The notes under the pieces are model-generated. The model was not told the origin of the DNA, ran no database searches, and worked only from the letters and a program-made list of their open reading frames with translations. From contig OZ036011.1 of NCBI GenBank assembly GCA_964035015.1, positions 8,035,482 through 8,099,481 on the forward strand: a DNA stretch of 64,000 nucleotides, in the 5' to 3' direction. How positions within the stretch are numbered: the stretch's first letter is position 1; each line of letters opens with the position of its first letter. This DNA comes from Corallium rubrum. Taxonomy: Eukaryota > Cnidaria > Anthozoa > Scleralcyonacea > Coralliidae. The translations under genes and the position numbers were made by a program. Positions 1 through 64,000 of this stretch are shown piece by piece.

Positions 1-576
1 AGTAACGTCTCGGTCTCTCTTTCCAACATATTGCTAAAGATGCGTCCAGAGTCGATCTTCTGCTGTAGAATTCCCAGCTGCGCTAGTCGTGAAGGTTAAC
101 TACCCACTACTTGATCCAAACGCATGCAATCTGCTCGCGCGTACTCAGTGTAACTTTCTCTTAGGTGAACTTATTTCTCGGATTTTAGTTCGGCTTATGC
201 GAATCGACGTTTGACCTGGGCGTTATATATTGTCAACGTAATTGAAAACCGGCGCTATACTTTGATACTTACTTGAGATTGAATTGAATTGTACTCGAAA
301 AACTGCCCCGATTCCCCAGTGGAATGGATTCCCCGCTAGTGAGAGCTGTTTACCTTGAAACTGTAGTCAAGCGGACTCGCTGAGACTCGCTGAGACAGGT
401 GGAATTTTAAAGCTAAATGGATGAAAAACAATCCGAGCTTTGCCAAAACAAAATGGTGGCCAGTTTTGCTTTATTTACAGGATTAAGTAATACAAACATA
501 TAAACTTATATAAATGTAAGTAGTAAGTTAGGATTAGAGCGATTACTTTACATACAATTAAAATTACAAGTAACCA

Positions 577-578
<2 letters not shown>

Positions 579-625
<47 letters not shown>
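579..625. repeat. (GT)n microsatellite
   Basis: An uninterrupted run of alternating T and G of about 46 bases. It sits in intergenic DNA and makes artefactual poly-His/Thr reading frames on the minus strand. Confidence 0.95.
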
Positions 626-627
<2 letters not shown>

Positions 628-629
<2 letters not shown>

Positions 630-865
630 ATGTTTTCGTCAAGCACGTGATCAACGCAAAGACCAATAGTCCAAATCAGCATACTTCAGAAGTCTTATTT
701 ATATGTCCGAAGGGTTTACGAACATGTACACGAACAACGAATGGGAGATAAAAGTTGAATTTTGCTTCAGATAATGAACATTTGCGCGCAATCACAAGAC
801 GCCAAGAAATATGATGACAAGTCGACAGCTGACCTTGGGCTACTGGTCTGTCGGTATAAATTTGA
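628..865 (+). repeat. Direct segmental repeat, copy 1
   Basis: About 235 bp that recur near 1700-1925 in the same orientation at roughly 75-80 percent identity by eye. Shared landmarks are GAATGTTTTCGTCAA, CACGTGATCAA, ATACTTCAGAAGTCTTAT, TCCGAAGGGTTTACGA and TCACAAGACGCCAAGAAA. I see no convincing protein in either copy. It is an old tandem duplication or two copies of one dispersed repeat. Confidence 0.8.
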
Positions 866-1307
866 ACGTTTTTGAGAATTTTTGCGGGATTGTCTGGTTT
901 CGAAACGATATGTATTTCAGCATTTTAATACATTTTTATGCATGTATGTATGTGTATGTGTATGTATGTATGTACTGTTGTTTTATACTATAAATACAAG
1001 CGCGCGGTGACTGCACATTTACATGCCATACTAAATTTCTCGTGTTCAATTGTTACTATAATAATTCCGGAACGCGCTTCGACTTAAACCTGAATGCCCT
1101 TTTAACTGTCAAATGTTTCAAGTGTTTACGTGTTTATAAGCGCTCGGCCAAGATGTTTTAGCTATAAGTTTACACGCAGAAATCCACCGTGCTTGGCATT
1201 GCACGCTTGTTTATGTTACATGTAGACGTATTGTTTATGTTACATGTAGACGTATGCAATATATACCTATTAAAAAAACGCGTTGAACATAAAATAAAGC
1301 AATTCTT

Positions 1308-1362
1308 GGGGGGGGGGGGGGGGTGCCCCCCCCCCCCCCCCCCCCCCACACACACACACATC
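1308..1362. repeat. Poly-G / poly-C / (CA)n simple repeat
   Basis: A run of G followed by TG and a run of C, then CA repeats. The adjacent G and C runs could fold back on each other and are a likely assembly or sequencing trouble spot. Confidence 0.9.
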
Positions 1363-1699
1363 TGAGCGTCCGCGTTTCCTGTTTTTGCCGATTTACCTAA
1401 CATTACACTCAAGCGAAATTAAAGCGATATAAGTATCATATTTTAATGCGATTATAGGGACAGCGTTTCATGTTTTTTTCCTGTTCACAAAACTGAACAG
1501 TCACATGTCCAGAGGAAAACAAGCTGTAATGACGTCGCAAAAATAAATCAAGTCAACATAGGTTCTGCCGTGCCAAGAGCTGCTGGCCGCCAAGATTAAA
1601 AAAAGAACAAACAGCAGGTTGAACAATAAATAAAACTATTATGTAAATCCACTTAACGTGCGTTTTTGCGGATATGCCACAAGCACGGTTTGTGTGTCC

Positions 1700-1925
1700 G
1701 AATGTTTTCGTCAATCACGTGATCAAGGCCAAAAGCTAATAGGCATACTTCAGAAGTCTTATTCGTATGTCCGAAGGGTTTACGAGCGTGTACTAGAACA
1801 ACCACTGGAAGATTGGAAGTCGAGTTTTGCTTCAGGTCATGGATAATTGCACGCAATCACAAGACGCCAAGAAAATATCCACGACGAGTTGATAGCTGAT
1901 AGTGGTCTACTGGTCTGTCGATATA
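1700..1925 (+). repeat. Direct segmental repeat, copy 2
   Basis: Second copy of the block at 628-865, same orientation, carrying the same CACGTGATCAA landmark and the same internal order of motifs with several small insertions and deletions. Confidence 0.8.
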
Positions 1926-2153
1926 CAGTAAAGTTTAAACGATTTTGTCAATTTTTGCAAATCAGTGGCTGCTTTCTAAACCATATACCTATATACCAGA
2001 TGAAATATGAATAGCCTTTTAGACCCTCGGTCATCTGATTGTCTGTATATACGCAGAAATCAACTGTATTTGGTACTGCTTGAGTTACATGTAGGCGTAT
2101 AAAGTACTTATTCAAAAAGCGCGTTGATCATTGTTGAGACAAATCAATTCATG

Positions 2154-2201
2154 CGTTCTAATCTTTACTACGTTAATCCTAACGTAGTAAAGATTAGAAC
2201 G
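2154..2201. repeat. Perfect 22-bp hairpin
   Basis: The left arm begins CGTTCTAATCTTTACTACG and runs from 2154 to 2175. A 4-base loop (ATCC) follows, and then an exact reverse complement at 2180-2201. I see no mismatch in 22 pairs. No gene is nearby. It could be the core of a small foldback element. Confidence 0.9.
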
Positions 2202-2870
2202 AAAGCGATATATTATCACATTCTTTTAACAAGCGATTAGCGACCGGGTTTCCCGTTTTTCCCAATTTACCTAAAATTTTCATTTTAAGATTACAGTTAA
2301 GATTAGGGTTGGGGCAGGGCTTGGGTTAGGGATTGGGTTGGAGTTTAAGTAACGGCTAGAATTAAGCATTATTGTTAATAAGTTATTAATAAGGGCATTT
2401 AAAAATTAATAATTATTGTCGATTCTTAGATGATACGCGAGAGCATATGCTGATATGTCACAAGGTTATCAAGCATTTTCAGTATATTTTAGTGAACAAT
2501 TTACGTTGTTCAATCACTACCTGTAGGCCAAATAAATACCAATACCCGCATGTACGCATTGCGTACCTATTTTTGGCAATGTTTAATAAACGAGCAGCAG
2601 TGTTTTCTTAGGTTTACCACATTAGTACTGTATAGTCTTTATATAAAATTCTAAGTTCATTGGTATTCTTTATATAAAATTCTATGTTCATTAGTAGTAT
2701 TCTTTCTGGCGTCAATAAGTCTTATCAGGTATAAAATCACCTGATTTTCTTTGTGTTTTCCTCATGAATTATTAATGAGTTAACGTTTTTGAAAAGTTAA
2801 TCTCGAATCATTAATAATTCATGAGATAATCAGCCAATTACAAGTTCATTCAATCGCCTGATGAAGATTG

Positions 2871-2966
2871 AACAACAACTCTTATCGTGTTTCATAAGGG
2901 GAATCTACACACTCGAATGCTTTCATCGTGGATCCCCCAAAACACTCAAACTCGTTGTTGATATAT
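2871..2966. mobile_element. Foldback MITE, diverged copy
   Basis: An inverted repeat with arms resembling those of the element at 3246-3380: it opens with AACAACAACTC and GTGTTTCATAAGGGGAATC and closes with GGATCCCCCAAAACAC and CTCGTTGTTGATA. No coding capacity. It sits among other short inverted repeats built on TCATTAATAATTCATGAG (2761-2825 and near 2978). Confidence 0.65.
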
Positions 2967-3245
2967 ATATCTCAAACTCATTAATAATTCATGAGAATCA
3001 GCCAATTACAATAGTCCATTCAATCACCTGATTGACGTTGGATACGCCAGGAAAACACGCTAAAATCGTATACCACTCCAGATATTAGATGAAAACCGGT
3101 TTTCATCTAATTCTTAAGATCTTAATTATCGATGGAAAACAAACAAGTTGCTGTATGAATAAATTTTACACACACTCATGAATAAAATCTCATGAGGGTT
3201 TATTTTAATTGTATTTTTCAATTGAAATCACTCGATTGAGATGCC

Positions 3246-3380
3246 ATATCAACAACTCGTTTATCGTGTTTCATCAGGGGAATCCAAACACTCGAAAACA
3301 ATAAAATTCGGCCTCGTGCTTTCATCATGTTTTCTCGTGTTTGGATCCCCTGATGAAACACTTAAACTCGTTGTTGATAT
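3246..3380. mobile_element. Foldback MITE
   Basis: About 135 bp with long inverted arms. The left arm reads ATATCAACAACTCG then GTGTTTCATCAGGGGA. The right arm is TCCCCTGATGAAACAC then CTCGTTGTTGATAT. Its family relation to 2871-2966 is visible by eye. No open frame. Confidence 0.75.
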
Positions 3381-3833
3381 ATTACATTACATGTGAATTA
3401 TCTAAATTTCTATTACTAATTTCTATTACTAATTTCTATTTAAGTTACTAAGTGTGCGTAAACAATCAAAATAATTAATTAAATTACGCAATTCTTTAAT
3501 CTCGAGTTTAATTTTCAGGTATGCGAGAAATTAAAACTATATGGCACGTTTATATTTGACAATTTTCGTGAACGGTCCTGAACGTGATCAAATCCAGTAA
3601 TTTAATTATTCCTAGAAATTTTGTCACTGGTTCATTATGAAATTTTTAAGATTTTTAGTCATGTAATAAACTATTTATTGCTGTATTATTTTTTTAATAA
3701 TTTAATTTACTTTTTTTTATATAAATTACAATATATAAACAAGTAAATAACGAGGTTCATTGATGGGGCCTGGAACCAACTACCTTTTTGTCCCGCGTGT
3801 TTCTTCCCGCCTTTCATCTGCAGAATTTAGAAA

Positions 3834-3883
3834 ATGGCGGAAAACGTGGATGAAAGATGAGCGACAGAACAAGTGAAGTTTAG
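3834..3883 (+). promoter_or_regulatory. Two overlapping short upstream ORFs before BAP18
   Basis: Nine-codon frames lie 120-170 bases upstream of the chosen BAP18 start. One runs 3834-3860 (product MAENVDER). The other runs 3857-3883 (MSDRTSEV). The second ATG overlaps the first stop as ATGA. Both matter only if the BAP18 mRNA starts upstream of 3834, which the sequence cannot show. I rejected either as the true exon 1 because neither splices in frame to exon 2. Confidence 0.4.
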
Positions 3884-4002
3884 AGCTAATTCTGATAATA
3901 TTTAGAGAAATTAATGCTCCAGAACTCGCAAGAGTCTTTCAGTCAATATTTTCCTGTCGCCAAGCACTTGAAAACGGTTGAAAAACGTGATATGAATCCA
4001 GA

Positions 4003-7000
4003 ATGAGTTCTACAGCTTCAAAGGTACTGTGTCTGTAGCTAGAGTGTAGAACTAGTGAGTTTATTAATGCTTTGAAAGTTTCCATGGCGATAATGTAATA
4101 TAAATAAGTTTTGTGGAAACACCACGTAAAATATTTCTTTGCTAAGCTTTCGGCCTGTTGACAACTTACCAAAGAAATATTTTACGTGGTGTTTCCACAA
4201 AACTTATTTATTAGGCCATAGGAATGAAAGTATTAGAATACCGTCCACCGCCCGCGTCGGTTCAAAGCCCCGCGCAAAAATTTTCATTATTTATAAAATT
4301 TTCATTATTTGCTGAAAGACTCAGGTATTTTAACATAAAACTGGTATAATCAGCCAAATCAGGTTATAATTAACAAATAAAACATAAAGCTCCGTGCATA
4401 TGTACTCTTATAAAGGCACGTTTGACGTCATTTGAACAGGAAAGAAGTTGAGTAGAGGCACGAGGCTATAGCCGAGTGCCTTTACACTTCTTTCGTGTTC
4501 AAATCACGTCAAATGTACCTTTATAAGAGTACATATGCACAGGAGCGATATGTTGTATTTGTTTTATAAAATAAGAAGAGGAAAATCAAACTAAAAGTGA
4601 GGTAGTTTAGGAATTTGGCGGGCTTTTCCGGCCAGCTGACGCCATTCTACGCCATTCTACGTCATTCATGATCTATGTTCTCTTATAAATGCACGGAGCC
4701 CAGCCAATCAGCGTGCGTAGAGGACACCTTATTTTATAATACAAAATTAACGTGTATAAAAAGTTAAAAGTATCACTTCGAAAGATTTGGTAGATTTTTT
4801 TGCATCAACACATACCAAATGTAATATTGAACGTGGGCGCAGAAATGGTGTTTACACGTGTTTTATAACTGATGGCGTTCGTTCGTTCCTCGTGGATATA
4901 TTGTTTGTTTGTTTGTTTGTTTGTTTGTTTGTTTGTTTGTTTGTTTGTTTGTTTGTTTGTTTGTTTGTTTGTTTGTTTGTTTGTTTGTTTGTTTGTTTGT
5001 TTGTTTGTTTGTTTGTTTGTTTGGAGAGGCGGTTTTAATATCTGTCTGAATATAAACAAAAGCACACCTCTAAAAACGTACAGATGAGTATATAAAACGT
5101 TCTTGGGGTTTGTATTTTCTGCAAGTTCCTATACAATGTCATGCATAATCTGCCAAGACAAACTGCGCATGACTTTATTGTGGGAGCATGTACCTTTAAA
5201 ATCACTTTTATGCACCAAAAATATGGACTTTATATCAAAATTGCTAAATAATGAATAATGAATAATGAAAAAAACCCGCATTACTCTTCAAATATTTTCG
5301 GACGGTATTCTAATACTTTCATTCCTATGGCCTTAGTGAGTTTATGTCAGAAGTTCATTGTTTATAGTTAATATACGGTGTCTGTTAAATAACAACTCCC
5401 CAGCTTGCTATATAGAATAAACTATTTAATGATTTTGAGGCTGTAAAACACTAATGGTTGGTTTGCAGGGGCGGATCCAGGATTTTTCGTTAGTCAAAAT
5501 GTTCGTTTGTGAACATTCAGGGAGGGGTACGGAAATTTTTCCAGGGGGGTATGATTAGTTATTAATACCCACACTAGATCTTTTTCGGTAAATAAAACGT
5601 GAGGTGCAAAAATTACTGTTTCACCCAATATCAGGGCTCATCAGCATGCCTAGAAAACACATAATATCACACAGCAAACTTGCAATTCCAACATGGACAG
5701 CCTTTGGAAGGCCGAAAAAGAGCAAACTGGTTTTAAATCAATTTATTTAAATCAATTATTATCAAATCACAATTTATCACATCTGAACTAGAGAGATCGT
5801 ATTACTGTGGTCTAACAAGTCAACAAGACACTGACACAGTCCATATACATTATTATATATGGATAATAGATATCCAAATCAAAATCTTAAACTAATATCA
5901 GGCAACAAAAAGCATAAACAAAATGCCTACACTACAGTATATATTGGTTCGGCTGTGTTTGCGGTATATAAGTGAAAGATTTAATATTGATAAACTTTTG
6001 ACCACAGTAATATGCTAATTTCATAAACGATCATGCCAGCCGGTCGTGGCGCACAGTTTGTTCAGGTAATACAAGTCCAAAACTATTATAATAAGAGTCA
6101 AATTTAGTTAAAATAGAATATATTTACATTATGGCTGTACAAGACTTGTTTTTCCTTTCTCGAACATACTTCGGGATGAAAGATTCGGCACCAAAATTTC
6201 TACTGAGGCAGAAGCTCGTGTTGTTGATAGCACTCAACCGCTCTTCAACAGAACTCTTCGGCAAAGCGTCGATTCACTTCATCAGATCAGTGTAAACATC
6301 TTGAAGATATGGCCAATCGTTTCTCTCAAACGTGGACTGCACATTCTCATAAATACTACAAGACATTGCAGTATGTTCGCTATTTCGCTTTTATATTTCT
6401 GTGGCACTTGAAATTGAACATTCGCCAATCAGAAAGGCTGTAGAATCATGCCGTATACACTGAAGGCTGATGCATATGATCGATCAAAAAATGTAGCCAA
6501 TGAGAATTCAGATATTTTTTGAATTAGCCAATTGGATAGCTTGTATACGAGCCCTTGATCCACAAATTGATCAGAACTCCCCACAGATCGATCAAAAAGC
6601 AAATTGGCCAATCGCATGGCTGGAATCAGACTACAGAGCGATCAAAACTCACGCGCAAGACCGCTGTTCTGTGACTTGATATATTTATTACATTATCGAA
6701 GGCCTTGCCACTGTATGAAACTTGATAACTGGACTACAAATTTCGAATATTAATGTCTTTGCTATGGACCGCAGTTTGAATTAATTAACTTAATTAACTG
6801 CGCAATTTTTACCTTAGTCGTGTGATCGGTTTGACTACCCCTAGATCCGCCCCTGGTTTGGGTTAGCATGTAAACTAGACAGTAAACCATTGATTCTATA
6901 TCGACTATCAGTTTTATACAGACTAGAGTGTAGAGATAGTTAGGGTTTTGTTTAGATTGATGTAAAAAAGTAAAGTAAATAAACTAGTTTGTAGAATTAA

Positions 7001-10000
7001 CATTTATTTTATTTTATCATTTACCAATGTTTTGACACTCCTTTCCAATTATTGGCTCATGTCTAAACCTTTGTAAAAATATTGTTAGGTTGCTGATATT
7101 TTTACGGCTGCTGGGGCAGCATTCAATCGTCTTGGAGAATTAACCGTGCAACTGCATCCTTTGACAAGTAATGAGGGTTCAGCACAAACTGGGTAAGACC
7201 TTGTGATTGTAAAATATTAGACCTATGGTTTAGAACTAGTTGTCTGGTTAACCAGGGTTTCTTTTAGGGGGGTGAAGGGGGCCTTTTGCCCCCCCTTGAA
7301 AAATATTTGCCCCCTTTTGTAAATTTAAAACCCTGATTTTAACACGATCGGAAATGGTGGCTGTCGAGGCTCGTGAAATACGGGCTGACCCATATTAGCT
7401 ATGCATGCGTAGAATGAATTTCTTGCGTGTAAACGTCATCAATACATGGCCGACAACTCACTTTAGCCAGCATGCACATGGACTGCAAACTGCCCCATGA
7501 AAGTGGCCAATTTTCTATGCAATGTCCAAACGTGAACAGTAAGAATCAAGATTATAGAGACCTGCTCCCCCCACCCCACATAGTACGTATTGCCTGTTTA
7601 GCCCCCTGTTATTAAATATTCTGAAAGAAACCCTGGTTAACTATTAGTTATGCCAATGGCACTGCAAATAATGGTGAGTCAGCCAATTTCTTGTTTTGAA
7701 TGATCATTTTGACCAGTGAAATAAAATGCATACCTGTAGTTGAAAATCAACAGTACAGTTGGCTCCTACACTACCATGTTTTAGAATGCAGATTTTAGTA
7801 CTACTGTTTAACTTACTTAACTTGATTTTAGTAGTACTATTTAACTTTGGAGAATTTTTCCCCACCAAGTGGTTAAAAAGCAGGGGGAGGAATGAAGATG
7901 GTCACATTTTACAGTTTTGTAATAACATTTGGAAGCTACATGTACATGTACTTGGTACACAATATTTCAAGTGTACAAGATTGACAGTTAATTTTTGACA
8001 GTTTCTACTCTCATTTTACAGATACAGTATATAATTATCAATTATTGGATGAGTCTGACCAAAATATCATGATTTGTCAGTGGCAAGCTACTTGTTATTT
8101 GCCGATCCCGAAGACAGAGGCAAATAACTACACGGCCAGAAACGCACAAGTTGTAACAAGTCTGTTGCCGGCCTTGATACAATTTGCCATCAACAAGTCT
8201 GAACCTGGATGCGTTCGCTCAGCTTGTTGTGGCTTGTCGTGACAAGTCTGCAACAAGTTGTCAACAGGCTTGTTGTAAGTTGTTGCGACAGACCTGCAGC
8301 AATGCTGTCGTCAACAGGTTTGCTGCAAGTTGTCGTAACAGGGCCGCAGCAATGCTGTTGCCAACAGGCTTGTTGCAAGATGCCGTAACAGAGCCGTAGC
8401 AATGCTGTTGTCAACAACTTTGCTGCAAGCTTGCTGTGAACAAGCCGCAACAAGTCTGCAGTGACAGCTTGCAACAAGGTTGATAAAACACGCGTTATTC
8501 TCGCGTTCATGCAGTGATTCTATCTGAGTTATTAGATTTCTCAAATATAGAAATAACGAAATTATCACACCGTGTGATACTTTCGTGATTTCTATACTTA
8601 AGAAACCTAATTCAGATAGAAAATAAACACCTTAGATATATTAGTAAAATTTACACAAGAGCAAACATCTATCAAAGCAATTTTATTATACAGAAAACAA
8701 TTCAATACATTGCAAAAATTCAGTCCGCCGATGAAAGTGTAGTTCACTCACCATTTAAATGTTTTAGTTCATGCAAACATATATTTAACTGATTAAACTC
8801 ACCACTAAAAATATATGTAACAGATGATAGATAAATTAATGTTTGCCATAGAGATATAAATTGTATACCGCTTCTTTTTAAACGTTTGTACTTCTCAGCT
8901 TTAGTTTCATTCGTGGTTAGTTTTCGTTGATAGTTCTTTTTCTTTACGTTGAGCGCTGGACGCCTGGACCAGCGGACAAGCTTAGTCCCCTTTTTACCTT
9001 TTTAGCTGTATACACACTTGCATGGATACTTGAGAGTAAAGTAAAGTAAAAATAGAAATAAACTGCCATTCCTGACACACTTGTTCTCGCTGTTTTATAA
9101 ACGACTGTTTAATTTTTTTCCTCAACACTGAAATGCAATCCCACTGAGAACTTCTTCCAAACGGTGAACTTAGCATGAAGCAGAGCCAAATTTCAATCAC
9201 ATAATCACTTTATAACCGATAAATAGGACTTTTGTTCGTGGAATTGTGAATGCCCGTCTGTTTCAACTTTCAAACTGTAAAAAATATAATTTAGCCAACG
9301 GTCCATGGTGACGCAAGTTTGTTTTCGTAATCTCGTTCTCATTGGCTGGTGATTTAATTTTCTCGCATATGATTGGCTCTCTGAGCATCGGATGATGCAA
9401 GCCTCATTACTTCCTGTTTTCCCCCTCGAAGCTTCGAGTTTATTTACAAGCTGTTCGAAAGAAACACTTTGAAACTCAAAGGTTTTTTGGACAAACAGAA
9501 GTTGGCCCACAAAGATTAAACTGCAAATACAAACAGGGTCTGTAACAGATCAACTACAGGCAGTTTTATATTCGAATTTGAAAATCGCTTGAGAAAATCT
9601 TTGCCGTGAATTGCCGGGCCATGGGAGACACAGTTTTTAAGGATATTTTGAGCTAAGTTCTTTTTTGTGGTTATAAACTCTAAAATATGCCTTTTGTGAA
9701 CCTGAAGAAAAGATTGAAGTGATAAATATGTGTATTACGATCGTATTAACATTTGTCTAGCTTTGATAAATCGATATCTTTCAAAATTTTGCAAGATGAA
9801 TTAGTGATGTCTCGACATGCCTGGCCGCTACGGCTGTCTTTGTATGTTGTAAAATATATGGTGCAGAAACCGACCAGAATAATGTCGTGTCTTTAATTAT
9901 TCTGAACATTTATAGTTTGAATGAACAGCAAAAGCTATAGTTTAGCTGCGATTGTTTTTCATTATTGTTTTTTCACGGTTGTTTTTTTTCTTTGTTTCAA

Positions 10001-13000
10001 ACACGAGAATTCAAAACGTTTTGAATTTTTACCCACACAAGGACGTATAGTAAGTACTAAACTTGAAATAAACGTTTTCTCTCTCTGCTATGGTGAACCG
10101 TTATTATATTATGTTGTTCATAATGAACAGAAAATGTTTCTGTATACGGTATTTCAATGCAGTATTGATATAAAAAAGAAACGTGCTATCGCAGGTTCGG
10201 GGGAAGAAACTCCTGTTACCATCATGCAGTAGAGCGTTTTCTCTTCTTATTTCAGCTTGTTGTGACAATCCAAGACCGATTGTTTGTAACACGTCTGTCG
10301 CAGGTTGTTATCAGCTTAGTGCAGACTTGCAATAACAACTGGCACCAAGTCTGTTGGGACAAGTTGTAACAGCATTGTTGATTGCATCAGACTTGCTGCA
10401 ATTTGTTTTATCAAGCCTGTTATTCTTTGTCATCAACAGGCTTGTTGCGGAATGCCAACAAATTGCTATGGCTCTGTGGGCGACAACTGGCAACAAGTCT
10501 GTTGGGACAAGTTGTAACAGCATTGTTGATTGCATCAGACTTGCTGCAATTTGTTTTATCAGGTCTGTTATTCTTTGTCATCAACAGGCTTGTTGCGGAA
10601 TGTTTTAACAAATTGCTACGGCTCTGTGGGCGACAAGTTGCAACAGGTCTGTTGCCGCAGGCCTGTTAAAGCCTGATCGAGTCAACAGGCTTGTAGCAAC
10701 TTGTTAACAACCTGCAGCAAACCTGCACATCCCGCAAATTGCAACAAGCCTGTGAGATTTCTGGCTGTGTAGTAGCAAGACACTGACAAATCATGATATT
10801 TAATTGTGATAGACGAGTTCAATAATTAATGATTCATCATTCATAAAATAGTTAAAAATTTGAAATGCCTGAAGTTAGAGATCACCACTCTTCTGTCTTT
10901 AGCATACTAAAATCTTTGTAAAACTTATTTTTTGTTGGCACGAGTCTTGCTTTTTATCTCAGTCACTAAAACTTCGTTTTCGCTATTTCTTTTCTGGAGT
11001 ACATTGTTGTTATGGATGCTTTCCAAATACTCTCGATTATTTCCTCGGATAGCTGAAGAACTATAGCCACCATGTTTATGGAAATTATTTGCCATCAGCA
11101 GCGTTATCGCTAGTGTGCATGCTCATAAAATTATTTGCAGCAGAAAATTATTTTCACTCAGTTATTTGCAGGTAAATTAACCAATCAGAAACGAAATGAT
11201 AACAAAAATTATTTGTAGCTTTCATACATATAACTGTTCATACATCACCATAAAGAACAAAAAACAAACTAACTCAACAAGTTTAGTAAGGATTTGTTAC
11301 TGTCTTACTGACCTTTTCATTGTTTTTTTATAGTGGCAAATGGGGTGATGAAGAGATTGAAATGCTGAGAGGTGCTGTTCAAAAATTTGGTGATGATCTG
11401 AAGAAAATAAGTGAAATTATCAAGACAAAGTCGATGTATGATTCTTCTTTAATTGATTCAGTCAAATAGTTACTTTTTGTGTAATAACACCCTGAAAGAA
11501 CCACCCAACATAAATTTGCCTATCTCATACTGTTTTTGTCCAATTCCTTTGCCATCTTGTCTAGAACACAAATTAAAACAGCTTTGAAACAGCGCATGTA
11601 TGAACAGAGATTGGTTCAGACAACTTCACCAAAAAAGGCCCAAAAGAGACCTGCATCACAACCTTCAACACCAGCTTTGCAGTTAAATGATGAAGTGAAA
11701 GCAAAGAAGATTAAAGAAGAAGGTGAGGTCATCACTAGCTTTGTTTGTTTAATGTGTGTGATTGCCCATAGACCACTGACTTTCATAAAGGTCTTCACTT
11801 TAAATATTCTTTTATGTGAATCTAAATAAGCCTTTCTGACATTGTTGTGAAGCAAAGATTCTTTGCAATTGCAAACCCACAAACAAACAAACAAGACCAG
11901 AAAGGCTTATTAAGATGCACACAAATAATTCAGATTAGTTGCTATTATGAAAGTGGTGTATTTGCTAACCTCAGGGCTTCAAATTTGAATTTTTCAGCAG
12001 TATCCACCGGGATACTAGCAACTTAAAATCAGGTATCCACTCAGAAAATCTAGTATCCCACATTTGGATAGTAAATTATTTTTGTATTGTGACCAGTATG
12101 CAAACAGTGCAGCTCCGCTGATTGATTTGAAATAATTGAAACCATTGTCGCAATAGCTACGATTGTTTATGCAGGTAGTGCAAAACATCTTCTCGTTCAC
12201 GTGCGTTACCCATGGAAAGGATTTTTTCCAAGCCATTTTAAATTTTCGACAACGCTTTGTGTCTTCATACTTTTGCTTGGCTTTGGCACTTTTTTGAGCG
12301 CGCCTTTCCTGCTCAGTCGAACTCGATCGCCTTTCACTTCGTTTATCTTCTTGTATAGGCTGTACGGTTGCTGTCTGCGATTGATCATTTATTTCAATAT
12401 GTGGTCTTTCTTCAACTTGTTCATCAGTTAATATTTGCTGTGTCTCAGTAGATTTTTTTGTTCGCTCAGTTTGTATAACGTATCTTAACATTTTGCCAAC
12501 GTATTTTGAATATGAGTGCGTCAAGACGAGCTATTTCCATTGACAGCGTGGCGTGAAACGGTGAAATGTATACGTTACTATGGTAATTAACTTCAGCCAA
12601 TCACTTCAAGGCTAGTTTGAAGATAATTAATGTTTATAAAATAAGGTATCCTCTACGCACGCTCTGATTGGCTGGACTCCGTGCATTTATATGAGAACAT
12701 AGATCATGAATGACGTAAAATGGCGTCAGCTGGCTGGAAAAACCCGCCAAAATACAGAACTGCCTCACTTTTAGCTTGGTTTTGCTCCTGCTTATTTTAT
12801 AAAACAAATAAAACATACCGCTCCTGTGCATATGTACTCTTATAAAGGTACGTTTGACGTCATTTGAACACGAAAGAAGTGTAAAGGCACTTGGCTATCG
12901 CCTCGTGCCTCTACTCAACTTCTTTCGTGTTCAAATTACGTCAAACGTGCCTTTATAAGAGTACAAATAAAACATAAAGCTCCGTGCGTATGTGCTCTTA

Positions 13001-13527
13001 TTTAAACAATATGTTCTTCAAAATATTGTTTAAATAAGAGTACATACGCACGGAGCTTTATGTTTTATTTGTTAAATGAAGATTATAGCCTGCGTGCGGG
13101 CTATATTTTGAATTTCGAAGCGTCCCTCGAAATATCAGTCGTGGACAGAATTTTTTTCAGTATCCCTCGGGATACTGAGCTTGTGATTTCCAGTATCCAA
13201 ATTTAAAATCTGGTATCGCCGGGATATCGGGATACCGCAAATTTGAAGCCCTTTCTAACCTCACTGTGCGTACTAATACAGGTACTTTTTGCATGCATGA
13301 AAGGTCATGTTCATTCACATTGCAATTTTGAAAATGTGTGAAAGCCTTGGTAGTGTCACCTCTACAACACAACGTAACATCTCAATAATGTAGCATGTGG
13401 TTCAAAAACCTAACATAACAGTCTCACTACATAAAGTGAGGTCTTGCAAAGTAGCATTTTGTCTTGCATTGTAAGGTCTTACAATGTATTGTAAGTTTTC
13501 ACAACGTAATTACATACAAGTATTAGG

Positions 13528-13585
<58 letters not shown>

Positions 13586-13589
13586 CCAG

Positions 13590-13631
<42 letters not shown>

Positions 13632-16600
13632 CTGGTTTCATATATATGCTGATTTATCATTATTTATCATTAACATATCATGTAACGTAAGGTCTTGTAG
13701 CATACAGAACTGTTCTTGTAAGTGTAATGGCAGACTGGCAGACTGACACTTATAAAACTGTAGAAGGGGGGAAAATTATGAAATGTGCATTGCAATGGCA
13801 ACAAAATTATATGTTGTCATGGCAACAACATTTCATGTTCCCATGGCAATAACATCACATGTTGCTATAGCAATAAAGTCGTATGTTGTCATGGCAACAA
13901 AATCATGTTGTCATGACAACAAAATTACATGTATATTGCCATGGCAACAAAATTACATGTTGCCATGGTAACAAAATCCCATGTTGCCTTTGTAACAAAA
14001 TGAGTCTTTTCACCAGAAATTGGAAGAACATCAATCTGTGAAAATACAGTGAAATTCACAGAACTCTGTAACTGTATGCACTTCCACACATTTCCTGCCT
14101 CTGCATCCCAGAAACACAAATATTTAAAGAGTCTGATTTTGATAATGAATGATTACTATGGATGTTTCGAATGTGTATAGGACAAGATGGTTCATCAAGT
14201 GGTCTTAAAGCAAAAACGTCACTGTTCAAAGAAACTGAAAATGATGTTGATATTGAAAGTATTTTTGAAGACGTGAGTGGACAACGTACAGCTATGCAGA
14301 GTAAGTCAAAACATTTAATGATACACCTGTGTATACCATAGTTAGACGTATATTTATAATGAAATGACAGTAGCATGCTGCGTAGGCAGTGTTGAAACAA
14401 CAATCGAAATATAGCATAAGGTTTCGAGCGAAGGCCCTTCGTCAGAGACGTTTCTCTCTTACGAAGGGCGTAAAAATCGCACAGCTTGTCAACAGGATGT
14501 GTTCACAACAGGCTTATAGCAAGGCTGGGAACAAATTGTAACAATGCTGTTCGTTCAAGAAGCTGCTACAACCTTGTTAGCCTCAATCTGTTAACAACTT
14601 GTTGGGTGCAGAGCGGTAACAGGTTATGAACAACTTGTCATCAGTCTGTTGGAGTCATCAGCCTTGTTACAAGTTGTCAACAACCTGTTACAGACATGTT
14701 AACAGACTGGGACAGCCGGTGCGAACACATGATGGTGACAGCCTGTTGAACAGCCTTGTAACAACTTGCTTGCAGGTATGTAACATCTTGTGCGTTTTTA
14801 CGTGTGTACGTTCTCTGTTTCGGCAGTATATCAGACCTTACTATATTTATAATGACATTTTTATTGGTTAAACTGCTTAAACATCGTTTCTTGCTGATAA
14901 CGCTAGTTGCCGAGACGTTTGGCAAAAAGTCTCAGCTCCCGTCCCAACCTTCATTGGGCAATACGCATTTTTACTACGGGAGCTGAGTTTTGGCGGGAGA
15001 AATTCTGAGCCAATTTGAAAATTGTAAACCTGAAGCGAAACGAGCAGTGGCGTGGTGGCAAGGGGGGCTGAGGGGCCAAGCCCCCCCCCCCAGCTGGGGT
15101 TGCAGAGGGGGCGCCAAAATTAGCAAGGGCGCCAAAACTTAACAAAATAAACCTATTTCTTTGTATAGCTAGGTCTTCAATGAGGGATATAAAGATCTGA
15201 AATCTGTAATCTTTTGTGTTTTCTATGAAGTTTTATAATCTTCAGAATTCTGTAAAATCTCATTCCAAAATGCAGGAAATGGTATATCAGAGACTCTAGT
15301 TTTCAAATTTTTCCGGGGGACCATGCCCCTGGACCCCCCTAGAGGTTTGGCGCTACTTTGGCGCTCGCATTGGCGTGACGTTCTTTGTTGTAATATTATA
15401 TATTGCTACTTGAGTTATTTTAAAACAAGAAATATGACCATTTATCAAATACAGTAATGTCTTTCTTTTTCTTTTTCATTTTTTTTTTGGGGTGGGGGCG
15501 GGGGGGGGGGGTGGGGGTGGGGCCAAAGCTAATCTGGCCACCCCAGCCTAAAACTTGCCACCACGCCACTGGAAACGAGAAAGCTTAAAAGGCAATGTAA
15601 ACGGTAACGTCTCCATACGAACGCAGTAGTAGAAACAGGGGGAAAATTGTTTCTTATTAATTCCACTCCAGTCTTGCATTCTGCTCCAGCTTCATGTCCC
15701 ATGCCTCACGTCCATCCATGCTTCCATTCACCATCACACTCCTTACAGTCACATACGTCACATATTACACTTTCGTTTCAGTTGCACTGACACTTCCTTT
15801 CTTGTCAAGTTTTAAACATGCCCAACGCACCCTCTCCACATAGAGATACTGAGCCTACTCACTAACTTTGGGGCGCGTGAAATCACGTCAAGGACTGGGG
15901 CGAGTAAGTCAAGCAGGGGGGAGAGAAGACGACGTAATCAGTAAGTGTGAAACGGCCTTGAATTACCAATAATTGGTAATTGTAGGTAATTCTCTGTCTC
16001 ACATGCGAGATGTTAAACTAAATTGCATATAACTAAAAAAACTTTTTTCCCGGAGGGTTGTGGTTAGGTTTAGGGCCACCAGGGGGTTGAGGGTTAGGGT
16101 TGCCGGGGGGTTGTGGTTAGGTTTAGGGTAAGGTTTAGAGGTTAGGGTTGGGGTGTGGAGGTTGGGAATTAGTTTTTAAAATTAACGATTGGTAATTCTA
16201 GGCATTTCACACTTACTGATTATTGGTAATTCTAGGTAGGAGGATACGCTGATACAATATAGATAATATGCCCGTCATAGGCCCGACGTCTCCCCCTGGC
16301 TTGACTTATTCGCCCTAGTCCCTTGACGTGATTTCACGCACCCCAAATTAGTGAGTGGGCTACCTGTGATGGAGACGCTGGATTTCCTTCTCCGCCCCCT
16401 ATTGAGTATATCCCACAGACCACAGTAAACAAATTATATTTTCGGTCATTCAATGCTGTAGTAATTTGACCTATAGTCTGCTTTATTTGCTCTTCAATTT
16501 AATACATCAAACGACGAGGTGCCTCGTGCCTGATATATACTTCTTACATCCTGGAGACAGAAGTTAAAAAAAGAACTTACCGTTTTATTTTAGGTTTAGA

Positions 16601-16658
16601 TCCCGTCGACAGTGAGGTACCAAGTGAAATCTTATCATCAGATTTGGCCTCGCCGTGA
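4003..16658 (+). CDS. BAP18: BAP18 / C17orf49 homologue, chromatin-complex SANT protein (6 exons)
   Basis: Coding exons are 4003-4023, 7089-7192, 11334-11435, 11565-11722, 14181-14300 and 16594-16658. Together they give 570 nt and 189 aa, with GT-AG junctions and conserved phase at every one. The 21-nt first exon encodes MSSTASK, matching the short Ser/Thr start of vertebrate BAP18. Exon 2 continues VADIFTAAGAAFNRLGELT, the family's most conserved stretch. Exons 3-4 encode a SANT/Myb-like domain, about residues 43-92 (KWGDEEIEMLRGAVQKFGDD, then TQIKTALKQRMYE). A basic SPKKAQKR segment and an acidic tail (NDVDIESIFEDV) follow. Vertebrate BAP18 (about 172 aa) is known as a nuclear subunit of BPTF/NURF and MLL-type H3K4 methyltransferase complexes; a role here is inferred from homology. 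Stop is TGA 16656-16658. The introns are large and full of transposons. Assignment is firm; only the alternative exon 1 is open. Confidence 0.92.
4102..4209. repeat. 39-bp perfect inverted repeat
   Basis: Arms at 4102-4140 and 4171-4209 are exact reverse complements over 39 bases (left arm begins AAATAAGTTTTGTGGAAACA), with a 30-base spacer. The right arm ends one base before the TTA target duplication of the element at 4214-5332. It lies 79 bases into BAP18 intron 1, so it would be transcribed as a strong hairpin. Confidence 0.9.
4376..4742. mobile_element. Nested palindromic MITE, family with 12634-13075
   Basis: Inverted arms at about 4402-4437 and 4497-4532 (GTACTCTTATAAAGGCACG... pairing with CTTTATAAGAGTAC) are followed by a segment that recurs in reverse orientation at 12634-13075, including CCAGCTGACGCCATT and CTACGTCATTCATGATC. 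It sits inside the Harbinger-like element. Confidence 0.75.
4901..5023. repeat. (TTTG)n microsatellite
   Basis: About 30 uninterrupted copies of TTTG. The period of four leaves several frames open on both strands; the Cys-Leu-Phe-Val and Lys-Gln-Thr-Asn frames are repeat artefacts. Confidence 0.97.
5466..6855. mobile_element. hAT-like non-autonomous transposon
   Basis: Ends are CAGGGGCGGATCCAGG and its near-perfect reverse complement (one mismatch in 16). They are flanked by GTTTG on both sides (5461-5465 and 6856-6860). The CAGGGGCGGATC end is characteristic of hAT-group elements, and the 5-bp duplication is shorter than the usual 8. No transposase frame is seen in 1.39 kb. It lies in BAP18 intron 1, just upstream of exon 2. 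Confidence 0.75.
7253..7635. mobile_element. hAT-like MITE
   Basis: Short ends CAGGGTTTCTTT and AAAGAAACCCTG are flanked by matching GGTTAAC sequence. The exact duplication boundary is ambiguous because the end and flank overlap. It lies in BAP18 intron 2, carries C/G-rich stretches near both ends, and has no coding capacity. Confidence 0.65.
8038..10829. mobile_element. Composite inverted-repeat element with CAACAAG-type arrays
   Basis: Imperfect inverted ends share ATATCATGATTTGTCAGTG (about 8063-8081 and the complement near 10782-10802). Inside these lie CACGGCCAGAAA (8131) and TTTCTGGCTGTG (about 10759). Both interior sub-ends contain degenerate tandem arrays (8140-8480 and 10250-10760) built on AACAAGTCTGTTGC and CAACAGGCTTGTTG. 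The middle (8500-10240) holds only short frames with no recognisable domain. It lies in BAP18 intron 2. The superfamily is undetermined; flanking TA would fit a Tc1/mariner-type inner element. Confidence 0.6.
12015..12524 (-). pseudogene. ZNF862-like hAT protein, N-terminal relic
   Basis: A 169-codon open frame inside the hAT element at 11973-13254. It has a basic, Glu/Arg-rich lead-in (about residues 60-95), then KFKMAWKKSFPWVTH and NEKMFCTTC. That resembles the TTF-type zinc-finger start of ZNF862-like hAT proteins (Trp, Phe-Pro-Trp and Cys-x2-Cys in the expected order). The frame then runs into non-homologous sequence near the element end, and no dimerisation domain follows. It is a truncated, non-functional remnant. 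Its antisense orientation to BAP18 fits an inserted passenger. Confidence 0.65.
12634..13075. mobile_element. Palindromic MITE nested in hAT element
   Basis: Reverse-orientation relative of 4376-4742. It includes a near-perfect 48-bp palindrome (12965-13012 with 13023-13070, loop of ten). It also has the pair TCTTATAAAGGTACG / CGTGCCTTTATAAGA. No coding potential. Confidence 0.75.
13511..13650. repeat. (TA)n arrays in an inverted repeat
   Basis: Two TA runs are separated by TGAAACCAGATATAA and closed by TTATATCTGGTTTCA, so the whole block can form a cruciform or hairpin. It lies in BAP18 intron 4. Confidence 0.9.
13792..14003. repeat. Minisatellite of RFX X-box-like motifs
   Basis: Seven to eight degenerate units of 23-33 bases built on GTTGCCATGGCAACAAAATT, in BAP18 intron 4. 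Near-perfect X-box palindromes occur at 13935-13948 (ATTGCCATGGCAAC) and 13959-13972 (GTTGCCATGGTAAC). GTTGCCATGGCAAC is the classic high-affinity RFX-family site. Any regulatory role is inference. Confidence 0.7.
14367..14860. mobile_element. Inverted-repeat element sharing ends with 25602-26075
   Basis: The left part (GCTGCGTAGGCAGTGTTGAAA, ATCGAAATATAG, GTTTCGAGCGAAGGCCCTTC) is the reverse complement of sequence at 25980-26075. The right part near 14815 (TTTCGGCAGTAT, CCTTACTATATTT) also matches it. The interior (14475-14790) is another CAACAAG/CTTGTTG-type degenerate array like those at 8140 and 10250. It lies in BAP18 intron 5. Superfamily unknown. Confidence 0.6.
15045..15571. mobile_element. 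hAT MITE with perfect 8-bp duplication
   Basis: Ends are CAGTGGCGTGGTGGCAAG and its exact reverse complement, flanked by GAAACGAG at 15037-15044 and 15572-15579. The interior has the GGGGGACCATGCCCCTGG block shared with the elements at 42077 and 57757. It lies in BAP18 intron 5. Confidence 0.9.
15850..16365. mobile_element. Foldback MITE with ~75-bp arms
   Basis: The left arm (GCCTACTCACTAACTTTGGG, GTGAAATCACGTCAAGGACT, GTAAGTCAAGC) pairs with the right arm at about 16278-16365. The interior has GGTTAG/TTAGGG-rich sequence (16050-16165) that resembles degenerate telomere repeat. It lies in BAP18 intron 5. No coding capacity. Confidence 0.75.
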
Positions 16659-16832
16659 CTTGCTTATACAATTCAAAATCTTGATCCTCGTAAAGCCACG
16701 TTTGTAACAAACAGTATTGCTGGCTGGTACAAGACAGTACGGTATATGAAGTATCAATGTTGCCAAACGGAGTTGAAGACAGCTGATAACAGTATAACTC
16801 TGAAATCAAGCTTTTGAATTGAATACCTGTAT

Positions 16833-16838
16833 AATAAA
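16833..16838 (+). terminator. Candidate poly(A) signal of BAP18
   Basis: AATAAA lies 175 bases after the BAP18 stop codon, in the correct strand. It is the first canonical hexamer downstream. The cleavage site cannot be placed. Confidence 0.5.
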
Positions 16839-16927
16839 ACAAAATGCTTGCAGTTGTACGCCATGTTGATTCAACGATAAAATTCATTGAGCTTTTGTCA
16901 CGTAGACTCGGCATGACTGTTGATTGA

Positions 16928-17722
16928 GAGTGGTTCAAACCCAAGAGTCGTCAGATCTAGAGTGGTCAGACCGAAGGTGGTCAAACCGAAGGTGGTCAGA
17001 CTGAAGGTGGTCAGACCGAGAATCGTCAGATCTAGAGTGGTCAGATCTAGAGTGGTCAGACCGAAGGTGGTCAAACCGAAGGTGGTCAGACTGAAGGTGG
17101 TCAGACCGAGAGTGGTCAGACCGAGGGTGGTCAAACCGAAGGTGGTCAGACTGAAGGTGGTCAGACCGAGAGTGGTCAGGTCATATCTAGGGTAGTCAGA
17201 CCGAGAGTCGTCAGATCTAGAGTGGTCAGACCGAGAGTGGTCAGATCTAGAGTGGTCAGACCGCGAGTCGTCAGATCTAGAGTGGTCAGACCGAAGGGGG
17301 TCAAACCGAAGGTGGTCAGACCGAGAGTGGTCAGATCTAGAGTGGTCAGACCGCGAGTCGTCAGATCTAGAGTGGTCAGACCGAATGTGGTCAGACCGAA
17401 GGTGGTCAGACCGAGAGTCGTCAGATCTAGAGTGGTCAGACCGAGAGTGGTCAGATCTAGAGTGGTCAGACCGCGAGTCGTCAGATCTAGAGTGGTCAGA
17501 CCGAGAGTGGTCAGATCTAGAGTGGTCAGACCGCGAGTCGTCAGATCTAGAGTGGTCAGGCCGAAGGTGGTCAGACAGAGAGTCGTCAGATGTAGAGTGG
17601 TCAGACCGAGAGTCGTCAGATCTAGAGTGGTCAGACCGAATTTGGTCCGACCGAAATTGATCAGACCGAAAGTTATCGAACTGAGAGTAGTCAGACGAAA
17701 AGTGGTCAGATGGTCACCCCTC
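16928..17722. repeat. 15-bp minisatellite (GTGGTCAGA core)
   Basis: About 50 units of 15 bp, mostly alternating between two variants: one ending GGTCAGACCG and one with GGTCAGATCTAGA. The period is a multiple of three, so several frames stay open on both strands (Arg-Val-Val-Arg-Pro/Ser on plus, Leu-Thr-Thr-Leu-Asp/Gly on minus). These are not convincing proteins. It lies 270 bases beyond the BAP18 stop. Confidence 0.95.
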
Positions 17723-18402
17723 AACAGTCATGCTCTTACGAATAGCATGCCCTTAGCGAACTTTTATTGTTCAATAAACAATTTAAATATGGTGTATAAC
17801 CGCAAACATTTTGTTTTCTTATGAGGCTGGGGAATGTAATGTATTTGCTATGTAAAACTGTGTGGTGATCCCACGTCTTGCCTATGCATTCAGTTTTCCA
17901 GCCTCCTTTCCGTGGACTTCACGTTGATAGACAAGGTTGAAAATTAAGAGGGATTTCTTCATAACACTCGCTGGAAGACGTGATTTGGTAACCTTGATTG
18001 AAAAAGTGCACTTTTTTTGTATATATTTTAGTCAGCTTGTCAAACAAATAAGCATTTTAAGAGAAGATGGAAATTGTTCTTTTTATCGCAAACTATATTA
18101 GTCTTATTATTTACTTCTATGCTGTAATTATGCCTGTCCACGGTCTTTCAAGGTGCAACTACAACAGCCGTGGGACAAGTTGCACAAGCGACGGTACCAA
18201 AAAAGATGGCGGCGGTACATTTAACCACAGTGCTTTGCGACCTCAAATCAGCTCAAATAACAACTAAACATTGTTTATCATGTTAAGATATATTAAGTAA
18301 GCAAGAAGTTCATTCCTACCAAAATTGATCGTTTTAAAACCATATCTTCCAGTAATTCTGCAAGAAACAATATTTACTGCATGCAAAGGATTGTGGTTAA
18401 AT

Positions 18403-18735
18403 CACAGAATAGTAATACAACCATTAATCCAACTCGCGTCAGAACCTTTGAAGTTTATCTCCTCGCGCATGTCGCCTCTCGCATCTTGATTCCTCGCCAT
18501 CAAACGCCATCCTGGCAAGTTCCCCCGGCAGTTTGGACCAGGGAGCCATATATATATATAAGCGCCCTGGTTTGGACCTTCAAAAGAAGGTTAAAACTGC
18601 CGGGGGAACTTGCCAGGATGGCTAGAACATTGCGTAGGATCGCGTCGGATGGCGTATAATATCACACATGCGCATTGAAGAAATGCGGACAAGTTTTCAC
18701 TCGAGTCGGACTTCTGGTTGTATTACTATTCTGTG
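18403..18735. mobile_element. Foldback MITE with 7-bp duplication, copy A
   Basis: Terminal CACAGAATAGTAATACAACC and its complement are flanked by GTTAAAT at 18396-18402 and 18736-18742. The inner palindrome (CTGGCAAGTTCCCCCGGCAG and its complement) is shared with copy B at 19402-19694. Confidence 0.85.
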
Positions 18736-18739
18736 GTTA

Positions 18740-19790
18740 AATGTATACAAGTCGCCATCTTTTTTGTAACACCGTCTTATTGCAACAACTGCGGCAGATT
18801 TTTGAGGTATTGAACACAACGCCCCTCTTGTAACTTGTCTCGCAACAATTTGCATAGTTAGCCAAGAAATTGCATTTTGTAAATCGTCCGGCAGCCCTCT
18901 TCGGGCACAGCCAAGTTGCAATAACCAATCCAGAGGGTATAACACTCAAAGTCAAACTCAGAGCTGTAATCAAGTCTGATCAGATCAGACTAGACTGGAA
19001 CTATTTGTACTTCAGACCTAACATGCCCGCATACTGTTTGCCACAAAGATATCACTCCAATTATATATAGAGCTCACTGGGGACAAGTTGCACCAAGCAA
19101 TTGATGGTACCGAAAAAGATGGCGGCGGTACATTTAACCACAATGCTTTGCGACGTCAAATCAGCTCAAATAACAAGTCGCCATTTTTTTTGGTACGGTC
19201 ATGCAATTGCCTAGTGTAACACCGTCTTACTTATTGCAACGACTGCGGCAGATTTTTGACGTATTGAACACAACGCTCCTCTTGTAACTTGTCTCGCAAC
19301 AATTTACATATAATTAGCCAAGAAAATGCATTTTGTAAATCGTCCGGCAGTCCTCTCTTTGGTCACAGCCAAGTTGCAATAACCAATCCAGAGGGTATAA
19401 CCACAGAATAGTAAGACAACCAGAAGTCCGACTCGAATGAAAACTTGTCCACATTTCTTCAATGCGCATGCGCGATATTTACGCTATCCTACGCAATGTC
19501 CCACGCCATCCTACGCAATCCTGGCAAGTTCCCCCGGCAGTTTTAACCTTCTTTTGAAGGCCCAAATTGCCGGGGGAACTTGCCGGGATTGCGTGGTGAC
19601 GAATCAAGATGTGCGAGGTGACATGCGCGAGGACATAAACTTCAAAGGTTCCGACGCGAGTCGGACTTCTAGCTGGTTGTCTTACTATTCTGTGGTATAA
19701 CACTCAAACTCGGAGCTGTAATCCAATCTCGTTCCCAGAGTCTTCTCACGCGGGCCGCCGAGTGAGAAGGCTCTGGAAGCGAGATTGAGC
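18740..19790 (+). repeat. Direct duplication pair, one copy split by a MITE
   Basis: The block at about 18745-18985 recurs at about 19180-19400 and continues after 19694. Landmarks are AACACCGTCTTA, CTGCGGCAGATTTTTGA, TTGTAACTTGTCTCGCAACA, TTTTGTAAATCGTCCGGCAG and CAATAACCAATCCAGAGGG. A GATGGCGGCGGTACATTTAA unit also recurs at 18205, 19120 and (diverged) 23583. No gene is recognisable. Confidence 0.8.
19402..19694. mobile_element. Foldback MITE with 7-bp duplication, copy B
   Basis: Ends CACAGAATAGTAAGACAACC and complement are flanked by GTATAAC at 19395-19401 and 19695-19701. The uninterrupted paralogous site is present at about 18934-18950 (GAGGGTATAACACTCAAA), which confirms the insertion point. 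The 7-bp duplication is unusual among common MITE groups; superfamily not assigned. Confidence 0.9.
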
Positions 19791-20280
19791 TGTAATCAAT
19801 GTAATAGATTTAGTCATTGCGTGCCAATTTGCACGAACAATCGCTTAGTGTTAGTTAACGGCACCGCAGTCGTAAGCTACACAAACATTTATGGATTTGC
19901 TCTGGGACATGTCTGGGAAAGCCACCCAATGACCCAATGACGTATTAAAGCCAGACGCATCCTAAGGGCCATACGCCTGAGGAGTGTATATGATTTATCC
20001 GTTCATTGAGCTAAGTTTTCTGGAGATGCGCTGTATATCACGAGATGGCGTTAGGGCCTAGGGTTTACCCTATCGCTCAGACCGAGTTGTCCCTATTCCC
20101 CGACTTATCTCGGTCTCATGTGAACGGTTTACTTTGTAAACATGGGAATGAACTAACATTGATATATCTTGGAGAAAAGGGATAACCCTAACCCCCCCTC
20201 CCCCCATGTGAACATGCCCTTAATCCATCATCGCCCTAAAGATGTTGATGTACATTCGGGACGACAACAATTTAAATTAG

Positions 20281-20420
20281 GGCTGCCTCACCGCTGAGGT
20301 CCAAAGGTGATCACTTGGATGGGTGACCGCCTGGGAATAACCCTCGTGTTGATTTCTGAGTTTGTCTGGTGATCTCTCCCGTGCTCCAAGGGTTTTCCTC
20401 TTTCCAGGAAACCTGGCAGC
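20281..20420 (+). mobile_element. 5S rRNA-derived SINE fragment
   Basis: ACTTGGATGGGTGACCGCCT followed by GGGAATA (about 20313-20338) matches the 3' half of eukaryotic 5S rRNA, containing the internal promoter C-box region. It is followed by non-5S sequence typical of a SINE body (TGCTCCAAGGGTTTTCC). The 5S 5' half is diverged, so this is not a functional 5S gene. Confidence 0.7.
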
Positions 20421-21245
20421 CTGCTATAGCCCGCGAAAACGCCTGATAGTGCTTTTCACGCAATCTGATTGGCTCCTGAATCTTCAAATATCCTGCGCTC
20501 AAAAATTTTTTGACCTCCGAGCAAAACAAAATGGCGGCCAGTTTTGCTTCGTTTGCTGAAGCAGGAGAATTTTGTGATAAGCAATCGCTGGTGTAGTGGA
20601 ATAACGAGAAAAATCAACACGATTGAGTCGAAAAGTGACAGAAGGTATGTTTCCTTAGCTTTTTCTAGTCATTAATATATACAGAAGTTATAAAAAACTG
20701 TTTTGCCGACAACTATCTATCGAGTACGCCAAGTATTTACCAGCGGCCCTGCCTTGCATGGAAATACCGGGGGAAAAAACGACCGGTAAAACTTGTTATT
20801 TCATTTCAATATATTCTAAAACAGTTATTCACCTCAGTGTCCATATGAAGAACGAAAAAAACAACTTAAATTGGAACTGAACTCAAAACTAAATTTAAAA
20901 TTCCGTGTAGAATCCTTCGAGCGACAATCGCCCTAAAACGCCTGGTTGAAGTTAGCTAATTTTGAGGATCACCAAAAGTTGATAAGTTTAGGGTTAAGGT
21001 CAGTATTAGTGTGTTGATATTAAAGGTTAGGTATTTATAATTGAGAGAAATTTCTATACACTATACGGGGTCAGCCTCGTCCCCAGGCGCTTTGTTTGCT
21101 ACGCCGTTGCGTGAGGCGCGCGTGGAATTGGCACTGATACGGGGTAGCTTTTTTGTGCCGGTGTGTTGCCAGTGTGACTGAGCAGGCTATCTCCTTCGCA
21201 GAGGTTTCCGAGGTAAACCTGCGCCGCAGACATCCAAACAGGCTA

Positions 21246-21383
21246 CAGTAAAAACCCGCTAAGAAGAACCTACATTTTACCAAATCAGCCTGGGATAGGT
21301 TCTTATATTCTTATATAAATAAATTCTTAATTTCAGCCTGATGTTCTTAATAGTGGTAGGTTCTTGTTAGCGGGTTTTTACTG
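21246..21383. mobile_element. Tc1/mariner-like MITE
   Basis: Ends CAGTAAAAACCCGCTAA and exact complement TTAGCGGGTTTTTACTG, flanked by TA on each side. 138 bp, with inner inverted repetition around AAGAACCTAC / GTAGGTTCTT. No coding capacity. Confidence 0.9.
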
Positions 21384-22039
21384 TATTCTGAGGGTGAGGT
21401 GGAAACCTATGCGGGTCACTCCGCCCTTATTTTAACTCGAAAAGGTCTCTAATAACTACACCGGCAATGGTGTGAATGGGGTCTTAGTCACACACCTGCT
21501 TCAGGTCAATGAGATTAGTGCTTTCCTAGACTTACTCCAAGTCTCCCTTTTGTTGTTTCGAGACAGGCGGCCACGGAAAGGAAAGCGGGCGAGCGAAAAC
21601 CCGCTCCTTTTTCCTCCGCCTGCGGGTTTTCGCTCGCTCGCCCGCTGGGGCAAAGGCTTGCGTCCATGCATGTGGCATGTGGGTGCGGCCAAGGGGTGTA
21701 TCACTTACAAAAATCTCGTACGCACACATCGCAAAAAATCCTAAGTTCTGAAAATAAAAAAACACTATAAATACCCCTAAAATCTTTGAAAATCTATAAA
21801 AATCGCCGAAATTCCTTGAAAATCTTCATCAATAAAAATCCTCATCAATATGAATTTTATAAAATCCAAAAAATCTTGTACCGTAGTATTCCAATAGACG
21901 CCCAGCTAGTCGTTTTTATGAAAAATTGAGCTCTAACGTCGGGATTTATGCGATATAAAGCCCTCGGACGCTGCGCGTCCTCGGTATTTATCTAATCACG
22001 TCCTCTTGACGTCCACGTCCTGTTTGCTAAATCTGTCTA

Positions 22040-22812
22040 TTACTTATTAGAAGCTTGATCTGGTAGGGGGGGGGGGGGAGGGTGTGTGTGCTGCTGAGCG
22101 AGATCAGGCCTGCAGCGTGGGGCGCGACCGAGGCAGGGTGGAACGCCACTGAGGGAACACCGCTGCCAAACGTTTTGCGCATGTGCGACGTCCGAGCTCG
22201 TCCTCGGAAAAAGAGCGGGAAAACACTGAAATATTTGGACTGGTCCGAGAGTCCGACACAAAAGTTAAAATTATAAGCATACTACCGAAAAGATAAGGTA
22301 GGTAATTTGTGTATGGCTTCTTTGTCATTATTGTAACATATTCTGAATTTACCCCTTCGTAATTTTCTTTACCCTTTTTTAAAAACACAAATGAATAGTC
22401 GAGTCTTCACTGTCTGGTTGTTTGTCGCCACGGCAGCGAATTCACGCATGCGCAAACGTTTGGCAGAGGTGTTCACTGAGGGAGCTACAGCAGGGGTCTG
22501 GGGACACAGCCCGGCAGGGTCCAGGGACCGAGCTGGTGGTGGGGCTGGGGGTAGGGGGGGGGGGGGGGGAAGCCCACCAGAAAATTTTTTTATACCTATT
22601 AATCATGATAGCTAATATATGAATCATAATTATCTATGAATCATTGAATCATATGATATCAGATAGCTATGATAGCTAATACCTAGGTCCTATGAAGTTT
22701 ACACGGACATTGAATGAATGCGTCCTTTATTGCACTTGGATTTGACAAGGCAATTGGCACCCCCCTTGGTCAAGGTCAGGGGGGGTGCACACCCCCTATA
22801 AATCCATCACTG
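22040..22812. mobile_element. hAT-like element related to 60820-61303, split by a MULE-like MITE
   Basis: Shares AGCTTGATCTGGTAGGG, GAGATCAGGCCTGC, CGAGGCAGGGTGGA, GGTCTGGGGACACAGC and the right end ATCCATCACTG with the complete element at 60820-61303. It is interrupted at CACTGAGGG by the element at 22156-22473. The left terminus is lost or diverged. Confidence 0.7.
22156..22473. mobile_element. MULE-like MITE with 9-bp duplication, copy 1
   Basis: Ends AACACCGCTGCCAAACG and (complement of the right end) AACACCTCTGCCAAACG are flanked by CACTGAGGG at 22147-22155 and 22474-22482. A 9-bp duplication suggests a Mutator-like mobiliser. Relatives are at 46754-47075 and 59331-59581. Confidence 0.85.
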
Positions 22813-23017
22813 AGAACGGTCACGCTACGCCATTGCTAGCGTCCCAAACAGTTCTTCCAACATTGAGTGAGATCAGCGAGTAAAATGGTGATATTTATTT
22901 CAAAATATTATTATAAGCTGTGAATGTCTATATACAGGCAAAAGATATACAATATATTCCATTTCTATGTACAAGAGCTTTATTTTATATAAAAGTATAC
23001 ACAGATAGCTGGAGTTA

Positions 23018-23482
23018 AAGTGCAAATGAAGCGAAAATTAAGTCAGTCTTATTTGAAAGAACACTTAAAATGATAGAGTAACATCTTTTCCAGTTTTTCG
23101 TTTCCTTGCTTCGTTCTTGATATATTTCAGTTTGTTTGACATGCAAATTAAACATTTTGACGTCGAGTTATCGAAAAAGGTTATATATCTTTGATATTGT
23201 CAAATATAATTACCTGAAAATCTACATGTTTAGTGTTCTGGACGAAACACCCACATGCTTCCTTTGAATTAATTTGGTTTGATAATAGCAAAGCTATATA
23301 ACTTTTTTCGATAACTCATTATGCACGTCATGACTTCAAAATGTTAATTTGCATATCAAACGAACTGAAATATCTCAAGAAAGAAGCAAGGAAACGAAAA
23401 ACTACAAAAGATGTTACTCTATCATTTTAAGTGTTCTTTCAAATAAGAAGACAAACTTGATTTTCGTTTCATTTGCACTTTA
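23018..23482. mobile_element. Large foldback element (~180-bp arms)
   Basis: The left arm starts AAGTGCAAATGAAGCGAAAA and contains ATGATAGAGTAACATCTTTT. The right arm carries AAAAGATGTTACTCTATCAT and ends TTCATTTGCACTT. A loop of about 100 bases lies between. No open frame of interest. Confidence 0.85.
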
Positions 23483-24420
23483 AGAAACAGGTTTCAAGAA
23501 TGGCTTGGAAATAGTGCTCAGTTTCTCAAAACAACCAAGGTGATAAAAATTAGAGTGGGTAGGAATTGACCGTACCGAAAATGATGGCCGCCGCTACATT
23601 AAATGTACATTTAACTACAATTGCTTTGCGACAATGCGACTTCAAATCACCTCAAATAACAACTAAACATTGTTTATCATGTTAACATGGATTAAGTAAG
23701 CGAGAACTTCATTCGTTCCTACCAAAGTTGGTCTTCTTAAAGACTTGTCTTCCGATAATTGTACAAGAAACAATATTTACCATGCGCAAAGGACTGTGGT
23801 TTTACTATGTGCAAAGGATTGTTAAATGTACAAGTCGCCAGTGTCGCCATCTTTTCGGTACGCTGAATTGAAGTCTGTGAGCAAACAAAACCAGTCAATA
23901 TCTACCTCGTAAAATTAATACCACCTTTTAAAATCAAATGACGTTGAAATTTTGGGCCCATTTTTAAATGTCACTCATTGAAAATTTAGCAACGTAGGTG
24001 TTGTGGAGACTACTTGATCGGTCTAGATCTAAGTTTGTGTCGTGGTCAGGTCTACATAGAGTACCACAGCCTAGGTTTGCGAAATGGTAATTTGCAAAGC
24101 AATTTTCTGGATAAACTAACCCTAACAAAATCAGACGTAAAATTTTAGTATTTAGTAAATTTTGGATTTCACAAAGTACCATTTCGCAAATACAAAGTAC
24201 TATTTGCAAAGTACCATGCATAAGCCGTTGCCAACCAAACCACACTAACTTTGCTTCAGTACAACAATGGTTGCACTAAAACGGTCCTTTCTTATCACTG
24301 TATTTAACTCCATGTATTCAATCGACATTGTTGTGTGACCACCACCTCTTAAAAACTATTTCTACTCCAACTTTCCAGGTACGATTCTACGATAAATTTT
24401 ACATTTGGCTACAATGTTTC

Positions 24421-27400
24421 TCATGCCTCTTTCACTTTGCAAATAATTTTCCCATCGAAGCAAGGTAGTCCTGCATTATCGTCCATTATTTCTTCAAAAA
24501 CGGCGCCGCAGTCTTCCTCGCTTGCTTCTTTCTTAAAGAAATATCTAAACAAAAGAGAAGAACAGGTTAGTTTGTCGTTCATTCTGAAAAAATGGGAAAA
24601 GAAATTTAAGGGAAATGTAATACTTTGGGTACATTTGCAAGCTTGGATAAAATTGTCTGGCGTTAGCCAGAATAAAATACTAAAGACTCCTCTTCAGGCT
24701 TCAAAGTGTTAAAGAGATAGGTTTTAACACTAAAGTGATGCGAGTGCATGGCTCGTGTCCATGTAGTGCATAGTATACGTTTGTGAGCTTAGTTAATGTA
24801 ACAACTTGTAGTCCACTTTTTACTTCGAAACAACTAAAGTGACAACAGTTGCCCTGTTTTTGTTGACTTGTGTTGTGAAAACAATGTTACAATCTGGGTT
24901 TTTTTCCCAATATTACTGCGCAACTTCGATATTAATTAATCGTTCAAGCCTCATTAACCTCAAAAGCCCCACCAGTAGTCACCCCAAAGGAAGCCTCGAA
25001 AATGATTAATTAATGTCAAAAAACCTCCGTAGTCTTTAATGTAAACAATAATGAACTCTTTGAAAACAAAATGCGGCTAATGGCCACTTTTCCAAAATTG
25101 TGGGTGTGATATACCACATCTTTTGAAAAGACCACCTCTTTGAAAACTTGCTTGTAGTGAGAACAGACTTATTTGTTAACCCTTCCATCCTGAGGATCCT
25201 CAGTGTTTAGAGTTCGATTTTGTCTAAAGCCTAGTTTACACGAGCAATTTTTCCTTGACAAGTTTTTCCTAGACAAGTCTCCTTGTTGAAAATCTGGCAT
25301 GCCAGCTTTTCATAACAAAAGGGAGACTTGTCAAGGAAAAACTTGCCATGTTTCCTCATACACACGGGCAAATGAAACTTGTCAAGTTGAAAATTGCCAA
25401 AGAAAAATTACCCGTGTAAACTAGGCTTTAATAACACTGGATGATTTTAATCATGAATAGCCGAGTTACTCTCATGAAGAACTTTGGCTCAAAATATCAG
25501 TATTTTGTTGTCTAAATTCTAAAATCCTGGCATTTTCATTCGGCAAATTGAAGAACACTGACTGCTTTTGGCTGGCCTGTGAGTGAATAGGTTAACTTGA
25601 TAGTACTGCCAAAATAACTGAACGTTGGTTCTAACGTTTCGAGCGAAGGCCCTTCGTTACGTTTCTGACGAAGGCCCTTCGTTACTTTTCTGACGAAGGC
25701 CCTTCGTTACGTTTCTGACGAAGGCCCTTCGTTACGTTTCTGACGAAGGCCCTTCGTTACGTTTCTGACGAAGGCCCTTCGTTACGTTTCTGACGAAGGC
25801 CCTTCGTTACGTTTCTGACGAAGGGCCTTCGTTACGTTTCTGACGAAGGCCCTTCGTTACGTTTCTGACGAAGGGCCTTCGTTACGTTTCTGACGAAGGG
25901 CCTTCGTTACGTTTCTGACGAAGGGCCTTCGTTACGTTTCTGACGAAGGCCCTTCGTTACGTTTCTGACGAAGGGCCTTCGCTCGAAACGTGAGAAACTA
26001 CGTTCAATATTTTCGGCAGTACTCAAACCTTACTATATTTCGATTTCTATTTCAACACTGCCTACGCAGCACACTGCTTTTATTTAACTTGATAACTACC
26101 TTACTGGGGTCTGTTAATGCGAACAAACAATACAATGTCCGTAAGATACCAACTCCCCATCTTGCTGTGTTAAATAAGCTATTTTAATGATTTTTAGCCG
26201 GTAAACACACTAGTCGGTCGAGCTAATGTATGAACTAAACGATAAACCCAGTTACTGACTAGGTTACGGTTGTTGGTATTCAAAAAATTCCAACTCACGA
26301 ACTTCTCATCATAGGTCGCCTAATCCAAACACAAAACCCAATTCTGATCTGTAATTCGATGGATTGCTACTAAAGGTATTCGAAGGTAGAATGGATGGGA
26401 AGAGACCAAGAGGTCGTAGAAGATTTGCCGTGAGTGAAGGGTGAAAGCTTGTATGCAGAGTTGAAACAGATGGCACAGGACAGAGACAGATGGAAACAAG
26501 AGTCATGACATGAGAAAAGAAGCTGCCATTAGGCAGATCACCAGAGAGAGAATTGGGTTTACTCTCTAGTTTATATGCTAACCCAACCATTTCACACTAA
26601 GTTGAGGAATTGGTATTTGGTGATTCACCAACGCCAAAACAAAATACATTGTGTAGGTAAACTACAGTATAAAAACTTGGTAACATTTATAAAAAGTAAT
26701 TGTGTTGATTTTTATGACTAAAGCCAACAACAACACATTAGATTTTTGTTCTAGAAAAACAGGATGTGCCATTAGATGCATGGCTAAACAACAACAATAA
26801 GTCTTCCGGACAAACCATTATGTTTGAAGCCTTTTATTTTTGACCAAAATAGATGAGATCTAAATGAAGATTTTGGCACCAAAATATCATTCAATTGATG
26901 GTTAAACAATGTCACATTCTGGGCTAATAAGAGAATAGTTGTAGACTAAACTTGCTGCCCAGTTTAACTGCTGATGTCTGTTGGCCCTATTGATACTTAG
27001 TCAAACATCTATAACATGTATTACATAGCTATCTCTTTTTCAAAGAATGTGTGTAGTCTGCATTATTTTCATACAACCAGTGTGAAGTCAGAAAGCCCTG
27101 CAGGTTCGCCTTTAGAATTTTAATGTCAGTTTGTTTTGGTTAGAAAACACACGAAAATATTAGAAAATTCCACAGATACCCCCCTCTTTCCGATGTACTG
27201 CAGGAATTTAATGGTTTTCCAATCTAACTCATGGCATACATAGTATACAGTACAAGCTTTTGGGGTATGATTTCTACACGTATCTGGTCTTACTTGAGAA
27301 AACTGATTCACAAAGACTTCTAAAAAAGCAATCATGTAATTGGGAATTCTTTTCAATTTAGATTTCGAAGGAGATTTTCAGCTGTTTCAATCATGTGAAT

Positions 27401-30400
27401 CCTCTCAGATATGAAATAGATATTTACAGTGGTGGTGAAAGATATTTTATAGTGGAGTGGCTAATTCATCAATAACATGATTAAAAGTGTACCCCCCCCC
27501 CCCCCCCAGCAAATTTTAGGACTTTCTTAGCCCCACCTTACGAGATGTTGGGGGGGGGGGGGGGTTAGCCTTTTTGCTAGAAATATTGGGGAGCTATAGT
27601 CCACCGCCTTCGGATATTTACTTAACAAGTTCACAAGACCCACAAATTGGTTAATCTTTTAGGCTCACAATAGCTAAAAATACATACATGAAAAGTTTTC
27701 TTAGTTCTAACTGTAGAAAGTAATTTTTTTCTTTTTAACCTTGTACTAATTTTTTGACAGTAAACACACTAGTTGGTCAGGTTGGTAGATAAACTAACTC
27801 ATTCCTGTCCGAGGGCTTCCCCAGAAGTGAATAAAATCATCTGGCATTAGCCAGAATAAAATACTAAAGACCAATTCAGACAGGAAAGAGTTAAAGTTAA
27901 ACCCAACTAGCAGACAAGGGTTAAGCTTTTCGTTTGGATAAGTTTGAGTCCCTCTTTCTCCCTGTCCTTCCACTCCCCTCTTCTCCCCCTTTGCCTCCCC
28001 TTCCCACTAATACCTGCTACACAGGCTATTAACTTCATGAGTTGGTACTTTTTTAACCCTTTAACTCCCACCATGTCAGGTCTTCCCTTTGACGAGTAAA
28101 ATCATCTGGCTTAGACAGAGTAAAAATAAAAATGCCAAATGGCACAGATGGGAATGAAAGGGTTAATACAAACTCACTAACTCAAAATCTTTACTCATCT
28201 AACCCAAACAAAAGCCCTAACACTAGTGGTCTAGTTAGTAATTGAGTTTTAATACTGTCTAAAATATTTATATGCCAACCTGACCACTATTGTGTTTACT
28301 GCCTAAAAAGACCCATTAAAAATAGCTCATGTCATACAGCAAATTGGAGAATTTGCATTTGACAGACACCGATGTATTTGTTTTCTAAGACATATCATGC
28401 CCAGTTAGATCTGGTCTTTGTTGTAATACTGAATTATTTTGTAGATCTTCAGTCGGAAGAATAACAATTACTTTGAAAAAGAAAGAACTTGACTTGAGAG
28501 CAGGATGTCACTCCTCTTGAAACACAAAGAGGATTTTAGCTTAAGGCAGTAATTCATAAAAATAGCAAAATTTATGTTTTGTCAAGAGGTTTAACAACTT
28601 TTGGCTTTGTTTGGTATTATGTTCCCACTTCAATAGACGAGTTTCAGGGAGTTGCATGCGCATCGTTTTGGAAAGAAATTGGTGGGCTCTTGGCGGGCTC
28701 CCCACAAAGTAAGGAATGGCAAGCAGACTTGCTAGCGAGCCAACAACAGCAGAATAACAATGTTTTATATCCAGAAACTGTATCTACACTTTGTTTATTT
28801 TAAAGAGTATGTTTACTTTGAGTGGAGCTTGCCCGTTTTTTTGAAAAATGATGCGCGCGCAACACCCTGAAACTCACCTATTGACCCTACTAGGTAAACA
28901 AACTTTTGAGCAGATTAGCTTGAAAAAATGGATTAAAGCCTTTTTTTTAGGAAAACCTCATTTCTAAGGCCTGCAGTACTTTTAATGAAAATCAGTCTTT
29001 TACTGTTGTGTGGAATTTTAAGAGGTTAGCTCACTGACTTCAGAATGACATCACATGACAGTTTTACCTATAATAACCCCAAGGTCAGTTCCTAGTTGAA
29101 AGATTTAATTTAAAATGTCATTCTGAGGTCAACTACTAACCTTTTCCAAATTTGAATGGCTTTCAAGGTGTCGAAACTCACTATTATGTTACAAAATCCA
29201 GGAGAGGCCAAGGTACTTTCTCATTCTGCCTTCTGGTCTAGGCAGTCTCGACTGGACAAGTAAAGTCCTCTGGTATTAGCCAGAGTAAATATATGTAAAG
29301 TGATGAAGTGAAATGTTATCAACAGTTCCTGCCTGAACATGCCAAAAATGGCCCCTTTATTCTTTTTACTCTAACACCAGACAATTTTATTTGTCAAAGG
29401 GAAAACCCTCAGACACCCTAGGCAGCAATGGGTCATCCTACATCAAGAGAAAAACACAATTACCTGTAATTTCCTTTCTTGAAATTTATCAGCTCCTTGA
29501 ATTGTCTGAGTAAGATAACTTTTCCAGGAAGTGATGATTGATAAGGGCAAGTTTCACCAGCAAAATAATATTTAACCTTCGTTTTCTTTTGCACAGGACC
29601 AAGTCCACTGTCATTGCTGTTTACTGTAGAAGGGACGGATGACAACACTGAAGAAGAACTATACATGGCCGGAGGAATATGATCACTGGTCATCACTGAT
29701 GATGAACAGTCAGCTGAATCACTTGAAAACTGAGGGCCAGCCATTTGGGATGATCTGCTGCTTGAATAACCAGGTCTAAGGTAAGAGAATGTTATGACTT
29801 AGGATCAATTTTTGTACTAAAGTAAAACACCTATTTAGCAGACATCTATGGGAGCTTGTTTAAGTGTATACTAAGTTAAGAGATTTCATAGTGGTTAGTG
29901 CTTCAGACAGGTGTCTGCTTAAGAGAGGTGTTGCCTAACAAAAGTTTGTTGTAACTATAACATTTCATACGGGTTTGTTTTGTTAGTTCTTGTTGTACAA
30001 GCTTTCTTTAGATGTTAAAACAAAGAAACCTCTGAGCTCTAGGCAAAAGTTAACCCACAACCTTCTGAATACTAGCCAAATGCTCTAGATAGCCATTGAA
30101 CCACAGGCAGTCTGATGTTGTTTTCAGTATATATATATACCGAAGATTGTGGGTTTAATTTCCATTTACAGCAGAGTTCAGAGTTTTCTGAGTTCCACAC
30201 ACACAATTTACACGTATCTCAATTTTAGACAACCCAAGATAAACATTTAAATAATTTTACCTTTTACGGTGAGATTTACTCCTCTTTTCACATGAAAGTC
30301 TTCTCGATACTTCTTCAATAGTGTTTCTAGAGTCAGGTTGAGGTAGTGGTGGCATACGAGGGTCTTGTATAATTGGTCGTAACTGCGTCACTCCTTGCTC

Positions 30401-33400
30401 CACCATCCCAGGATGGCTCTTGTTGTAAGCAACTGAGTGTTTAGTTCTAGTGTTCTTAGTATAACCCAACTGCTGAGGGGGTGGACAAGCCTCCTCACCT
30501 TGTTCCATCCATTGGAAGATACGATTCCTTGCCTCAGGTGGCAAACTATGGTCTTCCTCTACGCTAACCCCACTGTCCGGAGCCGATTCAAGAGTCCCCA
30601 CACTTTCCCATTGTTTTTTAGTATTTGATAATGCAACACATTGTGGTTTTTCTAACATTGTCTCCTGCATACATCCTCCATGCCACGCGGCACTAGCACT
30701 GTCTGTAGGTTCTGTATTAGGATAATATCCACTGGGCATTGGACATGGCTCTACATAGCCAGAATGCAAAGATGATGGGATGACACCAGAATTCCCTTGC
30801 ATTGGATAGCAAGGTCTGAGGCCAAGCCACCCCCCAGTCTGTTGACGTTGATAGTGATTAATTGCAGCTTCCTCAAGAATAGATTTCTCTCTCCTGTTTT
30901 CCTTCTTGTTTTCCCGAATATGCTAAACATGGAGAAGAAACAGTTAGGAAAACAATTAATGTAGATCGACCTCTGCTGCAAAATTACTGGTGATACAATA
31001 CTATGGTGGCTTATTAAATGCTTATTTGCAAAATAAGAGTTTACCCTGGCTAACACCACACAATTTTATTCAACTCAGGGGGGGGGGGACTCTTAGACAA
31101 AAGAGCGTAAAATGAGCATGAGCAACTCAAAATAGTTTCATGTTTTACAAGTGCTGAGTTAAATCACATGATACCAATTAGCTGGCAGTGATCAGATGAT
31201 ACCACAAACAAGACACAACCTAGAATATCGTAGTACTATCAGAGCAATTGACCGCACGTGCAAAATTTGAATTTCTTCAACAATGGAGCAGACAAATAAT
31301 TACTTGCAATAATGAATCACTGATTGTTTATGGCAATGATGGTTTGTGGAGCACAGAAGTAAGGTCTGAGATTATCAACCGTGCTGTCAAAATCTACCTC
31401 AAGAGTAAGAAGTGAAGGAGCCAATCATGCTTAGCAAAGAGACAGAAACTGGATGAAGCAGGCAGTGATTCATTTGTAGCCAATGCCACTGAAGAAATGT
31501 CAGAGACTTCTTGCAATAAAAGTGTCTCCGATGAAAGCTATGAGAGTGATAGCTCCATCTCTGATGACGATTTTTCAGATGATGAAATAGACAGTCATTT
31601 AAGATATCACAAAATCGAACTGATTATGTCAATACTGTATACTAATACTTTAACACTTTAATTTCAAAACAATATAAATAAACGGTTAAGGTTATGCTTC
31701 ATATTATAGTACTTTAATTTCTAAAAAAATATAAATAAACTGGATTGTTTCATTCTGAATCGTTGCCAATATTTTTAGTACTTACACAAAAAGTTATTAG
31801 GCTCAAAATATGGCATTATTTGATACCTCATTAAGTCAATTTCAATGTTGTGCATGCAGCGTACATTGCCCGCTTGATTTGGGCAAGGCCTGTAATTAAT
31901 ACGATGCTTATATCTTTCATATCAGCCATACTGAAAAACCTGCTTGGCAGAATTCAAAAGTTCTATTCAATGTTAGGCAGCATTGTATAACAGTGGGTGG
32001 GCCTGCACAGTGACCCCTGGTCAGATCAGCACCACCCCAAGTGAGGTCTGTAAAATACCCAAAGGCAAATACCTTTCCATCAAATAAATTTGATAAGGAA
32101 TTTTTTATATAGCTTCTTGTTCATTCTCCATTGTTTAAATGCCACATTTTCCAATTTGTCTTGTATGTTTGCTATTTACCTTATCTCATACACTTCCTTA
32201 TCACTTCCTGTTTACATCTGTTTGGCATTTATTTGTGATGGTTTTTGATATAAAAAAAACTTCTAAGAAAAGCAGCATCAATGTTCCGGGACATTCCATA
32301 TATTGTCCAGTCTTTTTCAATAAATCTCATTTACTCATTTGATGAATAGACTCGGTAATTGCCAAGCCAAAATTTACTAGACCAAAGCTTAGTGACTAGG
32401 AGAGTAATATTGACTGCTCGACTAAGTAGTGCAACAATATTTTGTCTGTGCCCTAAAAATGAGTTCCGCCATATAAAAGAATCAAGGAAGTTCAAACTTA
32501 CAGTACAAACAATATACATGTATAAATAGATATGACTAAATGGTGGTATACATTATGAGGTTGTGTGATAGATATAATATATACTTTATCAATTATTATT
32601 TATATATAACGTACTTCACGATGTACTCCAGCCAAATTAACAGCAGCTCGTTCCTCCTGCTCTCTCTCAAGCAACACTTTTTCTAATTTCTCAATTAAAA
32701 TTTTAGCAAACTCCTCAGGAGGCAATTGATTTCTAGCTTTGGGCAGATTTTTGGTTCTCTGAAAAAAAAGAGAATAATAACCTTTACAAGATATCCTTTC
32801 CTAATATGCATGTATATCATTGATAAGGGACACTTGTGATATTTGTTATTACATGTAAAATCATAGAGAGCAAAAAAGACATTGACTCCTTGTGTCAATG
32901 GGTTTTATATTGTATTCTAGACATCAACGAGTTTTGCACATTGTTCAGCTATGAGTATTCCATTCTCACACTGGGTTGCCGAGAAACTCCAAGTACAAAT
33001 ATTTCTTGTTTTTTTTGCCAGATTTTTTTTGCCCACTTAGAAAGATATAATTCAAATATCACAAATTTAAAGTATTGCACAGCACTTCTAAACATTAGTA
33101 GCAAGGTTAAGTTTGACTTCTGATGCGAGGGCCAATACTGAATTTGGCTCTGATTATGAGCAGTAGATCATTTAATGACAGTGTATGGGATTTCAGTAGT
33201 AATAGATTTTGGTAGAAGTAGTCCAAATTTTGCAAGTTTGAAGGGACGATGCAGACTGATGATGTGATCTGGTCACTCTAATTTTCATAGCTCTAAGGTG
33301 AGAAGAAGCTCTTCCTTGTCTATAATGTCATCATCATGTGCTTGCAGAAGTAAGATGCCTTCAATGTTTATGTTACTCACCATGTTTCAGAGTTTCAGTA

Positions 33401-36400
33401 TTCGCATTCAAATTAGCAAGCTTATATTGGATTTCAAATATGACAACAAATTGGAAGCGGAAGTATAGAATATTGGTATTGGTATTCACATTGGAAGTTG
33501 GGCTTAGCATAAAGTGTTGTGAAGTTCATTGGGAAGTTGAGAAGTTCATTCCAATTTTGAAATCAAAGCTCATTTTGATTGACAACCTCATGGACAATGT
33601 AGTCACCAGTTCCAAATAACCTTCTCCATGAACTTTGCAAAACACCACAATAAAAGTAATATGAATTATGAAATCAACTGTAAAAAAATATAATGGGGTA
33701 CCAATACCAAGAAGTTAAGCCAAGTAAAGTTTGACAAATAGCTTTGACCCAAGGTGTCAGTTATTTCATTTTTAGAAATTTTTATAATAGACATACTAGC
33801 AATGAGCATTTTGGTTTCTAAATGTATTACAAAAACACAATGCTTAGAGGGCTTGAACTAATGGTACAATAAGGCAGATGACTTACCGGAACAAATCCTG
33901 GTACATTTCGAAGCCCTTGTCCATTCCTCTTCCTTTCTGCAGACCTGGTAGTTGCATCACTAAAGCTGATAAACAATTAATAATAATAATTAGTTCCAAA
34001 ACAGTGCAATGGTATTACTTGGATCACCTAAGGTTGGTAATCTTATGGGATTAATCAAATCAAGTAGATTGCTTGACTAATAATTCATCTGTTCACAGGG
34101 TGCAGTACCACTAACTTTTTTCCTCCCACTGGCTTTTATGACATAAGGGAGTAATTGATGAATTTATTTCATCTCCTATGGCAGGAACTCAGGGCCAAAG
34201 GTCATGTACAAGTTGTCAGGATGAATGGAAAACGAACATGGGAATCATTCCATAAGGCTTTGCCTAAGCCATGGATTATTGGCAAGCGTATTTAATTTCA
34301 ACTTGCCAGACATAGAGCTTTTTTAAAGTTATTAGTTAAACTAATAACTGCTAGTCCATGGTAAAACAGCAAGTCTGTACAGAAATGTACTTCTCACAAA
34401 ATCAATTAATATTGACTTAACAGTGAACAAAAAACAATATTCATTTGATAGAACAGAAAACATTGTACCAAAATTACACAGAGGAGATTCTACCAAGAAT
34501 CACAAATTGACTTTTCATTCAATAGATGAAAAACAAATTTAATATCACAAAGACGGTTTTTTTTGTTTTAATATTGCAAAGACAAAACGTCCCTAACTGC
34601 CCCTGAAATTGATACTAAAATATTTATTTGGGCCAAAGCACGGTTTAAATGAAGAAGAAAAAAGGAGATTGTCTAAATCGATATATGGGGTATACCTGAC
34701 AAATTATACCGCCACAACCAGTCTTGCATTCTAATGAGTATTTGCGCGCAATTTGATCTAAAAAAACTACTGTGGAGAATAACCTTGTGCACTCGCAGGG
34801 AGCTGGCTAATCCAAAAGGTAGCAATGTGCTGGGGTGTTGAGTTTCGACGTTAGACAAACATCACCTCGTGGGCAGCGCTGCACAACCTTTGGCGCAGGG
34901 TTAAGGCGATTGAGCAGATTATAATTTATTGCCGCTTCAACGTACAGCGTCCCCCTCGAGAAGACAATTTGGCATTCGGCGAAGAGGCAAAGGGAAATTA
35001 TTTATTTAAAACATAACTTACTCGGTGACCGTCGACTTGGAGTCATCTGTGAGCGCATCGCTCGACAGGCTCTGCACGTCCGAATCGTTCACAGAAACAA
35101 CAGGAGGAGCCGGTTGACCAAACATACTTGCGATGACCCCTTTGCTCAGTTTTTGAAGCAAAAAACTAGAAGGAAGAGATAAAGCGAGAAAAAACAACAA
35201 CATTATGAGTGCTTGTGTGATGTAAATCAGTTAATCTTCAACCGCGAATCAACTCGCAGCCGGCCTAATTGAAACAGACAGTAGAAAATATTTGCCTCTG
35301 TGCCGAGTATACAAGTCGGCCCGAAGTACCATTTAAACAAGACAAATATTGAAAGAGGCGCACAAGATTGATATAATAAAAGCCATGTCAGATTTTTTCG
35401 GCCAACGTTTGAGACCCTGATTGCCATTTAATATAAAGGCGCCGAACGTTGGGAAACCACTATGAAACATGGACGCTATTTACTGTAGGCTAAAATAGAA
35501 CCAACCTTGATTGCCTTTGGTGCGAACAGCGACTGGAAGCACTCGAGACAGTGTCAGGACAAAAAGACGACGCGACAACAGTATTGCAACGCAAGTGGCG
35601 CTCGAGTTCAGTGTTTTGATATTCAATCGACAAGATTAAAAGGCTCATTGCCTATCGGGGGTGTTTTCGCAGTGTGTCAATTCGTTCAAACTTCAAAGAG
35701 GTTCAGTCCAGGCAAAGATTCCGGTTTGCGCCTTGTCCCACGCTCGAAATACTTCAAGTAAAACTCAAATGTACCGCAAATACTGTAAGTGACGGCGAGT
35801 GCGTCAGAATGCGGACTTTCCCGTTTTTAATAGCCAGACGCAGAAAACATAAAAGAAATCTGCAGAAAAGCTTGCGAGAAAAACATGTGTATTTCATTTA
35901 CAAGTATTGTCAATACCCTTCAAAATAGATCTCTCAAGGAGGTCTCAGCAGTAAGCAGAATTTTATAGAAGAAAGTCGCGCTAACGCCAAAATGTTCGAT
36001 AATTTGCTTGCGTTCCATCGAATTCCACGGAACTCGGTGAAGGAATTCGTGTTGTTGTTATTTGTTGGGGTATTTTTTTAAGCAATTGGCCTCTTTTATC
36101 AGCAGCGGGTATCAAATTTGCCGATTCTTTTCCGCAAACGACTCTGTTGGCCGCTCGAAGGGAAAACAAGCGGGACGGTGAAACAAAAATCTCGACTGGA
36201 GACGGAATATCAGAGATACCGACGAAGCGGGTAATTCTCGAGTAGAACCCTTGACCACAACGAAACGGCACCTCTCTGCTATGCAAATTGACCATCATTT
36301 AATGAAGGATTCGGCGGAAAAGCGTAACCTATCTTCCTGTTGAGACAGTCGAGATAAAAAACATTTCCACTCGTTGGAAAGCTGCTTTGAAACATCTAAG

Positions 36401-37984
36401 CCGCGTTCGACAACCAGATTAGCTCTTTTGGCCATGTTTATCGAACTATCAATTCGCACCGTAGGACAAGCCCCGCGCTACGAGAGAAAATCGATATTCG
36501 TATTTCGAGTGAGGTTAAAGAGCTTATGAGAGACGGTATGAATATATAGTGTTTGTTCGTCCTAAGTACGGATTACAAACAACTTTATGTCATTTGAAAT
36601 GAAAGCGGAAAAAGCAAAATAGGCCGCTAGAACTCTTTTTGGACGAGAGCGAACCCGCATGTATGTTTCTCAAAGTGAAATCGACAAACTCCGACAGGGA
36701 GTATGTTAATTGCAGCATAGCAAGTTTGTTTTAGTTCTGAAGTTGACAAAACATTCACACTATGTTACTCTCAAAAGATAAACTGCCCTTTCGAATTCCT
36801 CCGTATTATTAATAGTGCAAAATACAACAGCCGACATACACTGAGTTCAATAATCTCGACATAGAAGCGGAAGGCACCTTTAACCCAACAGACAAATAGA
36901 TTTCAATTAATTGCAGAGTGGTCAGGGAAGCCGACACGAAATGAACCAGAGACTATTCACTAGCTCGTCCGTTCATTTCACCGTGATTTCGCCGACTTCG
37001 TCTCGCTGATAGTACAACGATTTGGCTCTTATCGGTCTCACGTCGATGGCTTTTACATGTAAACGACAACAATAAATACGACGGCGAGGGAACAAAGGTA
37101 CTAGAAAGCAATAGCCAATACCTTTGATAGGGCCGCGTATTAAATGTAACAACACAATTTCAAAAAACTTACCCCTCTTTTTCGCCGTCGACTTGTCTGT
37201 TGTTTGACCTTGCAGCCGTATCATAACTCGTCCATTGACGATGATTTGGCTCTGCTTCGAAAGCTAACACTTTCTCTTCGGGTAGCGGCGGTAAAGCAGT
37301 GCCAACAAAGCGATTATTTCGAGTAGAAACCCGATCTTTGTTCACATTTTTGCCCGACTCCACAGCCCAGAGTTTGTAAATATCTGAACGAGTAAACTTG
37401 GCGAAGTGAAAGTCATTCATATACGAGAGTATCGCCTCCTGAGCGCCGTCAAACGTCGACTCGCTTGGCGGCTGTCCACTGTTCAACTTATGCTTCACTT
37501 TCGCCCGAATCGAATCCTGAAGAATACCACCACATAAGTCCTTCGTGTGCATGAAGTTATTAAATGTTGTGTTCGCCTTCGAGGTTGCAAGATTTGACCT
37601 GGCGTTCGCTAATCGCCTGAATTCCTCGCATGATCGCCAGAAATCAAGTAGGGATTCGTGTTTCTGAAGTCGTAAATACTCGCGGAACATTTCGTAGCCA
37701 GAACGATCGGAAAGTAATCCTTGAAGTGATGAGCATCCCTCGCAGTAACTTGGCTTTGTCGCACTTCCCTCGGGTTCAAATCCTAAAGGAGCCATCATCT
37801 CTTCTTCCATTCCACAGTTTGAATTATTCACTGGCTCGTAAATCTCCTTACTCGACGGCCGTCGGGGCACAGCACTATACTTCATTTGCTTGTCTGACGA
37901 ACGAGACAGATTTGGGTCAGAATCTTGGCCTGGCGGTGCCGGTCGAACGCCAGAACTCGAAGTGTGTTTCTCTCTGTTTTCCAT
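24421..37984 (-). CDS. axin: Axin, Wnt destruction-complex scaffold (7 exons)
   Basis: Minus-strand coding exons in order: 37984-37173, 35165-35022, 33959-33887, 32758-32615, 30922-30261, 29775-29464 and 24544-24421. Together they give 2271 nt and 756 aa, with phase conserved at every GT-AG junction. The N-terminus has a tankyrase-type RPAPPGQD (residues 14-21) and LGFEPEGSA (67-75). The RGS domain (about 87-206) is the APC-binding module in the family. NDSDVQSLSSDALTDDS follows in exon 2. Exon 4 encodes the GSK3-binding helix (about 360-380, FAKILIEKLEKVLLE). Conserved RIFQWMEQGEE and IIQDPRMPPLPQPDS blocks come next. The DIX domain (about 677-756) starts KVKYYFAGETCPY and ends in the isolated last exon (YFFKKEASEEDCGAVFEEI). 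Known role: cytoplasmic scaffold for beta-catenin phosphorylation. A canonical beta-catenin-binding helix is not evident. Start ATG 37984-37982; stop TGA 24423-24421. Confidence 0.95.
25225..25430. mobile_element. Short MITE in Axin last intron
   Basis: Terminal inverted repeats TAAAGCCTAGTTTACACG and CGTGTAAACTAGGCTTTA, with internal complementary AAAAACTTGTC-type segments. 206 bp, no coding capacity. Palindromic TA ends would suit a TA-targeting element. Confidence 0.8.
25602..26023. repeat. 25-bp tandem array inside inverted ends
   Basis: Thirteen or so units of GTTTCTGACGAAGGCCCTTC plus GTTAC (25634-25991) are enclosed by inverted GTTTCGAGCG / CGCTCGAAAC and outer AGTACTGCC / GGCAGTACT ends. 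The unit core exists in two forms, GAAGGCCCTTC and GAAGGGCCTTC, which are reverse complements. It lies in Axin intron 6. The ends match the element at 14367-14860. Confidence 0.9.
26390..26590 (+). pseudogene. Non-LTR retrotransposon C-terminal relic
   Basis: Two plus-strand frames read GKRPRGRRRF and then, after a frame change, ESLYAELKQMAQDRDRWKQE. This resembles the tail of LINE polymerases, where a Gly-Arg-Pro motif is followed by an AxDRxxW segment. It is short, frameshifted and stop-containing, in Axin intron 6. The clade cannot be named. Confidence 0.5.
28053..28166. mobile_element. Short MITE with TTAA ends, repeated through Axin introns
   Basis: Ends TTAACCCTTTAACTCCCA and TGGGAATGAAAGGGTTAA enclose AAAATCATCTGGC...AGAGTAAAA. 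Related fragments lie near 24646, 27831, 29262 and, reversed, 29370 and 31044. All carry a CTGGC-TTA-GCCAG-like core. TTAA ends suggest a piggyBac- or Kolobok-type mobiliser. Confidence 0.65.
31224..31632 (+). pseudogene. Unrecognised coding relic in Axin intron 4
   Basis: A plus-strand frame of 63 codons reads ...LSEQLTARAKFEFLQQWS...IIVYGNDGLWSTEVRSEIIN-type sequence. It hits one TGA at 31413-31415, then continues in the same frame for about 70 codons with a Ser/Asp-rich acidic tail (SYESDSSISDDDFSDDE). The composition looks protein-like and a single stop breaks it, so it may be a decayed transposon or retrocopied gene. I do not recognise the family. Chance is the main alternative. Confidence 0.35.
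37091..37128. promoter_or_regulatory. Paired TCF/LEF-like motifs in Axin intron 1
   Basis: AACAAAG at 37091-37097 and its opposite-strand counterpart CTTTGAT at 37122-37128 both fit the WWCAAAG core. They lie 45-80 bases downstream of the exon 1 donor on the Axin strand. Further single matches occur at 38759 and 41085. Axin genes are Wnt-feedback targets in several animals; function here is untested. Confidence 0.35.
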
Positions 37985-40900
37985 AAGTGTGTTGTTCGGG
38001 AAAATATACCAATCTAAAATTCACATGTACACGAGAACCGAATAGCGGTCGGAACGTCGCTCACAGATGCCAACGGTAGTCCACACACAACTCGAAAACG
38101 ATGAGAACGATCTGTTAGTCAAGCCACGCACTCCCTACAGTTAACTTCTCTCGAACAGTTTCGTTGATGACTAGCGACAAGATCGGCTCTTTTCTCTCAC
38201 AAGATCAAACGGGACGCCGCATTCTGCCTCAAAGCAAATATTTTATAAATACAAGATCGAAGTCCTTCAAGATAAATGTGACGAGAGCATAATATAAGCA
38301 CAATGAGCTGATTGGAAACGACTTGGTCGTCCTCGACCTCAAATCTCGCAACAAAAATCGCCTGTGACACGGACTGCTCCTTACTACGATGAAAACCAAA
38401 CCGAACTGCATTGGCATCGGAGGTTAGCGAACTGGTGGGCGTTTGGTTGGAATTGTTGAAACCCTACGAGTTGCCTTTGGCGGTCCAACTTCAAACGGAC
38501 CGCTTCTTAAGGAGGCGGTGTTAGGTCGATCAATCCCTTGGGATAAGACGTCAAAGCGCTTTTTGACACCGCACCAATGAGGAACGTCGAAGGAGTTGTT
38601 AGGGCTGTCGCACGTGCTTGTTGCTTCTCTCACACATGCTGACGATTCGCGTAATTAAGGGCAGCTGTGGTAGTGGTTTGGTTTGTCGGCTGCGCGTCGA
38701 GAAAGCCAACTCGATTGGAGGACGCCAATTCGCGATAATTATTCGCCTACTAACTGCGGCTTTTTTCAAAGATTCGTGGTGAACATCAGACAAAAAGAGT
38801 GAAAAAGATGGCTCGGCGAATTATTAAAGTCGTAAAAACGACAACAGAAACCGCGAAAGCAGACGCTAAATGTCTGTCGCTTGTTTTGGCCCGACTTGTC
38901 CGCGGCGACGGCCTGAAGAGCGTCGGAAGAGCCCGACGTGGCGACAAGAACCTATCAGAATCTATGTTGGCCCAAAGTAACGCCTGATATTGGCCGAAAT
39001 ACATTGATCCGTTCGTTAGTCATCAAAACAACAGTACGTCACTAGCCACTTGGAAAGGTCGGGTTTTTTACTCTGTGGCACGCGCGCTGACTTTGCCTAG
39101 TAGTTCGAACGTTTGGGGGGTCGCTGATGATTTATTTTTTTCGCCTTCGTGGGTTATTGATCGTGACGTTTGTAGTAAAGCGATTAAGCAGACACCCCAT
39201 TTTGGAAAATAGTTCGGCTCGTTAATCGTTCTAATGGATTTAATACTTTTGATAACAAGGCCCTCCTTCTCAACACTTCCTGGCCCATTGGTGTGTGGCG
39301 GCTCTTTTTTCGTCTTCCATTTTTAAATTGCTACAAAGGTACCGTTCGACTAAATATCGAATCTACCAACCAGGATCGGAGCAGCGACATTATATCGCGG
39401 CAATTACGTATATCACGGGGGGCATTGTTATCCTAATAAGTGGTTACATTGGCGTTCATTTGAAAATCTTTATCGCCCGTTCGAGTGTTATAACTTGAGC
39501 AAATAGCGGAGCTCAGAAGTTGTATTAAAAACGACCACTTTATCGCATGTAGCGAGGTGCGAATCAAGGAATGACACTGTTTTTAATATTGCAAAACTGC
39601 GTTATCAAATCGGGTCTGGTCTCAAAGGAGGCCGACTGTTCCTTGATGGCGGAATCAGCAGATTACGAGACGCTCAAACAGCTCGGCTTTTTTACGCCGT
39701 TACAAAAGAAATCATTTTTTTGTTTATTATACGCGAGACACAATATAAACGGCGGCGCTTAGGAAATTATACAGGCTTTTGGCCGGGAAAATTGAAAGAC
39801 GAAAATTGCTACTTCGGCTATACTGAATATTGTCATGTTCCAAATGTTTTTACAAGCTATTTATGATGAGCTTTTAATGGATGAGCCAGTCACTTAGGCG
39901 CTCAATTCAAACGCATCCGGTTGCCAAGAAATCTTAAAGACTTCACAGCAATTTTTTTGATTGGTGTGTTTAGTTTGCTTTTCAAGTTTTGTGGCTTTTG
40001 TTTTCTCCAATTTAAACTTTCTTTTGTCGCATAGCCTGGATAATGTCGCCGATGTCTGTCAGGAGGAAAAGATATTGACAGATAGAAGTTCTCTTTTGTC
40101 AACACTTCGGTTTTCTATGAAACGCCGTTTACTTGACTCAATATATCTGTCCTGTGGGTTTTGTTTTGGTCCTACAGCTTGTTAGAAGCAAAAACACGCA
40201 TAATTATACAATCGGCACTGACAAACTCTCAGTTGGACCTTTTCAATAGAGCTTATTTCGTTACTATATATTTTTATTTCGTTACGTTCACTTTACTTTA
40301 CGAATCTATTAACCATTTAAGCCGAAATAGATATACACATATATTGCGTTCGTCGTATCGCTACTAATAGCACGCCATGCACTGGCTTAATAATATGGCG
40401 CAAATTTAAAGTTTATTACATGCTCACGAGACGCGATATCAGTTTTAATTTCACACAATCATTAACGAGTGTCGACGCATAAAAATAATCATGCTCGATG
40501 ACATTCCCGAAATCGATCAGTATAAACGATTTTTAACGAAATTTACTAAAAATTCTTTACTCCCTGACTGGCGATAATTCGGCAAATATGTAAAATACAC
40601 TGCAATTGACTATTTTATAAAAACGAACCAATGCGACGATATGAATCGTAATTTTTTTGTCTTTGTTTCCGAAACAACACAAAGTACTTAATTATTACAG
40701 TACCAAAAAAAACACGAAAAAGATGAAAAAACCCAAAAATTTCATGCTTGAATGCATTTTGTGATGTCACTTTATACCTGGCGAAAATTTTGGGTTTTTT
40801 CCCATTTTTTATTTTACTCTGATTAATAAGTGAACAAATCTATTGCAAATAAAATATTGATGACCTTTTCAGTCTCATATATAAATGTTGAGCCTTAAAA

Positions 40901-41560
40901 GTTCGCAAAAAAAGACAACGTTTAATAATATCTCTTTGTCTCGCCGGGAAAATTATAGAAGAGTAAATAATTCTTTGAGCTGACCGCTAGCGCTATGGTC
41001 AATGGCTAGGCTTTTGTTCCACTCAGCAATGGATTATTAAGTTAAGTGAATGTGAATTGGAAAACTTGGGTGGTTAAAAAGGCGTAAATGATCAAAGTGT
41101 GTAAAGCTGGATTCAGGATCTTAACTTCAACCTTTTACTGACTAAAGGCACTAAAGACTGTTCTTCACTCGAGTGTTCTGTATTCAACATTGCATTAAGA
41201 CGAGTAGTCGACTAAAATGTTGACGGTATCTAATAAGGACGTGGGTTTTTGTGTTTTCACTACATCTGTTCGACCCGTTGTCAATAACCTAAAAGCGTTC
41301 ACCAATCCAAAAAGCTGGTACCAGCTTATTTTGGCAGCTTGAATGGGTCAATATTGCAAAACATGCGATCGCTCTTCCGCAACTGTATGGCTACAAATTT
41401 GCGCGTGTTGTGAATATGTGATATGTGTGTTGTACCTGCGCCAACGCGAAAAAGCGGGCAGAACAAAATTAAGAGTTAGACCAACGGGGGAGCCAAGATA
41501 AGGCCTGGGAACGACGTTTGAGCAGTGAACGTGATTTGGATGTAGCCAAAAATCTTTAAA
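37985..41560. other. Axin upstream intergenic DNA
   Basis: The Axin promoter and 5' UTR must lie in its left part, but no TATA box or clear start site is evident. Frames such as 38799-38987 (Arg/Lys-rich, 62 codons) have no recognisable domain. I see no gene or complete transposon here. Confidence 0.5.
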
Positions 41561-41564
41561 TGTT

Positions 41565-41870
41565 AGTTTTTCTGTGAGTTTTGAGCTGAAATACTTAACG
41601 CTGAACGTTGGGCTGTATATGAAACTGAAGCTATTGAAAAATGCTATTTGGTATAGAAACTTCAAGACTTTAGCTAAAAGGGAAATGTTTAAAAAATAGA
41701 AAAATAACTGCCATTTTGTTTGCCGAACGTTTTTATATTTTTTAATTATTTCCTTTTTAGCTAAACTCTTGAAGTTTCTATACCAAATAGGATTTTTCAA
41801 TAGCTTCAGTTTCATATACAGCCCCGCAACGTTCGGCGTTAAATACCTTAGCTCAAAACTCAGAAAAACT
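41565..41870. mobile_element. Foldback element with ~120-bp arms
   Basis: AGTTTTTCTGTGAGTTTTGAGC at the left and GCTCAAAACTCAGAAAAACT at the right bracket long complementary arms. The arms contain GAAGCTATTGAAAAAT and GGTATAGAAACTTCAAG with their complements. The spacer is about 50 bases, with no coding function. Confidence 0.85.
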
Positions 41871-42076
41871 ACAACAAGTTTCTTAGTGTTATTTCCCAAC
41901 GAAATATGGCCGAACATTTACCACATTTGAAAAAGTTTAACATAACGAGGAAACTTATGCTATACGTCAAATTGAAGCCAATGCTATTTCTAAAAACATA
42001 CGTGCACAATGCATTTGAACAATTCGTTCTTTTGGAGTAATTTGTTATCGTCCCAAACAAAATATATAGCAGGATG

Positions 42077-42439
42077 CAGGGACGTATAGCCAGGGGGGAG
42101 CTGGGGCAGCCGCGGCTCCTCCCCTTTTGATATAAAACAACAGACACGTAACTACAAAACTGATGCAATATCAATTGTGTCAGGGAATAAACTGTAAACA
42201 GCGTATTCAATCTACTTAGGGTATGCATTTTGAGTATATATGTGACGTTTGCGTGTTTTGAGTATTTTATATGACGTTTTTTAACCTTTAGAGTCTGTAA
42301 AATCTTCCTCCAAAAGCCAGGAAATGGCATTTCAGTGACTCTCGATTTCAAAATTTTCTGGGGGAGCATGCCCCCAGACCCCCCTAAAAATTTGTTTTTA
42401 TTTCGGCTCCCCCCTTTCAAAATCCTGGCTACGTCCCTG
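42077..42439. mobile_element. hAT MITE, reference copy for 57757-59003
   Basis: Ends CAGGGACGTATAGCCAGG and CCTGGCTACGTCCCTG are flanked by CAGGATG at 42070-42076 and 42440-42446 (8 bp if a shared G is counted). The interior carries ATAAAACAACAGACACGTAA and CAGTGACTCTCGATTTCAAA, shared with the composite element at 57757-59003. Confidence 0.85.
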
Positions 42440-43729
42440 CAGGATGAAAAGTAAGTAACTTGAAGCACGGAAGCTGGCTTCAAAATCCCCCCCCCCCCCC
42501 TTGAGTTATCGTTCCAGTCTTTTTAGAGTTCAATGCGTTTAAGTCAGACTTACCCTTCTTGTATCCTGACAACTTTGGTTATATGTCTGTTATGTCTTCG
42601 TTATTTAGAAATCCCATCTGATCCCCTTATGATCCCCCTATTAAATCTCCTCATATTTCTAATCTCGAATCACATTAATTTGTGCAAAATGTTAAAGTCA
42701 CGACAGCAAAAATTACTAGATCTCGTTTCCCGACAGTTTCAGTTGAAATCCCGAATCTTGTCCATGTTTTCTAGTTCGCATGGTACCCGCAATGTGTAAC
42801 ACCCCGCAGCAACTTGCGATTTTGTTATTCTTGCCGTGTTGCAAGTTGCAAGAAAAATCGTATCGTGTAAAGGTGCTGTTACACGATACGATTTTTCTTG
42901 CACACTGACTGATGTTGCACTAGAAGTCCGGGAATTAAAAACAGATATAATTATCAATATATTAAATGATGTTTTTCCATGCCCAATTCCTCCGCTTAAA
43001 TACTGATATATATACATGAATACTATCGTAATCATTATATAGCATATATGCATCATTTATGGCTATGCCTGTGGCACATCCCATCATTTTCAGTTTTACA
43101 GCCAATTTTTAGTATGTAATTATAAAATTATGTGTAATTATAAAATTTATGTTGCTTTTTTGACCGCCGTCGTCGCCCTATACTGCATCGCCGTAAGGTC
43201 CTTAAAAAATGACTGAAATCGGCAAGGTATTTTCGTGAGCCGTGAAATGCCAATATATTTTCTTGTGAAATGTGAAATACCGGAATTTTGTGTCGTGAAA
43301 CGTGATTTGTATTCCAGCCGTGAGCCGCCTGGGCCGTGATTGTCGATAATAATTGTCCGTGAAATGAGAATAAAGTACTGACGTTGTCGTGAAATGTGAT
43401 TAAGCATTACGTATTTTATAATTTTAAGACTATAAGTTTAATTTGTTCTGATCTGATCTGCGAGAGCCATCGTTCTCCTAGACTTTCCTCGCGCGTCCAC
43501 GATCTAGGGTCCCTATGCGGCTATGCCCCGATCGCGATCATTTTGGTCAGTATTGCCAGTACGTACGGGTGTTTAATTTTTAGAAAGCATGGGTGTTTGC
43601 GCCTGTCTCGTTTGGCTAACTAATATTTTAGTATATATAATGCTGTATAATTTCTCAATAAAGTTTAGAAAACATCCAATTTGGACAAAATCTTTTGTAA
43701 AAATGATAAAATGTGCCATTAAAAATATG

Positions 43730-43895
43730 TTTTAAAAGTTTCAAAATATTGCTCAAATGTTGCTTCAGATCGCGGGAAATGCCATTTTGAGACCCCAATT
43801 TCAAAAATTTTCTGGGGAAGCATGCCCCAGGACCCCCTACAACTGTGGACCACAACTTTAACTGACGTTTTAAAAATCCTAAATCCACCCCTGAT
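43730..43895. mobile_element. hAT MITE relic
   Basis: Right end AAATCCACCCCTG and the internal GGGGAAGCATGCCCC block identify it as a relative of the other CAGGGG-ended elements. The left terminus was not found. Confidence 0.5.
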
Positions 43896-44248
43896 TCTGA
43901 AGAATATCAGCTTCAATCTACCCAGCTTCAATCTACTTCGCCTTCTGTGAATAATTGTCACAGAGTTGATTAAACGTTCCCGTAATTTTTTGTGAAATGT
44001 GAAATGGCAGTTTTCTTATCCATGAAATGAGAAATGACTTTTTTTATTTCCTGGGAAACGTGATCCATACCCCCCCCCCCCCCCTTTACCACCCTCAGTA
44101 ATAGTGATGTACGTTGCTTTTGGTTCTATTTTGTTTCAATTAATAAAGTCCCAACACACTCTGTTTCAAAAAACTTTTAAGCTATGCAGACCGGTAGCGT
44201 TAAACTATCTGATTGTTTCAATTGTTGTTAAAACTTGTGTTAAAAAAA

Positions 44249-44695
44249 GTGACCAAAATCGGTCAAAAAGTAAAGGTTAACCCCTTTACTTTTTTTTTCC
44301 GTATTTTTTTCAAAAAAAAAAAAATAAATTATTTAGCCAAAATACAGCCTTCTCCTTTTCACAGAAGGTTTAAACACTGACTCAACACTTTCAAAAGTGA
44401 CCAAAATCGGTCAAAAAGTAAAGGTTAACCCCTTTACTTTTTTTTTCCGGATTTTTTTCAAAAAATCAAAAAAATTTTTTTTAGCCCAAATACAGTCTTC
44501 CCCTTTTCACAGAAGGTTTAAAACGACTTTATTTAACCGTTTTTGACCCTAACGCAAAAGTTTCAAAAGTGACCAAAATCAGTCAAAAAGTAAAGGCTAA
44601 CCCCTTTACTTTTTCTTTCCGGATTTTTTTCAAAAAATCAAAAAAAATTTCTTTAGCCAAAATACAGCCTTCTCCTTTTCACAGAAGGTTTAAAT
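44249..44695. repeat. Three-copy tandem repeat, units ~150-170 bp
   Basis: Copies begin at 44249, 44397 and 44569 with GTGACCAAAATC, followed by GTCAAAAAGTAAAGG and CCTTTTCACAGAAGGTTTAAA. Each unit contains the small palindrome GTAAAGGTTAACCCCTTTAC. Intergenic. Confidence 0.9.
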
Positions 44696-44854
44696 TTGTT
44701 TACAAAACGTTCAGTACAACTCGTATTAGAGCCTAATGGCTGTGATGCTATAATTTATGAGACAACAGACTACAAGCTCAAATATACTCAGAAACTGATG
44801 TTTTGGGGCCCCAGACAGTAATCGAACCTGCAACCTTCTAATATATGACCCGTT

Positions 44855-45341
44855 TAAAGTGCTTATATCACGTGCGGGATTTTAACGTATTTGAATAGGG
44901 CAAAAAAAATAGTTAATAAGTTATTTTACCGTTTTGATTTACTTTAATAGTTTCTGACATATAACTGAAGCCTTTAAACATGCCAATTTCGGCTTTTCGC
45001 CATAAATTTCCGCCGTTCATTTTAAGCACGGGAGCCTGGGACTCAGGAACCTAAGCCGACCGTCTTCTTAGTTGGAATCAATGTGCGTACTGGAAAACGG
45101 GTGTGAGCTGGACATTTCGATTTTTCTGTCAAATATAAGTTGTTTTGGATTGACTTGTTCCTGAGTCCCTGGCCCAAGGTGTTGAAATGAACGACGGAAA
45201 TTTTTGAGAATTGGCATGTTTCAGAAGCCAATATGTCAGGAACTATTTGACTAAATCAAAAACGGCAAAATAACTTATTAACTGATTTTTTCTGTTCTAT
45301 TTAAATACGTTAAAACCCCACAAGTGATATAAGCACTTTAA
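44855..45341. mobile_element. Foldback element
   Basis: AAAGTGCTTATATCACGTG at the left pairs with CAAGTGATATAAGCACTTT at the right. The complementary arms (about 200 bases, with mismatches) include AATAAGTTATTTTACCGTTT and AAATTTCCGCCGTTCATTT. No gene. Confidence 0.8.
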
Positions 45342-46753
45342 GTTGTCGACGCTCTGTATAACCACTTAGCTATACTGAGGCCCAGTTGGAGAGCAAAGGT
45401 TGTATATAGTCATATCGGCTAAGCGGTATCAGTAAACGTTTCACATGACATGATGATGATGTAGTTAAAGTATAAAGTTAAGAGTATACGCTCCAAACGT
45501 AGACTATAATAATATAATTTATGCTTGTTCACAATAATAACATAAGCACACTTAAATATCGGCTGTAAATTATTGGTTGATTTGTTTGACATATATCAAC
45601 AAAAGTTTTGCTGTATGTTGTCGGCAGCTTAGTTTTGGCGTATGTTGTCGGCAGCTTATATCACTCCCGAGTCCCGATATGACATAAACTTCTGTGACCT
45701 GCATCTATATTCGGTCTATTGGACCTTGCAGGCGAGTTCCTAAAACTAGTCGAACTCCAAATTGGTTGCGCATTTGGCCAACCCTGAACCGGCTCACCGA
45801 CTGGCTTACTTCATTTGAAGCAAAAAGGTGGCCTCAACCGCGCGTTCTTTTTGTTAGAGATTAAAATCAATTTAAAATACACCGGCTTTAATATGGAAAT
45901 CATTATATTGCGAGCGATAATTCTTTTTCCTTCTTATCTACTTGGGAAACACATGAAAAACCCATCAGTCGCTAGTAGCAATGGAGGTGCAATGCTGAAC
46001 ATTTGCCTGCAGTAGGTGGTAAACATTTTCCACTTAATACCGCACTTTTCAGGCCTTTTTAGAACGACGATCGCCGACAACCAACGGGCCACTCGGCCGA
46101 AAATGAAAAGCGCAAATGTCTTCTACATATGGTCGGCTTACCTCTGACATTCTCTCCAGACACCGTATAATTAGATTTTTCAATTACACTTACGCCGTTT
46201 ATATTCTTTCAGTGTTTCGTGGGCCGAAACCCAATTGTTTACATAAACGATTCATTTTGTGCGCGCTGGGGAACGGGACGTAACCAGCTGGGCATATCAA
46301 AACCAACGTCCGAAAAGCCGCAAAGTGGGACAATGCCCCGACACACGGGCCCCGTTTTGGCTAATATTAAAAAGAGCGAGCTAATCAAAGAGCGTTATCC
46401 AAGGTGGTCGCTCCGAGCTCGGTTCAGATAATACTAGTTTGTGTTGTGGTTTCTCTTCTCTTATGGTAAGAGAAATTGTAGACTTCTGGTACACTGTATA
46501 CAATCAATGACGAAAATGACGGACTGCCTGACAAAGCCTGTGACCAGAAGTTGCGCCAGGAAACGATTTTCTTATGTGCAGTAGTCGTGTATATCGCTTA
46601 CACGTTCAATAACTCAGTTTGCTGGTTCAATGTTGTCAAGCATTTAGCGACATAGACCGCCCAACTGCCCAAGCGTACATTTTTTCGTTATTTTATAATC
46701 TCGTTCCCATTAATATCCCGAGTATAATGACGAAACCGCCGACCATTATGACA

Positions 46754-47075
46754 AACACCCCTGCCAAACGTTTTGCGCATCGAAAAAAGAGCGGGAAAAC
46801 ACTAAACTATTTGGACTGGTCCGAGAATCCGACACAAAAGTTAAAATTATAAGCATACTTCCCAAAAGATAAGGTAGGTAATTTGGCTTCTTTGTAACAT
46901 ATTCTGAAATGACCCCTTCGTAATTTTGATTATGCTTTTTTTAGAACACTAAATGAGTAGTCGAGTCTTACTTAGTCTTCACTGTCTGGTTGTTGTTGCC
47001 ACGGCTAGTTCCCACTTCTCTTGCAATGTTTACTCTAGCAAACTAACGCATGCGCAAACGTTTGGCAGCGGTGTT
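46754..47075. mobile_element. MULE-like MITE, copy 2
   Basis: Ends AACACCCCTGCCAAACG and CGTTTGGCAGCGGTGTT. The interior (AAAAGAGCGGGAAAACACTA, TTAAAATTATAAGCATACT) matches the copies at 22156 and 59331. No clear duplication remains at its flanks. Confidence 0.8.
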
Positions 47076-47776
47076 ATGATTGCTTTATCAAAAACACTGC
47101 CAAAGCAGCAAGCTACTTTTTAGCATTTATGTTAATCGGGCAATCGAAGTAAGCATTTACGAGAGTATGAAAGTGAAAAGAGGATATCGAAAATTATGTT
47201 CATTTTACTACCGAAAAATGCAGCCATGGCGGATGTTGTCTCAAGTTTGGGGAAGTGGGAGGGGGTGGGTCGATCAGACATTCGTCTGCTTCTAATATAT
47301 TCTCAGAAAAGCTCTATGAATCAGAATTTCCTCGCAATTGATTCGCGGAAGAACTGAGTTTTGTTCGTTTGGTTCGTGGTTTCTATCTGCGTTGAAATTC
47401 GGTTAGCTTCTTCACGAGGCGGTCATTGTCCATTCTCACGACGTGAGCTGACGAGTTACGATTTTGTTTGTGATCCTGGCCTTTTAACTTGCATCCTGTG
47501 GTCCGGAATATGTCGTTGTTGCTGAACTTGTAGGTGTAGCTGTTTGGTGGAACCTGCATTGGTGTTACGTCCCAAGCCAAACAATCGTATAACTAGACTA
47601 TCATTCTATTACGTCAGTTTTATTACAATACATGTTTCAAAAGAAAATTATTCCTTTCTCGGCCATCCTTTTATGGTAAACAAACCATGCCCAATATTAC
47701 TTATAATATACCCAATTCTCTCCTGGCACTTCCACCTTAATATATATACAGAACTCGCGATCAAACTCTTGGTAAC

Positions 47777-47862
47777 GCCCTCCGTGGCTCATGCAGTGGT
47801 CAGAGCATTGCACTAGAATCGCAAGGTCATGGGTTCAATTCCTGTCGGAAGGCCTGTGTAGT
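47777..47862 (+). mobile_element. tRNA-derived SINE head, interrupted
   Basis: A tRNA-like module with an A box (TGGCTCATGCAGTGG) and a B box (GGTTCAATTCC) spaced as in tRNA genes, followed by GTCGGAAGGCCTGTGTAGT. It is cut by the transposon at 47863-55587. The downstream half appears to resume at 55588 (TGTAGTCGCATTTATTTTCG). It is not a clean cloverleaf, so a functional tRNA is unlikely. Confidence 0.7.
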
Positions 47863-48034
47863 GAGGCCCTGTTAGGGGGGGTGCACATGTCGCCAGTCTG
47901 AACTTCAAAACTTGTCGTGTCGCAATTTTAAGACTTGGTCATGTCCTTGTCGTTATTTCGGCTGAATTGCCAGTTGCCATAATAGACCATAATAGACATA
48001 ATACTAAAAGCAAAGTCTAAAAAGGATAGAACTT

Positions 48035-48040
48035 TTTATT
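48035..48040 (-). terminator. Candidate poly(A) signal of the NHL/SAP gene
   Basis: AATAAA on the minus strand, 53 bases after the stop codon and inside the transposon end. Confidence 0.6.
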
Positions 48041-48092
48041 TCAACAAAGTTTAATAACTTTTAGTCTCTTTACAAGTATTCCATTGACTAGT

Positions 48093-51000
48093 CTACAGAT
48101 CCAGGCGATTAGGACGAACCACAGTTCTACCAGATGATGTCCTCATCGGTAGTATAGGTGTGGACTCGACATATACATTTATATGTTCATCGTCTGACTC
48201 CTGAAATTCTTCGTCACTACTACGACTGTCTTGAGCTTCAGGTAAAAGATCTTCCACATTACGAAGGTCATTTAGCAGTTCCTCGTAGAATTTCTCAGAA
48301 AGTTTTAAAGATGTTGATTGTTGCACAAAATCATTTGCATCTACTATTCGTAATACATTGTCGCGATGAATGTTCACATCTCCGTGAAACTGGAACTCCA
48401 AGCAATCTTCAAACGTAGGTACAAATAACTTGATGTCAAAACAGGGACTGTGCTCGTCCTCCGGGACATCAGATATAACGACACCCACAAAGAACGGACC
48501 ACTTACAGAAACTCCACGAATGTGATCTTTCACAACTACAACCGTGTCCATTTGAAATAAATTGACACCAGTGCTTTTATCAGCAGGTCTACGTCGATTA
48601 TCAGTATTATCCTCATTTCCTGGCCTAGGTTGGAGTACATCAGCGAAATTAATCGGTTGCGGTGTGGGATCATCAGCTGTATAAGCAAACAAGGGCAGCG
48701 TACCGACGTTGTCTTTAGTTGTTTGGTTTCGCACTGTCCGTTGACGTACGGGTTTTCCAAAGCTATCTCGCCAATCCCTCATCACTTTTTGGTCTTCTTT
48801 CGTCATTTCTACTGACGGAGGGAACGAAATTGAAGGCAGTTCCCTAAAGGCATATTCCATCGCTTCTGGTACTTCGTAGTACGAGGATGGTGAGGTATAG
48901 TACAGGAATCCAGTGTGTGTAAGCTGCTTTAATGACTCTTGAATGGTAGGGCCGAATAAGTGGGCAAATTCAATTACAGTAGGCATGTCATTTCTTGAAC
49001 GCATTTGGCTGAAGAAATTCTCTACGACAAGGGTTAGAGTTGCTGCTAACTTAATATCCTTGTGGAAAGCAGGATTGACGTCGTTGAGAAAATTTCCTAG
49101 AGATGATAAGGACTCCTTCAAAATATGCATGCTACGTAGACTCTTCCATGACACCGTTCCTTGGGGCCCTTGAGTTGCAACTTTCTTCCCAATGAGATTT
49201 TGCACTTCGTTGACCCACTGTTCACAAGAAGAAATAATGTCATTCAGGGATGACAGTGCCTCATGTATGGTGCGCACTTCCGCCTGTACTCCCTTCAAGT
49301 GCACCCCAAACATCTTGTATAGTACATCGAGCAGCTCGAGAAATTTGCATAACGAGTTGGTAGGAGTAACCATTCTTACAGCTCCAACAGCGGTGTCAGT
49401 GACGTAGATAGTTTTTCCCTCGGCGCACAAGGCTGTTGGCTGGGAGAAGGAGGCAGAATGGCTTGAACCATCTTTTGAGCCATCTTTGCCAGATCCAGCA
49501 AGTATTCTAATTGTTACATTCGAGCCAGCGGGTGACGGTTGCGATAGTTCTCGGACAACACGGGAGCCACGGTCGGTAAAGATAATTCTTCTGTCACTGG
49601 TGGACTCGAGTCCATGCACGATCTGACAGTCGGGTGTACCATTCTTCACAACCAGGACAGCCTGTGAAGTCCCAAGGTCGAACTTTGTAATACCGCCTTC
49701 ATTTCCTGAATCACCAATATACAAGTTGCTTCCATCAAAGGCCAATCCAAAAGGCTGTGAGTTAACGGGCAGTTTCATAAGTAAGTTGACACTTCCTCGC
49801 AGATATGCGCCATTGTTAACAATGTTCACTTGGTAAACACCGTGGGAATTGCAGTCAGTCACCATAAGCATATCTTTGGCGGCGGCAATCACAGCCAGAG
49901 GACTTACGAGGTCTTTATCCAGAGACAGTTTATTAAGGTCAGAAAGACAATAATTGACCCTTTTTCTCTCGTTCTGGAACCACTTGGTTAGAGCTTCTAC
50001 CAAAACCTTTTTCCTGGAAGCCTCGGGGACTTGAACATCTACTTCTTTAAGTTTCATACGAAGCTCTTCAACTTTCATTTTCTTGGGCTCAATAAATACT
50101 GATGGAACTACAGCTTTGTAAGCAAGCCTTCCATGACCGGTGTCAGCAACAAAGACGACTCCACCAGAATAAGTCACACCATTTGGACTCTTTAGTGACT
50201 TTGACACTTCTGAGATATCAACAGGATAGTGAAGCCGTGCCAGAAACAGGCGGCACCTTTTGTTGTCGGTAATAAAAAGACTACCATGATCAGCGACACA
50301 GACGCCCGTGGGATTTTCCAGCACTCCCTTGCAATTTCCCTTGTATAAGCGGAACATCTCAGGAACTATGGTCTGAACAACCCGTGGAATTTTTCCAATA
50401 ATGTCTCTTACAGATGGTTTAGCTATAACAAGCAAATTTTCAACTGACATTCTATCACGATTTCGGATGGCGTCGAGTGTCGTTGCCTGGTGCATCTGAC
50501 GTTTAATGGTTTCATCTACATCATTATAAAGCACGCGAAGATTTGACAGATTAAATCTTTCACCACTGTGGTACAAAAACCAGTTGGCGAAGGCTGACTT
50601 GAAACATTTTCCAAGATGAACTGCTTCTGGAACCGGATTTAGGTACTTCATATCCCTGTCAATTGAACCATTTTGAGAAAGGCTAAGAATCTGTTCCATG
50701 GCCTTTTTGTTACTTTCCTCGCAATCAGCCGTCCACACAAGTACCATCAGCTTCACGCATTTGGAGCCACACTCCAGACAGTGGTCACAGGCGCGCAATG
50801 GACTGTCTATAAATCTGTGTCCCTTTTCATAACAAGCTTGACAAACTTCTTGGGTCTGTAAGCATTCTAAAGAGAAAAAATGATATATAGCTACCGTATA
50901 TAGATCTATATATGAGCTCTAAAATTATAAGCTAACATTATGCTTTTTGGTTTCGCTCAGGAAATATCTCCCAAATGTACGACGGTGAGTTTTCAAGTTG

Positions 51001-54000
51001 AATAGCATAATACTATATGTAAATCGATGTACCTGGACAATGGCTTGTGCAAGATTCTCCTAAATTGGCGATGACGTTCATGTCTGTTGGAATGTATTGA
51101 ATTAGACATCGAAGACAGATCTGCAGCTGCTTAACCCATTTCATTATTGTATCTGCTTTATCTTCTCCAGAGACACGTTTTCCACTGTATTCTAATCCAA
51201 CAGGAAGGGATAATCGATTATCAAGTGAGGTGACAATTTCACAGTTAACTTCAGTAACAAATGCTGTCTTAAGGGTCTCTGGTTCAGGAGACGGATTCAT
51301 CCTGACATAGTCAAGATCAACTGGGAAAAGAAGTCCCACCAGGTTTTTCACGCGTGTATCAAACTGTAGGCCTGGTTTAATAGCAATTCCATCGGTAGCT
51401 AAACTAACTGGAATGGTACGAAGATTTGGAAAATCCACTAAAGACGGTAAAGGAACTACATTGCTTTCTCCCGACTGTGCAATCAGCAGAAAAGTTATTA
51501 AAAGACTTTTGATGATACCACTCTTAGTCGTATAGCCTGCCTTTCCTTTGTTTCTGGTCGATTTGGATGGCACAAAAGGAAGGTTCCAATCTTTCCATTG
51601 GAAATTATACTTCCCACCTTTTTGCTGTCCCTTGAAACCTGGACCACGCAACAAATTCATAACTCTGTCCTTGCCGTGGAATGCGAGAGTTTCGGTGAAT
51701 AATGTAACGTCATTGTTGTGGCAAAACTGCTTCCGAGGGTCGCCTGACTTTTGAGCAAACTCTAAAGCGTTTTCAAGCATCTTATAAAATATATGATTTC
51801 GCGGAAGGTTTCCACTTTGAATTTCTCTTTGCAGTGCAACAACAACCGGATCCAAGTCATCTAATGATCTGTAAAAGGAATTGTGTAATCATCTAAGTCA
51901 TCAATGGAACAAAATCTCCAAAATCTTCAAAAATCAATGGTTTTAAACGAAAATCAATGGTTTTAAACGAAACAGTAAATAACGATCACTCACATAAAGC
52001 CAATGTTGTCAGTATCATTCCCCTCATCAGTTATATCCTCATCAATAATATGGTCTAATATATCATCGTTGGTTGCACAAAGTTCCTCACTCTCCACATT
52101 TTCTCTTAAAAATGAAACAGATAAAACAACTTTATCCACTTTATTGACTTTATTGATCTTTAATTTCAAATCTCTTCGATAATTACATTTACAAAGCAAT
52201 TAATTTGTAACACAAAAAACAAGTGGCTCTAGAAGATTTAAATCGGCCGCTGTTGAAAGACGTTGAAACTTTTCTTACGTTGCTTGGTACATTTGCATTC
52301 TCGAGAAAACGTCTCTTATGTCTCCACTTTTCACAGGCTTGCAACTATCCCAGTGATCTGACAAAAAACAAAGAGTAAGAATGTTCTAATCAGCAATGAA
52401 GACATTAGCAATTTATTGGGAGTAGAAGAAGAGAAAGTAATACAGTTCATATACTTACTATCCTTAAAATGCTGATAGTATCTTAAGCGGTTGGTCGTTC
52501 GAATGCTACCACACTTTCCACACTTCACATGGATTTCAGTTATCGCGTGTGAGCCAGGAAAACTAACTTGTACGTCTGCAAAGTAAAAACAAACATTAAG
52601 TATATTAGATTATATTTGTACCACTCACCATTATGTTACCTAATGTACAAGAGTATTGAGTATTAGATCTCAACACATCGTCATAATGTCATACATTATT
52701 AAGACAATTAAATGATTAACAATTTTCTCTTGATTAAAACCACTAATCATTGAGAAAAAAATAAAATAAATTCAGATAATCCGAAATTCCATGTCATCTT
52801 AAAAACTAAAAACTAAAAATGCAAGTTAAACTCAAGATACAAAATTGAAACAGTGGTATTTCACCTGGACTGCAATGTTGTCATGACTGATTTAAACCTG
52901 GTTCTTATCTGAATTTGTTTGAATGTATATTTCCATAAGATTTTGGCTGACTAAAAACAAACTCTTGTAGCTTTCCTTCACAGTAATTATCGCCACATTT
53001 ACACATTGATACTGGTAATTGTTGATTTCTAGAATGAACTCCTTTCGTAAACACACATCATGTCTGGTAAAATAGCTGTTTATAAAGATGCGAGGGGGAT
53101 TTATATACAAACTTTATTTACTTCTTACCTTTTTTGAATTTTTCAAGTAGTTGTTGCTGTTCCGTAAGTCTTTCAAAAGTAAAATCTTCAACCCTACCAA
53201 TGTCACCAGTGTATGCGCGAAGCTTCTTGAGGAGTTCTTCGTCTTTCACAACACGCTCGTCACGTTTGTAGGGTCCTCGCAAAACTTTACCAAGCTTACT
53301 TGTAGGGTCTTTAGTTAATCTGTTGCATCTGTATTGGATTTCAAGCAACCGCACTAAAACATGAAGACACACGTTACTAAACTAAAATTGTCAGCTGTCG
53401 GTTCTGCGTGGTGTTGTAATATTAGTGTCACCATTTATGACAGTTATACATTCAAAGTAGAATACCTAAAACATACTATTAAATTTTACTTGCCTAGAAG
53501 AGTGCACTGCCCCATTCCACTATAAACCTTTGTGCGCAGATTTTCCCACTCCATTTGGCTACTAGCAATGTAAGTCTTTCCAGCATTAGATGCACCATCA
53601 CGATTGTCACATATTCCTATTTCTATGTTAAAATCACCAATCTGCCACCTTTTAGCATCAGTTAACAATCCATAATTCTTGCGCAGATCTGACTTGAGGG
53701 AATGTAAATCCTTGTGGCTTTCATGTAGGGCTACAAGGGTATTTCTAGTTCCGGACTGTTTACTATGACCAAACTTGTAAACCTCAACAATAGCATCACA
53801 TGTCAGATATGTATCATTTGCCTGTAATGGAGTAGACCTACTGACTTCACTGGCACTACCAGTGTTTAACCGACTTTGATCTGCAGAGTAGTCACATACG
53901 CTGACCCCAAACTGGGTGATAGTTCTCTGCTGAAAGTTATGACTCTTGCTCACTTCAGTAGAAGGCTTGTCAGTTAAATCAGAAAGAGAACTCGAGCAGC

Positions 54001-55116
54001 TAATTGTAGATGCTGCACTTGAATAAGGAGAGGATTCTCTTTTTCTTTTCTTTTGGTATGGGCCCTGTTTTGAATGGTCATGTTGGTGGCGTCGTTTTCT
54101 TCTTTTTAATTGCTCTGAAAATATTGATATGATATTAGGTCATATTATATTAATATTCTAATCCCTGAAAATTAGTATCCATTGATGAATAATATTAATG
54201 ATAATGATAATAACAGAACTGAAGGCTCAGGGAGTGGTGACCCTGCATTGCCAGCTGGTTAGCCGAAAGCATTTTCTTGCCTTAATGGGCTATCAGTTGC
54301 AAGAAGGTCCAAGAATACTTGTCCACAGGTGTTGGGTAACCTGCCCAGTTAGTCCAAGCTTGGTCACAATAAGTAAGTCAGGAGCACAATTGGTCACAAT
54401 TGCTAGGGTCAAGCAGGTGTTATACTTCTTAATATGAAGGAAATTAAATTTGGTCCCTACAAGTTCTCTGAAAGTGCATTTGTCTGGCTTTGCCTTCCCT
54501 GACTATGGACACTATGTAGTTGTTCATTGTTGGGAGTCAATGTCAGGAAAAAACCTACCACTGACACCACTGTCCTTACAGTTATAATTCTATAATCACT
54601 ATAAGGGTATTTAGATAACTTTTAATATTTAGGTTTGCTTCATTCACACATCGCACACATGTAAGTCATGTAATTGCACGTATTGAATTTGTTGATGACG
54701 TTCATAGCAATCATATTAAAAATAAAAAAATAAATTAAATTAAATTAAATAAAAGGTTATATAAATTACATATAAACTAATATAAAATTCATAAAAGCAT
54801 GTAAAACGTGTAGTTACATGTATGTAAAAAATTGTTAACCCAAATAATACTAATTCACTAAATACTAATGGTCACCAATAAACTACTAACTAGACTACTA
54901 AATATAAACTACTATGGTCTACTATAAAGGACTACTAATGTCACTAATAGTGCATATATTTGTTGTCATGCGAATATTAAATTCGTACATACCAGGGCTG
55001 ACAGTGACAGGGCTATTTGTTGATCGTTCTCTCTTCGATTTCTTCCTATTCTTCTTGACCTTAACCTTTTTTTCTTTTCCCTCTTTGTCTTTTTTGTGCC
55101 GCTTGTGCTTACCCAT
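48093..55116 (-). CDS. NHL-repeat, SAP-like, zinc-cluster protein; putative transposase (8 exons)
   Basis: Exons in order: 55116-54993, 54114-53494, 53353-53129, 52575-52459, 52357-52279, 52104-51994, 51868-51033 and 50866-48093. Together they give 4887 nt and 1628 aa with every phase conserved; intron 2 uses GC-AG. The N-terminus (1-80) is Lys/Arg-rich and nuclear-like. A zinc-finger-like CGKCG...H...C segment spans about 340-372. LATDGIAIKPGLQFD (582-596) resembles the first catalytic region of P/THAP9-type transposases. A Cys cluster spans 706-741, then WTADCEESN (748-756) and EAVHLGK (785-791). NHL-type strands span about 885-1205 (SPNGVTYSGGVVFVADTGHG, QPFGLAFDGSNLYIGDSGN). A SAP-like helix pair lies at 968-1003. 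VENFFSQMRSRNDMP (1319-1333) resembles a transposase third catalytic region. An acidic tail ends VVRPNRLDL. The domain reading is inference. The gene is uninterrupted, so the copy may be recent. Confidence 0.8.
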
Positions 55117-56049
55117 GCTTAACGATTATAATTAGTACTCTTTCATGGGATTTAAAACAAATTAAAAACGCAAAGCACTTACTGTAAAATGCTCAAAACC
55201 ACAGAGCAGAACGTGTCTATTATCGTAAATCACCGTAAACCTTTCGTAGACCTCTCGTGGCGTGTTTTCAGTTTAATTACCGCTGACCAGGAATCGAGTT
55301 AAATGCTTCCGTGATTTGATCGATATCTTTGATCTGAACATCCACGGGAGCATCTGAATCATCTGATGACTCTGATGGTCTCTGATTCGATCAGTATTCA
55401 AAAAGCTACAAAACACAGCGTCGCTGTCGAATTTTAAGAAAAACAAGATTCGCTGTCATTTTTTTACTACTCTCCATTCGCTGTCGCAATTTTAGTCAAC
55501 TTTGGTTTCGTTTGTCGCCATTTTAGCTCTCGCATGTCGCTGATTTAACGCAATGTCGGCTGTCGGAATTTACCCTAACAGGGCCTCTGTAGTCGCATTT
55601 ATTTTCGCAACTGGTCCCGGTCTGGTCTTAAAATGTTTATATTCTACACTTGAATTTTCCTTCACCCAAAATCCTGAGAACATGCTATGTAATCGAGTGA
55701 AATGCTCAATATTACTTATAATATACCCAATTCAACTATATAAGCTTTGCCCTATATATCCATAAGCATAGAGCTGGCGGCAGCGCCTAAAAGGGGGTCT
55801 GATTTTCCGTGCGGCCAGGAAATGCTGGCTCTGGAACGAGATTTCGGGGACTGCTCTTGAAACAATGTAAAAATGCCTTTATTAAAAACAATACAAACGA
55901 ATTGAATAATAAAACTTGTCCGGCACTGTGCAAGCTGTCTGCACAAATGTAAAGGGCACAGAACAAAAAAGAGTGAGGTTATGTAATAACTAAGGTTAAT
56001 ATATAGCTAGGTAACAATGTGTGACGTATAAAAGGTTGGTGTAGGGTGT

Positions 56050-57711
56050 AACAGGTGGGAAAATTGTCTGAGCATGCGCGAAAACCGTGATATAAACAAG
56101 CTTGCGGGGGACTGGGACGGCAATATGGCGGCTTTTAAGCTGTAAATAATCCGAAGAGTTTTTTGGTAATTCTACTTCTTTTTAGATATTTTATTAAAAA
56201 CGAAATACTGAATAAGAAACATGCTATGTTCTACCATACAATAAAAAAGAGAAAAATCCATAATAAATAAACCCAGAGAAAATGAAAAGAACAATTCACA
56301 GCAAAAATAAGGAGTTATTGTCACATCTTCATATCACTGCCAATTTAAATTACAACAGAGTCTACTACAACACATGAGTAACATTCCAACTTTTTTTAAC
56401 ATTAATAAGCAATAAGACTATATATAAACATTTAAACATAGGTACATGTAGCAGAATATATGTAAATTAAATAAAGTTGAATCCTTTCAGTATCTTCACT
56501 CAATGTTGTTGGTCAACCTTTGCTTGAACACACTTATTTAAATCTAGCAATTTCAAAATAAGCATGTATATAAATATATACAGCATATTAAACACTTCAC
56601 TCTTTTAACTTTTTCTTTAGCCATTAATATAGCTAATATAGTATCTAAAAAGAGAAAAAGAACACAAAGATTTGCATGATAACAATGCAATATTATTTTT
56701 GGTAGCAGTTATTCTGTTCAATATTCCAAATCCAAAATGGCGGCTTCAAGTGACTCAAATTCAAAGCGTGAAATTCAAGTGTTTACGATTTTTTGAGGCT
56801 CAGAAACTGGTACAATGTTAACAATTAGAATCAAAAGCATACTTTGAAAGACAAAAAAATTGGTGGCATAGGCGAAAATTTTAATTTATTGGCTTTCGTC
56901 GCTTTTTATAGCTGTCAAAATTGTGTACCGAAAATGAGCAAACTTTAGAGTTCGCGTAGGCTTCGGAAATGCAGTTGATTCTTAAACAGACTGGTTTTAG
57001 TCATACTGCAAGAACCTGTAAGCAGTTGTAAAGTTTCATTTAGGCGATTAACAAACAATATACGGTAGTTCAAGCACATTTCCTAAGCCGACTGTTATCG
57101 CAATTTCCTATGGACAGGCGAAAGGGCACAAGATTCAGTTCGTTTTCGATTTTTCCGGACGTTGTCACTTATTTCAGTGGATGGAGCAAAGAACTATGGA
57201 TAGTTTAATAAGAGAATAAAATTTGGGTGGCAAAGGGCTAAATTTTTAACTATGGCTCGTTCAAAAGCACTGATTTTAGCTGTGTTTAGGATATTAAGCA
57301 ACTAGGCGATAAATTTACACCGTCAAGTGGGCTTCAATATTAACAATTCACACAGTATTTTTAAAGATAAACATATGATCTAGATACTTCAACTCACCTT
57401 TTAGTAGTATTTTGCTGTTTAAACAGTTTGTCGACACAAACAAAATGGACATCGAAACGAAAAACCCTGTTTGTTGCATATTCTCCTCGAATAATCCAAG
57501 GTTTTCATAACTCCGATCATAGGAATATATAGCTCACATGAAAGTCATCACAACCAGTTTTAAATCGCCGAGGTTTCTCTTCTTCAGCTTACCAAATATT
57601 TCAGTTAACAAAACGTTCAAACCTGAACGAACCTCATTTCGAACAAAAATAAAGAAACAGAGCAAATGCGCCCGCGATTTTTGGTCAGTTAAGACAATTT
57701 TCCCACCTGTT
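56050..57711. mobile_element. MULE-like element with perfect 9-bp duplication
   Basis: Perfect 20-bp ends (AACAGGTGGGAAAATTGTCT) are flanked by GTAGGGTGT at 56041-56049 and 57712-57720. The 9-bp duplication suggests Mutator-like. The interior has no frame above about 70 codons and no transposase, so it is non-autonomous. Confidence 0.85.
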
Positions 57712-57756
57712 GTAGGGTGTCAGTCGAGGGCATCGCTAAAAGACTGGTAAAGCGTG

Positions 57757-59003
57757 CAGGGACGTAGCCTCGGCTCCCCCCATGGCCAGAAATCGAGGAC
57801 AACATGGCTGACAAGCATGCGCGTTGGGCTCTTCCCAAATAATTTCAAGATGGCGGCTTTCAATAGATTTGATAGGGGAAAATTCACAATACGCATTTTC
57901 TATTAGATCCCGTTAAGAATTCATACGGGCCCACATCTAAAAGATTAGCAAACTAGGCAAGCTTCAACTCCTGAAAATCTGGCGTCAATCCGTGAAGGTT
58001 GAATTTGTTCCCGAGAAGCTTATATTCCTACCTCTTACCTTGTATATACGCACCTGTTAAATCCACAAGATTTGCCGAAGTGAGGTTTTCTTAGACGCAA
58101 ATTTGGCAACATATATTCGACTTTTCGCACGGGCCCACATCTAGACGCATTCGAGGTGGACAATACTTTGTTTTGACCAGCATCTAAAGGCATTGCAACG
58201 TATTTAAACTTGTTCCCAAACGACTTGAAATATAGGGTTTTCATGCTGCAGAGTCGTTGCAATTTAATCCATCAAGCGCCAAGAAAGCGTGAAGAAGCAA
58301 AACATTGCTCGACAATTCGGGTTCTTGATCGCCATTATAAAAGCACTGTTGCTAGGGGTTCCCATGGTCTTTACCGCTGTATTATTTACATTGTTATAGA
58401 CTGTGGATTCAGAAATAATAACCGAAATTTATGCGGCAATTTAATATTGTGAGTGTACAGGCCTGTCTAGACGATTAAACCTTTTGCAATTTGATATTTG
58501 GGTAAGAAATGGCTCAATAAGACATTTTAGGGAATAACTCTACTTTAATTTGTTGTTATAGACTTCTGTTTATAGCCGAAATGATCGATATTTAGCCATC
58601 AGAATCTTCAAATTAATATTTCCATCTAAATCTGAGCCCACAGGCCACTGCCGCTGACTGTCCTCGATTTCTGGCCATATGCTTTTGATATAAAACAACA
58701 GACATGTAACAACAAAACTGATGCAATATGAATTGTGTCAGGAAATAAACAGTAAACACTACAGTGTATTCAATCTACTGAGTGTATGCATTTTGAGTAT
58801 CTATGTGACGTTTGCGTGTTTTGAGTATTTTATATGACGTTTTTTAACCTTTAGAGTCTGTAAAATCTTCCTCCAAAAGCCAGGAAATGGCATTTCAGCG
58901 ACTCTCGGTTTCAAAATTTCCCGGGGGAAGCATGCCCCGGACCCCCCTAAAAATTTATCTTGATTTCGGCTCCCCCCTTTTCAAAATCCTGGCCACGTCC
59001 CTG
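57757..59003. mobile_element. Composite hAT element with a nested inverted-repeat element
   Basis: Ends CAGGGACGTAGCC and GGCCACGTCCCTG are flanked by the perfect 8-bp AAAGCGTG (57749-57756 and 59004-59011). Compared with the 363-bp relative at 42077-42439, it is split by an extra 890 bp (about 57783-58678). The insert's own ends are GGCCAGAAATCGAGGACA and complement. No gene is recognisable in the insert. Confidence 0.85.
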
Positions 59004-59330
59004 AAAGCGTGTGACCTAATCATTAGCTCACTTGCACGTCAAGTAATCGGACGTCCGTTGGAAATTAGAGGAAAATCTTGTACCCATCATCCCTCCTCTT
59101 ACTCAATTCACTGAGATGGTAAGACTTAATTTCCACCAAGTAATTGGTGTGATGGCTGCAAGCTGCTCGAGTGGTTGGCAGTTCAAGATACCACCTGCAT
59201 GGATCTTTCCTAAGTACTCGTTTCCAGGCCACCTCGGTCTACAGATTGTACGCAGATATTAACAGGCCATGCGACCTTTTTCAACCCCCTCCAGTTGCGT
59301 GCATACTTTTGTAATTTTTGGGTGTGAGCC

Positions 59331-59581
59331 AACACCGCTGCCAAACGTTTGCGCATGCGTGAATTCGCGGGAGTAAAAATGAATATTACGAAGGGGTAAA
59401 TTCAGAATATGTTACAATATTGACAAAGAAGCCATGCACTAATTACCTACCTTATCTTTTTGGTAGTATGCTTATAATTTTAACTTTTGTATTGGACTCT
59501 CGGATTCAGTATTTTCCCGCTCTTTTTTTTTTGAGGACGAGTTGAATGTCGCTCATGCGCAAAACGTTTGGCAGCGGTGTT
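59331..59581. mobile_element. MULE-like MITE, copy 3, next to ASPSCR1 start
   Basis: Ends AACACCGCTGCCAAACG and CGTTTGGCAGCGGTGTT; interior homologous to copies at 22156 and 46754 but in reverse orientation. No matching 9-bp duplication. It ends 60 bases before the ASPSCR1 initiation codon. Confidence 0.85.
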
Positions 59582-59641
59582 GCTCGCAGGCTAATTTGAT
59601 TAATAGCGCCCAGGTCTTTGCACAACAACACGGTTTCCAAG

Positions 59642-62600
59642 ATGGCGACTTGCAACGTTGTTAACGTGCTTTGTCCGAATGGTCGTCGACAGAAGGTGAA
59701 GTTATCACCGCACATGACTTTGCTTCAGGTGAAAATATAAAGGATACTTTTTTGTACGATTTTGACCAATTTATTATTATATTTTACCGCTAAATTATAT
59801 CAAAATACTGCATTTTCTTTGTAGCTGATACAGGAAGTGTGTAAAAAGCAAAGTCTAAATCCAAATAATTGCAGAATTAGGTAAGAGAAGGGTGTGTAAA
59901 AAGGATAATTAGGTTTATTAAATAAAAGTATCCTACTATACTTGTGTTTCAACTTGTTTTTTTGTACAACTTTGGAATACTTGGCCATCTATGTATGGTA
60001 GCTACTGTACTGTACTGTACTGCACTGCACTGCACTGCACTGCACTGTACTGTAAGTGTACTGTACTGTACTGTAAGTGTACTGTACTGCAAGTGTACTG
60101 CACTGTACTGTACTGTACTGTACTGTACTGCACTGTACTGCACTGTAAGTGTACTGCACTGCACTGTACTGTACTGCACTGTACTGTACTGTAAGTGTAC
60201 TGCACTGTAAGTGTACTGCACTGCACTGCACTGCACTGCACTGTACTGTACTGTACTGTACTGTACTGTACTGTACTGTACTGTACTGTACTGTACTGTA
60301 AGTGTAAATGTAAGTATACTGTACTTACTGTACTGTACTATACTGTACTGTACTGTACTGTACTGTGCATTATAGATGTTTATACAGTACAGTAGTTTGT
60401 GCTGTAGTCTATAGTATATTAGGATAGATGGAGTGATTGTGAGTTAGTGGGTCAGTTTAGCACATATAAAGCTAGCCCATAAACTTGGTAGTTGCTCACA
60501 TTTATTAGCTATGTAGATATGTGGTAGATTAACTATGAAGCATAGTTATTTATAGCCATGTGCAGTAGCTGCGTAGCTCAGTAGCCCTGTAGTAAGTAGC
60601 AAATTATAGCCAGTATCTATGGAAACAGTATCCTTGTAGCCAGTAGTCATAGTTACCATGCAGCCAGTGTTTATGATTCTATGTAGCCATTTAACCAGTA
60701 TTTATTTAGTCACATAGCCAGTTGCCACATAGCTGGTATATGGCCAGTAGCCATATAGCTAGCATAGCCATATGGCCAGTAGCTACACAGCCAGTAACCA
60801 TATAGCTAGTAGTCATATACAGTGATGGCTCCTGCTTGATCTGGTAGGGGGGGGGGAGGGTGCTGAGCAAGTGAAGTGAGATCAGGCCTGCTGCATGGGG
60901 CATGACCGAGGCAGGGTGGAGCACCACTGAGGGAGCTATGGCAGGGGTCTGGGGACACAGCCCCCAGCAGGGTCCAGGGTGCAGGGGCTGAGCTGGTGGT
61001 GGGGCTAGAGGGTAGGGGGGTGAAGCCCACCCGAAAAAATTTTTTTATCCCTATTAATACCTATGAATCATATGATGGCTAATATATGAATCATATATCT
61101 ATGAATCATATGATAGCATGCAGTTTATATGGACATTGAATGAATGTGTCCTTTAATACTTGGATTTTACAAGACAATTGGCACTCCCCTTGCACCTCCC
61201 TTGGCCAAGGCCAGGGGGTGTGCACCCCCCTTGGCCAAGGGGGTGTGCACCCCCCTTGGCCAAGGCCAGGGGGTGTGTGCACCCCCCTGTAAATCCATCA
61301 CTGGTCATATATAACCAATATCAAGGTAGCTGTTAGTGATAGGTAGTAACAAGTAGTTGTGATTCAGTCACCTATATGTGTTCTGACCAGTGGACCATTT
61401 TCACAGAATTTTATTGGGGTTTTTCTGCTATTTTTCTGGTTAGACATCAAAGGAAAATCTTGGACAGCTCTCTGACTGTTCGTTTTGCTAACTTCCCGAA
61501 TAATGCACATCTTGAATTAATTGAGTCAGCTGAGGAACACATACATACAGGTGAATGAATATCTAGCATGGTACTTTTCCAGAAATCTCATTATTATAAT
61601 CAGAACTATATTATAATTAGCCTATTAAAATTAGATTTTAAATTTTCTTTTAAATCTTGTATAGCCAAGAAGTGCATCGTTGCCTTACAACTGGAAAGTG
61701 GAGATCGACTTGTTCGTGAATTTAATTCTGATGACTCTCTATTTAAGATACTGGAGCACTGGAAATCTCAATCAGCAAGGTGATAAAATGGTTCAGCTAG
61801 ATTGCAGGGTCTTGTCATTAGGTTGTAAATTGGTTGATGTTGGTTTTTGTTAATTTTGTGTTAATCTGATATTATTTTAGGATATCATTTGATGATAATT
61901 CAGATGGAATTGTATGTATTTATGCCAGTCAAGAGGTAATTGCATTATACCTGTGACAAGATTTACATTGGTTAAGTTGATCATAATTATGGCAGTTGCA
62001 GGGTTCCCATTATGATTTTGATCTGCCATCATATATATCATATATGCCCAGTTGTATAGCATGACCATTCTGGGGGGGAGGGTGTACCTCTATTGCACTT
62101 CCTCAATTACCGACCAACTCATTTTTATGACCAATTTACCAACCAATTTCCTATCAATTTACCAACAAATCACGTTTTTCTCCACAAAATCTCTGTTTTA
62201 CCAACAAGTTTTCCAAAAAGTGGGGGAGGTATCACCCCCCCTACACCCCCCCCCCCTCCCCCTGCACGCTATGCCCCTGTATATGCCAATGTTTGAAGAA
62301 TGCTATTCAAGGACTCAGTGACATATGAGTGTATACTCATTGATACTGTTAAACTAAGGCAACTAGGTTGAATGGATTAGTTGTTGTTTTTTTTGTACAG
62401 ATCAGAGGACTGGAAAAACTGAAGTCAACTACTTTGTCTATGATTGGATTAAATGGAGGAAGGGGAGTGATAAGGTTTGTGGCTATATGGGTGACATTAA
62501 CTGCCATACCTTTAGTTTGGGTGGTTTTACACTGTAGGTGCCATCAATGTATTGCTCTGTTTTGTTTTGTTTTTAAATTTTTAGACTTATTCAACCATCT

Positions 62601-64000
62601 TTAACTGGGCCTGAAAAGGATGAAAGTGACGTGATGGAAGGTTGGTAGAGTGAGTGTTCTATTCTGTCCTGTTTGTTGTAGACTTCTATGTAATGTATTG
62701 AACAGATGTAAACTGCAGATTGAGAAGTACTTCAGAAGTATGGTACAGTACAGTGATAGTACAGTACAGTGGACTGTGGTGGTACAGTACAGTACAGTAC
62801 AGTACAGTACAGTACAGTACAGTACAGTACAGTACAGTACAGTACAGTACAGTACAGCAGTACAGTGCAGTGCAGTGCAGTACAGTACAGTACAGTACAG
62901 TACAGTACAGTACAGTACAGTACAGTACAGTACAGTACAGTACAGTACAGTACAGTACAGTACAGTACAGTACAGTACAGTACAGTACAGTACAGTACAG
63001 TACAGTACAGTACAGTACAGTACAGTACAGTACAGTACAGCAGTACAGTGCAGTGCAGTGCAGTGCAGTACAGTGCAGTACAGTACAGTACAGTACAGTA
63101 CAGTACAGTACAGTACAGTACAGTACAGTACAGTACAGTACAGTACAGTACAGTACAGTACAGTACAGTACAGTACAGTACAGTACAGTACAGTACAGTA
63201 CAGTACAGTACAGTACAGTACAGTACAGTATAGTATAGAACAGTATGGTGTGGTATGGTATGGTATGGTATGGTATGGTATGGTATGGTATGGTATGGTA
63301 TGGTACAGTACAGTACAGCAATACAGTGCAGTGCAGTACAGTACAGTACAGTACAGTACAGTACAGTACAGTACAGTACAGTACAGTACAGTACAGTATA
63401 GAACAGTGTGGTGTAGTGTGGTATGATATGGTATGGTACAGTATCTATTGTTGTATTTTTATCACTTATATTTAAAATGCTGTTCTTGAATAAACTTTTT
63501 AAAAATATAACTACCTGTACAACTTATCTCAATTTTAGGAGTGAGTGAAAAAGCCACTTCTCAGAACGACAAGACGGAAACAACAACTACTCCATCAGTT
63601 CCTACCAAATTATCAGCAGAGGAAATGGATGTGGCCTCCCGTAGCGCAAGCAGTGTGTCAATGTCCAGTCAAGGTAGTGAGGATGACAGCATGCAATGCG
63701 TTGACACTGTGTTACAACCCATGCCACATTCCGAGAAGTCAAACTTACCTAACCAATCAGACAGCGAGACTTTGAGTAGGTCACACAAGACCAGAAAGGA
63801 TGGGAAAGGAGCGAAAGGACAGGACTTGTCCAGTGCAATGGATATTGAACAGGAGGGCAATGTGGTTGAACCAGGTGGGGGAGTGGATAAAGAGTCAGCC
63901 ACCTTTTCTCCTGGTGCCAGTACTTCCAGGTCAGCCGTAACAGTGGAGGTGTTCAGTGGAGTTGGACGAACGTTGGGTGGAACAGGTATCCCGAGGCCTT
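59642..64000 (+). CDS. ASPSCR1: ASPSCR1 / TUG homologue, UBX-domain tether (partial, 8 exons)
   Basis: Exons are 59642-59728, 59825-59880, 61444-61550, 61665-61779, 61881-61935, 62401-62474, 62585-62640 and 63539 to the window edge. Together they give 337 codons with conserved phases and GT-AG introns. The start MATCNVVNVLCPNGRRQKVK (ATG 59642) opens the TUG-type ubiquitin-like domain, residues 5 to about 80, including LTVRFANFPNNAHLELIES, a family signature. A second ubiquitin-like region follows (about 87-165, IVALQLESGDRLVREF ... KSTTLSMIGLNGGRGVIRLI). A Ser/Thr/Glu-rich linker follows. The last visible segment, VEVFSGVGRTLGG, corresponds to the conserved PFxGxGxxLGG block. The C-terminal UBX domain lies beyond the window. 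In mammals the protein binds p97/VCP and retains GLUT4 vesicles; that role here is by homology only. Confidence 0.93.
60002..60370. repeat. (TACTG)n microsatellite, ASPSCR1 intron 2
   Basis: Pentanucleotide array of TACTG with frequent CACTG and AAGTG variants, about 70 units. Its reverse complement, CAGTA, forms the array in intron 7 (62744-63440). Apparent Cys-Thr-Val/Tyr frames are artefacts. Confidence 0.97.
60820..61303. mobile_element. hAT MITE with perfect 8-bp duplication
   Basis: Ends CAGTGATGG and CCATCACTG flanked by GTCATATA at 60812-60819 and 61304-61311. G/C-rich interior shared with 22040-22812. It lies in ASPSCR1 intron 2. Confidence 0.9.
62744..63440. repeat. (CAGTA)n microsatellite, ASPSCR1 intron 7
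   Basis: Nearly 700 bp of CAGTA repeats with scattered CAGTG and CAGCAGTA variants and a TGGTA sub-block at 63246-63305. The long Tyr-Ser-Thr-Val-Gln and Leu-Tyr-Cys-Thr-Val frames are repeat artefacts. Confidence 0.97.

Follow-up and report, generated by a model that had tools for sequence, protein, structure and literature searches.

A 7,725-bp unit at positions 47863..55587 of the window (the whole 64,000-nucleotide stretch of Corallium rubrum contig OZ036011.1 that was analysed) is a DNA transposon that is intact and has moved recently. We consider it likely (probability roughly 0.84) that the unit is an autonomous cut-and-paste element with its own spliced transposase gene, whose D1-D2-DxxH part is distantly related to that of P transposases and is followed by an NHL/SAP insertion. 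This is apparently an undescribed kind of animal transposon, in which a P-like enzyme carries a propeller where P carries a GTP-binding domain. Among the open-licence publications listed as matches, as represented by titles and the first lines of abstracts, none reports an NHL-bearing transposase.

Both ends of the element begin GAGGCC and form perfect 15-bp terminal inverted repeats (TIRs), GAGGCCCTGTTAGGG on the forward strand at 47863..47877 and its counterpart on the reverse strand at 55573..55587 (15/15 positions complementary). Directly outside them stand two copies of TGTAGT, a 6-bp target-site duplication at 47857..47862 and 55588..55593. Ends and duplication are thus as the first-pass annotation had described them. 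Within the window the 15-mer occurs only these two times when up to two mismatches are allowed, against 0.03 expected from shuffling, and the exact 15-mer occurs 102 times genome-wide against none for its reversed control, which rules out an accidental inverted repeat. The window copy is inserted in a tRNA-derived repeat, probably a SINE, whose tRNA-like head lies at 47778..47853 on the forward strand (Rfam tRNA, 35.9 bits; ARAGORN reports no tRNA). Uninterrupted copies of this repeat are present elsewhere in the genome: of 43 matches to the joined flanks, 40 run across the junction without interruption at 93-95% identity, and the one that was read, L079, has a single TGTAGT.

Of the 100 places listed for the exact end, 76 combine into 38 inverted pairs, which leaves 24 unpaired. 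Three of these pairs are full length, 34 span 233-265 bp and one spans 497 bp. The two further full-length copies are 99.99 and 100% identical to the window copy over 7,725 bp, so that the three are identical or one base apart, and their duplications are TGTAGT, ATATAA and AGACAA. Because both duplications and flanks differ among the three, copying of one insertion together with its flanks is ruled out. A perfect 6-bp duplication, expected by chance at about 3e-4 for each copy, borders 19 of the 20 fetched copies (20 out of the 39 other places scored), and in the remaining one, L015, no 6-bp duplication was found and the match ends 43 bp before the right end. Differing 6-bp duplications among the copies, together with the empty site, support the mobility that had been proposed from the window alone. 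Inverted ends, a duplication of fixed length, dispersed copies and an empty site together place the unit among class II TIR transposons. The earlier expectation about copies, which were to be examined for the NHL gene or its remnants, holds with a qualification: three copies are full length, and the remaining 35 of the 38 listed pairs are short derivatives without room for the gene. Most of the fetched short non-autonomous copies keep the left 101 bp (47863..47963) and the right 132 bp (55456..55587), both given on the forward strand.

The element encloses a single gene on the reverse strand, predicted by hand from the DNA sequence, with eight exons joined into one uninterrupted frame of 1,628 amino acids by in-frame GT..AG junctions and one GC donor. 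The lysine-rich exon 1 holds the start codon (54993..55116) and is followed by exon 2 with the GC donor (53494..54114), exon 3 (53129..53353), exon 4 with a CxxC motif recognised by eye (52459..52575), exon 5 (52279..52357), exon 6 (51994..52104), exon 7 (51033..51868) and exon 8 (48093..50866), which ends with the C-terminus and the stop codon. An AATAAA poly(A) signal lies downstream of the stop at 48035..48040 on the same strand, and the intact eight-exon gene with its poly(A) signal, already noted in the earlier annotation, is borne out. All three open reading frames of at least 100 amino acids within the element lie inside exons of this gene, and none was found in the element outside them.

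The NHL content of the encoded protein was likewise upheld (Pfam E = 6.8e-11, with two stretches passing on their own). Six NHL-like repeats can be distinguished by motif at about residues 889-1210 (49350..50315, reverse strand; Pfam NHL, PDB profile matches and motif positions), and since there are six they likely form a six-bladed propeller. As to the SAP content, a SAP domain is above the Pfam cut-off in the relative L032 (2.9e-7), and in the window protein the corresponding SAP/HeH helical domain, between repeats 2 and 3 (49989..50087, reverse strand), gives an HeH match below it (1.6e-3). We hypothesize that the propeller and the SAP domain contact DNA or chromatin. The N-terminal 426 residues gave only a YABBY_N match below the cut-off (E = 0.027) and no THAP match in Pfam, no clear match in relatives, and nothing in a comparison with the catalytic core.

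Candidate catalytic residues are spread over exons 7 and 8. D1 is D585 in DGIAIKPG (codon 51391-51393) and D2 is D752 in DCEESNK (codon 50724..50726). The DxxH-type motif is ExxH in the window protein (EAVH, residues 785-788, 50616..50627), and the candidate catalytic glutamate is E1320 in VVENFFSQ (codon 49020..49022), all on the reverse strand. Between D1 and D2 an alignment places a cysteine-rich module, judged by eye to be of zinc type, whose exon 8 part occupies 50757..50864, and the NHL repeats with the SAP domain fall between DxxH and E, at the site of the P GTP-binding domain. In the alignment of relatives D2 and E are each conserved in all 12 rows that cover them, D1 in all 10 and DxxH in 7 of 10; rows were counted by eye, and some are close relatives of one another. 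When the profile was compared with that of six P transposases from the same genome, D1, D2 and DxxH aligned jointly (P value 2.1e-5, probability 77%, reached by 0/150 column shuffles), a match that became significant only after the zinc module was left out. D1 alone also matches (P value 9.7e-5, against 0.46 for the reversed control), and the D2-DxxH piece alone is weak (0.010-0.032), although it does align to the D2 and DxxH positions. Around E the match is not significant, with 5/150 shuffles reaching its score; with the uncut profile the core was not found, the best local match lay elsewhere (P value 0.042) and global alignments failed. A PDB search with the profile of the catalytic part gave no match at E values up to 10. 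P is the closest only within the set of transposases compared by profile. An RNase-H-type fold, a catalytic role for E and catalytic activity are predicted.

On this reading, the single spliced gene would encode an RNase-H-type DDE transposase that binds the inverted ends and then excises the element, which would be joined to a target cut with a 6-bp stagger and thus acquire its 6-bp duplication. The same enzyme would move the internally deleted 233-265-bp copies in trans, and we expect that the short copies are mobilised by this protein.

A different possibility is that the element belongs to the P superfamily as a divergent member and does not form a lineage of its own. This is rather unlikely, although the profile match across D1, D2 and DxxH and an insertion at the same place as the P GTP-binding domain, as far as the available part of PMC7776569 describes it, speak for it. 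Against membership, the duplications are 6 bp, at 19 of 20 fetched loci and at the window copy, and not the 8 bp that the same excerpt (PMC7776569) gives for P and for the P-like elements of zebrafish. Pfam reports neither a THAP nor a GTP-binding domain, and the TNP-like RNase H model stays below its cut-off (E = 0.035-0.039, in 2/31 and 2/12 pieces), with no such model and no transposase family reached in the scan of the whole protein. It is on the duplication length, the two domains and the sub-threshold Pfam score that membership fails. Some P-superfamily elements make 7-bp duplications, however, so the length is not rigid within the superfamily. The places of the family, compared by eye with 129 places found by the P model, do not overlap them.

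It is improbable that the NHL gene is host cargo in a non-autonomous element that depends, in trans, on an unrelated transposase encoded elsewhere in the genome. Such an arrangement would accord with the lack of a curated transposase family matching the protein and with the 35 gene-less pairs, which must be moved in trans. The P-like D1-D2-DxxH match and the absence of any further frame of 100 amino acids from the element argue against it, as does a relative of the gene, at 32% protein identity, that lies within a unit of its own with perfect 15-bp ends of different sequence and ACCAAG duplications. Accidental capture would not predict a relative within different ends. We regard the gene as very probably encoding the transposase, a role that the first-pass annotation had not recognised.

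The proposed expansion of this gene type in cnidarians was followed within this one genome, where the gene has 48 exon-level matches. The left end of the relative matches 28 places in the genome, its own among them, and its 15-mer end has 43 matches at up to one mismatch against 5 for the control. The scan for ends of relatives allowed up to three mismatches and duplications of 4-9 bp. It returned two further, imperfect sites for C108, of which one is an inner repeat of 0.8 kb, and 20 rows for C198; none of the latter is perfect, and therefore no ends are claimed for it. For the short copies L077 and L078 of the second family no paired end was found within the fetched flanks; a partner end for L078 lies 2.1 kb away, and there is none near L077. 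A third and a fourth family have sharp 3' ends common to four and two copies, and a pattern search for the third gave 10 places against one for the control, its recognisable ends being 3' only.

Least probable of all is that the element belongs to one of the other known superfamilies that make 6-bp duplications (Dada, IS3EU, hAT6 or Polinton), a reading suggested by the duplication length and, for Dada, by the tRNA-like sequence that the window copy adjoins. Dada elements are without TIRs and insert into small RNA genes in the portion of PMC3706591 at hand, whereas the TIRs here are perfect and 0/20 other fetched loci have an Rfam match; with 1/21 copies so placed, Dada-style targeting of tRNA genes is ruled out. 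IS3EU differs in its ends, GAGGCC here against TAYGG in the fungal families covered by the available text of PMC12730594, and no hAT family appears in the Pfam scans. Polinton/Maverick elements, with an integrase and a DNA polymerase B, are ruled out by the single-gene content.

We lean, a little beyond even odds, towards a new superfamily-level animal group with 6-bp duplications, in which a SAP-holding NHL propeller replaced the P-like GTP-binding domain, assists target choice or assembly of the complex, and forms an in-chain parallel to RAG1-RAG2. If so, a set of NHL-containing genes would be explained as transposases and not host proteins, and one group would join the roughly 20 DDE superfamilies counted in the accessible part of PMC9587614. 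With three nearly identical intact copies and their short derivatives, activity is directly testable.

The element resembles the P element and THAP9 in the related D1, D2 and DxxH region, the short TIRs, the internally deleted derivatives and, from the excerpt cited above, an insertion domain that follows DxxH and precedes E. It differs from them in its 6-bp duplication (8-bp there), its NHL/SAP in place of a GTP-binding domain, an additional module of zinc type that separates D1 from D2, the lack of a THAP match and a length of 1,628 residues. Dada, as presented in the portion of PMC3706591 available, shares 6-7-bp duplications, a multi-exon gene and a long zinc-motif transposase with DxxH, and is unlike it in lacking TIRs and in choosing small RNA genes where the targets here are varied. 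Kolobok shares DxxH, and in the accessible text of PMC9587614 many of its lineages have a zinc finger that lies after the second catalytic residue and before the third; it makes 4-bp TTAA duplications, whereas the duplications here are variable 6-bp sequences and the module of zinc type is found between D1 and D2. TRIM-NHL proteins and NHLRC2 are alike in their NHL repeats (PDB profile matches); unlike them, the window protein has no RING or B-box reported in its Pfam scan, and its repeats are joined to a candidate catalytic core in a mobile unit. In the Transib-derived RAG1/RAG2 pair, a beta-propeller protein works with an RNase-H transposase. RAG2 is a separate kelch-propeller protein, whereas the NHL repeats here lie within the predicted transposase chain, which would place this element alongside RAG as a further example of an RNase-H transposase joined with a propeller.

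The element at window positions 47863–55587 (7,725 bp) is a DNA transposon, bounded at both ends by perfect 15-bp inverted repeats (GAGGCCCTGTTAGGG) and flanked on left and right by a TGTAGT duplication. Our hand-built gene model places a single gene on its minus strand, in which eight exons encode a 1,628-residue protein in an unbroken frame. All exon junctions are in frame, the introns run GT..AG with the exception of one GC donor, and an AATAAA lies 3' of the stop codon. The three open reading frames of at least 100 residues inside the element all fall within its exons. We read the whole as an autonomous cut-and-paste transposon with a P-like core and an NHL/SAP insertion domain, at a probability of roughly 0.84.

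A search of the 474-Mb genome recovered two more full-length copies, 100% and 99.99% identical to the window copy (the latter with one base missing) and flanked by the duplications AGACAA and ATATAA; two of the three full-length copies share a contig, about 236 kb apart. Twenty of the 39 other scored genome places were fetched, comprising these two and 18 short copies, and all but one of the 20 have a perfect 6-bp duplication. Sixteen short copies fuse the left 101 bp (± about 10 extra bases) to the right part from element position 7594, while L025 and L028 have different junctions; the short copies probably trace back to a single deletion derivative or to a few of them. One short copy, L015, has no 6-bp duplication, and its element match ends 43 bp before the right end; by eye, an approximately 21-base direct repeat lies on both sides in place of the duplication. 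Genome-wide, the exact 15-mer end occurs 102 times, against 0 for the reversed control. Among 100 listed places, 76 form 38 inverted pairs (34 spanning 233–265 bp, one 497 bp, and three 7,724–7,725 bp) and 24 are single, some of them copies with a mismatched or lost other end (e.g., L015, L025, L026, and L027).

In the window copy, the insertion point closely follows a tRNA-like sequence at 47778–47853 (Rfam tRNA, 35.9 bits), where ARAGORN reported no tRNA. Comparing the joined flanks with the genome gave 43 matches (751 candidates, 40 scored); 40 span the junction at 93–95%, and L079, the sole empty-site copy read, is uninterrupted and carries TGTAGT once. The target of the jump was therefore a repeat of tRNA origin that is dispersed in the genome. 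It is presumably a SINE, occupies window 47778–47862 and continues from 55588 onward. The tRNA-like sequence is not a target rule, since the other 20 loci fetched gave no Rfam match and the 20 duplications (window plus 19 loci) are varied, at 79% A+T. Elsewhere in the window, minus-strand open frames at 30257–30922 and 37169–38020, with an RGS-type stretch and further text resembling Axin by eye, may be parts of an Axin gene, and long simple tandem arrays occupy 16926–17710 (a 15-bp unit ×52), 60003–60366 (TACTG ×71), and 62743–63407 (GTACA ×133).

The exon-8 protein matches 48 genome places, including the three identical copies; the others show 26–42% identity, and 24 of the 48 contain a stop. 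One relative, C108, in which a fusion of exons 7 and 8 gives an open frame of 1,236 residues, belongs to a 9,818-bp unit with ACCAAG duplications and perfect 15-bp ends (TGGGGTCGGCCAGGG) that differ from those of the element. This was the only perfect pair in that end scan; the unit's left end has 28 genome matches including itself, and its 15-mer has 43 at no more than one mismatch (control, 5). Within the unit, an upstream open frame (L059 3076–3477) resembles part of window exon 2 by eye (SICV..., EW...); tblastn returned no match at this place, and the resemblance may reflect a conserved, unnamed N-terminal domain. Two more families of this gene have sharp common 3' ends and unrelated flanks, reading inward GGGGGGTCATTGGGGGATCC (L034/L038/L039/L054) and GAGGGTGGTAAAGGGGGGG (L035/L037); no other ends were found for either. 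By eye, all four families show a run of Gs close to the tip of those ends that are known. A broken relative of the transposase gene is also present as five near-identical tandem copies, spaced 5,716–5,717 bp apart (L040–L044, C1:72386435–72413330).

In the relatives' alignment the motif order is DGxALKPG, a cysteine-rich module, (S/T)DCExxNK, PDxxH, the NHL/SAP region, and xVEN. Among the rows covering each site, some of them close kin, a count by eye finds the candidate catalytic positions kept in 10/10 (D1), 12/12 (D2), 7/10 (DxxH), and 12/12 (E); the rows without DxxH are the window (ExxH), L047 (a gap), and L046 (at its frame end). The window protein candidates are D585, D752, ExxH at 785–788, and E1320. 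The D2-to-DxxH distance is similar (33 versus 36 in P transposase), and D1 to D2 spans 167 versus 73, with a zinc-type module within. The DxxH-to-E stretch, about 530 residues, contains six NHL-like repeats by motif, two of which pass Pfam alone, with repeats 2 and 3 separated by a SAP domain; Pfam finds NHL in 8 and SAP in 3 of 31 pieces. In P transposase, the corresponding position is taken by the GTP-binding insertion domain (PMC7776569).

The source genome is P-rich: the P-element RNase H model matches it at 129 places, many of which have long open frames, including seven with a 1,007-residue frame; six transposases among these served as references. The uncut family profile missed the P core, matching elsewhere (P-value 0.042), and its first 420 positions match around D1 locally (5.3e-4) but not globally. 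Alone, the D1 piece aligns on D1 (9.7e-5; reversed control 0.46; 1.6e-4 to 5e-4 against four other references), and the D2–DxxH piece is placed on D2 and DxxH weakly (0.010–0.032). Joined without the zinc module, in the 10 of 17 loci with enough sequence, they form one stretch over D1, D2, and DxxH of P (2.1e-5, probability 77%), a score reached by 0/150 shuffles. The part after the propeller gave no significant alignment to P (5/150 shuffles reach its score), so the putative catalytic E is proposed from conservation and position. The Pfam P-type model stayed below cut-off in pieces (best E 0.035) and was absent in the whole-protein scan, and a PDB search with the core profile found nothing.

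Judging from the domain types, a dimer or higher complex of transposase would most likely bind the inverted ends, cut both, and join them to target DNA cut at positions 6 bp apart. Possible end-binding parts are the lysine-rich N-terminus and the CxxC motif (exons 1–4), and the SAP domain points to contact with DNA. The propeller may interact with target DNA, with chromatin, or with a partner, much as insertion domains act in hairpin formation or in target joining in other transposases (PMC8230255).

Going by the listed records, no NHL-bearing transposase was found in the literature searched. The element does not conform to the features tested for Dada, Kolobok, IS3EU, hAT, and Polinton, and it departs from the P superfamily in features that define that group (the 8-bp duplication, THAP, the GTP-binding domain, and the Pfam cut-off). 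The element, whose profile was compared with P among the DxxH superfamilies, perhaps represents a new superfamily.
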